Assembly (NCBI GenBank): GCA_963924555.1
Contig: OZ004591.1
Coordinates: 4,030,001 to 4,094,000 of the forward strand
Direction of reading: 5' to 3'
Source of the DNA: Crambe crambe
Taxonomy: Eukaryota; Porifera; Demospongiae; Poecilosclerida; Crambeidae
DNA length: 64,000 nt
The stretch's first letter is position 1. Every line of letters starts with the position of its first letter. Shown here piece by piece: positions 1-64,000 of the stretch. The notes under the pieces were generated by a model. The model did no database searches. It saw nothing but the letters and a program-made list of their open reading frames with translations, and was not told the DNA's origin. Made by a program: the position numbers and the translations under genes.

Positions 1-192
1 CCAAATTACATACAAAGTAGAAAAATTACATACCAAGTAGAAAAAAAACAAAAACAGAAACATAATGTAATCTAAATAAATAAATCAAAGCTCGTTTCTT
101 CCCTGAGTATCTCAGCGCTTCGCTGCCATCACGGATCTCTAAAGCAACTTCGTCCTTCTTTATGCTATTAACTTAGAGCACCTAACTCTAGT

Positions 193-593
193 GCAAGCAG
201 AGTTTTCTAGCGGCAAGCCTTGATTGCAGACAGAGATGAGACTCTGCTAAGCAGTGTGTATTAGCAGGCATTATGTGGTTCAGGTGAGTATCTAGTCAGC
301 TTTACTATCATCGGTAATTGTACCACTGTCTCCATGTTGACGATCAATCTAAGAACACGTGCAAGCAGAGTTCTTTAGCTTTCTCCTGTAGCGGCAAGCC
401 TTCTGTTAAGCAGTGTGTACAGGCATTATGTGGTTCAGGTGAGTATCTAGTCAGCTTTACTATCATCGGTAATTGTACCACTGTCTCCATGTTGACGATC
501 AATCTAAGAACACGTGCAAGCAGAGTTCTTTAGCTTTCTCCTGTAGCGGCAAGCCTTCTGTTAAGCAGTGTGTACAGGCATTATGTGGTTCAG
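193..593 (+). repeat. 155-bp tandem repeat with exon-like cassette
   Basis: Two almost identical 155-bp units start at 284 and 439. A diverged partial copy lies before them (about 193–283) and a decaying third copy begins at 594. Each unit holds a 47-bp stretch (392–438 and 547–593) with a pyrimidine-rich tract ending in TAG before it and CAG/GTGAGT after it, so it looks like a small exon with good splice sites. Confidence 0.85.
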
Positions 594-729
594 GTGAGTA
601 TCTAGTTAGCTTTAACTATCATCTGTATTAATAGCTGACATATTCAGCTGCTTGTATTATGGAAATGTTTCCTATCTTTTATCAGGTTATGGCCTTCCAG
701 CTTCAATAATCTGTGACTTGGGACACTAG
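547..729 (+). CDS. possible 3' exons of an unknown plus-strand gene
   Basis: The 47-bp cassette 547–593 is open in the frame that reads GKPSVKQCVQALCGS and ends with a GTGAGT donor. A possible acceptor TTTTATCAG ends at 685. Joined in that phase, the next segment reads GYGLPASIICDLGH and stops with TAG at 727–729. No family was recognised. Because 47 is not a multiple of three, including two cassettes would change the frame, so they could only be alternatives. This is an inference from splice-like signals only; it may simply be repeat DNA. Confidence 0.2.
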
Positions 730-1240
730 TGAGAGACTAGAGTTGTGCTTCCTGACCTTTCACCTGTTTATTTACTGCTAGCAAAATAATATAATTATTG
801 CCTTGACAGCTTGACACATCTGTACATTGTAAATATGAATTATTGCCTGTTTTTTCTACTTGGTATGTGGTCAACTCCTGAACAAAAAGAAAAACAAGAA
901 AAGGTTATGGCTATTCAGATTCTTGAATTATTTTCAACTTTCATCTAGTAACCCCTTGAGGCTTTGTACACTCCCAGCCCCCCTCCCTCTCCATCCCTCT
1001 GAGCTAGGTATCAAAGTGGTTATTTTGGTGAGGATGTGGAACGTACATGAACTAAGGCATGTTCAAAGACTTGATCAGTGAGGTCAGTGCCTAAACGCAT
1101 CTTCTTGGAAGGATAGTCTCCCATGTACCTCATGATACTTGCTCAGGAGTCAAGGAAATCTTTACAATGGTGGCATTTACAGAATTCCATACTATTCAGT
1201 CAGATCCACTACCCACTAACTACGTTTGCCCCCATCCACT

Positions 1241-1242
<2 letters not shown>

Positions 1243-1275
<33 letters not shown>
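1243..1275 (+). repeat. poly(C) tract, 33 C
   Basis: There is an uninterrupted run of 33 C on the plus strand, the longest of seven such tracts in the window. It lies just beyond the last myosin exon and produces artificial proline-rich open frames. Confidence 0.98.
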
Positions 1276-1277
<2 letters not shown>

Positions 1278-1345
1278 GGACCACAAGAGAGTGATATATT
1301 ATGGAATCCTATACTCATTCCTGTTTGCAGTACATGTAACTTGCT

Positions 1346-1710
1346 CTAGAAAGAATCTAAGTCTTGGAGGATATCTAAAAATGAGTGAACAGCTTTCTGT
1401 TGTATGTCTTTAGACTGTGATACCAGCTTCTTCAGAAGAGGCTGTTTGATTGGATCCTAAAAAGGAAAACAGTTTATAAAAATTAATTACATATGTGATC
1501 ATCTTAAAATATTCTGCACATTGAGGTATGAGTACTCACTCTGGTCCAGCTCCACAATTCATCCCTTCTCTTCTTGAAGCCACTCTTAGCGATGGTGTAG
1601 GAGAGGGTGTGTTTGGGTGGTGGGCAGAAGTGGTCGTAGGAGAACTCCTTGAGGGTATAGGTGGCTATGATCTTCTCAGCTCCCTCTGGGCTCTGCTTGG
1701 CAAACATGGC
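1346..1710 (-). other. MYO7: MYO7 exon block: start of second MyTH4 domain, ending in a stop
   Basis: Exon 1710–1540 reads [20 protein letters not shown], typical of the linker before the second MyTH4. The exon starting at 1456 reads [12 protein letters not shown] and then [11 protein letters not shown], aligning with the beginning of MyTH4-2. A TAG stop lies in frame at 1348–1346. Just after it is GCAAGT, which resembles a GC–AG donor but would follow the stop. Either the protein ends here, the site is a mutation, or the exon ends earlier at a donor I did not recognise. Confidence 0.75.
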
Positions 1711-4700
1711 CTAAGGGCACATAAAGTATCAATATAGAGTGGGAAGTAGTGATAACCCCAGGTAGAACCCTGCTTTTAATTAGCTTAATTAAACATTTCT
1801 CTTTACATGCTATAATGATCTTTTCTATATATGTTAAAGAATGGATGGACTCTCTCTCTACATCAAATTTCATGCTACTAACAGTTGGAGTTATGGTTAT
1901 ACATACATACAAAGTGCTGAGGCACAGTGCTGGAAGCAACTGTTTGTATGTATGTCTTATTAGTAGAAATAGTTATATGCATGCACATGACCTAGTACCT
2001 TTAGCTAGCTAGCAAGTGAACTAGAGCAGCGAGAGTAGAAGAGAACCAACATGAAAGCCATAAACAGTGAGAGCAGAGGGTGCAAAGCTCGATCATCTGA
2101 TAAGGCAGCAAGAGAGCAGAGAATATAAGGTAGGTGAGTTGACAGTAATCTGGGAAGCGGCAAGAGAGCCAACTGAAGACTGAAGATTATTATGCTACAA
2201 GTAGCCAGCTAGCTAGCTAGCTAAGTCATAGCATGTACCTGAATTGGAAACATGCACTCCATAGAAGCAGTACACAATAATAATAATAGTAGCATCCCTC
2301 ATTCAACCCTCTAGTGGCTTGCTTTGCTCTTAACTAGTAACCTGGTAACCCTCTTTCTGGTCAATTCTTAGTCCATTGATAGTCATTCTTCTGTCTGCTC
2401 ACTAAGACTCAACATATTATCATTCAAATTAACATTATCCCATGCACTTAATTTTTGCTGTAGTTTTAAGAATTATCAGGTAGCAAGCTAGCTAGCCATT
2501 ATTAAAGTTAGTCCATCAGTTCAGTGACAGTGTGTTACCCCAAATGACGTGGCCAAGTCTATTACATGCCAAGGTACCTAAAAGGCACTTGCTTTCCCAA
2601 ATATCCAATACATGAAATGCCATGAAGAGATGTGTGTCTCACTCACCAAGACATCAGGTGGGGGTTTTCGGAGGGTGGGTAGGACATAGACGTACTTAGC
2701 AGGGAAGTCTCCCTTGGCCCCAGTCCGCTCACAGAGACCTGAATTCCAACCTGACTTCATCATATCCTCCCCTGTCTCATTCTCAAGGGAGATCAAGTCT
2801 CCTTTGCGGAAACTGAGAAAAGCAGAACCATCGCCTGTGAGCAAGAAATAAACCAATGTGAAGAAGAAGAAAAAGAAAAAGATCGACTCTAGCTTTTTAC
2901 GTCTCAGTACTGGTAATCAATTTATGGTGTTTATTTTGTATCATTGTGTGTCAGTCCTAGCTGTCATTGTGTATTTATAGCAACTGTACTGAACCTGGGC
3001 TGTACTGACTTAGTCATTCGTACCTGGGCTCTGATAGTCCATCAAAGCCACAACATGCTTGGACCTTTTGCGTAGACCATCCAAGAAACCATTCACCAAG
3101 TCTCTAATATCCTTTCCATTCACAGATGTAAAAGTGTACTCCTCATCCTACACACATTAAGTCATGTGACTATCACATGCTAAGTAGTCATATGCAACTA
3201 TCACATCTTTTTTATGAAGACATGTGACTATCACATGATGTTCAATGATACTTGGATCATTCTTCACATCTCTCTACTGCTGTCTGATATCATGTGACTA
3301 TCACATGATCAGATGTGGCTCACCCTGATGGTGCTGAGTGTGAAGCTCTGTCCTTGGTCACGACTGGTACGGCTGCTACTGCAGCTGTAGATTTCAGGGA
3401 AGGAGCACTCCAGGAGCACGTATTCTTGGTCATCCACAATGTACACACCTGTCCAGTTCACTGCAATAATCACCTCGTTCTTGGGCAGACTTGGTCCAGA
3501 GAGCCTGCAAGTTATCATACATGTAAAAAATACACCTCATGGTCATTTACTCTAACCATCAAGGCCAGTGCTTTGGACTGATTGTGACCTCTCTAAAACC
3601 ATCTCTCTCTAATGTCTATTATTAAGGCCATGCACTTTCAACTGAGCCATTCTCACTATAGCCACACACTTTCCATAAGCTAAATAAGGCTGCATTTTAA
3701 ATTAAAGAGGTAGCTTCTTACTCATTCCTGCTCAGTTATATGGAACCCATCTACTAGATGTAAAGGTGTCCTGAGTAATAGTGGGTATGGCTAGCAAACA
3801 GCCTGAACAAGGGTGGGTGTGGCCAGCAAACAGCCTGAACAAGGGTGGGTGTGGCCAGCAAACAACCTGAGCAATGGTCGGTGTGGCCAGCAAAGGTCTG
3901 GAGATGGCTGACTGACCTGTATGCTTCATAGAACCGAGAGAAGAGAAGAGGCCACTTCAGCTGAGCATATCTCACAATCTCTTTCTTCACATGACACCTG
4001 TCCACTCTGTTTTGTAGATAGGGAGCCTGCAAACAGTATATGTACATTAAAAGATGTAGACACTAATTATTGATAGCTATCACCCTACACTCTACAGTGA
4101 AACCTTCACAGTGGAACCTTCAAGACTCTATAGACTAGAAGAGTCTGTAGTGAGTGGAACCTTCAAGACTCTATAGTGAGCGGAACCTTCAAGAGTCTAT
4201 AGTGAGGAACCGTCAAGACTCTATAGTGAGTGGAACGGTTCCACTACTTCAGGGAGTCCACATTGAGGGATTTCACAAAAGAACCCAATGGCAAATGGAC
4301 TCACTTTTTTGAAACAGGTGATGATCATTGACATCCACTTGTCCTGTGCCCCAGGACCAGCGAGGTAGGAGTCAGGGATGACTGAGGGGATCATGTTATT
4401 CAGCCGTTTGGGGTTCATTTGTTCCCCTTGTTCCACATAGTACTGCTGAGCAGCCAGAGCTGCCAAGTCTTCATTCTGTGGAGTATGCATCATAATAGCA
4501 TAATACACACCTCACCTCACTCACTACTCAATTCTCTGATGCTGGGTGTTGTATGATTATAGTCCCACATAGCAATCTAGCTTCATATCCAGGCCCACTC
4601 TTCACAAAAAAGAGTTGGCCCTGGATGCAAGCCTAGTAGCAATCAAACTAACTTTTTAAATCAGCTGACAAAATTTCACTGATGCATATGTTCAATGGTT

Positions 4701-7700
4701 GGACTTCCCCCCCACCAAAGGATGGAGAGCTAAAATTATGAAGAAGTGGCCAATTTGATTTCTATGTGGAACTGTTGCATGCATGGTTGGTTTACCTTCT
4801 CACATCTGTACTCTCCAAACTTGATTCCTCGTACAACCTGCCGATAAATGAGATTGGTGCCAACTGGATCATCAGCCGGGTTGCTCCAGGGGGCAAAGAT
4901 CTCCTTGCGGAAGAAGAGTCTCCAGGGGGCGTTCCTCTCCTGTGCTCCCATTTCTTTGGCATACTGCTCGCACTGAGACACAGCGTCCATCACATGGTCC
5001 CCTCCACTTCCCAGAGAGGACACCTAACCGTATTAAGAAGTCAAAAGATTATGACCACTCCTCTGTATACATGATACCACTAGCCACCCCTAGCTTGTAT
5101 GAAAAGGTCTGTCCCCAAAGTCTGTCCTTGGGTTAAGGTAACCTCTCTTCTCTATACTGCCTCTCCCCTTTCAATTAAACAAACTAATTAATACTCCTTC
5201 ACAGAACACTGGATGATTTCTAGCATTCAAATATAGATTGTGCAGCTGCTGTCTCCCGTGCTTCTATCTACACACACACACCTTGTCAAAGAGAGCAATA
5301 TACAAGGAGAATCCAAAGGAGTCCTTCAGGCCAATTTTATCTGATAGTTGATTGCAGAGCTCCTTCGCAGTGGTGCTGGAGTCAGCCAGAAGGGTCTTCG
5401 TGTTCCCATCCATGAACGTTATGGGCACCATCAGTGGTTTCTTGGACTTGGTGGCCTATCAATCACATCAAGTATCATGTATTCTGTTACAGTTGTGCTA
5501 TTTATTGCTTATTTTTGTTGTGGTCAGCATGGCCATTCTCACATAATATCTTTGTATTAAAGGGAGCTGAAGTAATGAAGATGTAGCCTAAAATAATAAA
5601 TGCCTCTATTTGGGAAAAGAAAAAAAAAGAAGCCACTGGAGAGATTTGAACTCTCGACCCCTGGTTTACAAGACCAGCTACTCGAAAAAATGTGTCGTTG
5701 CTCACTTGCTAGCTAGCAAGCAAGCAAGGACTGAAAATTGGTGTGGAGAGATGGTCTAAAAAAAGCATTAATGCAACAAAAAGTTTGCTATAACTAAATG
5801 GCTAATCAAGGATTTCTAACTGTCACAAGTAGTGAGTTATGTACCTGTAGTTCCAACCAGGAAGGAGGCTGGTGTCTGGTCCCATTTAGTTGAGTTCTTC
5901 TGAGTCTCTCTTCGCAGTAAGGGGCATAACTGGGAGGTCCCTCCATGATGAAGAGGCGCAGGTACTTGTTGAGGCGATTTGAAGGAGCGAAACACCCCAC
6001 ACAGAGAGACAGAAGGATCCAGCCATGAGCATGGGAGGACTTGGAAGGATTCTGAGACAGCTGCTTGCAGATCTGGCAGTAAATCTCATCCCTTGAGGGA
6101 GGGAAGGAGGGAGAGAGAGAGAAGATAAGTAGCTAGGAGCTCTCAGTATAATTATTATGCTATGATTTCAGATATAGGATATGGATTCTCAGTTTCCCAA
6201 GCTCTTGTGAGCAGGAATACTTGCATAACGAGAGCAATTGGAGATTTCATACCCTGCATGATTTTTTAGTACATTAAAAAACTATGATGGCAGGCCCGTA
6301 GCCAGAGTTTTTTGAGAGGGGGGTCTAAAATTAATTAGCATGGAAAATTTTTGGCCTGACCACGCCCATTTTCCTATAACCTCACCCTCTTTTGATAACC
6401 GATATTTTTAAATTATAAACAAAATAATATCTTAGCTAGCAGCTGCAATGTAGCATAGGCAGGGAATGTATGAAGATGAGTAGATGATGAAGATGGCACC
6501 ACTTCTTCACAATCTGCTACAGTTTTATAGCAATAGTCTCAGGCACTAAGCCACTAGCTAACTGGGCTGAGTTATAAGTAAAACTGGACGAAAATAATAA
6601 GAGGCTTTGCCTCACTTGTTTCTCTCTTACTTCGAGTTCACAATCGATCGATCGATCGTTTATGAACGCGCGTATGCGCATAGCGCGCGTTCGCGCTTAA
6701 AATACTTTTATAGGTGGTTCGACCGAACCACCCAAACCACCCCTGGCTATACCCATGGATGGGTGGACCTAAGGAAGTGCATAATTCAGAAACTGCAGAA
6801 TTATTGAGTGCAGAAATCACCACTGGACCGGACCCTAAAGCTGTTAAAAGAGTGAATGCAGAAGCCTCTTCCAGCACTTCACTACAAAATTACCATGCCA
6901 AATAGACTAGTTTCTATACCTGAGTTCTGGACGGAGGATTCCATAGCCAATGATGAAGTGGAGCTTCTCCAGGTTATTGGTGGGTCTTGTGACTGTCTCT
7001 TCTGACTCCACGCCATCAACGATTTCCTGAAGAATCTTCGTCCTTCTCCTGAATGTCATGGAGGCTATCTTCTTGCGGAGGCTTTCTTTCTTCTTCTCTT
7101 CCACCCTGCCACCCTGGAAAGAGAGAAACACAGCACTAGCACTCAAGATCCTCCTTTAATTTTTAGTACATTCCTTTGACCACATCTAAAGGAAATAATC
7201 AAATTTGGCACTGTGGTTTGTGCATGAGATAGCAACTTTCACTGACCTGAACTTGAAAAGAATGGAATTGACTGCTAAATCCATACTGTTCAGCAAGTGC
7301 TGAGAGACCAAATTTGCACAGCAGTTCCACTCCAGACCCCTAATCGCACACCCAATGGCTAGAGTAAGTGATCAATCATCAGACTGATCAATTACCGGAC
7401 ACTTTTTCTGACATCTGGTTTATACCAGTACCTACAATTTGGTATCAAAAGATAGCCCATTGAAAATTAATTCAGAATCCTGACTTTCAGTCATGGTTGT
7501 TAATCCATATAGATTTTATACATCATTAAAGCAGGTGTCCGAAAAAATCAATAATCAAAAAAAATTATCATAATTTATTTCAGACGGCTACCAGTTTATA
7601 GCAGTAGGCGTGATCGTCAAAATTGGAAGACAAGAAGTTCTATCCTTCCCCTATCTGTGTCTCCATTTACAGAAGTCAAGCTTCAAATACCACTGCATTA

Positions 7701-10700
7701 CAAACCTGAACTTAAAGGTACTTTTAGTTAATCAATATTCAGCAGGGTTGATTAGTAATTTGACCCTTCACACTGAATATAAGCCAGATTCAACACCACC
7801 AGTGGGATCAGCACCTTCTGAATGTAATATACCCAAAGTTTCAAGTCCTGATTGTACGTCATTATTACTTGTTTTTTTGTGATCTGTAGGTGCAGCTCTC
7901 AATAGCCATGTAAAAATTTAGAAAATGTAAACAATTATTCATAAAATCATAACTGTTCATAGTTTAGTTACGAAAATTATTACAATATGCAAAAAGGGGA
8001 TGCTGATTCCACTGGTGGTGTTGAGTCTGGCTTATATTCAGTGTGAAGGGTCAAATTACTAATCCACCCATTTTTTGCTGTCTGAATATTGATTACCTAA
8101 AAGTGCCTTTAATTTCAGGTTTGTAATGCAGTGGTATTTGAAGCTTGACTTCTATAAATGGAGATACAGATAGGGGAAGGATAGAACTTCCTGTCTTCCA
8201 ATTTTGACAATCATACCTAGAAAACTCTGCCGTAAATTGGTAGCCGTCTGAAATATACTTTTTTTTGATTATCGATTTTTCCAGACACCTGCTTTAATGA
8301 TGTATGAAATCTATATGAATTAACAACCATGACTGAAAGTCAGGATTCTGAATTAGTTTTCAATGGGCCATCTTTTGATACCTAAATCATAGGTACTGGT
8401 ATAAACCAGATGTCAGAAAAAGTGTCCGGTAATTGATCCGTCTGATGATTGATCACTTACTCTACATAGCTAGTTGTTAGTTACCTCAGATTTTATTTCC
8501 TCTTGAAGCTGCTTTGAGGCACCAAGTTTCCTCTCAGCCATATCTTCACTCTTTGAGTCTGTAGGTAACTCCTGGAGCTTGGGCTCGGGAAGGTCACCCA
8601 TGAAGCGTAGGATCACGACCCAAATCCCAAGAGCTGCCTGCCTATCTTGCTCATTCTTCAAGTCAAGGAGAGGCTGTCTCAACTGACGCTTTATATAAGC
8701 ATGTGTTGCTTGTCCCTGGAAGTAGGTCTGTGCAAACTTGTTGAATTTGTAGTTGGAGAGATCCTCTTCCTCACTGGGGAGGGGGATGCTCCCCACAGCT
8801 ATAAACACAAGTTTGGTTAAGCAAAGGGGAGGTACTCTTGGGAATCTGCTTTCAAATCCCAAGTTTCTATCTGTAATGATTAGTATAAAGTGGGCATGGT
8901 TTTAATGGGTGTGGCTAAGAACCCCCTTTTTTTGAAGTGATGCATAAGGGGCTGAAACAAAGAGGAGTTATACAACAGACATACCTAATTCGCTAATATT
9001 ACATAATTATTTGTATGATTAATGTTCATGTTAAATTAATTTCTTACAATACAGCTAGCTTGTAATAAGCTCTAATACTAAAAATTATTACACATTTAGT
9101 TGTAAATAATTTTGTACATGTACAAGTGTATGAAAATATTTTAATAACGAAATAAAAACGGTACCTTCAGTTTGACCTTTAGCAAATAATCCCTTGGAGT
9201 CATCAACAGCCATATTCCGGAGATTTTCGGCCTTGAGTTCCTTTCTCTCTATCTTCTCCCTCTTTGCTGCTGCCTCTGCTCTCATCCCTTCTTTCTCTTC
9301 TATCTTCTCTCTCTCAATCTGGGCAAGACACTCCTGCAGTCATATGATTGTATGCCACGATATGGACTTTAGCTAAAAGTGAAATAATCTATAGGGGATT
9401 CCCAAATGAAAGTTCTGAAGTGCTAATCCTCAAGGAAAAGAAGGCAAGATTTGTAGCTTCTACACAACCTATAATGTACTCCATACAGTATGCATGTTTT
9501 GTCAACCATTCATCTGATATGGCTAGTCTTGTGCCTATATACAGATTTTAGTAGCTGCTACATATCTTATCTGCATGCTTTTAGCTACAAACTTTATAGT
9601 TTTATATGCACATAGCCTGGCAAAACCACATCTCATCTGCATACAGAGATAAGACACACGAACACTTATGTATGTGGCTACACAAGCAGCTGGTAATGCT
9701 CATACACAATAATGGTGGAGCTTGTTTTGGAACATGAATTGTAATAGTCCAACCTAGAGATCTTAGGCATGTTCATCAGCCTTGGAACTAAAATCTGTCC
9801 TCTTTATTAACTAACTGTACCTATTCTACCTTCCTAAAAGTCACTACATTCCTTTTAAGACCATATCCTGTTCTACTTTGGCCACTCATTCCTGGTCACA
9901 GTTAACTTTACGATGTCTGCTACTTCTGACGATAAAATAACTCACTATTCTCCAATTCCTTGTGGCCAGCCTGTGACGGTATTTTTTCTGAAGCACAACA
10001 GTTGCTTTACGAAGAGCAAGGAAGTGTCTGTGGGAGAAACAACCCCTCACCCTCTTCTGGATCAACACGACATAGCCAGTTAGGGTTTTGTCTCGCTCAT
10101 CTTCCAGTAACTGGTCGCCAGCATCCTTATCATTACAATAACATTAACTACAAAACTAAAATACATAAAGCAGGTAGGGATGGCTATGTGTAAAGTTCCC
10201 TTTACCCCTCCTTATTTTTGATAACCACACCCAACTACTTATCCCTACTTCACATCCCTTTGAGTGTTCCTATATACCGTTGAGCCATAAAGCATTCTGC
10301 AATATCTCTCCTTGTCTATAGGACTGATATATTACTAGCATGCACCCAAAGATAATCTGCGGCAATTGCATTTCGTATTTGAAATTGCATGCTATTGAGC
10401 TGGTTTCTTCTAGCAACAGAGCATGGAATATGAATATGGAGTCAAATATTAGCTTAGGCAATATGGATGCTCACTAATGTGATGTCGTATAGTATTGTTA
10501 CATATATAGAGTTGAAATGATCTCTGGTATAAAATGTACACTAGTAATTGAGTAGTACAAGTAGCCAAGGTGTACTGCAAACTAAAATTTTGAAAGAAAA
10601 TAGCTAGCTAGTAAGAGCAGGATTCTGCCCAGGATTCTTGAATAATCCCATTTTTGCCATGCCCACTTTATAAAACTAGCTATGTTCATAGGTAGTGTCC

Positions 10701-13700
10701 CTTTGGATGATCAAAACCATCACTGATAGCTATGTAGCACAAGTCTAAAGTTAGCTACTACAGCTAAGTATAATGAGTGGTGGCCAAAATAGCCACTGTT
10801 GACCAGTACCCTGTAAGAGGAATACAAAGGTCACATATTGGAGGGGTTTACTAGTATAGTAGCTATGGCTGGCTAATATGGCTGGCTGTAGCTATAGGGT
10901 GTAGTCTAAGAATTTGTGATCACACAGTGTGTGCAAAGCGGGGGCTCCAGAATTTTTAGGTCTCTTAAATGGAATCTGGTGTATTATGAATGCAGGGAGT
11001 GTATGAATGACATGTATTAAATCATGCCTATAATCAGAGAGAGTGGTAGCTCTCTCTATGTAGGGATGACGCGGACGGCTGCGCGCGCCGCCTATAGACT
11101 AATACAAAAGTGAAATTCTAGTTCCCCCACTTAGACTCAATAAAAGCTACTGTGAATGATTATCCAGCCTACTACAAAGTGCAGACCAAGTTTCAGGACC
11201 AGGGAGCTTACCATTTCAGAAATAGTAAATTGCTGGATTCTTTTTCTTCTCTATTGTTATTATTCTTCTTAGACAACCATATCTCTCGAACCACTCAAGC
11301 TACAGCTATGATTTCTGGATAAATTCTACCAGCTACGATCTTTTACACTCATCAATCCTCGAAAGAGTCGATGTAAAAGGAGACACTCTGGAGCACAGTA
11401 CTTGACTAACTTAATTATTGGAAGCCATTTTTCTATAATATGCATGCACATGTATTTCATATCCAATTATTCAAAATTATAATATTACTCAGCTAGCTGT
11501 ATGTACATATGTACTCTCTGAACTCCAACTGATCACCATTACCGGTAGACAAGGCTGGGTAGACTCTTCTGCATCTTCGACCTCCAAGTATAAGAGCTCA
11601 ACTGATAAATAATCATTGGGTTGCTATGCTATTGCCTGCATACACATAGAAGAATGAACTCTATACATAAAAGAGAGGGAAAAAACCAGGAAAAAGTAAG
11701 GGAAAAAACATTTCCGTGCAATGAAAAAAAAAGTAGCTAGCTAGCTCTAGCTCGTAGACTACTCTTTGTCCATCAACTCAGGGATTTTAGATTCACATAT
11801 CCATCTACCGGTAGCAGATTCATCTGCATCCTCGACCTCCTCAACACTTCAAGCCTTGACTCGCTGATAAATAATCATTGGGCTGCTATGCTATTGGAGA
11901 ACTATACATCTCAAGAAACTTCTGTCCTTGCATACGCATAGAAGAATGAACTTTTGCATTATGCATACATACATAACACCATAAATACAGAAGAAAAAAA
12001 AGACCATGAACAAGTAAGGAAAAAAACATTTCTGTGAAATGAAAAAATGTAGGGATGACCATTGCTCGAAAAAGTAAGGAAACAAGGGTAGGGATGAAGG
12101 ATGCAAATAGGATCAATCTTTGTTCTGCATATCCAGCCAACAATCCCTACATAGCTATACGTACATTTAATACTGTGAAGCTACCCGATGTATATGTAGG
12201 GATTGTTGGCTGGATATGCAGAACAAAGATTGATCCTATTTGCACAAGTGAATGCAAAAAATTTCTTCGAAATAAAAATGTGAAGTAGGGATGCTATTAT
12301 AACTGCAGCTTCATTATGAAAACCAAGTACTGCAGCATCGAAGCAGTATGGCCCAAAAATCTAGCTGGTATATGTATTATAACTGCATGCAAGAGAGTGA
12401 ACTTAGTGAAGTGACCCTTACCCATCATCAAGTACAAGATACTATTCCTACTTCACTCCCTTGGCATGGGAGTGAAGTAGGAATAGTATCTTGTACTTGA
12501 TGATGGGTAAGGGTCACTTCACTAAGTTCACTCTCTTGCATGCAGTTATAATACATATTCCAGCTAGATTTTTGGGCCATACTGCTTCGATGCTGCAGTA
12601 CTTGGTTTTCATAATGAAGCTGCAGTTATAATAGCATCCCTACTTCACATTTTTATTTCGAAGAAATTTTTTGCATTCACTTGTTTGCATTCTTTTTCTT
12701 TGTGATTATGAAAATTGATAGACACTAAAGGCTTCCTTGATTGAACTAAATTTACTTAATGATCAGTTTGAAGGATGATCATCTGCAGTGTAATGGAGTA
12801 CTGAAAGGAGTGAACATTTTAAAAAGTGAACAGCATTAGCTAATTGTTACATATGTGATCACTGAAATAATTATTGAGATGGTACGTATGTCTTGCTTGA
12901 GGGAGGAGTATGGGGAGTTTATGCATTTGGTGTAGTGATCATAATAGTGGATGCCATCAAATGGCCACATCCTGTGCAGGTGTTATATGAGGAGAACTGT
13001 TATTAATTGCCCCACCCCTTTTATGAGGTAATATCGCGAAGATTTTTTTCATACGAGGCTGCAGCACATTATAGATAGCCCAGCTAGATTTTAGGCTATC
13101 CCTACTTAACCTTTTTATTTGAAGAAATTTTTTACGCTCACTTGTTTCTATCCTTTTTCTTAGTGCTTGAAGTTGAATGAGGGAGGCTACAGTACAGTAC
13201 TATACAAAGCCAGCTCTACATAAACCTCTTTTGTAGGTACATACAGTGTCTCTGGTTGAAGAATTTGTTTAGCTATTTAAGTTTTGTTGATATAAAACTT
13301 TACAGCAACAGCAATGTAAATGACATGTACACGGCATGGTGAAGTGAGCTGACTACACTACAGCCAAGTACTGGCTATAATGCTACTATAGGATGAGCAT
13401 CTGTACTGTAATTCAGCAAGGAGTGACTGGAACATCATCAGATAATGAATGAAGACCTTGGCTATAGCTAAACTTAAGCTTACGTGGCTCCGCCCATAAG
13501 CCCCGCCCCCTTCAAAATGGCGTAGAAAGATTAGCAGCTGTGTTCCGAGTGCTATCGAATAGTGAAGTAGAGCCTTAGTCAAAACTAATAGCAAAAGATC
13601 AGCCTCTAGGTGCCGCTCTAACAGATGGCCAAAGCAGAATTTTGATGACTATAGCCAGTAAGTCGGTACGTCGATCTTATACATTATTATCAGAGAGTGC

Positions 13701-16700
13701 GGTAGCACTCTCTAAGTAGGGATGGCAGGTCAAAGTCCATAGGACAGTATAAACTAAAAACTCTTCTTTCTCTTCTACCCTTACTCTACAGGTTCTCAGA
13801 AGGCTACAGTGAATTATTATATCTACAAAGAAGAGAGGAGAATGTTCAAAAGCCAAAAATTCATTCGCCAACATAAGAAAAAAACGAGTTCTAAAATTGA
13901 CTTTTCGTTCTTTTTCTTTATCAGAGAGTGCGGTAGCACTCTCTAAGTAGGGATGGCAGGTCAAAGTCCATAGGACAGTATAAACTAAAAACTCTTCTTT
14001 CTCTTCTACCCTTACTCTACAGGTTCTCAGAAGGCTACAGTGAATTATTATATCTACAAAGAAGAGAGGAGAATGTTCAAAAGCCAAAAATTCATTCGCC
14101 AACATAAGAAAAAAACGAGTTCTAAAATTGACTTTTCGTTCTTTTTCTTTATAATAATAATAATAATGTATAAGATCGACGTACCGACTTACTGGCTATA
14201 GTCATCAAAATTCTGCTTTGGCCATCTGTTAGAGCGGCACCTAGAGGCTGATCTTTTGCTATTAGTTTTGACTAAGGCTCTACTTCACTATTCGATAGCA
14301 CTCGGAACACAGCTGCTAATCTTTCTACGCCATTTTGAAGGGGGCGGGGCTTATGGGCGGAGCCACGTAAGCTTAAGTTTAGCTATAGCCAAGGTCTTCA
14401 TTCATTATCTGATGATGTTCCAGTCACTCCTTGCTGAATTACAGTACAGATGCTCATCCTATAGTAGCATTATAGCCAGTACTGTAGTAGTGTAGTCAGC
14501 TCACTTCACCATGCCGTGTACATGTCATTTACATTGCTGTTGCTGTAAAGTTTTATATCAACAAAACTTAAATAGCTAAACAAATTCTTCAACCAGAGAC
14601 ACTGTATGTACCTACAAAAGAGGTTTATGTAGAGCTGGCTTTGTATAGTACTGTACTGTAGCCTCCCTCATTCAACTTCAAGCACTAAGAAAAAGGATAG
14701 AAACAAGTGAGCGTAAAAAATTTCTTCGAAATAAAAATGTGAAGTAGGGATGCTATTATAACTGCAGCTTCATTATGAAAATCAAGTACTGCAGCATCGA
14801 AGCAGTATGGCCCAAAAATCTAGCTGGAATATGTATTATAACTGCATGCAAGAGAGTGAATTTAGTGAAGTGACCCTTACCCATCATCAAGTACAAGATA
14901 CTATTCCTACTTCACTCCCATGATCAAGGGCCAAGGGAGTGAAGTAGGAATAGTATCTCGTACTTGATGATGGGTAAGGGTCACTTCACTAAATTCACTC
15001 TCTTGCATGCAGTTATAATACATATTCCAGCTAGATTTTTGGGCCATACTGCTTCGATGCTGCAGTACTTGATTTTCATAATGAAGCTGCAGTTATAATA
15101 GCATCCCTACTTCACATTTTTATTTCGAAGAAATTTTTTACGCTCATTATTATTACAAGTGAGCGCAAAAAATTTCTTCTAAATAAAAAGTTAAGTAGGG
15201 ATAGCCATAAAATATAGCTGCATTATTACTATTCCTATCACTCTCAGCCCTCCTAATTTCAGTAACCACACCTATATCCAACTTAAATCCCTACTTCACT
15301 CCCCCTTCAGCAACAACAAGTGAGTCAAGTAACCATCCATCACCAAACTCAAGAACCACAGCAATATTATCAAAATACTATTCCTACTTCACTCCTATTA
15401 GGCGTCCTAGGAGTGAAGTAGGAATAGTATTTTGGTAATATTGCTGTGGTTCTTGAGTTTGGTGATGGATGGTTACTTGACTCACTTGTTGCTGAAGGGG
15501 GAGTAAAGTAGGGATTTAAGTTGGATATAGGTGTGGTTACTGAAATTAGGAGGGCTGAGAGTGATAGGAATAGTAATAATGCAGCTATATTTTATGGCTA
15601 TCCCTACTTAACTTTTTATTTAGAAGAAATTTTTTGCGCTCACTTGTTTCCATTCTTTTTCTTTGTAATTAGATAGCTATAGCTAGAGTATAACATAACC
15701 GATTTATTATCTTCCTCTTGTAGGTACATAGTGCTCGTGATCCACAATTGAAGAAATTTGTGTATTATTCAATATCAAACTTAACAGCAATAGCAATGTG
15801 TGCATGGCCAAGCCTACCATACTGATTCCGAAGTATTTTTACTCAAGGAATTTAACTTATAGCTACATTTCATATTACAAAATAGCTTAAATTCATGACA
15901 TTTTATATGAAATCAAAGTTGACATGTTGGAGGTGCACACACTGGCATGATGAAGTGAGCAGACTACATACAGCCATGTAGGATGAGCATGTATACTGAG
16001 GAATGGCTGGAACACCATCTGACCAGGATAGATAGTTAGCTAAACTTGAAGAACTAGCTTAGCTATGGGAGCCTGAGATCAAAATTCACACTGACAGGTT
16101 GGAGGCACTGGCATGGTGAAGTGACAGAGCTAAGTACTGACTATGTGTAGGATGAGAATCTGTACTGAGGAATGACTGAAACACCATCTGACCAGAAGAA
16201 ATAGCTAGCTAAAATCTCAAAGTTGAACAGCTCTAGCTAGCGCGCACCTACGCGGCCCCGCCCCTTAAAATGGCGAAGAAAGATTAGCTAGTGTTGGATA
16301 TCACTGAATTGTGAAATAGAACTGTAGTGAAAACTAATAGCAAAAGATCAGCCTCTAGGTGCCGCTCTATCTGATCGCCATGTTATAATTGTGACAACTA
16401 TAGCCAGTTAGTCAGTACGCCGATCTGATTATTATTATGTTGAAAAACTAGAACAAAAGTCAATTTTTGAAATCGTTTTTTGTTAATGTTATAGAATGAA
16501 TTTTAGATTATTATACATTGTCCTGTCTTCTGTGTAGATGTAGGGATAGGGCCATGACTTGTGAGAACCTGTAGAGTAAGGGTAGAAGAGAAAGAAGAGT
16601 TTTTAGTTTATAGAGTCTTAATGACCTTTGACCTGCCATCCCTACTTAGAGAGTGCTACCGCACTCTCTGATAAAGAAAAAGAACGAAAAGTCAATTTTA

Positions 16701-17396
16701 GAACTCGTTTTTTTTGAATTTTCGGCTTTTGAACATTCTCCTCTCTTCTTTGTAGATATAATAATTCACTGTAGCCTTCTGAGAACCTGTAGCTAGAGTG
16801 AGAGTAGAAGAGAAAGAAGAGTTTTTAGTTTATACTGTCCTATGGACTTTGACCTGCCATCCCTACTTAGAGAGTGCTACCGCACTCTCTGATCCTTCAT
16901 CCCTACCCTTGTTTCCTTACTTTTTTGAGCAATGGTCATCCCTACATTTTTTTTTCATTTCACAGAAATGTTTTTTCCCTTATAATAATAATAATTGGGG
17001 GGGGGGGGGGGGGGGGGGGCTCTCTAATCCCCCCTTCCTATGCCTATGGTAGCTCTAGATAAAAAGATGCCCCAAATGTATTAGCTATTAGCTCTGCAGT
17101 ATTTGCCTCGGAGATTTCATCAGAGATATTGTACGAGCCGAAATGATTACTGGAAGGATGAATGCTGGTACTGTGTATGTTCCTAATTATATCAACACCC
17201 TGAGTGACAGCAAATGTAGTAGAGATGTACTTCATGTTTCTATATAGTGCACTGCAAAATGGCTGCTGTGTTGTAGGTTGAGTGCTAGCAGGTTGGAAAA
17301 TGACATACTATTTCAAATGTGTCATAGAGTCAAGTCAAAGGTAAGCAGTCGTTTCTGAGAAGTGTGATATTAGCATTTGAATGAACCATTTTTGAA

Positions 17397-17428
<32 letters not shown>

Positions 17429-20400
17429 TGATCAGATGAAAATAGCAATTTTAAAGTCACTGTAAAATGCTCTTCATACTTAATTCATAGTAATTGAAGG
17501 TGTTCTATTTTCAAGTCAGGAGTTGCTGATAGTACGTAGGAGGGAATTATGAAAGAAAATATTTATACTAGACAAATGCAATGCATTATGGGGTAAATGT
17601 GATGCACGTTTCATTTTAGCAAGGGTAAAACAGTGAGAATGCATGGCCTCTCTTTCTGAAGATAATCTCTGGTCTGTATTCTCTAAGCCTGGCCTCTCTT
17701 TTCTCAGCTATCTGTGACTAGTCTTGTGCGCGCAGCCCCCTGTAAAAATATAGGGATCTGGTCTAATCCATATACCTTTCTCGTTCTCAAGTCATGGTTT
17801 ATTATGATGCATAACTATCATTAAAAAAGTGTGAGCATAGATCCTGGATAGAATCGTTGCAGCTATGGAAAAGATGTCTGAGAAGAAACAGAGTTGCAGC
17901 TCAACATTGTAAGCAGTAGCCCAAACACTTCTCTCTTATAGAACCAGGAGAATGCAGCTATGGCTGCAACTTAATCCTTCATTTAGTGCTACTAGAGGAG
18001 ATACTATTAATACAGTAGACTGTTCTTGTCCACCTATCAAAGAAATATATATAATTCAAACTCCAGTAGCTAACATGCTAGTGTGGGGCTCGCCCCAACG
18101 ACTACTTTACATACTGCAATCTGATTGGTCAATAGGTATCAGAGAGTGCGGTAGTACTCTCTATGTAGGGCACGGAATGGGCGTGGCTTCTCTCATTCGA
18201 ATAATACAAACTAGACTCTCTGTATCTCTTCTATTCTTGCTATAGGCTCAGCTAAACTGCTTACATCTGGAAAACAATGCAGAAGATGATGACATGTCCG
18301 CTCAATCTCCTCCAGAACAGCATCAACAATCGGCACCAGCCGCCGTTTAAATCTGAAATTTTTATGATTCATTAATCAGATTCATCTTCTTGCCAGGCTG
18401 TAACTTCATGATCCTTTCACTTACGACAATGAAATTCATATCAACTTGTGCAATTATAACCACACAATGTGCTTTTACCGTCGTCACTCATATCGAATGA
18501 CTTTTCATTATAAACGGCCATTTATGACATCATTTGTCACGTGCACGTCTGTGACGATCACGTACATACGCACATGCCATCCCAGTGAGCTACAGTAGCT
18601 ATTAACTAAAACCATGATGGTCATAATAATTATATATATATATTTATAGTAAGAAAAGGTCACATAAAAAGGTAAACAAACAAGTGAAAACAAGTGCCAG
18701 GGTTGGCTACTTGTACTTTCCATTAGTGTTTGTCTGTAATTCAGCCTGTAACTGTAGCTATTAGTGTGTGGAAGATTAGCAACTATTGTAAAACTATTAA
18801 AGAGTCATCTATTATTGCAATTCCTATGGGGAAATATTCAGTTCGAGGCTGGCTGCATTGGCCCAACCACAATACTGCCAGCCATGAACTGAATATTTCC
18901 TCCCAATGAGTCATGCAATAATAAATTTAATGGGCCATCCATGCCATCCCTACTTAGAGAGTACTATAATATTGTACTCTCTGATAATTCATCCTTATCA
19001 CTGTGTCACCTGGGCCAATATTAAAGTCAGTCCCCTAGACTTTATCAATTATGGTACATAGTTATTGATGGATAGCTAGTTATTACTGCAAACTTCCTAC
19101 AATGGGTTCACATGCTCTATTTATTGTGAACTGACTGTTATACCTGGAGAAATACTTTAGTGTAGCCGATTTTCCAGTCATGGACAGTACCCAGAACTCT
19201 GTTGCAGAGCATTTTTGAGGTGTACTTGTAGTCTGTTACATCCACAAGCTTGAGGCCAGGTTGAAGGACACGATACCGTTCCACAAATTCACGAAAGGTG
19301 TGGCGAGTAGAATAACCTGCCCTTCGGATCCTAGCAAAGATAATAAGAGTTAAAATTGTGATTAAGAATGGGAATGTGACTAAATTTTAAATGAGATTAG
19401 GAAACTTTTGAAGAAAGCTATGTAGGGCAATGTGCACCATTAATTTTTATAATGAGTAAGTATTATTATTCATTTGTGCTTCAACTCCTTAGATTTTGCT
19501 GTTGAGTAATGCAAGTGGCAGGCAGCTGCATACATAAAAAGCTGTATAATGCTTATCACAAAGCACTTAGATAAGCCTAGTGTCTACTACAGAGAGTGGC
19601 TGTAGTTACAATTGGAGCATGCACATTATACACAGCGCCATGCACTTATCCAGATCAGAATAATCCACTTCATGTGTAAACTGTCAAAGTGAATTAGAAT
19701 TGAATCTGCATTGAATCCACATCCGGGTTGAATTCTGGATTCAATTCCTGGATTTCAATCCGGATAAGGCGTTCACACGTGCACTAATCTGGATTAAAAA
19801 GTGCCATGCAAACAGGGCTATACAGACACATACCCGGGGCATGTTGGAGTGTAGACCTATATATATATATATGTATTTTTAATGAGTCATGACCTGAGAG
19901 TTAGCTCACTCACTCGCTGAAATTAATGATTATGTGAGATCATAGAGTATGTGTACCATCAACAACAGCTGACCTGATAGTTTCCATCATGTCAGAGTAG
20001 TGCAGCTGTCTTCTGCATAGCTCCCTGTCGAAGGTCAGTGGTTTTTTGAACTCATTGGGTTTGATACAACGGACAAAAAATGGCTGATACTGACTCAGTG
20101 TGTTCATGAGTGCCTCCAAGGATCTCTTGAACTGGACACCCAACGTTGGTGATTTCTTATGAATTTCCACAGTCTGAAATAATATCATGGAAAGTAGATT
20201 CATACAATCATGCTAACATGAAATATTGGTAACAGTCGATGTGGAAATAGTGGTTTAGATTAGCATAAGGGAAAAAGCATTTCGTGAAATGAAAAAAGAT
20301 GTAGGGATGACCACTGCTCAAAAAAGTAAGGAAACAAGAAGGATGGAAATGGGATCAATCTTTGTTCTGTATATCCAGCCAACAATCCCTACATATACGT

Positions 20401-23400
20401 ACATTACTACACTATAATCTGAAGCTACCCGACGTATATGTAGGGATTGTTGGCTGGATATGCAGAATAAAGATTGATCCCATTTCCATCCTTCTTGTTT
20501 CCTTACTTTTTTGAGCAGTGGTCATCCCTACATCTTTTTTCATTTCACGAAATGCTTTTTCCCTTACTTGTTCCTGGTCTTTTTTCCTCTCTTTTATGGT
20601 TTTAGTTATGTATAGAGTTCATTCTTCTATGTGTATGCAGGGACAGATGAAAGAAGAATAGTTCTCCAATACTTCTCCAGCATACCAGCCCAATCATTAT
20701 CAACGAGTCAAGGTGTTGTGTTATTGTTGAGCTATACTTGGAGGTCGAAGATGCTGAAATAGAGTCTACCGTGGTGAATCTAAATCCCCGAGTCGATACA
20801 GTAGTCTATCATCAATGATCATTATCTAGCTAGCTAGAGACAGCTGAGTAATATTACTAGGGTATGTTCGTGTAACATATTCAATCGGCGAGCGAAGCAG
20901 TTGGTGAAAGTCATTTGTACTTTGACTTACTAAGATATTGCAGCTGCATACATAGGAGGCTGTATAATGCTTATCACAAGCACTTAGAAAGCCAAGCACC
21001 TACAATCCACTTAGCGCCTCTATGACAAAATGCTGTAGAAAGCAATAAGCTCTAGCTAGCTGTTTGTTTTAAGTGCTTGCTATGGGCATGTTTCATTTGT
21101 GGAGTCACATACGTGTGTATATATATTTATTCTTACAGACCACGCCCACTAGTACATTTCCCCCATAGACGAGCCGTTGAATAAATCCCCATATTCAACG
21201 GTTATATTCAACGGTATACTACGCATGCGCAGACTAGCCTAGTAACCTTTTTGGCCGACATTTCTGAAGATGATAGGCAAGCTTAATTGAATCTTACAGC
21301 GGTTTGTCGAAGTGCATTAGTTGTTTTTAGGGTCCGGTAGGCTGCTAGGTTTATCTAAAGTGCTTCGTGGTGAGTATTACAGGTTCTCATAATAGCTTCC
21401 TACGGACGATGTATGTTTTGGCTATAAACACTCCTTAGACTTGTTAGTTGTGACATATGTTGTGCACTGTAAGAATAAATCACTTATTACACTCGTCAGC
21501 TGTGAGATATGGCGAGATATTTCACTCGCCATCTCACGCTGACTCGTGTAATAAGTCATTATATATAGCTATTTATTCTTACAGACCACGCCCACTAGTA
21601 CATTTCCCCCCCATAGACCAGCCGTTGAATAAATCCTCATATTCAACGGTTATATTCAACGGTCTACTGCGCATGTGCAGACTAGCCTAGTAACCTTTTT
21701 GGCCGACATTTCTGAAGATGATAGGCAAGCTTAATTGAATCTTACAGCGAAGTGCATTAGTTATTTGTAGGGTCCGGTAGGCTGCTAGGCTTATCTAAAG
21801 TGCTTCGTGGTGAGTATTACAGGTTCTCATAACAGATCTAGTTAAGCTATCCCTACTTAACCTTTTTATTTAGAAGAAATTTTTTGCACTCACTTGTTTC
21901 TATCCTTTTTTCTTAGTGCTTGAAGTTGAATGTAAGTTTGTGTATGTAAAAAATTGAGTGACAGTATTGACTGTCACTTCAACTGAGAGTATGCAGTGAT
22001 TATTAATTTGACATGAGTCTACAGTACAGCCAGCTCTACATAAACCTTATCTTTTTCTTTTGTAGGTACATACACAGTTTCTGGTTGAAGAATTTGTTTA
22101 GCTATTTAAGTTTTGTCTATTATTTACTTTACAGCAACAGCAATGTAAACAGCAATGTAGCTAAATGACATGTGCATGGCATGCTGACTACATTACAGCC
22201 AAGTACTGGCTATAATACTACTATAAGATGAGCATCTGTACTGTAATTCAGCAAGGAGTGACTGGAACATCATCAGATAAGAATAAATAGCTAGCTAAAC
22301 GATTAAACTGATCTAGCTAGCTAAACTTAAGAAGCTTACGTGGCTCCGCCCATAACCCTTGCCCCCTACCGACGTGCGCTTCAAAATGGCGTTGAAAGAT
22401 TAGCTAGTGTTCCGAGTGCTCGAATAGTGAAGTAGAGCCTTAGTCAAAACTAATAGCAAAAGATCAGCCTCTAGGTGCCGCTCTAACAGATGGCCAAAGC
22501 AGAATTTTGATGACTATAGCCAGTAAGTCGGTACGTCGATCTTATACATTATAATTATTATTATTATTATTAGCTATTATTACAAGTGAGCGCAAAAAAT
22601 TTCTTCTAAATAAAAAGTTAAGTAGGGATAGCCTAAAATCTAACTGGGCTGTATAATGTACTGCAGCCTCGTATGAAAACAATCCCTACATTTACATTCA
22701 CTGCCTTTAGCTAGCTATGGGCCGTTGTAAAAGTAGGATTGTTTTCATACGAGGCTGCAGTACATTATATAGCCCAGTTAGATTTTAGGCTATCCCTACT
22801 TAACTTTTTATTTAGAAGAAATTTTTTGCGCTCACTTGTTTCTATCCTTTTTTTAGTGCTTGAAGTTGAAAGTAAGTTTGTGTAAGTAAAGAATTGAGGG
22901 TGGCAGTATTGATCATCATTTGAAGTGAGAGTATGCAGTGATTATTTGACATGAGGCTACAGTACAGTACTATAGTCTATACAAAGCCAGCTCTACATAA
23001 ACCTATCTTTTTTCTTTTGTAGGCACATACACAGTCTCTGGAAGAATTTATTTAGCTATTTAAGTTTTGTCTATTATTTAATATAAAATTTTACAGCAAC
23101 AGCAATGTAAATGACATGTGCATGGCTGGTAAAGTGAGCTGACTACACTACAGCCAAGTACTACTATAGGATGAGCATTTGTACTGTGCAATGCAGCAAG
23201 GAGTGTCAGGAAGATCATCAGATAAGAATAAATAGCTAGCTAAACGATTAAACTGAAGACCTAGCTTAGCTAAACTTGCTGCTGAACTGATTAGGCTGCA
23301 CTGTTGCACTTATACGTGACCCCGCCCACACGCTCCGCCCCCTACCGACGTGCGCTTCAAAATGGCGTAGATTAGCCGAGTGATATTAGACACGGAACAG

Positions 23401-25450
23401 GATTGGAAACTGTCTACGTCATGTGACGTCACGCCCATTAAGCTAATACATTTCGCGCGCATGCTATCCGCGTTGTAACCATAGAAAATTTAGCCCTATT
23501 GTCGCAATACATTTTCTGAGGAAGAGAGGTACAGACTTTGTGGGACTAGAGCTACGAGTGCAAGTACTTTTCTAGCAATTTTATCCTATAGAAGTTTGGA
23601 AGGTAAAGTTTCTTACTGGAATAGACTGAAAAAAAGAGTGTAGTAATTGTTCTTGGTGTAGGATATGTTGCTAAAGATTTTATAGGCCTACCAATTTGTG
23701 GGACTAGAACAGGACTCACATAAATTTAGAAGTCAAGTGTTTGGTATCTTTTAGTAGTATAATAGTTTGTCTATCGGATGATACATATTATATTGATTTA
23801 TAGCTGTTAGTTTTTTTTGATTGCAGTGTTAAACTATGGGTTAAATAGTTATTATTATTACATTTCTATTATTTATTTGCATTATCATGTTTTATTATCC
23901 ACTCCATAAAGCTCTCTGCACAAGAATGGGCATCTATAGATGGCTGGAGAGGAAGACTAAACTCTTCATCTTTCAAAATCCTTGAGATACTGAATCTCTC
24001 ATAGATTTGTACTGTCTAGCTAGATCTAGTATCATATTAAGTTTTATTATTTTTATAGAAACACAACATAGAAACACTCTAGCCCAGCTAATATTAAGCT
24101 ACTAGACTAATATCTACTCTGATATCTTTTGCAGAACTCATCCTCAAGGCATCATTTTGGCAGAGCAATGGTGACTGAAATCCACCAATATTCGGAAATT
24201 GCATCTTCAAGATATGCTGAGCAAGGATGATATGTTCATCACAGATCCATTTCCCACCCAGCACTATATTTTTCATCTTCTTTGGATCTTTCTCTACAAT
24301 AATATATTATGGATTGGTAGCTATTATAGTTGACTATTGATTTTGAAGCAAACTGTAGCAGATAATCTGTTTTGAGGGGAAGTTGACGAGGATAATTACT
24401 AGGTACCTCCTTATTCTGCACAATCTTAGTATGTAGCACAATGGTCCATTACAATTAATATCCTGACCTTTTGGGAACCAGTTTTGAGGGGAGATTGACG
24501 AGGCGAATTGCCAGGCATGAATTATCAATAGACATGGAAGGGAATCATTTCATCCTCAGCATGAATGACTCCCTAAATGGAAGGGGAGTCATTTCATCCT
24601 AGGCATGAATGGCTGCCTGAAAAAAACTATAGCCATAGAAGGAAGTCATTTCATCCTAGGCATAAATGGCTCCCCGAAAAATCAATAGCCATGGAAGGGA
24701 ATCATTTCATCCTCGGCATGAATGATTCCCTAAATTGAAGGGGAGTCATTTCATCCTAGGCATGAATGACACCCTGAAAAATCTATAGCCATGGAAGGGA
24801 ATCATTTCATCCTCGGCATGAATGACTCCCTAAATTGAAGGGGAGTCATTTCATCCTAGGCATGAATGACTCCCTGAAAAATCTATAGCCATGGAAGAGA
24901 ATCATTTCATCCCAGGCATGAATGACACCCTGAAAAATCTATAGCCATGGAAGGGAATCATTTCATCCTCGGCATGAATGATTTCATCCTATGCATGAAT
25001 GACTCCCTAAAAAATCTATAGCCATGGAAGAGAATCATTCCATCCTAGGCATGAATGACTACCAGAATATGTATGCATTAAAGTTCAAAGGAAGATGCAT
25101 CATATATAGTGCTTACACAAAGGACAGTTATAATAAAATATGCACAGTTTTGGTGAAACCAGTTCAAGCAATCTTCACATTCCACCATATCTCTGGCATC
25201 ATGCAGGCAGTCACAATATGCAGAATCTGACAGGAGCAGTAAATCCATGACACCATTTTTGTTGCTAGCCAGTTATATAGCTATACATAAAATTGTCCCA
25301 CAGGTTCATCATCATCATCTTCAGCATCAACTTCTTCCTGAGATAAATTAGCTACGTACGTAGCTACATGATTTATTGTGATCAGGCGCCAAGGCAGGAC
25401 AGGAATGACCGTGTGGGGAGTCATTTTCACCAGGGGGGAGTCATTTTCCG

Positions 25451-25482
<32 letters not shown>

Positions 25483-28400
25483 CCGTGACTTTGACACCGG
25501 CTTACTGGCTATAGTCATCAAAATTCTGCTTTGAGCATCTGTTAGGCTATTAGTTTTTACTAAGGCTCTACTTCACTATTCGAGCACTCGGAACACTAGC
25601 TAATCTTTCGACGCCATTTTGAAGCGCACGTCGGTAGGGGGCGTGGCTTATGGGCGGAGCCACGTAAGCTTCTAAGCTTAGCTAGGTCTTCAGTTTAATC
25701 GTTTAGCTAGCTATTTATTCTTATCTCAGTGATGATGTTCCTACAAAAGAAAAAGATAAGGTTTAGCTATGTAGAGCTGTCTTTGTATAGTACTGTACTG
25801 TAGACTCATGTCAAATTAATAATCACTGCATGCATACTCTCAGTTGAAGTGACAGTCAATACTACCACTCAATTCTTTACATACACAAACTTACATTCAA
25901 CTTCAAGCACTAAGAAAAAAGGATAGAAACAAGTGAGTGCAAAAAATTTCTTCTAAATAAAAAGGTTAAGTAGGGATAGCTTAAAATCTAGCTGGGCTAT
26001 ATAATGTACTGCAGCCTCGTATGAAAACAATTCCTACTTTTACAACTGCCATAGCTAGCTATAGGTAGTGAATATAAATGTAGGGATTATTTTCATACGA
26101 GGCTGCAGTACATTATATAGCCTAGCTAGATTTTAAGCTATCCCTACTTAACCTTTTTATTTAGAAGAAATTTTTTGCGCTCACTTGTATATATATATAT
26201 CTCGAGCTCCCGTTGACATGACCAGAGAGTGGCTCGCTTCGCTCGCCAACAATACTTTCGAATAATTGGATATCAAATACATGCGCATGCGTATTATAGA
26301 AAAGATGGCTTCCTAGTCGAGTGCTGTGCTCCGTAGTGTCTCCTTTTTCATCGACTCTTTCGAGGATCAATGAGTAGAAAAGATCGTAGTTGGTAGAATT
26401 TGGAGTGGATTTATCCAGAAATCATAGCTGTAGCTTGAGTGGTTCGAGAGATATGGTTGTCTAGAATCCAGCGATTTACCTGCTTGCCATATTTCTGAAA
26501 CGGTAAGCTCCCGTCCTGAAACTTGGTCTGCACATTCTAGTAGGCTGGATAATCATTCACAGTAGCTTTTGTTAGGTCTAAGAATTTCACTTTTGTATTA
26601 GTCTACAGGCGGCGCGCGCGGCCATCCGAGTCATCCCTACATATATAGAGAGTGCTACCGCACTCTCTGATATTGGCTCATATATGAATTAAATTTTAGT
26701 CTTGTATAGTATGCACTCATAATATGTACGTACCATTGCCTCTTCACCCTTGAAGAGAGTTGCAAGGTAAGTTGACTTGGTTGTGGCTAAAAGACAAAAT
26801 AAATCATGACTAAAAGTGTCTCTGTTCTTCTCCAGGAAGCCTTTGGCACCATAGTGTACATTCCCTGCAAAGTGCACAATACCAAAGGAATGCTCCAGGC
26901 TAGACCTGGGTTTGATGTAATGGGGATTGCTCGCGTGCTGTTTATGCAATTTATCCAACATAGAGAGATCTGTTCCCTATTCAGAGAAAGAAAGAAAGAA
27001 AGCATAATAGATAATACTGAAACTTCCATGAAAGTGTAGTTAATTTATTTGAGACAGTGAAATGGATGGAGAGTGGATGGAAGTTGTACAGTGGTTAAAG
27101 ATGGAAGGAGTGTTGCATTCAAGAGCCTCATTTCAGAGGGTTCTGAAAAGTGAGCTAATAATATAGCATGTCTTGTTATTACATACAATAATATAAATAA
27201 TAAATAGTATGTTTCTGCTCTTACAGGTACTCGTAGAGCTTCCCATCTCAGTACTTACTACAATCATACTAGAGCCAAAAATTATATGCTATTTTCTAGT
27301 TCTCAGCCTTTGTTAAGTAAACACAGGTAGTTCAGTGAAGCTAGTAGGACACCATTTTCTTTGTGTAATATTTGAACCAATAAACAAAAATTCCGCCCAC
27401 TGTTTTATGCGACACAATATCAATTTTCTATGTAAACATGTGTCTACATGGTCTCTGTTGTTGTCCATGTAGAGAAAAAAAAAAGGAAGAAGATGAAATC
27501 GCTTCTTACATACATTTTGGGAACAGCTTTCTTCATCTATGAGAGAGATAATATTGAGTGGCTTAGAGACCAACAGATCTAGCACATCTTGATTGTCCTT
27601 GAATTCAATATGTTCCCATCTGATGTTTTCTGGAGGTGTGTGTGTGTCCGGTTTTGTGTGTGTTGTGCGTGCATGTGTGTGTGTGTGTGTGTGTGCGTGT
27701 GTGCGTGTGCATGTGTGTGTGGGTAAGAAAGTGGTCCAAAGTGGTGAAAACAATGATGTACCTTTTTTATACTCAGTCTGCTCCAGCTTGAAGATATGAT
27801 GGACGAAGAACTGATGGAGGTTCTCGCTGCAAAAGTTGATGCAGAGCTGTTCAAATGAGTTGGACTCAAACGTCTCAAATCCAAAGATGTCCAACACTCC
27901 AATGCAAAGACGCTTCTGTGATGACTTCTCCTGAAAAAGAAGAAAATAATAATAATAACTACAGTAGAAAATTATTTTAGACATCATAATAATAAGGCTA
28001 CCTTCACACCTAGCTAACTTGAGCAGGAAATAAAACAAAACCAAATTTTACAGTTCTTTGCTAGTGGAGTCTGGATTTTACGAGAATTCACATTATATGT
28101 GTATAAATCAACTCAAAAAGATCTAACTTTCTTTCTCCTTCCTTTAGTTGCTATGCAGACTGCAATCCATGCCTGTTTTAAAATACAGTAAGTGATTGGA
28201 GTTTCCTATCCTGGGTATATAGTCTATAGTTGGTTAACCTTCCAGAAAGTTTAGTTCACTGATCACTGATGAAATCTCACATTATAGTTAAAACGTCCCT
28301 CTAGTTCATTCTCTCTTTAGAAATGTCACAACTTTAGCAGTCATACGTATAGATACTTCATGACTTGATGGGAAATATCCATACTGAGAAGGTTGAAGTT

Positions 28401-31400
28401 CACCAAATAGAGGCCTATTGGTGCTCATTTCGTGTCTAGTAAAAAACTCTTTTTAAATTAGTGAATTATAGTGCATTGAAAGTAGCTAGAGCACAATATT
28501 ACAAGATATATTCCACCTAGTAGCTAGGTGGAATATATAAGTACATTTAGTCCCATAGACCAGTAGTACTTTAACTGGCATAAAGTAGTGAAAAAAAATC
28601 ATGAGATTATACTATAGCTATAATAAAATAAGATGTTTTGAAAGTTTCTTCACTTATGATAGTACTCATGGCGTAAAAGTCCACAAAGAAGACTGTGCAA
28701 AGTTGCTTGGATACTGTTCACCATTAAGAAAAGGTCTCAGATAGTACTTGTGCATTGTCATCCTGTGGGCATGGCTCCTGCGAAGCACCAACATTAGCAC
28801 AGCACATACCGAGACAAATTGTCGTAGGGACAGCCACCTTGCCTGTGCTGGTGTTGTGAGTCAGCCAATCAGGTGGAACATATAATAGTTATAGTACAGT
28901 TGCCTTGGAGATTATGGCTGTGAACGATCCTTGTCCTTGGTCTGTGCCCTCGGACTCGGACCTTTCACAGCCATAATTTCCTCATCACCGTATTACATAG
29001 AGAATAGCTATCTTTTTCTTGCACGCTTGATTTAGGCCATAACACAGATTGGCCATGGATTAGGCCTAGTTCACTATGTAGATGTACACACATGCAAGGC
29101 AGAGCACATTGCATACTTGCAGCTGGCAAGCTAGCTCAGAGTCTGAGTAGTAAGAAATAAATCGTTCATTCTGATTTATTTTGACAGTATCTACTCTGGT
29201 ATTAACCAAGATAACACCCTGGCCCACTGCACAGCTTTGAAAGAAACATTGACAGAGATACTAATGGAGGTATTAGCATTCAGGAGCTTTGCGTTGAAGA
29301 GCTAGGCCTGGACTCAGGAGTGCAAAGATTGTTGTATTCAGGCCCCTTTGATGCTCCTTCAGGTGCATAGCTACATAGCCACAATCATGCTGTGTTAGAG
29401 GATTACGCAGGCCACCCCCACCTAAAATAATAAATAGTCAGTGGTCAACTCGACACTGTGCACCATAGACAGTCTGCTGTGAGCTAGGTATGTTGTATTC
29501 CGAACAAAAATGTACCTAATGGGGTGACCTGGACCATATAAGATGAAGGACCACTTGAAAGCAATCGAAATAACAATATTGGCCTAGATGACCAATAGGC
29601 AATCTCCTTCACATAGAACATCATGAGGGGTAGGTTATGGAGCATGAGGGGAAAATTAAAAGCTGTAACCAGCATTTACTCTGTATACTCTAATCTGATT
29701 GGTCAATAGGTGTGCAATATGAGCCCATAATTATTATTGTTCAGAGAGGAGGGCCAATAACACATTTGTTGTCTAGCTATTAGGATTCCCCCCCCCCCCC
29801 CCCCCCCCCCCTGGTTGCACTGAACAGCTAGCTGAATAAGAAGTGGTTCATCTCTTGTACACAGCTAATGCTTAGATAAGATGTTACTTTCTATTTAATA
29901 GCTGTAAATTAGTCTCTGCTGTATACTCACCTTTGGTTTGTAGATGACTTCATTGATTTTCTTCACAATCCACACAAACATTCGACCATATATCCCCTTG
30001 ACGAAAGCATCACACACATCCCTGGCCTGGGAAGCACTGAGAGGACTGATGATAGTCCCTCCTTTTGACAGTGTGGACTTAGTACACATAGATTTCTCCA
30101 GTCCTTCTGCAGACACTCCAAGAAAGAATGAAGCATCTTTACAAACATCTCGGTTCTTGATGAAGGATGCAGGGAGGTTTCTTTTTGCCAGCTCTGCAAG
30201 GGAAGTAGTGTTAAGATTAAGCATAGTGGTCATGAATGTAGAAGAATCCCTTGTGAGGACTTCTTCTCGCATGGCCAGACCCTTTACCAACCGCAGCATG
30301 GATGTATTACATCATCTGCACGCAGTAGGAAGGGTCTGGTGGCAGTGCGTATAGGTTCTTGTTGCATTCCCCAGGAATGTGAATGTTAATACTTTGCATG
30401 TATTGCTTATGAAAGTGTGTCTGTTTAATAATACGCACACCAATAACAGTAAACACATGGGCAATTCTAGCTGGGCTACTGGAACTTGGGAAGAATGGGC
30501 AGTGCACTCTGCAAATTGTTAGCCAGTGTTTGCAGGCAGTCTACAAGATCTGCAAGCATGCAACTTGGTGCAGTCCACTTCAGGAAACCTGGATATCAGA
30601 GCAGTAAGACATTCCAGTGCACCTGCCATGCCTTCTCTTCTTCTCATTGGTACTGGCCACAGACTTTTCAGCTAAGCAGCCAAATGCAACATCCGAATAG
30701 CTAATGATAGCACACAGTTTACTGTTATGGTTTTGTGGTGTGAACGTGGGTGTAAATTGCATTCCACTGCAATGAGAGCCTGTACGCACTGCCACCAGAC
30801 CCTTCCTTCCACATGCAGATGATGTTAGCTACTCCACAGTGGAGGATTATTCCTCATGAGTATAGAACTATCTGAAACAGCCCACACATTCTTTAGTTAA
30901 TGGGACCACTTAGCTAATATGCGGAGGATTATTCCTCATGAGTATAGTGAGACAGCCCACACATTCTTTAGTGAGATGGTGGGAACTTAAAGCTTTAGCT
31001 GATAGCGTCAACTCAGATGACTTGTATATGCTTCCATGTAGTCACAGTTGAGGTTTATCCAGTGATTTAGAGAGAGATGTAGTATGCATGGTTAGTTGAG
31101 CTAGTAGCGAAAAATTAGTTGTACAAACGGATTTCTATAAAATGTGAGATGAAAGCCCCAGACATTCTTGGGACAGTAGGGACCTATGAGCACATGCAAA
31201 ATTGCATGGCAGCAAAGTACCTAGGGCTCAACATAATATGTTCTTAGAACTCAATTGATCTAGAGAGACAGAGAAGGTACAGTTGTAGAGAGCAACAAAC
31301 AATAAGATACCAAGGTGCCAGAGACTGCACAGGGAAGCCCTGCTGAAGTAGCAGGAAGAGGAGCAAAAGAGCATGACTTGTACATTGCAGAAATAATGAG

Positions 31401-33259
31401 CAATATTGATTAGTGGGTGCAGGCTAGATGATATTATTAGGACTCTTCTCTAGTGTGGAACTTTGTAAAACAGTGAGTTTAGATATACCTCCGAAGTCTA
31501 TGTTGCCCAAATGCATGACAGTGGCCACTATTTTCCAAATCTCATTCATGTCGTCATCAGAAAAGTTCAAGATTTTCATGGCTCCTTTCATGCCAGCAAA
31601 CAACTCAGCATCCCCCACAGGCTTCCCATCACTGTTATAGGTGAGGTCATAGGTCACACAATCACCCTATATGGAGATTTCATGGCCTGAAAATTGCAAT
31701 AATGTAATAATGTTTCGACACTCTTAGAGCTTTGCTCTTCCCATTTTAGAATTGTTCTAGAGCCAAAAGTTATTTAAAGGTCTTATTTTGGAGATGATTT
31801 TTCCCACACAATAATCATGTGTTGTGCATTCATAGACCAGTCTGACCTATAGTATATGGTATGTGCCAGCACTGACACACCCATCACACTCACATCAGTG
31901 GGGGATTTACCACACCCATCATCTTATAGTTGCAGCTTATAGTTGCAGTGCATATATAGTCTCACTTGTGTAAGGTAGGAGTAGTGATATGGATCTCTCT
32001 TCAAGCGCAACTTCTCCAACTCTGCATTGGTCATTCCAGCAAGGAGCTGATAGAAAATATGGAAATTCTTCTCTTTGTCAAGCTATAAAAGTAATGCATA
32101 AACTCAAATTAAAGAACTATAGGCTAACATGCTTTTAGTCTAGGTTTTGTCTAAGTGGTTTATTGCTTTGTTTTGAGAATGCCCAGAATTGACCATGAAA
32201 ACAAACTGCTACCGGTTATTTTATGATGAAAAGTGCAGGGTGTACAGTTTCTTCTCTTATTATCCCTTTCACCTGGCACACAAGTCTCGATTTCTCCAAT
32301 AAGTATTGATCGATGTTGGCTCCTTCTATGACTCCATTAGTAGTGAAGTGGATATTAATATACTTTCCAAAACGGCTTGAGTTGTTGTTCCTCTTGGTCT
32401 TTGCATTGCCAAAAGCTGTGAAGATAAATACAGTGCAAGTATTCCACTACGGTTAGCCCTAGTCCTAGATCAATTAGAATATAGCTAATAATGTGATATA
32501 AAGTGCAGACAGCAATTTTGTTGTTAAATTATTTCCCCCATCAATATTTTCCCTATGAATACACTCCCTCATGAAAGTTTCCCTGTGAGAAAAATTTCCC
32601 CCAAATATTTTCCCCTGGACCAACCTTCCATAATTGGATTAGCCTCCAAGATTTGCTGTTCGATCCATGAGTGCTGTCCACTGACAGCTGCAAGGAACTG
32701 AAGAATGAGTTTGGTGGATTCTGTCTTTCCTGCCCCACTCTCTCCACTTATGATCACACACTGATTTTTCTGTCCTCTCTTCATGAAGTAGTAAGCATTG
32801 TCAGCTGTGGCAAAAATGTGGGGAGGTTCTTCTCCAATCTTCTTGTCTTTGTAGCGATTGATGTGAGCTTGATCGTAGATGGGGAGGAGTTGGTAAGGAT
32901 TGATGGCCACCAAAATGGAACCAGTCAGGGTCTACATAGGAGAGGAGCAAAACTTGAGAGTGATCATCATGTTAATAGGACAGGCAACACTACATTCTGG
33001 TACTGTAGAACTGCATGGCTCTTACACTCTTACATAGATCATCTTGTTCCTGTATCGATGAAGTAAATTGTTGAGGATTCCTTCCTCGTGTAAGTCACTC
33101 AGCTGAACCTATAAGAAAAGAGAAGAGAAGAAGGACAAGACTCCAAAAGTTAAAGGAGTTGTGATTTATAGTATGCACCATGTCCTCCACAGATGAAGTC
33201 AGTCCTGTAGCACCAATAGACTCCCCTCCCTGTGTGTGATCCAACCTTATTCGATCTCC
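1346..33259 (-). CDS. MYO7: class VII unconventional myosin (MYO7-like), 26 exons recognised, 5' end missing
   Basis: This is an actin-based motor; class VII myosins carry cargo or membrane adaptors in microvilli, filopodia and stereocilia. Exons, in gene order (high to low): 33259–33179, 33108–33034, 32931–32625, 32415–32273, 32082–31966, 31666–31489, 30193–29931, 27930–27762, 27629–27514, 26976–26734, 20173–19974, 19330–19144, 10125–9946, 9333–9165, 8798–8485, 7113–6920, 6091–5845, 5455–5282, 5023–4796, 4475–4305, 4026–3917, 3504–3324, 3147–3024, 2834–2647, 1710–1540, 1456–1346. All introns are GT–AG, and the phases join into 4641 bases: 1546 residues plus stop. Domain order (motor, IQ, charged segment, MyTH4, FERM, SH3, MyTH4 start) matches MYO7 rather than MYO10 or MYO15. 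Vertebrate MYO7A has about 2200 residues; here the first ~50–60 residues and the second MyTH4–FERM are not seen. The exon boundaries are my own reading, not transcript-supported. Confidence 0.95.
2647..2834 (-). other. MYO7: MYO7 exon: SH3 domain
   Basis: This single exon encodes an SH3 fold with the ALxDY motif split onto the previous exon ([10 protein letters not shown]). It contains [11 protein letters not shown], the conserved Trp in MKSGWNSGL, and [12 protein letters not shown]. It sits between the FERM domain and the second MyTH4, as in MYO7A. Confidence 0.93.
3150..3306 (+). repeat. dispersed 17-bp near-palindrome in a myosin intron
   Basis: The motif CATGTGACTATCACATG or a variant occurs four times in about 150 bases (near 3164, 3189, 3221 and 3292). 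The ends CATGTGA/TCACATG are inverted. It may be a decayed tandem array. Confidence 0.7.
3781..3899 (+). repeat. about 32-bp minisatellite, nearly 4 units
   Basis: Units contain GTGTGGCCAGCAAACAGCC followed by TGAACAAGGGTGG. The array lies inside the myosin FERM intron directly before (plus-strand sense) the exon 3917–4026, about 20 bases from its donor. Confidence 0.9.
4100..4245 (+). repeat. about 35-bp minisatellite, 4 units
   Basis: Units contain GTGGAACCTTCAAGACTC followed by TATAGTGAG. It is intronic, between myosin exons 4026–3917 and 4475–4305. Confidence 0.85.
5632..5684 (-). pseudogene. 3' part of tRNA-Thr(TGT)-like sequence
   Basis: Read on the minus strand this gives an anticodon arm (CTGGT, loop CTTGTAA with anticodon TGT, ACCAG), a variable loop, a T arm (GAGAG TTCAAAT CTCTC) and an acceptor 3' strand CAGTGGC, followed by a T run that could end pol III transcription. 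The matching acceptor 5' strand and a normal D arm are not found upstream, so this is a truncated tRNA copy or a tRNA-derived repeat end. It sits in a myosin intron. Confidence 0.6.
6291..6757. mobile_element. 467-bp MITE with 5-bp TSD (GATGG)
   Basis: The ends are CAGGCCCGTAGCC and GGCTATACCCATG, flanked on both sides by GATGG (6286–6290 and 6758–6762). A second copy at 41674–42186 has the same ends in the opposite orientation with a different 5-bp duplication, which fixes the borders. No coding capacity. A 5-bp duplication occurs in some hAT groups. Confidence 0.9.
7362..8462. mobile_element. long inverted-repeat (foldback) element, arms of about 450 bp
   Basis: The left arm (7362 to about 7815) is repeated in reverse complement from about 7999 to 8462, separated by about 180 bp. 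The outermost paired bases are GAGTAAGTGATC and GATCACTTACTC, each flanked by TA, so a Tc1/mariner-type TA duplication is possible. It lies in a myosin intron and would form a long hairpin in the pre-mRNA. The 90-residue open frame inside one arm has no recognisable product. Confidence 0.9.
9165..10125 (-). other. MYO7: MYO7 exon block: neck with two IQ motifs and charged segment
   Basis: Exon 10125–9946 follows the converter directly and holds two IQ-like motifs, [16 protein letters not shown] and [16 protein letters not shown], the binding sites for calmodulin-type light chains. Exon 9333–9165 continues with a segment rich in Glu, Lys and Arg (repeated EREKIE/KREKIE), like the single-alpha-helix or coiled region after the IQ motifs of MYO7A. 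Vertebrate MYO7A has five IQ motifs; I see no further IQ exon in the 612-base intron between these two exons. Confidence 0.85.
10200..11035. other. intronic gap without recognised feature
   Basis: This AT-rich first part of the 9-kb myosin intron contains short AGCTAGCT runs. I see no exon, RNA gene or complete transposon. Confidence 0.6.
11036..11410 (+). mobile_element. short nonautonomous element with terminal AGAGAGTG hairpin
   Basis: It begins with a hairpin-like end and GTAGGGATGACGCGGACGG. The same sequence recurs in reverse complement at about 26260–26672, and its first ~220 bases recur at 55661–55880. No coding potential. Confidence 0.75.
12105..12245. repeat. small inverted repeat with AACAATCCCTAC arms
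   Basis: The arms read CAAATAGGATCAATCTTTG and its reverse complement, with about 50 bp between them. The same palindrome forms the core of the element at 20266–20576. Confidence 0.85.
12244..12684. mobile_element. 441-bp near-perfect palindrome
   Basis: The arms are about 215 bp each with almost no spacer, centred near 12464. They start ACAAGTGAATGC and end GCATTCACTTGT. A second copy of nearly the same palindrome is at 14709–15145. Confidence 0.92.
13118..14740. mobile_element. inverted repeat, about 570-bp arms around a tandem pair
   Basis: The left arm (about 13118–13688) and right arm (about 14160–14740) are reverse complements, both including the segment GGCTCCGCCCATAAGCC. The centre is two direct copies of a 231-bp element (13689–13919 and 13920–14150). 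The open frames of 78–142 codons here are shared by all copies and are not genes. Confidence 0.9.
13689..14150 (+). repeat. head-to-tail pair of a 231-bp hairpin-ended element
   Basis: Both copies start TCAGAGAGTGCGGTAGCACT and end in the same T-rich tail, directly joined. Related copies appear inverted at about 16640–16892 and at 39355–39610. Confidence 0.92.
14709..15145. mobile_element. 437-bp near-perfect palindrome
   Basis: This is the second copy of the palindrome at 12244–12684, with a slightly different loop (centre near 14927) and GAGCGT/ACGCTC ends. Confidence 0.9.
15155..15647. mobile_element. 493-bp near-perfect palindrome
   Basis: The arms start ACAAGTGAGCGCAAAAAAT; the centre is near 15401. 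The ends are shared with the palindromes at 22582–22839 and 25929–26188, but the internal sequence differs. Confidence 0.9.
16997..17019 (+). repeat. poly(G) tract, 23 G
   Basis: This run of 23 G directly follows the right end of the foldback complex and a short TAA repeat. Confidence 0.97.
17397..17429 (+). repeat. (ATG)n microsatellite
   Basis: About ten perfect ATG/GAT units in a myosin intron. Confidence 0.95.
17430..19140. other. rest of 9-kb myosin intron, mostly unassigned
   Basis: It holds two AGAGAGTG-type hairpin ends (18138–18165 and 18955–18985) and a 70-bp imperfect palindrome at about 18830–18903. A possible plus-strand terminal exon at 18246–18350 is discussed in the findings. 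No firm gene. Confidence 0.6.
20266..20576. mobile_element. 311-bp foldback element, TAAGGGAAAAA ends
   Basis: The arms are near-perfect reverse complements starting TAAGGGAAAAAGCATTTC, around a loop of about 50 bp. The outer parts match 12016–12101 and 16893–16983, which shows that the big complex is built from a split copy of this element. Confidence 0.92.
21121..21835 (+). repeat. tandem partial duplication of a 440-bp GTTGAATA-containing repeat
   Basis: The unit starts ATTTATTCTTACAGACCACG. One copy begins at about 21126 and a second at about 21570. A third, interrupted by two insertions, is at 36567–39345. ATTTATTCTTACAG is inverted at about 21467, so these may be terminal repeats. The tail (about 21480–21560) is a hairpin-forming sequence. 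Confidence 0.85.
22582..22839. mobile_element. 258-bp palindromic MITE
   Basis: The ends are ACAAGTGAGCGC and GCGCTCACTTGT; the arms include CTCGTATGAAAACAATCC, with about 45 bp of loop. Copies occur at 25929–26188 and, truncated, at 55904–56074. Confidence 0.92.
24094..24276 (-). pseudogene. Ulp1-like (C48) protease fragment
   Basis: The minus-strand frame reads [20 protein letters not shown] and then [11 protein letters not shown]. This resembles the N-terminal part of Ulp1/C48-type cysteine protease domains in transposon-linked metazoan proteins (a W-D-IN-AQ-LL-QFP-GFQ/LQ-PLL pattern). The catalytic His-Asp-Cys part is not seen. Probably a relic carried in the composite element. Confidence 0.45.
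24538..25056 (+). repeat. minisatellite of hairpin-forming GAGTCATT/AATGACTC units
   Basis: About ten units of 42–57 bp. Each contains AGTCATTTCATCC and then GGCATGAATGACTCCC, so each unit carries its own inverted GGGAGTCATT/AATGACTCCC pair. Some units are joined by AAAAATCTATAGCCATGGAA. Related GGGGAGTCATT motifs recur at 25418–25482 next to a poly(G) tract. Confidence 0.92.
25117..25226 (-). pseudogene. PHD-type zinc-finger exon (isolated)
   Basis: An acceptor CTGTCAG ends at 25227 and a donor GTAAGC starts at 25116. In one frame the exon reads [17 protein letters not shown] and then LNWFHQNC, a PHD finger pattern (C-C, C-C, H-C, with Trp before His). It lies upstream, in the minus sense, of the Ulp1-like fragment across the minisatellite. 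Such proteins often link a protease and a PHD finger, but here the order looks rearranged. It could be part of a decayed element. Confidence 0.5.
25450..25476 (+). repeat. poly(G) tract, 27 G
   Basis: This run of 27 G lies inside GGGGAGTCATT-related repeat DNA. Confidence 0.97.
25929..26188. mobile_element. 260-bp palindromic MITE
   Basis: Same family as 22582–22839. It forms the right end of the second composite foldback. Confidence 0.9.
26260..26672 (-). mobile_element. reverse copy of the 11036–11410 element
   Basis: It reads as the reverse complement of the 11-kb element, including the region around AACCACTCAAGCTACAGCTA, and ends in the hairpin AGAGAGTGCTACCGCACTCT. It lies about 60 bases from the donor of myosin exon 26976–26734. 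Confidence 0.8.
27635..27722 (+). repeat. (TG)n microsatellite
   Basis: TG/GT-rich repeat with CG interruptions in the short intron between myosin exons 27930–27762 and 27629–27514. It causes the artificial His/Thr-rich open frame there. Confidence 0.95.
27990..29780. other. 2-kb myosin intron without recognised feature
   Basis: Only a 27-bp perfect palindrome (about 28511–28537) and an imperfect palindrome around 28910–28985 stand out. No exon or known repeat was recognised. Confidence 0.6.
29788..29811 (+). repeat. poly(C) tract, 24 C
   Basis: Uninterrupted run of C, about 120 bases from the end of myosin exon 30193–29931. Confidence 0.97.
30310..30824. mobile_element. 515-bp MITE with TTA duplication (PIF/Harbinger-like)
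   Basis: Inverted ends CATCATCTGC and GCAGATGATG, with a further paired block AAGGGTCTGGTGGCAGTGCG inside. The direct flanks are TTA on both sides (30307–30309 and 30825–30827), the typical 3-bp duplication of the PIF/Harbinger group. No transposase. Confidence 0.85.
30840..30980 (+). repeat. tandem duplication, about 70-bp unit
   Basis: GGAGGATTATTCCTCATGAG and the following ACAGCCCACACATTCTTTAG appear twice in a row. Confidence 0.9.
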
Positions 33260-33321
33260 CTGTAATGATCAGTTTAATCTGTCTTGCCCTCAAAAATAAA
33301 CTGCTATATATATACACTCAT

Positions 33322-33906
33322 CTGTTGCACATACTTCTGAGACACATTTTATTGCCTCATGGATGGAATCTCATCCCACTTCCTACACAGTTCCCAAGCA
33401 AAACTCCAGGAGAACCCTCTACCAAAACTAATGCCAAAATTACTAGCTATGGTGTCTAACCGACTTAGAGATATCTTCATGATGAGAAAAAGCTGGAGAA
33501 GATGCTGAACAGCCAACAGGCATAGCATCTATAAATATAAGACTGCATTTGATCCGTGTAGTTTTACCATTCATCACTTACGATAGCTTTTCACCAATGA
33601 ATCAGCTAATTGTTCAAAGTAAGGTTCAGACTCCAAAATGCTAATAAACTTGGTAAAGATTGTTGGCACTGTTCTGATCTTTGACTCAACAGCATTCAGT
33701 AATTCCACAGCCCTTTCAGTTGGAGTATGCATTTTGTATGTGGCATTTTCATAAGTCCCTTGAGGTATAATGTTCTGAGCATATAACTTGTTGGCCACAT
33801 TGACTAGATCGTTGCTAATCATGTCGTTTAGAGCTCCGCGCTGACTTATGAAGGAACTCACTGCCCTGTCTGGATCAGAAAAATCTCTTGACTGAGGCTT
33901 TGCCAT
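33322..33906 (-). pseudogene. NLR fragment: intact CARD-like exon plus broken NACHT piece
   Basis: Exon 33906–33582 (starting MAKPQSRDFSDPDRAVSSFI) is a close paralogue of the first large exon of the NLR at 57–60 kb, with the same length (325 bases) and the same GTAAGT donor. The next exon starts at 33528 like its paralogue but has lost about 190 bases and then 13 bases that encode the core of the P-loop (the Lys-Ser-Thr of GVGKST), shifting the frame. Similarity fades by about 33322. It lies only about 60 bases from the first recognised myosin exon, on the same strand, so it is either intronic to the myosin gene or just upstream of it. A functional receptor is unlikely. Confidence 0.85.
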
Positions 33907-34161
33907 AGCTAAATACTTTCAGGGAAGAAGCTGTAGACAATATAATCGAACTACGCATGATCGAATCGCCACCGACAATTTTTAATAATAAACTGGAAGT
34001 GACGTAATGGGCACAATTTTTATGGAAAAAAAGAAGCAGGTGTGTTGGTGTGCTGGTTACTCAGTGGTGGAGGAAGCAGATTTACATTGGTCAGGCAGGT
34101 GGAGACTATAACATTATAGTCACACAATATTTATAGCTATTCCATAAAAGTACAAAAATGA

Positions 34162-36081
34162 CTAAAAGTTACCAAAAATATGCTGGCGATGCTCACTGTT
34201 TCTCACAAATTCAGTGGCAGATTGAGTAAGGTCAATGTTATCCAATAATTCCTTATAAATATTCAGTAACATGAGGTGATTCAATCTTGCATGGTACTCC
34301 TTAAATAGGACTTCACCCGTTTCATAGTAGAGAAACTGCATTCGCTTGCATTTGTTGATGGGAGAACGAGAATCAGATGGACCACCCTGCACAGCTGTTG
34401 GTAAAATACCCTTTGAGATGCAGCAAGACCTTGAAAATAGTGAATAATCTCATGCAGGCTGGCACTTTGTTGCTCTTGGGGGAGCTGAATATCTGCAACT
34501 ATGTTATAAGACGAAGTCATCACCATAAAAATCAGTGACAGCTTTCAGATCAGTGGCATAATCTTTACCATTTGCTGCATTCAGCAATAGGTCTTCCAGG
34601 TTTTGGTATATAGCATACCCTGGCTGATTGAATCTCTGCTGTATCCCTGAAACTATTAAATCCAAAACTTCAAAGTAGAGCCTGCGATAATGTTCATCAA
34701 TATCTGAGCTGAAGTAACAAGTTCCTTCACCAACCTCAAAACGAGCTGGTGCTCTTCTCTTCCTAGGTAGTGAAGGTTCTTCAGTTCCAGTTTGTTCACA
34801 CAGCTTATGAACGTGCTGAAAGAAAAGCTTGAACATCTCATCCTTCCTCATTCCTTTTAATGGCTCAACAGTCATCCTATCAGATCTTGGGCTTCCGAAG
34901 CACACATCGATTTAATTTGCAAAGTTTTGCTTAAATTGTCTGTGATCTTCAAGATTCTTTCACAGAGATGGAGTCCAAACAGTGTGTTGAACTTCGACAT
35001 CTGCAATTTTGCTCCTATCAATCTTCCCTTTATGCTGGGATCCAAATTTTTGCTCTGTAGACATTTGTCCCACAACTGCTTCAAAGCATTGTAGTTTTCA
35101 AGAATACTAGAGATGGAGTCTCCTCGTACAGTCCACCTAGTTGGGCAGAATTTTCTTATACCAATACCAGGAGAAACATCATCACTCTCTTCAACTCGGA
35201 TTTGATCGAATGCAGCATTCTTTTTAGGTGAAAACTTAATAAGCTTGCTTACCTCAAAAGCTACATCCAAGGCATCATTACATATATCAGTCTGTTTCAG
35301 AGTACTTCCAATAGCAAGATTCAAACAGTGGCCATAACAGCAGCTCGTTTCTCCTCCATCTGAATCTGTGTTGACACACCACTTCTACTGCCTGACATAT
35401 TTGAAGCCCCATCAAAATACTGTCCTCGGCATGAAGAAATTCTAAGTCCCATACGAAGCAGTGTATCTCTGATGGCATGGACAAGGGTATCAGCATCAAT
35501 AGCATTAACCTGATATAGGCCAATGAAGTTTTCATGATTTTGAAGATCATTGCCAACCCATCTAATACAGATAGTGAATTGCTCCTTGTTGGCAGAATCT
35601 GTGCACTCATCAGCCATGATTGTATAATGGCCACTTTCTCGAATACTGCTACTCAATCCTTGAAGTATATAAAGTGCTAAGATCTTGAGGCATTCATCCT
35701 GAATATCATGACAGGTATATTTATTGGATTTTTTTTTCATCCACGTTTCAATGTCAGGTCTATCTTTGCCTCTCAACAGCAGCAGCTGATGAAAGTTGCT
35801 AGCAATCTCTTGATGACTTCGATTCTCTGCTTTCTGCTTCTTGACTTCCTTGCTCATAACCTCACCTATATCACTCACCTGTTGGGGGAGGGTGATAATA
35901 GCTTCTGTGGCTTCATGGTGGCAATCACTTGCTTGGTGCCTATTAAAAGCAGTGGTTGTTCTTTCCAGTATGAGAATCCTTTGGTAAGAAAGGCTGGCTC
36001 TCTCTTGGTGCTTGTCATGAATTTATTCTCATGAGCAGCTCTCATGCAAGTATAGCAAAAGGCCAGATCCTGTGAAGCATC
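34162..36081 (-). pseudogene. hAT-superfamily transposase, frameshifted
   Basis: The gene order on the minus strand is: a TTF-type zinc finger (FCYTCMRAA, then FSYWKE), a catalytic core region (YTIMADECTDSANKEQ, SCRGQYFDGASNMSG), a CPTRWTVR segment, and the hAT C-terminal dimerisation region (STNASECSFSTMKRVKS, LNHLMLLNIYKE). The reading frame changes at least five times (near 35880, 35340, 34890, 34520 and 34380), so it is dead. It is of the ZMYM6/ZNF862-like hAT type. The left end may be CAGTGGTGGAGGAAGC near 34063; the right end was not found. Confidence 0.9.
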
Positions 36082-36182
36082 CATAGTCTCGTGAACCAGA
36101 CCCTACGCGCGAAATGCGGAAGGGTCTGGTGAGTGTGCTATACCAGTTTTGTTGCAGAGGAATTTGATTACACGCCCACAAA

Positions 36183-36530
36183 CCTATGAATATCACTAGG
36201 GCAATGTACAACATTTGAGTAGCAGCAAGCGAGCGAGCAAGTATTCCTATAGGCTGTCTGATAGCTTTTCATTTGTGTTTTCAACTCCTTAGAAGATTTT
36301 GATATGAGTTTTATATGTAAGTGGCAAGCAGCTGCATACATGAAAAACTGTAATGCTTACCTCAAAGCACCTAGTGCTTACAAGCCGCTTAGATAAGCCT
36401 CCGAGCCTGCTGCTGTAGAAATGCTGAGCTGATAGTTCATTTGTGCTTTGCTGTTGAGTTATGTAAGTGGCAGGCAGCTGCCATGCATAGAAAGCTAAGT
36501 ACTTACCACAAAGTACTTAGATATGTCTAG
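36183..36530 (+). repeat. dispersed repeat also at 53.10–53.37 kb (inverted)
   Basis: It contains CTAGGGCAATGTACAACATT and GTGGCAAGCAGCTGCATACA. The reverse complement occurs at about 53100–53370, and shorter pieces at about 19470–19580 and 20940–21010. No coding potential. Confidence 0.8.
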
Positions 36531-36626
36531 TGCCTATGCCCGCTAGCTATTGACGTACGTACGTATAAATTTATTCTTACAGACCACGCCCACTAGTACA
36601 TTTTCCCCATAGACGAGCCGTTGAAT

Positions 36627-37730
36627 CATAGATATAAGAGGTTTTACGGGATTGGAAACGCCCAATGAACTGCACAACCGTGGCGCGTTGACAGATGCGC
36701 ACGCGCATGCAGCATTAATTATATTAATCGTTGTGAAAAGAGATCAATATTCACTCCTTTCAAGGCAGTTAAAGTGATATTCTGCCCCTACAGCTCACAG
36801 AATAGTACAAGTAAGCTAAGGGGAAGGTATTGAAGAAGTGAAGAGTCAGAGAGTTGAAGTTGGAGAGTCTGAGGAAGGAAGTTATTAATTATTCATAACT
36901 TTTTTCCTTGTAATTATAACTATGAGTACCTATCATTGCTCATTATACATTAATTTTATGTGATTGATTTGAAAGAAAGGCCAGAATGACTTTTGGTATT
37001 AAAATTAGACATAAATTCATTATTATTATAGCTAGATAATTTTGCCCCAAAGTTATCCGCCAGTTTCTGCTCAGTTCTCCCTCATCAACATTATTGCAAT
37101 ACTTCCAGCTTTTGGCTGTTGGGTTTTGACACCATCCACCTCAAGAATTCGGCTCAGTCAGCTGTCCTGTGGACCCTATGGATATTAGGGGGGAAATATA
37201 GTAAGCTTGCCATCTCCATAGGATGACTATTGTATAGAAAACGAATGCACCAATTCCATTTACTGTTCTATCCTTTCCCTGTACAGTTTCAATATTGTTA
37301 ATCTATTTCTTGGGAGAGGGATTACAGTTTTAACACCACTTGCAAATGCTAGAGACAATATTTGTCAGCTAATACAAAAACCAACATTACTATTCCATGT
37401 AGCTAAAGTTTACATGCCATTTGATCAGAAAATGGGCAACAGCAATTGATTCCATCAAGCGTGAGAGGGATTACAGTCCCATTAACCACTACAGTAGTAT
37501 TTGTAGGAATAAACTTGAAAATCTGAGCTGAAATTTATTTCATACAGTAAATCTATGCCCTAGTGTATTATAGTATCATTGGCATAAGTCTTACCTCACG
37601 GATCTTGTCAGAACAGCAACTTTGACAAAAGTGCTATGTCATTCAGCTGTCAACGCGCCTCGGTTGTTAGTTGCTAACGAGAGCACGTGATCCGTTTCCA
37701 ATCCCGTAAACTTCTTACGGTATATCTATG
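36627..37730. mobile_element. 1.1-kb nonautonomous P-type element, TSD GTTGAAT
   Basis: The ends CATAGATATAAGAGG and ATATCTATG are inverted, each followed inward by the family block ACGGGATTGGAAACG or its reverse. The 7-bp duplication GTTGAAT is at 36620–36626 and 37731–37737; the empty site in the 21.1-kb repeat has it once. A near-identical copy is at 51736–52845. No coding sequence. Confidence 0.95.
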
Positions 37731-38106
37731 GTTGAATAAATCCTCATATTCAACGGTTATATTCAACGGTCTACTGCGCATGTGCAGACTAGCCTAGTAA
37801 CCTTTTTGGCCGACATTTCTGAAGATGATAGGCAAGCTTAATTGAATCTTACAGCGGTTTGTCAAAGTGCATTAGTTGTTTGTAGGGTCCGGTAGGCTGC
37901 TAGGCTTATCTAAAGTGCTTCGTGGTGAGTATTACAGGTTCTCATAACAGCTTCCTACAGACGTATGTTTATATGATGGCTATAAACACTCCTTAGACTT
38001 GTTAGTTGTGACATATGTAGTGCACTGTAAGAATAAATCACTTATTACACTCGTCAGCTGTGAGATATGGCGAGATATTTCACTCGCCTTCAGCTCGTGA
38101 AATATC

Positions 38107-39300
38107 TAGGGCTGTCCCAATTATTCTATTTTTTTGTAATAGTTAGAACACGGTAGTCTGGTGATTATGGCCAATAAACAACCGAATCCGAGGGCGCAGC
38201 CCGAGGATAAGGTTGTTTATTTGGCCATAATCACCAGGACTACCGTGTTCTAACTGTTATATATCCCCAGGGCGCACGATTTCATTGGTCGGTCTGTAGC
38301 TAGAGCGTAGCTACCCCTTAGTTACGAAACAAAACGAAAACTCCTGCCATGGCTTGTCTCTGTCCTGGGATGTGCCGTTGTTCAGACTCGAACTCACAGT
38401 ACAGAACCTCGTGCTCTCAAGCAAGACTACGAACTACGAAGCTCCTCCCATGCCCACCACACCCGGTACCCAGCTATTAACGAGTTCCCCCACCCACGTT
38501 TTGGCGAAGCTAGCGGAAGGTATGACGCCAAAAAAATACCAATGGGCCTTAGAAATAATTTATTCTTGTGTGAAAATTGCAAAAAAAAAAAAAAAAAAAA
38601 AAGCTATGAAGTTTCCTTGTGACCCAGCACCAGATGACTTCTTCATTTTCCAACAATCAGCTATAAACTACCCAGAGACAGAAATACAATGTTATAGACT
38701 GATCATTAACTTCTTCTTCCAACAGTCAGCTATAAACTACCAATATAATACAGAGACAGAAATAAACTCTTTAATAATAGCTAATTAATGATAATGTTAT
38801 CTGATCATTATCTCATGCATAGATTATCTTCATTATCTTATATCATTATCATTATCATTATAGATTATCTTCATTATCATCTTCTTCCAACAGTCAGCTT
38901 CAGAAAACCTGTTATTCATAGCCTGGGGAACAGTGCGTTATGAGTCATAACGCACTTTACCCTAAGGGAGGGAATTTATGACAGTAAGAGCACTTTTCTC
39001 TATGGGAGTAAATGTATTAGGTGGGATATATAACCTATTATTCTATTCAGAATTTCTCTCTAAATGCTCCTATTGAGAAAATACTCGTTCAGCAGCAGCA
39101 GAACTCGGTCATGAGTATCAATGGAAGCTGCTGCTGGTTTCAGCCATGAGAGTCATGACCCACCATGTGTCATGTGAGCAGATAATTGGAGCAACTGACC
39201 TTTGTGGCCTTTGAAAGGCCCATTAGGCTGGAATAATTCTGTTATTCTTGCAAGCACCTATTATTCCCAAAATTATTCTGGAATAATTGGGACAGCCCTA
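38107..39300. mobile_element. 1.2-kb nonautonomous hAT element, TSD GAAATATC
   Basis: The ends TAGGGCTGTCCCAATTATTC and its reverse complement are flanked by the 8-bp duplication GAAATATC (38099–38106 and 39301–39308), typical of hAT. Inside are a 100-bp imperfect palindrome (38155–38255), an A20 run and a 144-codon open frame with no recognisable domain. Confidence 0.93.
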
Positions 39301-39354
39301 GAAATATCTCCCCATATCTCACGGCTGACTCGTGTAATAAGTCTTATATCAGAG

Positions 39355-39610
39355 AGTGCGTTAGCACTCTCTAAGTAGGGATGGCAGGTCAAAGGTCATA
39401 GGACTGTATAAACTAAAACTTCTTTTCTCTTCTACCCTTGCTCTACAGGTTCTCAGAAGGCTACAGTGAGATACTACTTCTACAAAGAAGAGAGGAGAGT
39501 GTTCAAAAATCAAAAATTCATTCGCTAACATAAGAAAAAAAACAAGTTCTAAAATTGACTTTTGTTCATTTTCTTTATCAGAGAGTGCGGTAGCACTCTC
39601 AGAGAGTGGT
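39355..39610 (+). mobile_element. copies of the AGAGAGTGCGGTAGCACT-ended element
   Basis: One copy starts at about 39355 and a second hairpin end begins at about 39580, the same tandem style as at 13689–14150. Confidence 0.85.
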
Positions 39611-39699
39611 CAAAGTCCATAGGACTATGGAGTGCCGTTTGTGTCAAAATGTCTAGTATACTGGTGTATCATTAAAACAGATTTGAAATCCAAGATTTA

Positions 39700-39915
39700 T
39701 CGTGGGAACTGCTTTAGTTGAAGCAACGATTTTTCACAGTATTTACATAATCCTAAAGCACAGCGACGATTCTAAAGCAAAGCGATGATTCAAACAATGG
39801 AGCGACGATTCATTCAGACGATTTAGAATTCTGCGACGATTCAAATCAGAACAACAATTCTAAAGCAGAGTAACACATTCAAATCAGAGCAATGATTCCA
39901 AAGTAGAGCGACATA
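39700..39915 (+). repeat. degenerate about 21-bp tandem repeat
   Basis: Repeated AGCGACGATTC-like motifs spaced by about 20–24 bases (TCTAAAGCA, TTCAAATCAGA variants). Confidence 0.75.
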
Positions 39916-40328
39916 AATATAGCTCACTCGCAGTGTGACGTGGGCACGCGAGTATGAGGTAAAGGGTCGGCACGTCAGTCAGCGCAAACTTTGATGTCAC
40001 GTAAAAGGAGCATAGTACTGCAGTAGCGAATGGTATGGAAAACTGGAAAAACAATAAAACTCAGTAAACTTTCAGGTTATTGATTCTAGGCTGTTCAATA
40101 TATTGTTTGTTGTTGTTGCAACGAGGCACTGACTGTAACCCTTAGCCTGCAGAAATCAAAATCAAATGGGCAGGGGTTGTCACGCTAAAAGTCTGGCACC
40201 TGATAGGCCACGCCCACTATAGTGCTCCAGTGCAGTACAGTGACCAGTCCCTTGCAGCCTCTTCTCGCAGTAGACAGAGCCCGAGCTGGATCCGTTCGTC
40301 ACCCAAGATAGTTTACTGTGTTGTTGCG

Positions 40329-40483
40329 CCCCCCCCCCCCCCCCCCCCCAATCTTACTACACCATTTTTTTTGACTTTAAATTTTCCCGCGTATGTGTGG
40401 CAATTAAATTAGAGGTCAAAGTGCAGGAAACGTTACTTATGGAAGCTTCCCCCCCCCCCCCCCCAAAAAAAAAAAAAAAAAAA
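40329..40483 (+). repeat. poly(C) tracts and poly(A) run
   Basis: A C21 run at 40329–40349 and C16 followed directly by A19 at 40449–40483. The rest of 39.9–41.1 kb shows no recognised gene. Confidence 0.97.
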
Positions 40484-41539
40484 TTTCCATATTAACACCC
40501 CTGGACATGATGTGGCAATCACACAAGGGATTAACCATAAAGAGTGTTTTATATTCCAGCTACATGTAGGAGTGTAATCCTCATATCAACAATTGCTAAA
40601 GTCATATTTTTGCAAAACATCAAGTGGGCATGGTTTGCAAATTCAAAAGGGGTGTGGTTAGGCAAAAGTAGGCGTGGCCAAGGCAAAAATTTCCCCACAG
40701 ATATCTTCCCCCCTATTGAAAAATCCGAGATAGAACCCTGAACACATTGCTGTCATGAACATTACTAATGGTTGCCATGGCAATGAATATAGTCACATGA
40801 CCATTTTAAGTACCTAACCTATGCAGTAGGTGTTTTGGACATGTATAGGAGAACCAGGTATAGGGTATAGGAGAAATTGTAATTTGCTGTTCTTGGCAGG
40901 TAACCACTTTTATGCTGCAACAAAATCTTCTAAGTGGCGGTTGGTGTCCTGTCGCCTACTACCACACCTACTGCAAGCTAGTTGATTCTAGCTACCAGGA
41001 CCAGACCTCTTTAAGAGTGACTTAGCAAGTGAGAAGTGGTTCAGAGGGTCAGAAGCATTCCATTTATAAGACTGGCTTCCTTACCATGTAGTAAAGGATA
41101 GCCTATACTTTTAAGTCTATAATACATCACCATGACTTCATTAGTCTGGCGTCGCTAGCCCAGCTTTTCTTCTTTTTTTTTTGGGACGGGGAAGAAAAGT
41201 GGTCTGGTAGCTCTAGCATCAACTACTTGTGTCGCCCGCGCGCGCAGCTAGCTATAGCTGCGTCCCAATCAGATTGCTCTATTCAGTCACGTGAAGTAGT
41301 ATTAATGTTGGCGAGACACACCCACGATTTATTCCAGGTTGGCAGAGCTAGAGCTAGAGCTATGGATAAGTAACCAAGAGCTGTGTTTAAAGAGCTAGAA
41401 ATACCTGGCCTGAACGGCTGGAAGTTGTATCAGCGATTTTCAAGGGCGATGTGTTCGCAATTCTACCATAGATATACTAGACTACGTACACAGGATTGGA
41501 AACAGGGCATGCGCGCGTAGAATTTATAGACCATCCGTG

Positions 41540-44319
41540 CATAGATACTATAACCTCCGGACACGGGATTGGAAACGGGTGGTTCACGCGAGATTTTGGG
41601 ATACAATCCGCGTTGTTTGCTGAGTCAGCAAAGACGTTGCCAAACAGTAGCTGAGGCAAGTATTTCGATAATGCATGGGTGTAGCCAGGGGTGGTTCGGG
41701 TGGTTCGGTCGAACCACCTTTTCAAAATGAATAAAAAATGTTTTAAGCGCGATCGCGCGCTATGCGCGTACGCGCGTTCGTGAGTGATCGATCGATCGTG
41801 AGCTCGAAGCGAGCAGAGAGAAACGAGTGAGGCAAAGCCTCTTATTATTTTTGTCCAGAAAAGGTCAATTTTACGTATAACTCAGCCCTACTGAGCAGTT
41901 AGTGGCTTAGTGCCTGAGACTATGAATAAATCTTGCTGTAAAAACTGTACAAAAAACTGTACAGGTAGCTAGCAGATCGTGTACCATCTTCATCATTTAC
42001 TCATCTTCATACTTTCCCTGCCTTCATATGCTGCATTGCAGCTGCTAAGTCATTGTTTTTTTATAAATCGGTTATCAAAAAGGGTGTGGTTATAGGAAAA
42101 TGGGCGTGGTCATGCCAAAAAATTTTCCGCGCTTATGCGCGGATAACTTTAGAACCCCCTCTTCAAAAACTCTGGCTACGGGCCTGTAATGGCTGAAGCT
42201 ATAGGAGAAATACAAGTAAGCAAAGATTGTAACCTTAAATCCAGCTATTATAGCTATGTAATTCACTTTTTAGGCCCCTCTCAATGAGTCTGAGATACAT
42301 TCAGGCAGTAAAAGAAGATAATGGGTTTAAACTTCCTTCATCAAACGCTTCTGCATCTCTGCAAGCTGCAAGAGAGTTATATGCATGGTGCCTGGACTGC
42401 AGGAATGAATGTTAGCTTTCAAATTTTGCTTTAATCCATAGCAAACTTGAAACAGCTCTGACTATTTAAAGTCAGCTGTAAACAAAGGTGGGGGTTTACC
42501 ATTATAGCATTTATTCTTTATTCATCGGATGAATTCATCTTAATGTGGAAGAAATTCTTGGTGTCATCATCAAAATATGGTGGATTTCCCATCTTCCAGA
42601 ATATCATCTGATAGATTTTTTAGGTGAACATGAGGGGGGATCTACTGTTACAGCAGCATGTCCATTTTGATACATTTATAGAACTGTGAAGGACAGAGTC
42701 CATGGTGAAAAAATATGTATGGAGTGGTTATTGAGTTTAGAGGAACTTTTGGATGAAGAGCTAGCTATAGAAGAAGCAGCAGTCCAATCTTCAGCAACTG
42801 GATCCTCAATGTGAACAGAAGTGGCTTGTATTTTGTATTAGATCTATATAGATGATGCATTTGACATTTTTATTGATTAAAAAATGAGGTATACTATTGT
42901 ACGAGCAATTAAGGCTAGAGAAATATCATGTGGAAAAAAGATGAAATCATGGAAGAAGTAATGAGAGATGAATGAATTGGTCTATATATGGATATGAATG
43001 TCGAAATTGGGAAGGAGTTGCTGAAAATGATCATTGAAGGGTGGATCAAGATGAGTGAATTCTCATTTGGAGGTGCGTGGTTGAAACTTTAAGCAGAGGT
43101 TGAAAAAGTCCCTCCAATGTTCTAAAGGACTGCGCAAAGTCAAGCACTATGGGTGATTAATACATTTTGCAGAGGTCCAGTTAGAGGCAATTGCAGGGCT
43201 CACAGTTCCAAGCCTGATTTGGAAAAAGAAAATGCAAAGCAGAGAATGATTTCCAAACATGAATGAATCATTATAATAGGGAAAAAAAGCATGCTGCATG
43301 AATTCTTGATTATTGGTGTGTTGTTGATAAATTCCTCAACACTGGGATTATCATGAGTTCCACCTCTTTGTCGCTGGCACCCAAAAAACTTTTCAGAAGG
43401 TGCTCACTCAATTTTTTTTTCACTCCATCAATGGAAAACAGAATATTCCATAAATGATAATACTATAAATTAGCAAGCTAACAAGAAGCTCTAGCTACCT
43501 GTCATTTTCAAACCCAGCAAGGTCTCAGGGCTAAGGAGCATTTTCTTTTTCTCAACTTTGGAAAACCCTTTCCTTGCTTTTATGCTCCATCCAAATAGAC
43601 AAGAAACTCTTCTTTTACCCACTATATATAAATGTAATGATAAAAATCGTCACAGGTAGGAGTATCCATGCATTCAGTTCAGAATTGACCAAATTGGGTT
43701 TTTAAAGTTTATGGTTATAGCATAATTATGATGTGTAACTTAAGGCCTACACTAAAAGTCAGCTACTCTAACTATGCACATGCAAAACTACTTTTATTTT
43801 GCTACAACATCAACTAGTTATTTTTCATAGTAAACTTCTCCCAGACTGGTAAATTGAGCACACAATTACACACATTAATGGCCTCCCGAACTTACAAAAC
43901 CCAGATTTTTTTCCAGTAATATTCAAGTCTTAGAAAAAAAAGCATTCTATAACAAACTTTATCTCTATGTATACCATTTGGTGGAAAATTTAATGCAAAA
44001 TAGCTTAATTCAACACAGAAAACCTTTCACACAGTTTTCTTCTCCAGGAATTGACCAACCACGGCAAAAACTAGCCATATCAATGAACTAGGGTTTAAAA
44101 TTTTATTTTAAGTATCAAAATGAGTAGTATAAAGTATTAGACAAAACTGTTTTCTTACTGGCTCGCTCTATTCATCCGTTTCAGAGATATGTCTTTATTC
44201 TCTTTTTATGTGCGGTCAACAAAAATTACAACGCGGAGTGCACGCAAGCAATTCAATGGTTGTCATAGGCGCACGTGAGCCCGTTTCCAATCCCGTGTCC
44301 GGAGGTTATAGTATCTATG
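41540..44319. mobile_element. 2.8-kb P-type element, TSD ATCCGTG
   Basis: The ends CATAGATACTATAACCTCC and its reverse, with GGATTGGAAACGGG inside, are flanked by ATCCGTG (41533–41539 and 44320–44326). It contains the MITE at 41674–42186. The interior (42.19–44.2 kb) has no open frame that I recognise. Confidence 0.93.
41674..42186. mobile_element. 513-bp MITE with 5-bp TSD (TAATG)
   Basis: Inverted copy of the 6291–6757 element, flanked by TAATG (41669–41673 and 42187–42191). It is the innermost of four nested insertions. Confidence 0.9.
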
Positions 44320-46020
44320 ATCCGTGTAGGTACCTGGCGAACAGAGAAATCTTACACAAAATAAGAAAGAGGGTGAAAGGCAAGGTATTTAGCGCAGCAA
44401 TAATTATGATTATAAGTGAAAAGGCTCAATGACCTAGAGCTGTAGTAGTTTATCATGTCAGTTTAGTCTATTTACTGTTGCTATGGAAGAAAAACGTGGA
44501 AACAGGTGACTGAAAGGTTTTGTGGCACTCCTACTACTAAAATAGAAGTCTAGCTGCCTTACTTTTGGTATAAAATGAAAGATACTAGTTGACCATATGT
44601 ACTCAAGTAGTTTTAATTTTGTGCAGGGCTGGAGATGGCATGCCATTTGCCATTGATGGTTTAAGAAGCCATTTCACTATGTTGTTGTTCTTATATGAGG
44701 AGACGAGATACCTTCTTGTATCAGGGGCAGGAAAGGATACACTGGGGCAGCTTTACTCTTCATCTTGATCCCTCGAAACAAGTATATCACAACAAATCTC
44801 TCGATGAATTGGATGTTCAGCAGTGCACTATCAGTACTTGTTATTATCATTTTTTTATTATAACATGAAAGTAAATATGTGTAAAGTGACAGTATTAGTT
44901 GCTACATTATAGTATCCTTCTTTACTATAGCTTTTCTTGACAGCCAACCATGGGTAATCTGAAGAAACAGTAACATCGACATGATTTTTTTTTACAGGCA
45001 CCTTTAAAAAGTACATATGTACATATAAATGATCACTACCTAACAGATTAGTGGGGAAAAAGAGACTATACTTTTAACATCCAAGCTCCTGAGGTCCACA
45101 AAGTCGAACTACCATTGTTACTCGCAATTATACCCTCTAACACTTGAGAAACCAGCCTTTTTAAGAACTATGCTTGTTTAGCACTATACTAGCCCACTCT
45201 TTGCATTCTTTCAACTTACCAATTGGCTATAGTTTAGCAGAAATTTGGCACACTACTTCTCCTCCCCTGTTTGTTTGGGGCAATTTAGCACGAACAGCTG
45301 CCTACACGTACGGATTGTCAGTATTGTCGTTATGGGCGCACGTGACCTGTTTCCAATCCTGTGTACGTAGCTAGTCTAGTATATCTATGATTCTACCTTA
45401 GATAATTAGACTACGTACACAGGATTGGAAACAGCTCACGTGCGTCCATTATGCTAATACAAATCGTCGCGGACGATCCGTGTTGCTATGCGCGAAGGAA
45501 AATTGGAAATTTATTCCTTGTTTCTCGAGTATACTTTTCATGAAAGGAGAATAAACTGGTGAGTTTTAGCATCGAATAAAGGGCTACTTTACAGAGTATG
45601 TTCCAGGGATGTGAAATGTGTTTCTTAAGTATAGTTAGTTTGCTCATGAAACAGTTTTCCATGGAGATTTTTATCACCCTAGCAACGGATAAAGCTTTTT
45701 CCTTCTTTCATTGCAAAGGCATAATTCCTGTGTCCTTTTAATGAAGTTTATGTTGTTGAGTGATGCTTGCCATACGGAATGGTGCGCATAACATAAATTT
45801 TTGTCCTGAATCTTTGATGCTTTCTGGCTTTTTCTGCGTTTGGAGGTGTATATTTCACACAAAAGGCACTGTTGCATGAGCAATGAAATTTTGCTAACTG
45901 ATAGAGTTAGTGCTGCAGTTTGGAATAGCATCAATCCCATAAGCTGCAGTGACCAAAATTATAGCTAATGTACATGCTAACTTATCCACATTAATTTATT
46001 ACTATACAATAGTTACAGCT

Positions 46021-48786
46021 ATGCCAAGGAGGAAAAAAAGCAAACTGTGTGTCAAAAAACATGGAAGTAAGAACATTCTCAAGGTGCCATCTATTCCTGT
46101 GCCAGTATCTTCAAGTCCTGCTTCTAGTATCAGTGATCTTTCAATCACCCTGGACAGACTTCCATCTAAATGGGTCAGATTGAAAGAGCCCAACCTCACC
46201 TTGGTAAAACTCTCAAAAAGCCCAAATTCCACAGCAGTTTGTTCACTCTTTAGTGTTACCATATGGTTCCTGGCTATTAGAGATGTAGAGGTTGATCATG
46301 TGAAAATTAAGGCCACTGCCAATGCACCGATACTTATGTCATCACCATTAGATGTGATACATCTTCTGACCCTACTGGATGATTGTAAATTTTGTCGAGG
46401 ACACCCAGACAAACAATTTATAAAATTAATAAATGATCGTAATGGGACCATATGTAATCCCTCAGGTAGGTTACAGTTTCTTCATTAGCTGCATGAACAT
46501 TAATTTCATCAAAACTAATAGGTACATCCATAACAGCATACCAAGATCAAAAGTTGCCTCCCTACATGCCAACTATCAGACACAGGTCCTGTGAGCTCAT
46601 TTTACCAGGAAGCTTGCATGGCAAAACTTGCACTGCCTGTGAACACTACAGGAAAGTTCTCCGGGCATTAGATAGCCGGGCTAAAAAAAATTCTCATCAA
46701 CAACTCGATCCTAGCAGTCACATCAACTATCGCTACTTAAAAGGTCCTGCCAAAAACAAAAGGATGAAAGAACTGTATAAAAGAAATAGAGCCACCAAGA
46801 AATGCATTGCCAGATTGAAGAAGAAGATTGACAGAATAACAAGAGAATCAGGAGTAGATTTGGACCAGCATATGACAGGGGATATCATAAGCATTGTCCA
46901 AGAGCATCATGATCAAGTTATATCAAAACATCCCTGTGGATCATTTCTTCATATCTTTTGGAATCAGCAGCTTCAGGCTGCAAAAAGGAATCGAAATGGT
47001 ATGCGTTGGCATCCACTAATGATACGGTGGTGCATCTACCTGCGTCACAAATCTTCTGGGGCATACAATCTCTTACGAGAATCTGGTGTTGTTGCACTCC
47101 CATCCCAAAGAACTCTCAGGGACTACACCTATTACATCAAAACTACCACAGGTTTTTCTGATGAGGTGGATGAAGAGCTAATGGAAGCTGCATGTGCGTA
47201 TGTGTATAGCCGATAATAGGTGCACATAATGATAAGCTAGCAAATTGTAATTACGTATAATCATTATTATAGCTGCATGTGCCCAAACTTCTGAGGATTG
47301 GCAAAAGTGTGTGGTGCTAATTCTGGATGAAATGCACATCAAAGAGGACTTGGTCTATGACAAACACACTGGTGAGCTGGTTGGTTTCACTAACCTTGGC
47401 AGCATCAACCAGCATCTTCAAGCATTTGAGAGATCCTTGGAGCAAAGCACCAGTTTGGAGCCACTTGCAAATTCCATGCTCGTGATGATGGTGAGGGGAA
47501 TCTTCACTAAACTGCAGTTCCCATATGCACAGTTTCCTTGTGCCAGTCTGACAGGAAACTCACTTTACTCACCATTCTGGGAAGCAGTTAGCCGCATTGA
47601 ACTTGTTGGCTTGAAGGTACACTGTAGCTATAATTACATATGACATTGCTCATTGCTAATAATATACAATAGGTACTTGTGTGCACGTTTGATGGAGCGA
47701 CAGTGAATCGTCGTTTCATTAAACTTCATGACATGGATCAAGTTGATATCATGTATAAAGTGAAAAATCCCTATGCTGCTGATAATAGGGATTTGTTCTT
47801 TATATCAGATCCTCCACACTTACTCAAAACCACAAGGAACTGTTGGTCATCAAATAAAAGAACCCTGTGGGTAAATGACCATGCTGCAGATTATTATTAG
47901 CTATAATTATATAATCTCTATGCAGAAAAATGGAAAATCCATATCTTGGACCCATTTGTACAACTTGTATGTAAGGGATCAAGGTGATGGAGTGTGTACT
48001 AGAATGCTTCCCAAGTTGAAGTACAAACATCTACATCTTACTTCCTTCTCAAAAATGCGAGTAGACTTGGCAGCACAAGTAATAATTAAATAATTATAGT
48101 TGTATCTATAATTACTGTGTGATGAATAATGATAGGTTCTCAGTGATTCTGTCTCAAAAGCTCTTCTTTTGACTGGGGGAGCAGAGGCATCTGAAACTGC
48201 AAAATTCGTGGGCATGATGGACAAATTTTTTGATAGCCTCAATGTAGCCAACTATACAGCAGGAATGTATGCCCGTAAAGCTTTTCAGTCACCTTATCGA
48301 AGTTCAAAGGACTTTCGATTAAAAGTAAGAATAATTATACAAGTTGTAGCTACATATTGATTTAGTGCAATATTGCACTATAGTGGCTACAAAATGAATT
48401 TCTTGTCTATTTGGATGAATGGGAACAAAGTGTCAAGGCAAGAAATGGTTTCAAAAAAGGCCAGAAAAAAAAGATGCTCCTTAGTGCAGAAACTTTGCTT
48501 GGCCTCCGTATTACAGGTATAGCACCCATACATGTAGTCACATTGTACATTATAGCTTGAGCAAATACTTACAGCAGTTATTAATTATATATCTTTAACA
48601 GTTAAATCTTTCATTGAATTTGTACCCTACCTCTTCTCTCTCCATGGAGTGAAGTCGTTCCTTAGTCAGCGACTTTGCCAAGACCCTTTGGAACGTTTTT
48701 TTGGCTGCCAGCGTCAGCGAGGAGGAACACATGAAAATCCAAATGTGAAGAGTTTTGCAAGAACACGCAAGCCCTCAGAGTTGTGA
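46021..48786 (+). CDS. P-element-type transposase, eight exons
   Basis: Exons: 46021–46465, 46522–47193, 47273–47616, 47673–47870, 47926–48078, 48136–48324, 48384–48516, 48602–48786, all phase-compatible. P-type transposases cut and paste elements with a split RNase H-like core and a GTP-binding insert. Seen: a Cys-containing N-terminal region (CKFCRGH; GKTCTACEHY), a coiled basic stretch, WHPLMIRWCIYLRHKS, LPSQRTLRDY, the first catalytic Asp in LILDEMHIKED, a second in CTFDGATVNRR, SDPPHLLKT, and the C-terminal QDPLERFFGCQRQRGGTHEN. No THAP finger was found upstream. The start is the Met before PRRKKSKLC; an in-frame Met lies at 45949. A one-base change near 48745 shifts the frame, so the tail open to 48923 in another frame is lost. 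The catalytic core looks intact. Confidence 0.9.
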
Positions 48787-48980
48787 ATTCTTTCTGTAGA
48801 CCACCTACAAATGGAAACTGTAGAAAGAGACCCCAAGAAACTGAAGAGAGTGGGAGTGAAAACATGCAACTGAAAAAACGCCGAAAATTGCAGAGGAAAA
48901 AATTATCCTCAGTCTCAAAGTGACATTCATTCAGAAGCTTTATATTATAATAGCTACGTACATAATTATTCATGATAATT

Positions 48981-49982
48981 TTATTGAGGGTCTTTTGTAG
49001 CCTTAGTAGCACACAACTTCTTCCTTATGCCCTTGGTTTTCTGCGTTGATTTCTTACTTGCCATTTTATACTTTTCCACCCATGAGCTAGCAAAGGCAAA
49101 GCCTCGTATGGTGATCCAAAGGTCCACTATCATTTCAAATAGCACTTTGCTCTCCTCTTCATCCCAATCCTCAGAAATCTCAGACCATCTACATCTGATT
49201 TCACTATTTTTGTACATTCCTTCTTTAATACTTTTCTTGATGTTATCAATGGGGTTTATCAAATGATTTTGAACTTCTTTCTCCATCTCTACCATGAAAC
49301 TATACATGGAGTTTGAAATGTGGACTAATCCTCCCCTGTCAACCAAGTCTATCCAATCCTCTGATTCTTCATCATCATCATAGTCATTTTCTAACAAATC
49401 ATCGATACAACATATTAATTCTTCTTTTAAAGGGTGAGATGAATGTTTTAATCTCTTATGCAGAGCCCTTGGGATGTATCCTGCTGCATACCGCAATGCA
49501 TTACTCTCTTTGTAAGTAATTACACGCTCATGATCATGCTGGGAGGTGGAGCTGAGGTCACTTGAAATAGGGCAGTTATTAAGAATTACTCGTTCAAATA
49601 ACACATCTGTAATTTTCTGGTACAGGAGGGGTGAAGGGTCCATTGCTATACCAGCTTGACCAAAAAAATCTTTCCAGATTTTCCGAAACTCTGTGGTGGT
49701 TCTAATTTTATGGTACTGCCCCCACATAATTCGTTGTATTTTCTCTAAGGGACGAGGGTCAATACAACATTCAAGTAATTTTATTAGGTGTGCTTCAAAG
49801 CAATTCAACATTTCATAGCTTGAAGGATTTGTGCACCACTCAAGAGCTGCTGTAGCAACTTCTCGAGCAGCAATATTGTGTGGACGAGAGAGCATCTTAG
49901 TCTTCACAATTTGTTGCAAAACTTGGACAATAATTCCACTAGGATCTATAGTTAAAGCAATTAAGCTCAATGAAGTGGTCAT
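48981..49982 (-). CDS. accessory protein of the P-type element, 333 aa
   Basis: This single uninterrupted frame is convergent to the transposase, about 195 bases from its stop, and inside the same terminal repeats. The sequence includes YKESNALRYAAGYIPRALH (about residues 158–176), an acidic stretch NDYDDDEESEDW (about 199–210) and a basic C-terminus (KYKMASKKSTQKTKGIRKKL). The N-terminus MTTSLSLIALTIDPSG has no clear signal peptide. I do not recognise a domain with certainty; the AAGY-R-L phrase is reminiscent of C-terminal parts of some transposases. Its intact length next to a nearly intact transposase suggests selection, either for transposition or as a regulator. The function is unknown. 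Confidence 0.8.
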   Translation of the reverse strand: MTTSLSLIALTIDPSGIIVQVLQQIVKTKMLSRPHNIAAREVATAALEWCTNPSSYEMLNCFEAHLIKLLECCIDPRPLEKIQRIMWGQYHKIRTTTEFRKIWKDFFGQAGIAMDPSPLLYQKITDVLFERVILNNCPISSDLSSTSQHDHERVITYKESNALRYAAGYIPRALHKRLKHSSHPLKEELICCIDDLLENDYDDDEESEDWIDLVDRGGLVHISNSMYSFMVEMEKEVQNHLINPIDNIKKSIKEGMYKNSEIRCRWSEISEDWDEEESKVLFEMIVDLWITIRGFAFASSWVEKYKMASKKSTQKTKGIRKKLCATKATKDPQ

Positions 49983-50435
49983 ATAAGCTTCAGTATAGTT
50001 AATAGCTAGCTAGCTAGGTCGCTAGCACTGTAAATTAGCAGCTTTTATTGGCCAGCTAGCTGATAGAGCTAACTAGATCATAGCTAGGTCTCTTAGCACT
50101 GGCTAGCCAATAACAACACAATTTTTACCTTGTAAATTAGTTCCTCCTTCAGTTGAGAGAGGATTTTCCCCAGCCATACAAGCAATAACAAGCCACACAC
50201 TTAGAGAAACAAACCACTGTAAACAGCTGCAATAATTTGGCGCAACGCGCATGGTCCGCGCGCAAATAATTGTTTCCAATCCTGTGTACGTAGTCTAATT
50301 ATCTAAGATTCTACCAAATGGCTTCGGAAAATTATTCAACACGCATGTGTATAGCAATTTAAATTAATTTTGAGAGATCGCGCGGGCATCACAAGTAGTT
50401 GATGCTAGAGCTACCAGACCACTTTTCTTCCCCGT

Positions 50436-50455
50436 CCCCCCCCCCCCCCCCCCCC
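50436..50455 (+). repeat. poly(C) tract, 20 C
   Basis: It sits in the right terminal repeat of the Mutator-like element, followed by A8. The corresponding left-arm position (about 41170–41186) has a T run and GGGACGGGG. Confidence 0.95.
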
Positions 50456-51281
50456 AAAAAAAAGAAGAAAAGCTGGGCTGGCAACGCCAGACTATGACTT
50501 CATTAGGTCACCTGGTCGTCCGAAGCTGGAAGTGTCTATTGAATATGGCAAACCATTCGTTTCAAAAATGTACTGGCCGAGAAGGGTCACCCGGTACCCG
50601 CGACCGCTTCGCAAATATTCACTGCCGCCCCGCGGTATCCATAATACCGCCAGCGCACTCTCTGATATCGCGAATCTCAATTTACATCACTAGTGTGTGG
50701 CTCGCTCGCCTAATAAACTTTGGACTCTGCTCTTCCTACATACAGTATAAAGTCCCTGTTAGCTATCTCTACTAACTGACCAGTGGCTCCATTTATATTG
50801 CAGGAATCATATTCTTTTTGGGAGCAGCTTGACTACAGGACAATGAGGTAAGGATAACTAGTCCTGTTGCTGTTGGGATTTGTAGCTATAGGCCTAGCTA
50901 GCAATACCCCTCTTTCCACCTGATAGTTGCCTACCTTTCGTTTCCTTTATATTCATGTATCTGAAAAAAGGGATTTTTCCATTATTAGAAAGCTTTTCTC
51001 TTGATGCCCCTCTCGGAATCATGCCTGAATTCTCTTCAAGTACAACTACTCTGATTGATTTTGGCCTTCCTTTAAATGCCTTTTTTTCCCGCTGATGTTC
51101 AGCATTAACTGTAGCCTCGTTCCCAGGCTCTCAGTGAAACGGGAAATGTGGGGGCGGAAAGGAGAGCCTGGTTTCTACTGCACGCACGGGCGTGTAAATT
51201 TTGACCACATAATTATAATTATTCATAACACGATTGATGATGTAATTATTAAGTAAACGTCACAATTAGTACAAACGCGCG

Positions 51282-51527
51282 ATGGATGCATGTCGCTTGT
51301 GTGAGCAGAGTGCAGCTATTGCCTTGTTTAGCAGTTCTGGATTATCATAGAAGTAGGATCAACAAACTCCTGGATGTCCCTGAGCTAGCTCCAGATGACC
51401 CCTTCCCATCACACGTCTGTCAAGCTTGCAAGAGGAGAATAGTTTCCTTGGAGAAGGCAACTGCAAACATTACTAGCTTCAAAGAGCTGGCCAGATCTTC
51501 TTTGCGGAGATCCCTTGAGAGCAGGGG
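51282..51527 (+). pseudogene. ZAD-like C2–C2 zinc-finger fragment
   Basis: From ATG at 51282 the frame reads MDACRLCEQSAAIALFSSSG. After a frameshift near 51347 the similarity continues as INKLLDVPELAPDDPFPSHV and CQACKRRIVSLEKA. The CxxC…CxxC spacing resembles N-terminal ZAD-type zinc-binding domains of DNA-binding proteins. The fragment runs into the antiparallel helicase piece and has no downstream fingers. Confidence 0.6.
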
Positions 51528-51716
51528 CACGAACACGAACATATCCTTGCCATCAAATACAGCTCGGATAGCCAGCTTCTGCTCTTCCTTCAGCAACAGT
51601 TCGGGTAAACCAAGCATTGACAGGGCATGAGAAAGCGCTTGCGGATAGTGGGAACTTGAATCGCTTGAAGAAACGCTAGAAGAAACACTCTCAGAAACGA
51701 ACTCGCCATCTTGCAC
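51528..51716 (-). pseudogene. RecQ-like helicase N-terminal fragment
   Basis: The minus-strand frame reads a Ser-rich start and then MLGLPELLLKEEQKLAIRAV and FDGKDMFVFVP, the segment that in RecQ-type helicases lies just before the P-loop. It stops there; beyond about 51528 the DNA belongs to the ZAD-like fragment. A fused or truncated capture is likely. Confidence 0.6.
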
Positions 51717-51735
51717 AAAAAAACGCTGATTAGAC

Positions 51736-52845
51736 CATAGATATAAGAGGTTTTACGGGATTGGAAACGCCCAATGAACTGCACAACCGTGGCGCGTTGA
51801 CAGATGCGCACGCGCATGCAGCATTAATTATATTAATCGTTGTGAAAAGAGATCAATATTCACTCCTTTCGAGGCAGTTAAAGTGATATTCTGCCCCTAC
51901 AGCTCACAGAATAGTACAAGTAAGCTAAGGGGAAGGTATTGAAGAAGTGAAGAGTCAGAGAGTTGAAGTTGGAGAGTCTGGAGGAAGGAAGTTATTAATT
52001 ATTCATAACTTTTTTCCTTGTAATTATAACTATGAGTACCTATCATTGCTCATTATACATTAATTTTATGTGATTGATTTGAAAGAAAGGCCAGAATGAC
52101 TTTTGGTATTAAAATTAGACATAAATTCATCATTATTATAGCTAGATAATTTTGTCCTAAAGTTATCCGCCAGTTTCTGCTCAGTTCTCCCTCATCAACA
52201 TTATTGCAATACTTCCAGCTTTTGGCTGTTGGGTTTTGACACCATCCACCTCAAGAATTCGGCTCAGTCAGCTGTCCTGTGGACCCTATGGATATTAGGG
52301 GGGAAATATAGTAAGCTTGCCATCTCCATAGGATGACTATTGTATAGAAAATGAATGCACCAATTCCATTTACTGTTCTATCCTTTCCCTGAAATAACTA
52401 ATACAGTTTCAATATTGTTAATCTATTTCTTGGGAGAGGGATTACAGTTTTAACACCACTTGCAAATGCTAGAGACAATATATGTCAGCTAATACAAAAA
52501 CCAACATTACTATTCCATGTAGCTAACGTTTACATGCCTTTTGATCAGAAAATGGGCAACAGCAATTGATTCCATCAAGCGTGAGAGGGATTACAGTCCC
52601 ATTAACCACTACAGTAGTATTTGTAGGAATAAACTCGAAAATCTGAGCTGAAATTTATTTCATACAGTAAATCTATGCCCTAGTGTATTATAGTATCATT
52701 GGCATAAGTCTTACCTCACGGATCTTGTCAGAACAGCAACTTTGACAAAAGTGCTATGTCATTCAGCTGTCAACGCGCCTCGGTTGTTAGTTGCTAACGA
52801 GATCACGTGATCCGTTTCCAATCCCGTAAACATCTTATATCTATG
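51736..52845. mobile_element. 1.1-kb nonautonomous P-type element, TSD ATTAGAC
   Basis: A near-identical copy of 36627–37730 in the same orientation (a handful of substitutions and small indels). It is flanked by ATTAGAC at 51729–51735 and 52846–52852. Confidence 0.95.
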
Positions 52846-54219
52846 ATTAGACAAAAATTATAATTATGATGAAATCAAAAACGGGAAAGTACGGAGGGAA
52901 TCCAAATCCCCCGGAATGTGAGGGATCCGGTCTGCAGTAGAAACCAGGCTCTCCTTTCCGCCCCCACATTTCCCGTTTCACTGAGAGCCTGGGAACGAGG
53001 CTACATTAACTGATGCACCTAAAGGATCAAACTTTTGCTTCTTGGTGGCAGGAAAAAGATTTGCTAGTGCTCGTGCATTTGCTTCAGTTGGTTAAACGTT
53101 TAGCTTACATAAAGCACACAAATGAACTATCAGCTAAACATTTCTACAGCCTTTTGGGCAGTATGCACAAGGCTTATCTAAACACTAGGTGCTTTGAAGT
53201 AAGCAGTACAGTTTTCTATGTATGCAGCTGCCTGCCACTTGCATATAAAACTCACATCAAAATCTTCTAAGGAGTTGAAAGCACAAATGAATAGTTATCA
53301 ACACAAAAGCCTATAGGAATACTTGCTCACTCGCTCGCTGTGATTCAAATGTTGTACATTGCCCTAGTTAATTAGAATCTATGTGCAGATGCATCACCCG
53401 GTTGGGTTCAGACACCTTCGTGGTGAAATAATTGAAAACCTTGCGGCATATCCGGTGCATGTAGTTCTGTGATGCAGTTCCCATAACTACTGTCGCGCAC
53501 CCGGTCTGTCCACCATGTGGACATAATGACTTCAGAATCTAGTGACTGTAGTGCTAGTGACTATGAAGAACCAAGTGAACCTCCTACCATTCATGTTAGT
53601 GGTGGGCAGACTTTCCCTCCCAAAGTGTCTGGAATACTGGAGACGTTGTATCAAAGGGGGATGACTGGATGGGGGGAAAAACACAGTGCTGAGGTCAAAT
53701 TTGCAATGACCAGTACTGGACTTAAATTGTCACAAATTAAGGTAAGAGTGTAGACCAGAAATAAAGTGAACTCACCTGTACTGTGGACTGTGCATCAGTT
53801 ATGCTTTCTATATAATTATAATTTTAAAGAACTGGATAAGACGTAAAAACAGAAAGAGAAGAGCAGCTGAAGATGTTACAGATGCTGGCCCGTTACCCAA
53901 GAAGAAGCAGCTAACACAATGGCAACAATTTTAAAAAAGATATGCTGAGACCAGAGGTATGGTAGCTATTGCATATCCATACCAGCATTGACCTGTTTTG
54001 TGCATTTATGTTTTTAGAGAGGGAAAAGTAGCACTATTAAAGGGTAATCCCTTTTTCAACAAAGAAGCAAGCAAGAAGTATGGGGAGTTAAATGAGGAGG
54101 AAAGGATGTGTGACCTTCAATGTGCTGCTACCTCTACAATGACCAGAAAGGAGGTTGGGTGAAGAGTATCAAGAATATTTAAACATATCCAAACAGAGGT
54201 ATGAAGATAATCTCCTCTA

Positions 54220-54530
54220 AGTTTTTCCCCGCTGCACATAATTGGGAACTCAGAACCTTTCCCCGCTACATGTAGTGGAGAACCCAGAACCTTTCCCCAC
54301 TATATGTAGTAGGGAACCCAGAACCTTTCTCTGCTACATGTAGTGGAGAACCCAGAACCTTTCCCCACTACATGTATGACACTAGTAGGAACCCAGAACT
54401 TTACCCCCACTCTATGTAGTAGGAAACCCAAAACCTTTTACCTTTCCCCATTACATGTAGTAGGAACCACTACATGTGGTAGGCCCACTACAGGTAGTAG
54501 AGAACCCAAAGGCTTTCTTTGCTATATAAC
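54220..54530 (+). repeat. about 37-bp minisatellite (CCCAGAACCTTTCCCC)
   Basis: About seven units of CCCAGAACCTTTCCCC followed by CTACATGTAGTGGGGAA. Each carries the palindrome CTACATGTAG. It sits in an intron of the homeodomain-like gene. Confidence 0.9.
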
Positions 54531-54829
54531 CCAGAACCTGCTATCACCTCATTGCAGTTTACTGAACTGGAGACCTTGGGGTACCAAGGTTTTGCTATTT
54601 CTTTTTGTGGAGAAAAGAGCCAGCTAGTTGGAACTTCTGTTGTGATATCGTCATTCACTCCTCCAATTTGGAATATTTACATGCCATTATCATTGCTGGT
54701 AAATTGCTAGTATATAGTGTTAGTTGTTAATTTTAACAAATATTTAGCCTCACCCCCTCCACTATCCACTGGAAAGCCTCCTTTAGGTAATGCTCTTCCC
54801 CCTTCTAGCAAGACAGTCCTTCTAAAGTC

Positions 54830-55530
54830 AAATGAACCTATACACCCCAGCAAAGTTTCTCCTTCCATCATTAAATCTCCTTCACCAAATGTGGTCCCTC
54901 CTGAGGCTCTTTCAAGCAAAGCTCCCTCACTTCAAAAACACTCCAATAAGGTTACCAGCAAAGTTCCTCCTTCCATCATCAAATCTCCTTTGCCAAATTT
55001 AGTCCCTCCTGCCTCAGATAAGGTTCTTTCAAGCAAAGTTCCCTCACTTCAATAAGGCTCCAGTAAGGTTCCTCCTCCCACCAGTAAAGTTCCTCCTTCT
55101 GTCATCAAATCTCCTTCACCAAATGTGGTCCCTCCTGCCTCAGATAAGGTTCTTTCAAGCAAAGTTCCCTCACTTCAAAAAGGCTCCAGTAAGGTTCCTC
55201 CTCCCCCCACCAATGAAGTTCTTCCTTCTGTCATCAAATCTCCATCGCCAAATGTGGTCCCTCCTGCCTCAGATAAGGTTCTTTCAAGCAAAGCTCCCTC
55301 ACTTCAAAAAGACTCCAATAAGGTTCCTCCTCCCACCAGTGAAGTTCTTCCTTCTATCATCAAATCTTCACCGATTGTGGTCCCTCTTGCCTCAAACAAG
55401 GTTCCTTTGAACAAAGCTCCCAAATATTTCAGTAAGGTTCCTCCTCCCACCTCAGATAAGGTTCTTTCTAACAAACCTCCCAAAGATTCCAATAAGGCTC
55501 CCTCTTCGCTTAAAAAATTCAGTAAGGTTC
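54830..55530 (+). repeat. about 135-bp coding-type tandem repeats, Pro/Ser-rich
   Basis: Four to five units encode KVPPSIIKSPSPNVVPPASD and then KVLSSKVPSLQK with small changes. The frame is kept over most units, so the array was translated in the past. Confidence 0.88.
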
Positions 55531-55660
55531 CTCCTCCCACTATCAGTTCTTCAAATCCATCCTTAAATGCATAGTTTAGCCTCACAAATCAAGGTGTAAA
55601 CCTTGGCTTGTTTGAGAGTGACAGAGACATCTTAAAGGGATCGGAATGGATCAATGATAA

Positions 55661-55880
55661 TATCAGAGAGTGCAGTAGCACTCTCTATGTAGGGATGACT
55701 CGGACGGCCGCGCGCGCCGCCTATAGACTAATACAAAAGTGAAATTCTAGTTCCCCCACTTAGACCTAACAAAAGCTACTGTGAATGATTATCCAGCCTA
55801 CTAGAGCCTACTACAATGTGCAGACCAAGTTTCAGGACCAGGGAGCTTACCGTTTCAGAAATACGGCAAGCAGGTGGATT
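55661..55880 (+). mobile_element. partial copy of the 11036–11410 element
   Basis: It begins with the hairpin AGAGAGTGCAGTAGCACTCT and GTAGGGATGACTCGGACGG, ending near 55880 where a second element starts. Confidence 0.85.
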
Positions 55881-55903
55881 CTTCTTCTCTATTATTATTA
55901 TTA

Positions 55904-56074
55904 TAAGTGAGCGCAAAAAATTTCTTCTAAATAAAAAGGTTAAGTAGGGATAGCTTAAAATCTAGCTGGGCTATATAATGTACTGCAGCCTCGTATGAAA
56001 ACAATCCCTACATTTACATCCACTACCTATAGCTAGCTATGGGCCATTATACGAGGCTGCAGTACATTATATAG
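55904..56074. mobile_element. truncated palindromic MITE
   Basis: It has the full left arm of the 22582–22839 family but only the inner part of the right arm. Confidence 0.85.
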
Positions 56075-56266
56075 CTGGGATTGTTGACATGGCTAAGATG
56101 AAAATCTCACCATACTCAGAAATGCAACAGAGAGGGATGAAGTTAACAGAGGAACACAAACATTTTTTCCTAATATCAATAGTTCTTTTCATTGTCACTG
56201 GCCTGTATACTCTATTCTAGAAGATTATATAAATTTACAATAAATATGATAATTATCATGAGATAC

Positions 56267-56744
56267 CTCAGAGTCCCAAGCCTCTCCAGTATGAAAGAAG
56301 TTCATTATATTATGTACTTCACCAAAACAATTAGCTATGACAAAAATATGACTTGGGGCCACACTGCAAACATCTGTAAGTTGCTTGCTGAGAGAAACAT
56401 TTGGAGCAACACTGGTCATGCGGCATGCAATTGCTCTCAATAACTGTTCTCAGTAGATCCAAACGCATCCGACTCCAAGATGCTATGCTGGCTTTCTGTG
56501 TAATTTCATGCAAACTAGGCTCATTTGCAGGGGGTACGGGAGTAATGTCATTAAAGCTTCCTCCATCGAATCCTGATTCACTACCTACATTATCATTGTC
56601 CTCTTCCTCCATTGCCTTTTCTGTGTCATGCTGTGAAGCTGAAACACATCCTCTAGGGACTATGCAGTGAATTTGCTCACCGGAGGTAGATCTTTGAGAG
56701 AGTTTTAAAGATGGCAACTTGAACTTGACCCTTTTAGCTTCCAT
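56267..56744 (-). pseudogene. N-terminal fragment of a KDZ-type transposase with CxC zinc cluster
   Basis: From ATG at 56744: MEAKRVKFKLPSLKLS, an acidic linker, then MRLDLLRTVIESNC, CCSKCFSQQATYRCLQC and SYFCHS. This is the cysteine-cluster pattern placed ahead of KDZ (Kyakuja–Dileera–Zisupton) transposase cores. After FCHS the frame shifts by one base; the continuation CFGEVHNIMNFFHTGEAW runs to a GTATCT donor at 56266. No catalytic core is present in the window. Confidence 0.6.
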
Positions 56745-57052
56745 GATCTTTTGGGGATGGGTGTGGCAAGCTGCTAAGGGTAGGCGGTACGCATCATAAG
56801 GGTTATAGAATCAAGGATACCATAAACCTATGCTACTACATAGTGACCTAAGGTTTCCCTATAATAGTACTACATCTAGTGCACAAAGGTGTCTGAACCG
56901 GGTGGGTGCATGCAATTTCATTCTAATTATCGAATTCGCCAGAAAAAAAAAATTGATTTTGGCGCTATATTCAAATAAAATAAAAATTAAAGGCGCTTAT
57001 TTAAGAATGACACGCTAATTAGAAAATCTAGTTCGTTGAAAGTCAGAAAATA

Positions 57053-60000
57053 TCAAAGAAAAGAATTATCTTGTCGCATACACCATGTAATACGAGAATC
57101 TGAATCATAAATTTTAGAGAGGTCATATCTAGTAAAACTATGATAGATCTTTAATGTTTGCAAAACTGTGTTCTTCTTAAGTCCATTCAACACAGTTTCG
57201 AAATGGATGAAGATTCTCACTGAAGAAGAACGGAAGTGCTGTTTTAAAATAAGATGCTGTAGAGTAGTGTTCTCTTCTAATACACGTCCCATGTACATGG
57301 CATGCTTTTCTGACCATTTAAAGATTTGAATGGTTACGTGAACGAGACTAGTGTTGATCTGCAGTAGAGCAAGTGAACTAGGGTCATATAGATTGATACA
57401 CAATTCTTTCAGTGAGGAAGAACCAAAGACTACATCAGATAATTCTTCATAATCATCACCATAACGATAATCATAATCAAGTACTAAAGTCCTAAGATTC
57501 CTGTTTGGAGAGATCAGCTTAGCCAATGCATTGAGGATGTTAACATCCTGAAATTCGCTGGAGGTCACATTTCTAATGGACAAGGAAGATAACTTAACAT
57601 GGGAAAGCTGATTTAGTAATCTTTCAAAGAATCCACAAGGTAAACTGTATTCACTACTAACACAGACAAATGTATTCAAGTTTTTGAATAAAGGAATCAC
57701 TTCAGCTGAATAGTTGTTTACTGGCTTGTAAATGCTAAAATCAGTAATACTATGCAAGATGCTTTCTGGACACTTTTTAAAGTAAGCCGTAATAGAGCAA
57801 CCTGATAGTGTCATCCTAGTTACAGTACCTTTACATTGGTTTGTCGACATGAGGCCCCAAATAAAACTATCTGATGATCCCTCCATTAAAATCACATCCC
57901 AGGATGCTGTAGGGGCACTGATGGCAATACAATAGCCTAATGCATACTTCTCTAGTGGAGCAAACACTCTACTTGCTGATACTTCATTTGTTCCAAAAGT
58001 AGCTGCAAAATCGAAGCAAGAGATTTGAGCTTCATGCAAGCATTGAAGAAACTCACTGGATAACACGCACTCATTTTTCTGTATGGTCACAAAGGCTTTA
58101 TTAATGGCCCCACACCAGAAAGATCCCAAACCAGTCAAACCGGCTACAAATCTCCACACCACATTCCAACGTTTATCACTACAATACTGTTTGAACACCT
58201 CTTCCCCATCATGATGGGGAAGCTGGGAAATATAGTAAGCGGTTAAGAATTCTTGGAAGGTGAGATGGAGGAAGTTGTGGGAGGCTCCACCTTCAATGTA
58301 AAAGGAAGGTACAGGGTCAAGGAAACCAAAATGGACCAAGTCTCCAGGCAAAGCATCACTGTAAAAAATGACTTCATTTTCTTTAAATCCTTCAAAAGCC
58401 ACTTCAGATAACTTCAGAAAGTGATGAAGATATTCTTCAGGGAGATCAGTAAACTTATTTAAAGAAATGTGGTCTGACTGATCCTTGAGGTACCTTTGCA
58501 GTGTTATAAGGCACAATCTTGTGTATAATTGTGTCAATGTCTTGGGTATAGGACGACCAGTTCTCCTGCTATTTCTGTACATGTCAACAACTATAGCTGC
58601 ATTAAGAGGAATGTACATCAAGCTGTTGATTGCAGGACTGCTGGAGGCCAATATATAAGTTATGAAGTCACTCAGCATTTCAGGCTCAGATGAAAAGACA
58701 CTGGAGGCATATTTTTCGACACATTCTTGAGTGAAACCCAAGATTTCTACATGTTTTTGTACCTGAAGATCACTGCTGCTAAGAAAGTCAGCAGTTGCTG
58801 ATGGTCTGCTGGTCACTATCACTGTGGACTTTGGTAGATCGCGTCCTGTGATAATATTGATCAAGAGTCCATCACACCGCAAGCTACTAGGAAGCTCATC
58901 AAAGCCATCAAGAATGAACAAAACTCCCTTACCGTCAGAGTTGATTACTTCCTTAGATACAGCTTTCTTCAAATCACCATTCTGGTGATAAAATAGATCA
59001 TTGATTTCTCTCATCTGTTGCACATACTTGTCCCTTAATCTGAGAAGCACCACCAAATTGTAGTGCCTCATGGATGGAATCTCATCCCACTTCCTACACA
59101 GTTCCCAAGCAAAAGTACTTTTACCCACTCCAGGAGGACCCTCTACCAAAACTAACGCCAAATGACTATGGTGTCTAACTGGCTCAAAGATATCATCAAT
59201 GTTGATCTCCTCCTTGTTTTTTAGAATCTCTGCAACGTTACCATGTAAAGTGTGCTTCATAACCTCTTGGAGATCACGCGGCTTATGGTGCACCAGTGCA
59301 AGGTTGATGTACTTTTTACTAGGAGTGGGAGGGAACTTGCCATCCTTAGAAACTGAACATCTTTCATACATTCCCTTGAGATACTCAGCATAGCGAGAAA
59401 TGGCTGGAGAAGCAGCTGGACAACCAACAGGTGTAGCATCTATAAAATATAAGACTGCATTAAATTTTTGTCAGATTCTACTACTATTATCTGACACTTA
59501 CGATAGCTCTCCACCAATGAATCAGCTAATGATTGGAAATAAGGTTCAGACTCCAAGATACTTATGAACTTGGAGAAGGCTGATGGCTCTACTCTGATCT
59601 TTGACTCGACAGCACCCAATAATGCCATAGTCCTGGTAGTTGGATCATGCATTTTGTATGAGGCCTTACTATGAATGCCTTGAGGTATAATGTTCTGAGC
59701 ATACAACTTGTTGGCCACATTGTCTAGATCATTGCTAATCATGTCATTCAGAGCTCCACGCTGACTTATGAAGGAACTCACTGCCCTGTTTGGATCAGAG
59801 AAGTCTCTTGACTGAGGATTTTCCATGAATACGCCAGAACTTTCAGGGACAAATCTGAATATCAAAGCAGAGCTCAAATCATCTACTTTTAGAGCTACAG
59901 ATACTTGTACCTTGTTTCTCCATGGCTAACTGAAAATGTTTTAATCTCATTCTTATCAAGAACGTGAAACGGGAAAGAACCATCATCTGGAGTATCAGAA

Positions 60001-60071
60001 CTGCTACGAGATTCGCATTCAAGTTTCTTTTTCTTTCTAGACGGCAACTGAGATTCAATTGTAGTGTTCAT
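57053..60071 (-). CDS. NOD-like receptor: CARD-like, NACHT, LRR
   Basis: Intracellular sensor of the NLR family; NLRs oligomerise through NACHT and signal through the N-terminal death-fold. Model: exons 60071–59911, 59854–59502, 59439–57053, giving 966 residues with matching phases. Exon 1 starts MNTTIESQLPSRKKKKLECE (basic, NLS-like). A shorter model starts at 59826 (MENPQSRDF). The death-fold/CARD-like region is about residues 70–170. NACHT: Walker A GPPGVGKST at about 272–280, Walker B VLFILDGFDELP at about 344–355, TVIVTSRPSA sensor-type motif. The C-terminal third has leucine-rich segments (NLRTLVLDYDY, SSSLKELCINLYD), few compared with vertebrate NLRs. The last exon (2387 bases) holds NACHT and LRR together. 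Key ATP-binding residues are intact. A broken paralogue is at 33322–33906. The exon-1 assignment is inferred from splice signals. Confidence 0.88.
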
Positions 60072-60158
60072 GATTTACTCTAGCCTTTCAGGGGGAGGGG
60101 CCTAGGAATCGGGTGGTCACATGACTTGGTGAGGCTCACAGCCATGTAAACAGATCAA

Positions 60159-60164
60159 TTTAAT
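60159..60164 (-). promoter_or_regulatory. possible polyadenylation signal ATTAAA of the RING gene
   Basis: ATTAAA on the minus strand, about 77 bases beyond the RING gene stop and only about 90 bases before the NLR first exon. Confidence 0.3.
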
Positions 60165-60240
60165 AGAATACAAAAAATTAACACATCTTTAGGACACACA
60201 AGTATTATTTTGAGAGCAAAGTGATGATTGGGTGACCATG

Positions 60241-61350
60241 TCACACTGACCCATAAGACTGCCCGCCACTAAACGGAAGCAAACGTTCCTCTGCACTGCT
60301 CCTCCCGGGTACCTCCGACGATGTTGTGTCACTGGAATCCAAGACCCCCGTTCTTGCTTCCTGACTTTCTGATTGGTCTCCAGGAACCCGGGCTTTGCAG
60401 AGTGGGCACAAATCACTGTGATTCACCAACCACTCATCAATGCATTTGATGTGAAAGGAATGATCACAGGGCAGAACTCGTAACCGATCACCTTCCTTGA
60501 AATCCTCCACACAAATTGCACATGTCTCTGTCTCCTGGTGATTCAGTTTGCTAAACCGTTTGGTAGGGAGTTGCTGCGTTCGTTCTTTTCCTAGGGGCGT
60601 CTGGGCCTGTACATCAACCTGAAGCTGTTGCAGCTGCCTCAAAATGCTCTCTATCAATTCCTGGCGAGCGATTCGGTCTCTGGTTTGGAACTGATTGTAG
60701 TTCCTCTGTCGAGTATCAATTTCCATTATTTCCCTTTCGAATCGGTGCCTTCGATATCGATTGATGCAGAACACACAGCACAGACAACATATGAAGATAC
60801 AGGGGAGAATTACAAATGCAGCTACTATGACTACGATCAACAGCAAAAATTGCGATTCTGTGATAACAGTAGCCTCGACTTCGGGTTTGTCAAAGCTGGA
60901 AAGAGACGGTAAGAGGTAATTATTAAAAAACCAATCTTCCACCAGGACAATTGGGAACCCTAGGTTTCTCACTTCAGGGGTGAGCGTCAAAAAAGAGTCA
61001 TTTGGGTTTGATGCGATAATCAAATCATAGCCTGCATTTCTCACATACGTGATAGTACTGTTGGGACACTTTGGATATCCCTCAATCACTGCAAACCAGG
61101 GTACCCATCGTGAAGAAGTAGGGATAGGTTCTATGTAAGAACACCCATCTTTGGGACTTGGTTGGTGGAGATAACCTCTCATGACATTATCTGTATTGGC
61201 TGCTCTTGTGGAGAGGAAGTCGTTATCAATGTAGGTGTAAGTCTCGGCCTCGAAATTGCTCATATTCGTCAGGGAGATGGATAGCCTTGCGTTGCAGACA
61301 TCAAGTGTGCCGATCGCTAGCCAGAAGATGAAGTTCCGAAAGGTGAACAT
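60241..61350 (-). CDS. PA-TM-RING E3 ubiquitin ligase (RNF13/goliath type), 369 aa
   Basis: Endomembrane E3 ligase of the PA-TM-RING family, acting on endosomal or lysosomal membrane proteins. It is a single uninterrupted exon, [21 protein letters not shown] to GQSYGSV. Features: signal peptide about 1–21; lumenal PA-like domain about 40–150 (ends [10 protein letters not shown]); transmembrane helix about 168–195 with a Cys-rich cytoplasmic edge (ICCLCCVFC); basic/coiled stretch 198–245; RING-H2 finger 277–318 ([21 protein letters not shown]), with all eight zinc ligands of the C3H2C3 pattern present; Ser-rich tail. The length fits RNF13/RNF167 (about 350–380). It lies head to tail with the NLR, with 169 bases between its stop and the first NLR exon. 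Confidence 0.95.
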
Positions 61351-61915
61351 CTTCGGAGATTAATTATTGTCGATAATTAGCAATATAGGAGTACTAGAGA
61401 CACATCAAAGAGTAGTTAGATGTACAAACAGCTGGAGAATCCGTGAGGGTCTTCACAATACAAGACGTGTAAGAAGGCACCGCTCAACTCTGATCTGGCG
61501 AGATTAGTTTACTTCAAGCTGTGTGTCTGCCAGAGAGCAACACTCCCTTACATCTACACCACCACTGAACTGCTGCTGAATGCAGCTTCCTCTCTAGCTC
61601 ATGCTCAGGAGGTCGACGCCCATAAATAATTATTACGTCATATCAAAGCTTATGGTAATACTTTGGTAAAGGGTAGACAAATCAAAAAATAATATTATAT
61701 CACCTGAATGACTCTATTGCCAAAAATAAACATCTCTATGATGAGTAATAAATACAGACTGAAAGTCAATGTTAGTATGCACCAAAAGTTTTTAGCTATA
61801 TATTATAGATAAAGTGAATTGGACGGTGGTCAACTTTTTAAGATTTAAAAAAATACGAAGCTTTGATGCAGTAGTGTTATACATGCTGTGTTGAAGTTTG
61901 ATTGTCGGGTTGGTT
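61351..61915. other. intergenic region between the RING and UTX-like genes
   Basis: This includes the presumed promoter/5' UTR of the RING gene and the 3' UTR of the UTX-like gene. No repeat or RNA gene was recognised. Confidence 0.5.
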
Positions 61916-63701
61916 TTATCTTGTAGAGTTGGAGATTGGTAGGGCAGAAGATGGAAAGAGTTTGAAAGCAGCAAGCACATCACTCAGTTCTTTCATCTTG
62001 TACTGTAATGCATTCAAAATTGGTACATTCAAAATTGGGCAGTGGAAAGCAAAATAACAACAACAACAATAAAAAGACAAAACCATTCTAACCACATATG
62101 CACCCACTACATGCAGCATGAGAAGATTTTACCAGGGACAGGCTGGGATTTACAATGAAGATGCTAGTATTGGAGCACACAACCTTATGTACCTGCTGCA
62201 AGACAGTGAACGATTTCTTCATGGCAGTAGCACACTTGTGGCAGTACACCAAGTATTCCCCACGGTGGTTCAGCACAAAGAGAATGTTGAAGACCTCATC
62301 GAGGCAGTTTGTACAGCAAGGTGCAGGCTCCCCTGTCTCTCTCCCATGCCAGTGGACTTGGATACCTGCTTTATCCAGGTGTGCCAGCAACAGTCGACTC
62401 TGGATCAGAGAACTCTCAAGCAGCGACCTAATTGGGCAAGTGAACAACATCAATTCAAATCTCCAAGTGAAAAATTTAAAAGTGTGAATCACACAAATTC
62501 CTCATGAAACTCAGTGAAATTTTATTCTTGCAAAGTAATTAGTTTAAAAAGGAAAATTTGCTTTGGAGTGTGGGTGGGTGTGTACCCATGTACCTTAGCT
62601 GTTGGTAGAGAGTTTCATTGGCTATCTTCACACTCCGCACCAAGCTCCATGCCATGTGCACCATCGGCACAATACTTCTTACCTCTGGAAGAGAGAAGTG
62701 GAAATATCATGCACGTTATTAAATGTCTCTTTAGGATTATAGGAGAAAATTAAAAATGAGCAATTATCGAGCCTCTCTTTAGCAGTAGGGATTGCAAGGA
62801 GACAAAAATGAGCAATGGTATATATTAAAGGGTGAGCTTCTCTTTAGCATTTGGGATTGATTTCCTATAGCTAGTGACCTGGTTCTGCGGATGCTACATA
62901 GCTCTTAGCTTACTCTGGATTTTGTTCCACTGGTATCTTTCCCAAGACATTCTGAACTGGTGAGCAGTGAGTGGGCCAATATTCCAGGCTATGTTATTAC
63001 ACACGCTCTGTAAAAATGACAAGAGAATAAAATATACGAATATACCTTACTAATGCTGCAGCCTATTGTATGAAGAGGTAAACTTGAAGCAAAATTATTC
63101 ATTAATTTTCAAAAACATGAATAAATTGCTCTACAAAGTTTCTGTAGCTACTGTGAAAAAAGGTTATACTCTCCAACAAGACCACCTCTTTGGACCCATG
63201 GGTGCTTGCTAGTTAGGTTATTGTAGAAGCCCTCTTCTCTCAGGGCCTCAGTGCAATCAGTACTGAAGGACTCACATTGGCTTGGACCCAGTGTACAGTG
63301 CCTGGATTGAGCCACACGACATCTCCCTTGTACTGGGTGAATCGATACACTGGAATCTTCAGATCATATAACTCATTCAAAATGGGCCACCATGATCCTG
63401 CACACACATAAATGAAATATATTACAGAATATCTACATAATCGTCCATACAATCCAAACCTACATTCAAGTCAATACTATACCTACGTACATATGTTACA
63501 TCGTAGCAACTCCCAAGAGATGTGATAACTAATTTACTAGCTTAGGTTTCTCCCAACAGGTTCTTTAGATTTTAAAATTGATCAACTTGACTATCATAAT
63601 GCACTTGTTTTGTTTTTACCGAGTCCTATGCACAATGGTGGAATCAATTTTTTTATACGCTCGTTTTTTATAACATACCTGTCAGAAAGCACAGCTTATG
63701 C
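61916..63701 (-). CDS. KDM6: KDM6/UTX-type histone H3K27 demethylase, C-terminal exons
   Basis: KDM6 enzymes remove methyl groups from H3 Lys27 with Fe(II) and 2-oxoglutarate. Exons (gene order): 63701–63679 (23 bases, HKLCFLTG), 63397–63276, 63007–62914, 62684–62594, 62427–62193, 62002–61916; phases join without error. JmjC motifs: [36 protein letters not shown] (the His in TVHWV matches the C-terminal iron ligand), [35 protein letters not shown]. The zinc-binding domain follows: [38 protein letters not shown]. The protein ends [13 protein letters not shown] … SNSTR. These are the C-terminal ~220 residues; the first iron-ligand exon and the TPR region should lie to the right of the window. 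UTX, UTY and JMJD3 cannot be told apart here. Confidence 0.93.
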
Positions 63702-63719
63702 CTGCAGGAAATAAGGAAG

Positions 63720-64000
63720 GGGGAGGGTGGAATAAAAATGAGATTACAGCAAGATCATGCCTTGAGCTCAGCTAAGTGAGTTTCACACACTGAGGGTGAG
63801 GTTGAAGTACAGGACTTCACCTCAAAAGTAATGAGGTCAAAGTACAGCATGAATGAAAACCCATGATGTGTGGTGGTGATATCATTATTGCTGAATCAGC
63901 AAATGGAAAGGAACTTCCCAGTACGAATTCCATTAGAGGTCTTATACCTTGTGAGGTAGGAGGCAAGTTCAAAAAGATAGACTTGTCATTCTCTATGAAG
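63720..64000. other. right edge, no exon identified with confidence
   Basis: The next upstream JmjC exon of the KDM6-like gene was expected but not found. On the minus strand 64000–63950 is open (FIENDKSIFLNLPPTSQ) up to a GTATAAG donor and could be the end of an exon cut by the edge. I do not recognise it. Confidence 0.3.

Follow-up and report, generated by a model that had tools for sequence, protein, structure and literature searches.

Among P-type transposons, two P elements sharing a single 8-bp target are known from the singed-weak allele, and our literature search for double insertions of P elements gave no usable published case. Galileo, a member of the P superfamily in Drosophila, is described with 7-bp duplications, an AT-rich palindromic target (GTANTAC) and a 15-bp motif (PMC4168063, PMC2775673). 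The P element of Drosophila and Pdre2 of zebrafish are reported with 8-bp duplications (PMC10983969, PMC7776569), and transposase sites are placed at bp 53-63 and 41-51 of P-element ends (PMC3688188). Outside this superfamily, 11% of rice MITEs are in multimers, as cited in PMC10664404, and the same source describes the pithovirus repeats M1 and M2 as neighbours with a common putative TA duplication. On the evidence of that source abutting elements with a common duplication are already known for other transposons, and the statement in the initial annotation that exact end-to-end insertion is rarely documented was, given these two cases, overstated for transposons generally.

In the window analysed here (the whole 64-kb stretch of the Crambe crambe contig OZ004591.1), three copies of the heptamer ATTCTAC were each located exactly at a transposon boundary, at the coordinates initially reported for them. 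Read directly on the plus strand, the first (41460-41466) is the left target-site duplication of an element designated E1 (41467-45389, minus strand) and the third (50308-50314) is the right target-site duplication of a second element, E2 (45397-50307, plus strand). E1 and E2 exactly abut across the middle copy (45390-45396), which is common to both as the right duplication of E1 and the left duplication of E2. The locus resembles the rice MITE multimers in its abutting elements, and M1/M2 also in the one common putative duplication, although the latter involves only the dinucleotide TA, which can be hit again much more readily than a target of 7 bp. ATTCTAC was matched 9 times in the window against 10.4 expected, so the heptamer per se is not enriched, and the weight of the finding lies in three copies exactly at element ends rather than in heptamer frequency. 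An 8-bp reading (ATTCTACC) is possible at the E1/E2 locus only, because E1, E2 and the right flank all start with C; the eighth base differs at the other three elements of the window and 7 bp is therefore the correct duplication length, as compared to the 8 bp reported for the P element and Pdre2.

A motif-blind scan of the window, which accepted inverted ends of 9 bases in any sequence if they were separated by 80 to 8,000 bp and flanked by an exact 7-bp repeat, resulted in 7 pairs, five of them family members (including E1 and E2) and two not (3599-5754 and 51111-53004), compared to 0, 1 and 0 pairs in three letter-shuffled controls. The same scan with 5-, 6-, 8- and 9-bp repeats gave 10, 52, 9 and 2 pairs, as counts alone.

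E2 (4,911 bp) has its TCACGTG ("alpha") end on the left and encloses a P-type transposase region (45943-48783, plus strand) identified with Pfam in several stop-free pieces. TNP-like_RNaseH_N (47251-47640; E 2.8e-18) and TNP-like_RNaseH_C (48556-48783; E 3.4e-8) scored above their curated cut-offs, with two TNP-like_GBD pieces (47875-48090, E 5.6e-5; 48136-48357, E 1.2e-4) just under the cut-off. These RNase H domains, together with 7-bp duplications like those of Galileo, bear out the P-type identity that had been proposed for the pair. An N-terminal THAP DNA-binding domain is usual in the P superfamily, though not universal; no THAP match was obtained in the nine pieces searched, but a domain that was missed or has diverged may be present. 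The terminal inverted repeats are perfect and short, 37/37 bp in E2 and 40/40 bp in E3 (a copy nested within E1), and long repeats of the Galileo type, which in the published examples often reach greater lengths (e.g. 606/580 bp; 1.2 kb), are absent. The family shares 7-bp duplications and a P-superfamily transposase with Galileo, and a P-type transposase and short terminal repeats with the P element and Pdre2.

The 3.9-kb interval of E1, described in the initial annotation as one element, proved not to be single. E3 (41540-44319, minus strand; 2,780 bp) is nested within it, flanked on the plus strand by ATCCGTG at 41533-41539 and 44320-44326, and E1 proper is 1,136 bp (3,923 - 2,780 - 7) with no transposase match. 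The two ends of E1 match each other except for 4 extra bases (GCTA) in the right one, and end comparison placed its right terminal inverted repeat at 45349-45389 (minus strand). This is the alpha end, so E1 is inverted relative to E2. P-type transposase domains were found in E2 only; E3 holds just remnants resembling two E2 transposase exons (43329-43621, minus strand; best E 4e-10).

The termini of both E1 and E2 are of the family type, C[A/T]TAGATA followed by a spacer and GGATTGGAAAC. TCACGTG starts 31-45 bp into the ends, a place comparable with that of the transposase sites cited above for P-element ends, and is a putative transposase binding site. The right end of E1 and the left end of E2 match at 88% over 50 bp in inverted orientation, and one transposase could therefore move both elements. 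Both elements belong to a single transposon family of the P superfamily.

Such similarity would also allow the left end of E1 and the right end of E2 to be paired by one transposase, so that E1-ATTCTAC-E2 arrived as a unit. A unit of this kind would bring along the heptamer between its two elements and acquire a different one on its outer flanks, however, whereas all three copies here are ATTCTAC, a coincidence of 1 in 16,384 before any motif bias. Composite movement, which the initial annotation had offered beside target preference, is rejected on this ground as extremely improbable, and target preference is the better supported of the two. We consider it very probable that the pair arose by two separate insertions, the later element entering one of the target copies left by the earlier, with a Galileo-like preference for the heptamer. 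One of the two elements would first have entered a single ATTCTAC, duplicating it onto both its flanks. The transposase would then have cut one copy with a 7-bp stagger and the other element would have entered there, giving heptamer-element-heptamer-element-heptamer. The site would be favoured because the transposase prefers an RTWNWAY-like heptamer (similar to GTANTAC of Galileo) and because the newcomer, once inserted, is flanked on both sides by an intact copy; the adjacent terminal repeat may exert an extra pull. The earlier claim that the second element hit the duplication of the first stands in so far as one hit the duplication of the other. The heptamers do not show the order, and either element, left or right, may have arrived second. 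The entry of E3 into E1 would have followed later.

Another junction of the end-to-end type, X1-ATACTAT-X2, was identified on contig LWTN01000203.1, which is binned with a Cycloclasticus symbiont of a Poecilosclerida sponge (G001). Its DNA seems to be of sponge origin. Both ATACTAT copies of X1 are exact, and the far end of X2 lies off the contig, leaving the triple incomplete. ATACTAT is nearly palindromic, and only the middle base and the known end CATAGATA allow it to be read as a direct repeat. X1 carries a piece resembling the last transposase exon of E2 (local comparison, E 3e-6), while the RNase H piece of the E2 transposase had no match in G001 or among solved structures. The X1 end facing X2 is beta, and the X2 end looks alpha-like, with CCATA at 51 bp as in the left end of X1 but without TCACGTG. 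A rule by which elements would meet at ends of the same type, as in the alpha-alpha arrangement of E1/E2, was dropped on this account. Exact 7-bp duplications were present at all five family elements of the window, and 7-bp duplications also at X1 and a further element, Y, of the symbiont bin.

The search for further copies covered 311 genomes from the order to which the symbiont belongs, one of them G001, and gave a match in G001 alone. In viral_contigs the end pattern had one match (a lone end without family features), the alpha-end pattern had none, and none of the 23 stretches matching the bare junction pattern had the GGATTGGAAAC core within 60 bp (one mismatch allowed).

The X1/X2 junction, lying in an independent assembly, also speaks against a wrong joining of two haplotypes, one with E1 and the other with E2 at this ATTCTAC. 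The haplotypes would share just 7 bp at the false join, probably too little for an assembler, and we regard such an artefact as very unlikely. Recombination or gap-repair copying, for instance template switching between alleles that each have an element at the same heptamer, appears similarly unlikely. A break left by P excision is described as repairable by homologous recombination or end joining (PMC7776569), but this route still needs two insertions at one heptamer plus an exact exchange, is less simple, and left no trace that we saw.

The target preference on which the two-insertion explanation draws was assessed on those six targets for which the sequence on either side was available: GTTGAAT, ATTCTAC (E1/E2 counted once), ATCCGTG, ATTAGAC, ATACTAT and GTTACGG. 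These include X1 and Y and omit X2, Z (C133), C159:4610, C203:11041, C110:157 and window 23400, for which a flank or partner was missing. The likeness to the Galileo target GTANTAC is partial, with a mean of 2.83/6 compared to 1.60 for window 7-mers (P about 0.005) and a full match in 0/6. The four window targets alone gave P = 0.029, with a poor fit (1/6) for ATCCGTG. T occupies position 2 in 6/6 targets read on the plus strand, a post hoc observation. With target weights guessed from these six sites, motif-guided random insertion would yield a pair in 0.05-0.8% of 64-kb windows holding five elements, compared to 0.03% without the motif. With an expectation below 1% per window, two cases in a tiny sample are not comfortably accounted for by the motif alone.

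In addition to the motif, the family may favour insertion at ends of resident copies of itself, as would happen if transposase bound to such an end captures an incoming complex; we hold this to be plausible, at slightly less than even chances. Insertions were scored where a family end could be read together with one flank or both. Of the eight that qualified (A, D, E1, E2, E3, X1, X2 and Y, A and D being two further window copies), three fell on family ends. These are one member each of the pairs E1/E2 and X1/X2, together with E3, the target of which overlaps a TCCGYG motif lying some 68 bp into the left end of E1. The second junction suggests, without proving, such a preference. The junctions number only two, however, the first having been selected by the reader of the sequence and the second coming from contigs chosen for family ends; the guessed weights underlie the expectation, and the differing facing ends (alpha-alpha compared to beta and probably alpha-like) yield no orientation rule. 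Nor was the bare junction pattern (up to 3 mismatches) enriched by itself, with 1 place in the window compared to 0.64 expected and 17 in G001 compared to 11 in a backward control; among the G001 places the X1/X2 junction was the only one with fewer than 3 mismatches. More tentatively still, this sponge family could be self-tropic in the fuller sense of preferring its own duplications and subterminal sites, each insertion supplying two fresh sites so that chains grow, in a behaviour recurring in two assemblies and apparently two sponges. Triple duplications separate independent insertions from pairs moved together. Should end-to-end pairs turn out to be frequent across the genome, the family would offer a natural test of P-type transposases aiming at their own ends, and of how a target used again and again gives rise to clusters and long inverted repeats.

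The two further copies, A (36627-37730; duplication GTTGAAT) and D (51736-52845; duplication ATTAGAC), both lie on the minus strand. Despite an overall identity of 98%, the right end of each copy differs from its left end, and the two right ends also differ between the copies. End identity is therefore no reliable clock, and dating by terminal-repeat identity was dropped. E2 also contains a second, convergent open frame (48984-50009, minus strand; 342 codons stop to stop) with no Pfam match, to which a plus-strand segment of E3 (42991-43138) showed a weak match (E 0.037).

The three copies of ATTCTAC reported in the initial annotation were borne out at 41460-41466, 45390-45396 and 50308-50314. 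The heptamer itself is not unusual (9 occurrences in the window compared to 10.4 expected), but the placement of these copies is: they mark the exact outer limits of E1 (41467-45389) and E2 (45397-50307), both of which have inverted ends and ATTCTAC on either side. The boundaries claimed for the first element held, its description as a single element did not: E1 is composite, and because a third element, E3 (41540-44319; duplication ATCCGTG), sits inside it, E1 proper measures 1,136 bp. A scan across the window for any 9-base inverted ends with an exact 7-bp flanking repeat returned seven pairs, five of them members of one transposon family (E1, E2, E3 and copies A, 36627-37730, and D, 51736-52845) and two outside it (3599-5754 and 51111-53004), compared to 0, 1 and 0 pairs in three letter-shuffled controls. 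Repeat lengths of 5, 6, 8 and 9 bp gave 10, 52, 9 and 2 pairs, respectively.

As C follows every ATTCTAC at the E1/E2 locus, an 8-bp reading is possible there; the eighth base is unlike between the two copies at A, D and E3, so the family duplication is 7 bp. This is the length described for Galileo, also of the P superfamily (consensus GTANTAC; PMC4168063, PMC2775673), and unlike the 8 bp described for Drosophila P and zebrafish Pdre2 (PMC7776569, PMC10983969).

In the window, each of the five copies has C[A/T]TAGATA, a variable spacer and then GGATTGGAAAC at both ends (ten ends in all); a solitary GGATTGGAAAC-type end with no recognised partner lies at 23400-23410. TCACGTG begins 36-45 bp inside one end (alpha) of each copy and is missing from the other (beta). 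The right end of E1 and the left end of E2 are 88% alike over 50 bp in inverted orientation, with alpha facing alpha. The P-type assignment was upheld by E2, which matches the Pfam P-type RNase H N-terminal (E 2.8e-18) and C-terminal (E 3.4e-8) domains above cut-off, with two GTP-binding-insertion pieces slightly below the Pfam cut-offs. E3 and X1, an element from a sponge symbiont bin, hold remnants resembling the last exons of E2, and no trace of transposase was found in E1 proper. The E2 copy may be inactive, because its transposase appears to change frame near the C-terminal RNase H piece (about 48735-48800, overlapping pieces in two frames). A second, convergent E2 frame of 342 codons (48984-50009, minus strand) reads inward from the beta end and had no match in a Pfam search. 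Bin contig C159 contains a homologous stretch (L016 4819-5179; E 7e-7) immediately internal to a family-type end, and E3 shows weak similarity at 42991-43138 (E 0.037); all three stretches read inward from the adjoining end. This frame may represent a second gene that the family has conserved.

A first element inserting at ATTCTAC would leave one heptamer on either side, and a second insertion with a 7-bp stagger at either copy would give three in series. Composite movement of E1 and E2 was rejected, as its outer heptamer would be new and all three here are ATTCTAC. A haplotype mis-join at the E1/E2 junction could also bring the elements together, but the assembler would have to accept an overlap of only 7 bp, making this a less simple explanation. 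Two sequential insertions are, given what each alternative implies, the simplest and most likely account. Insertion of one element at the other's duplication, as initially proposed, therefore stands; the right-hand element had been taken as the later one, and the heptamers do not give that order. The insertion of E3 is later than that of E1. The E1/E2 arrangement is a true, well-formed case in which P-superfamily elements stand end to end through insertion at a regenerated 7-bp target.

This is an already known kind of event. No usable report of P elements sharing one target was found in the literature searched. The singed-weak allele is a double P insertion. Abutting elements with a shared duplication are described in other transposons: 11% of rice MITEs are given as occurring in multimers, and pithovirus M1/M2 repeats as having a common putative TA duplication (PMC10664404). 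Among the Galileo copies of D. willistoni, 14.7% (28) had other elements inserted at their termini, with no statement that duplications are shared (PMC4168063).

An end-pattern scan of a genome contig collection matched two stretches, both in the Cycloclasticus symbiont bin of a Poecilosclerida sponge, where nine exact core matches were spread over five contigs. These contigs, of 16.6, 3.7, 3.2, 5.4 and 3.8 kb, have longest stop-to-stop frames of 367, 125, 111, 163 and 139 codons, respectively, and short repeats outside the elements are common to the window and two of the five. The contigs are best read, from these sequence features, as sponge-host DNA. The public bin seems to include contigs of the host, LWTN01000203.1 (L002/L013) and others. 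For the window, a sponge origin is suggested by this family; window genes examined had NACHT and RING domains, compatible with an animal but not pointing to any one animal. Element X1 (C203 14129-15831) has ATACTAT at both flanks and X2 starts at 15839, immediately after the right copy; X2 is seen by its near end only, its far end lying past the contig limit, so ATACTAT is known on one side. A complete element, Y (C128 2487-2943; duplication GTTACGG), is solitary.

For the six sites with both flanks read (ATTCTAC entered once), scores against GTANTAC were 3, 4, 1, 3, 4 and 2 (maximum 6), averaging 2.83, compared to 1.60 across all 7-mers of the window (P = 0.005; four window targets alone, P = 0.029). 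T occupied position 2 in 6/6, a feature spotted post hoc. When five elements were inserted sequentially in 64 kb, an exact end-to-end pair arose at least once with a probability of 0.03% without a motif, 0.17% and 0.78% with sites restricted to scores of at least 3 and 4, and 0.05-0.28% under exponential weights; these are arbitrary weights, in a window selected for containing a pair. Under this model some pairs would be expected by chance in the whole genome. The X1/X2 pair, among at most seven elements in a sample picked for family ends and not for junctions, would exceed what these models predict, although it is a single case and the comparison depends on the copy density of that sponge. 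Counting against it, the bare junction pattern with up to 3 mismatches occurred once in the window (0.64 in control) and at 17 places in the bin (11 in control); because it stays near controls, only near-exact junctions count. With this second case, self-preference deserves a genome-wide count.

The E3 target (41533-41539 in E1) overlaps a TCCGYG motif, which was picked after the ends had been inspected. It was present in 8 of 16 family ends read (one, of element Z, incomplete), six of these at 58-83 bp, with 0.02 expected per 140 nt, and was missing from the right end of E2, the left end of X1 and both ends of Y. Copy D lies within an unrelated element (51097-53018) with inverted ends of 86 bp that are 94% alike. 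Long inverted repeats are densely clustered at 12244-15647, with seven pairs (162-324 nt, 96-100% complementary) seen among the 25 longest of 159 window pairs.
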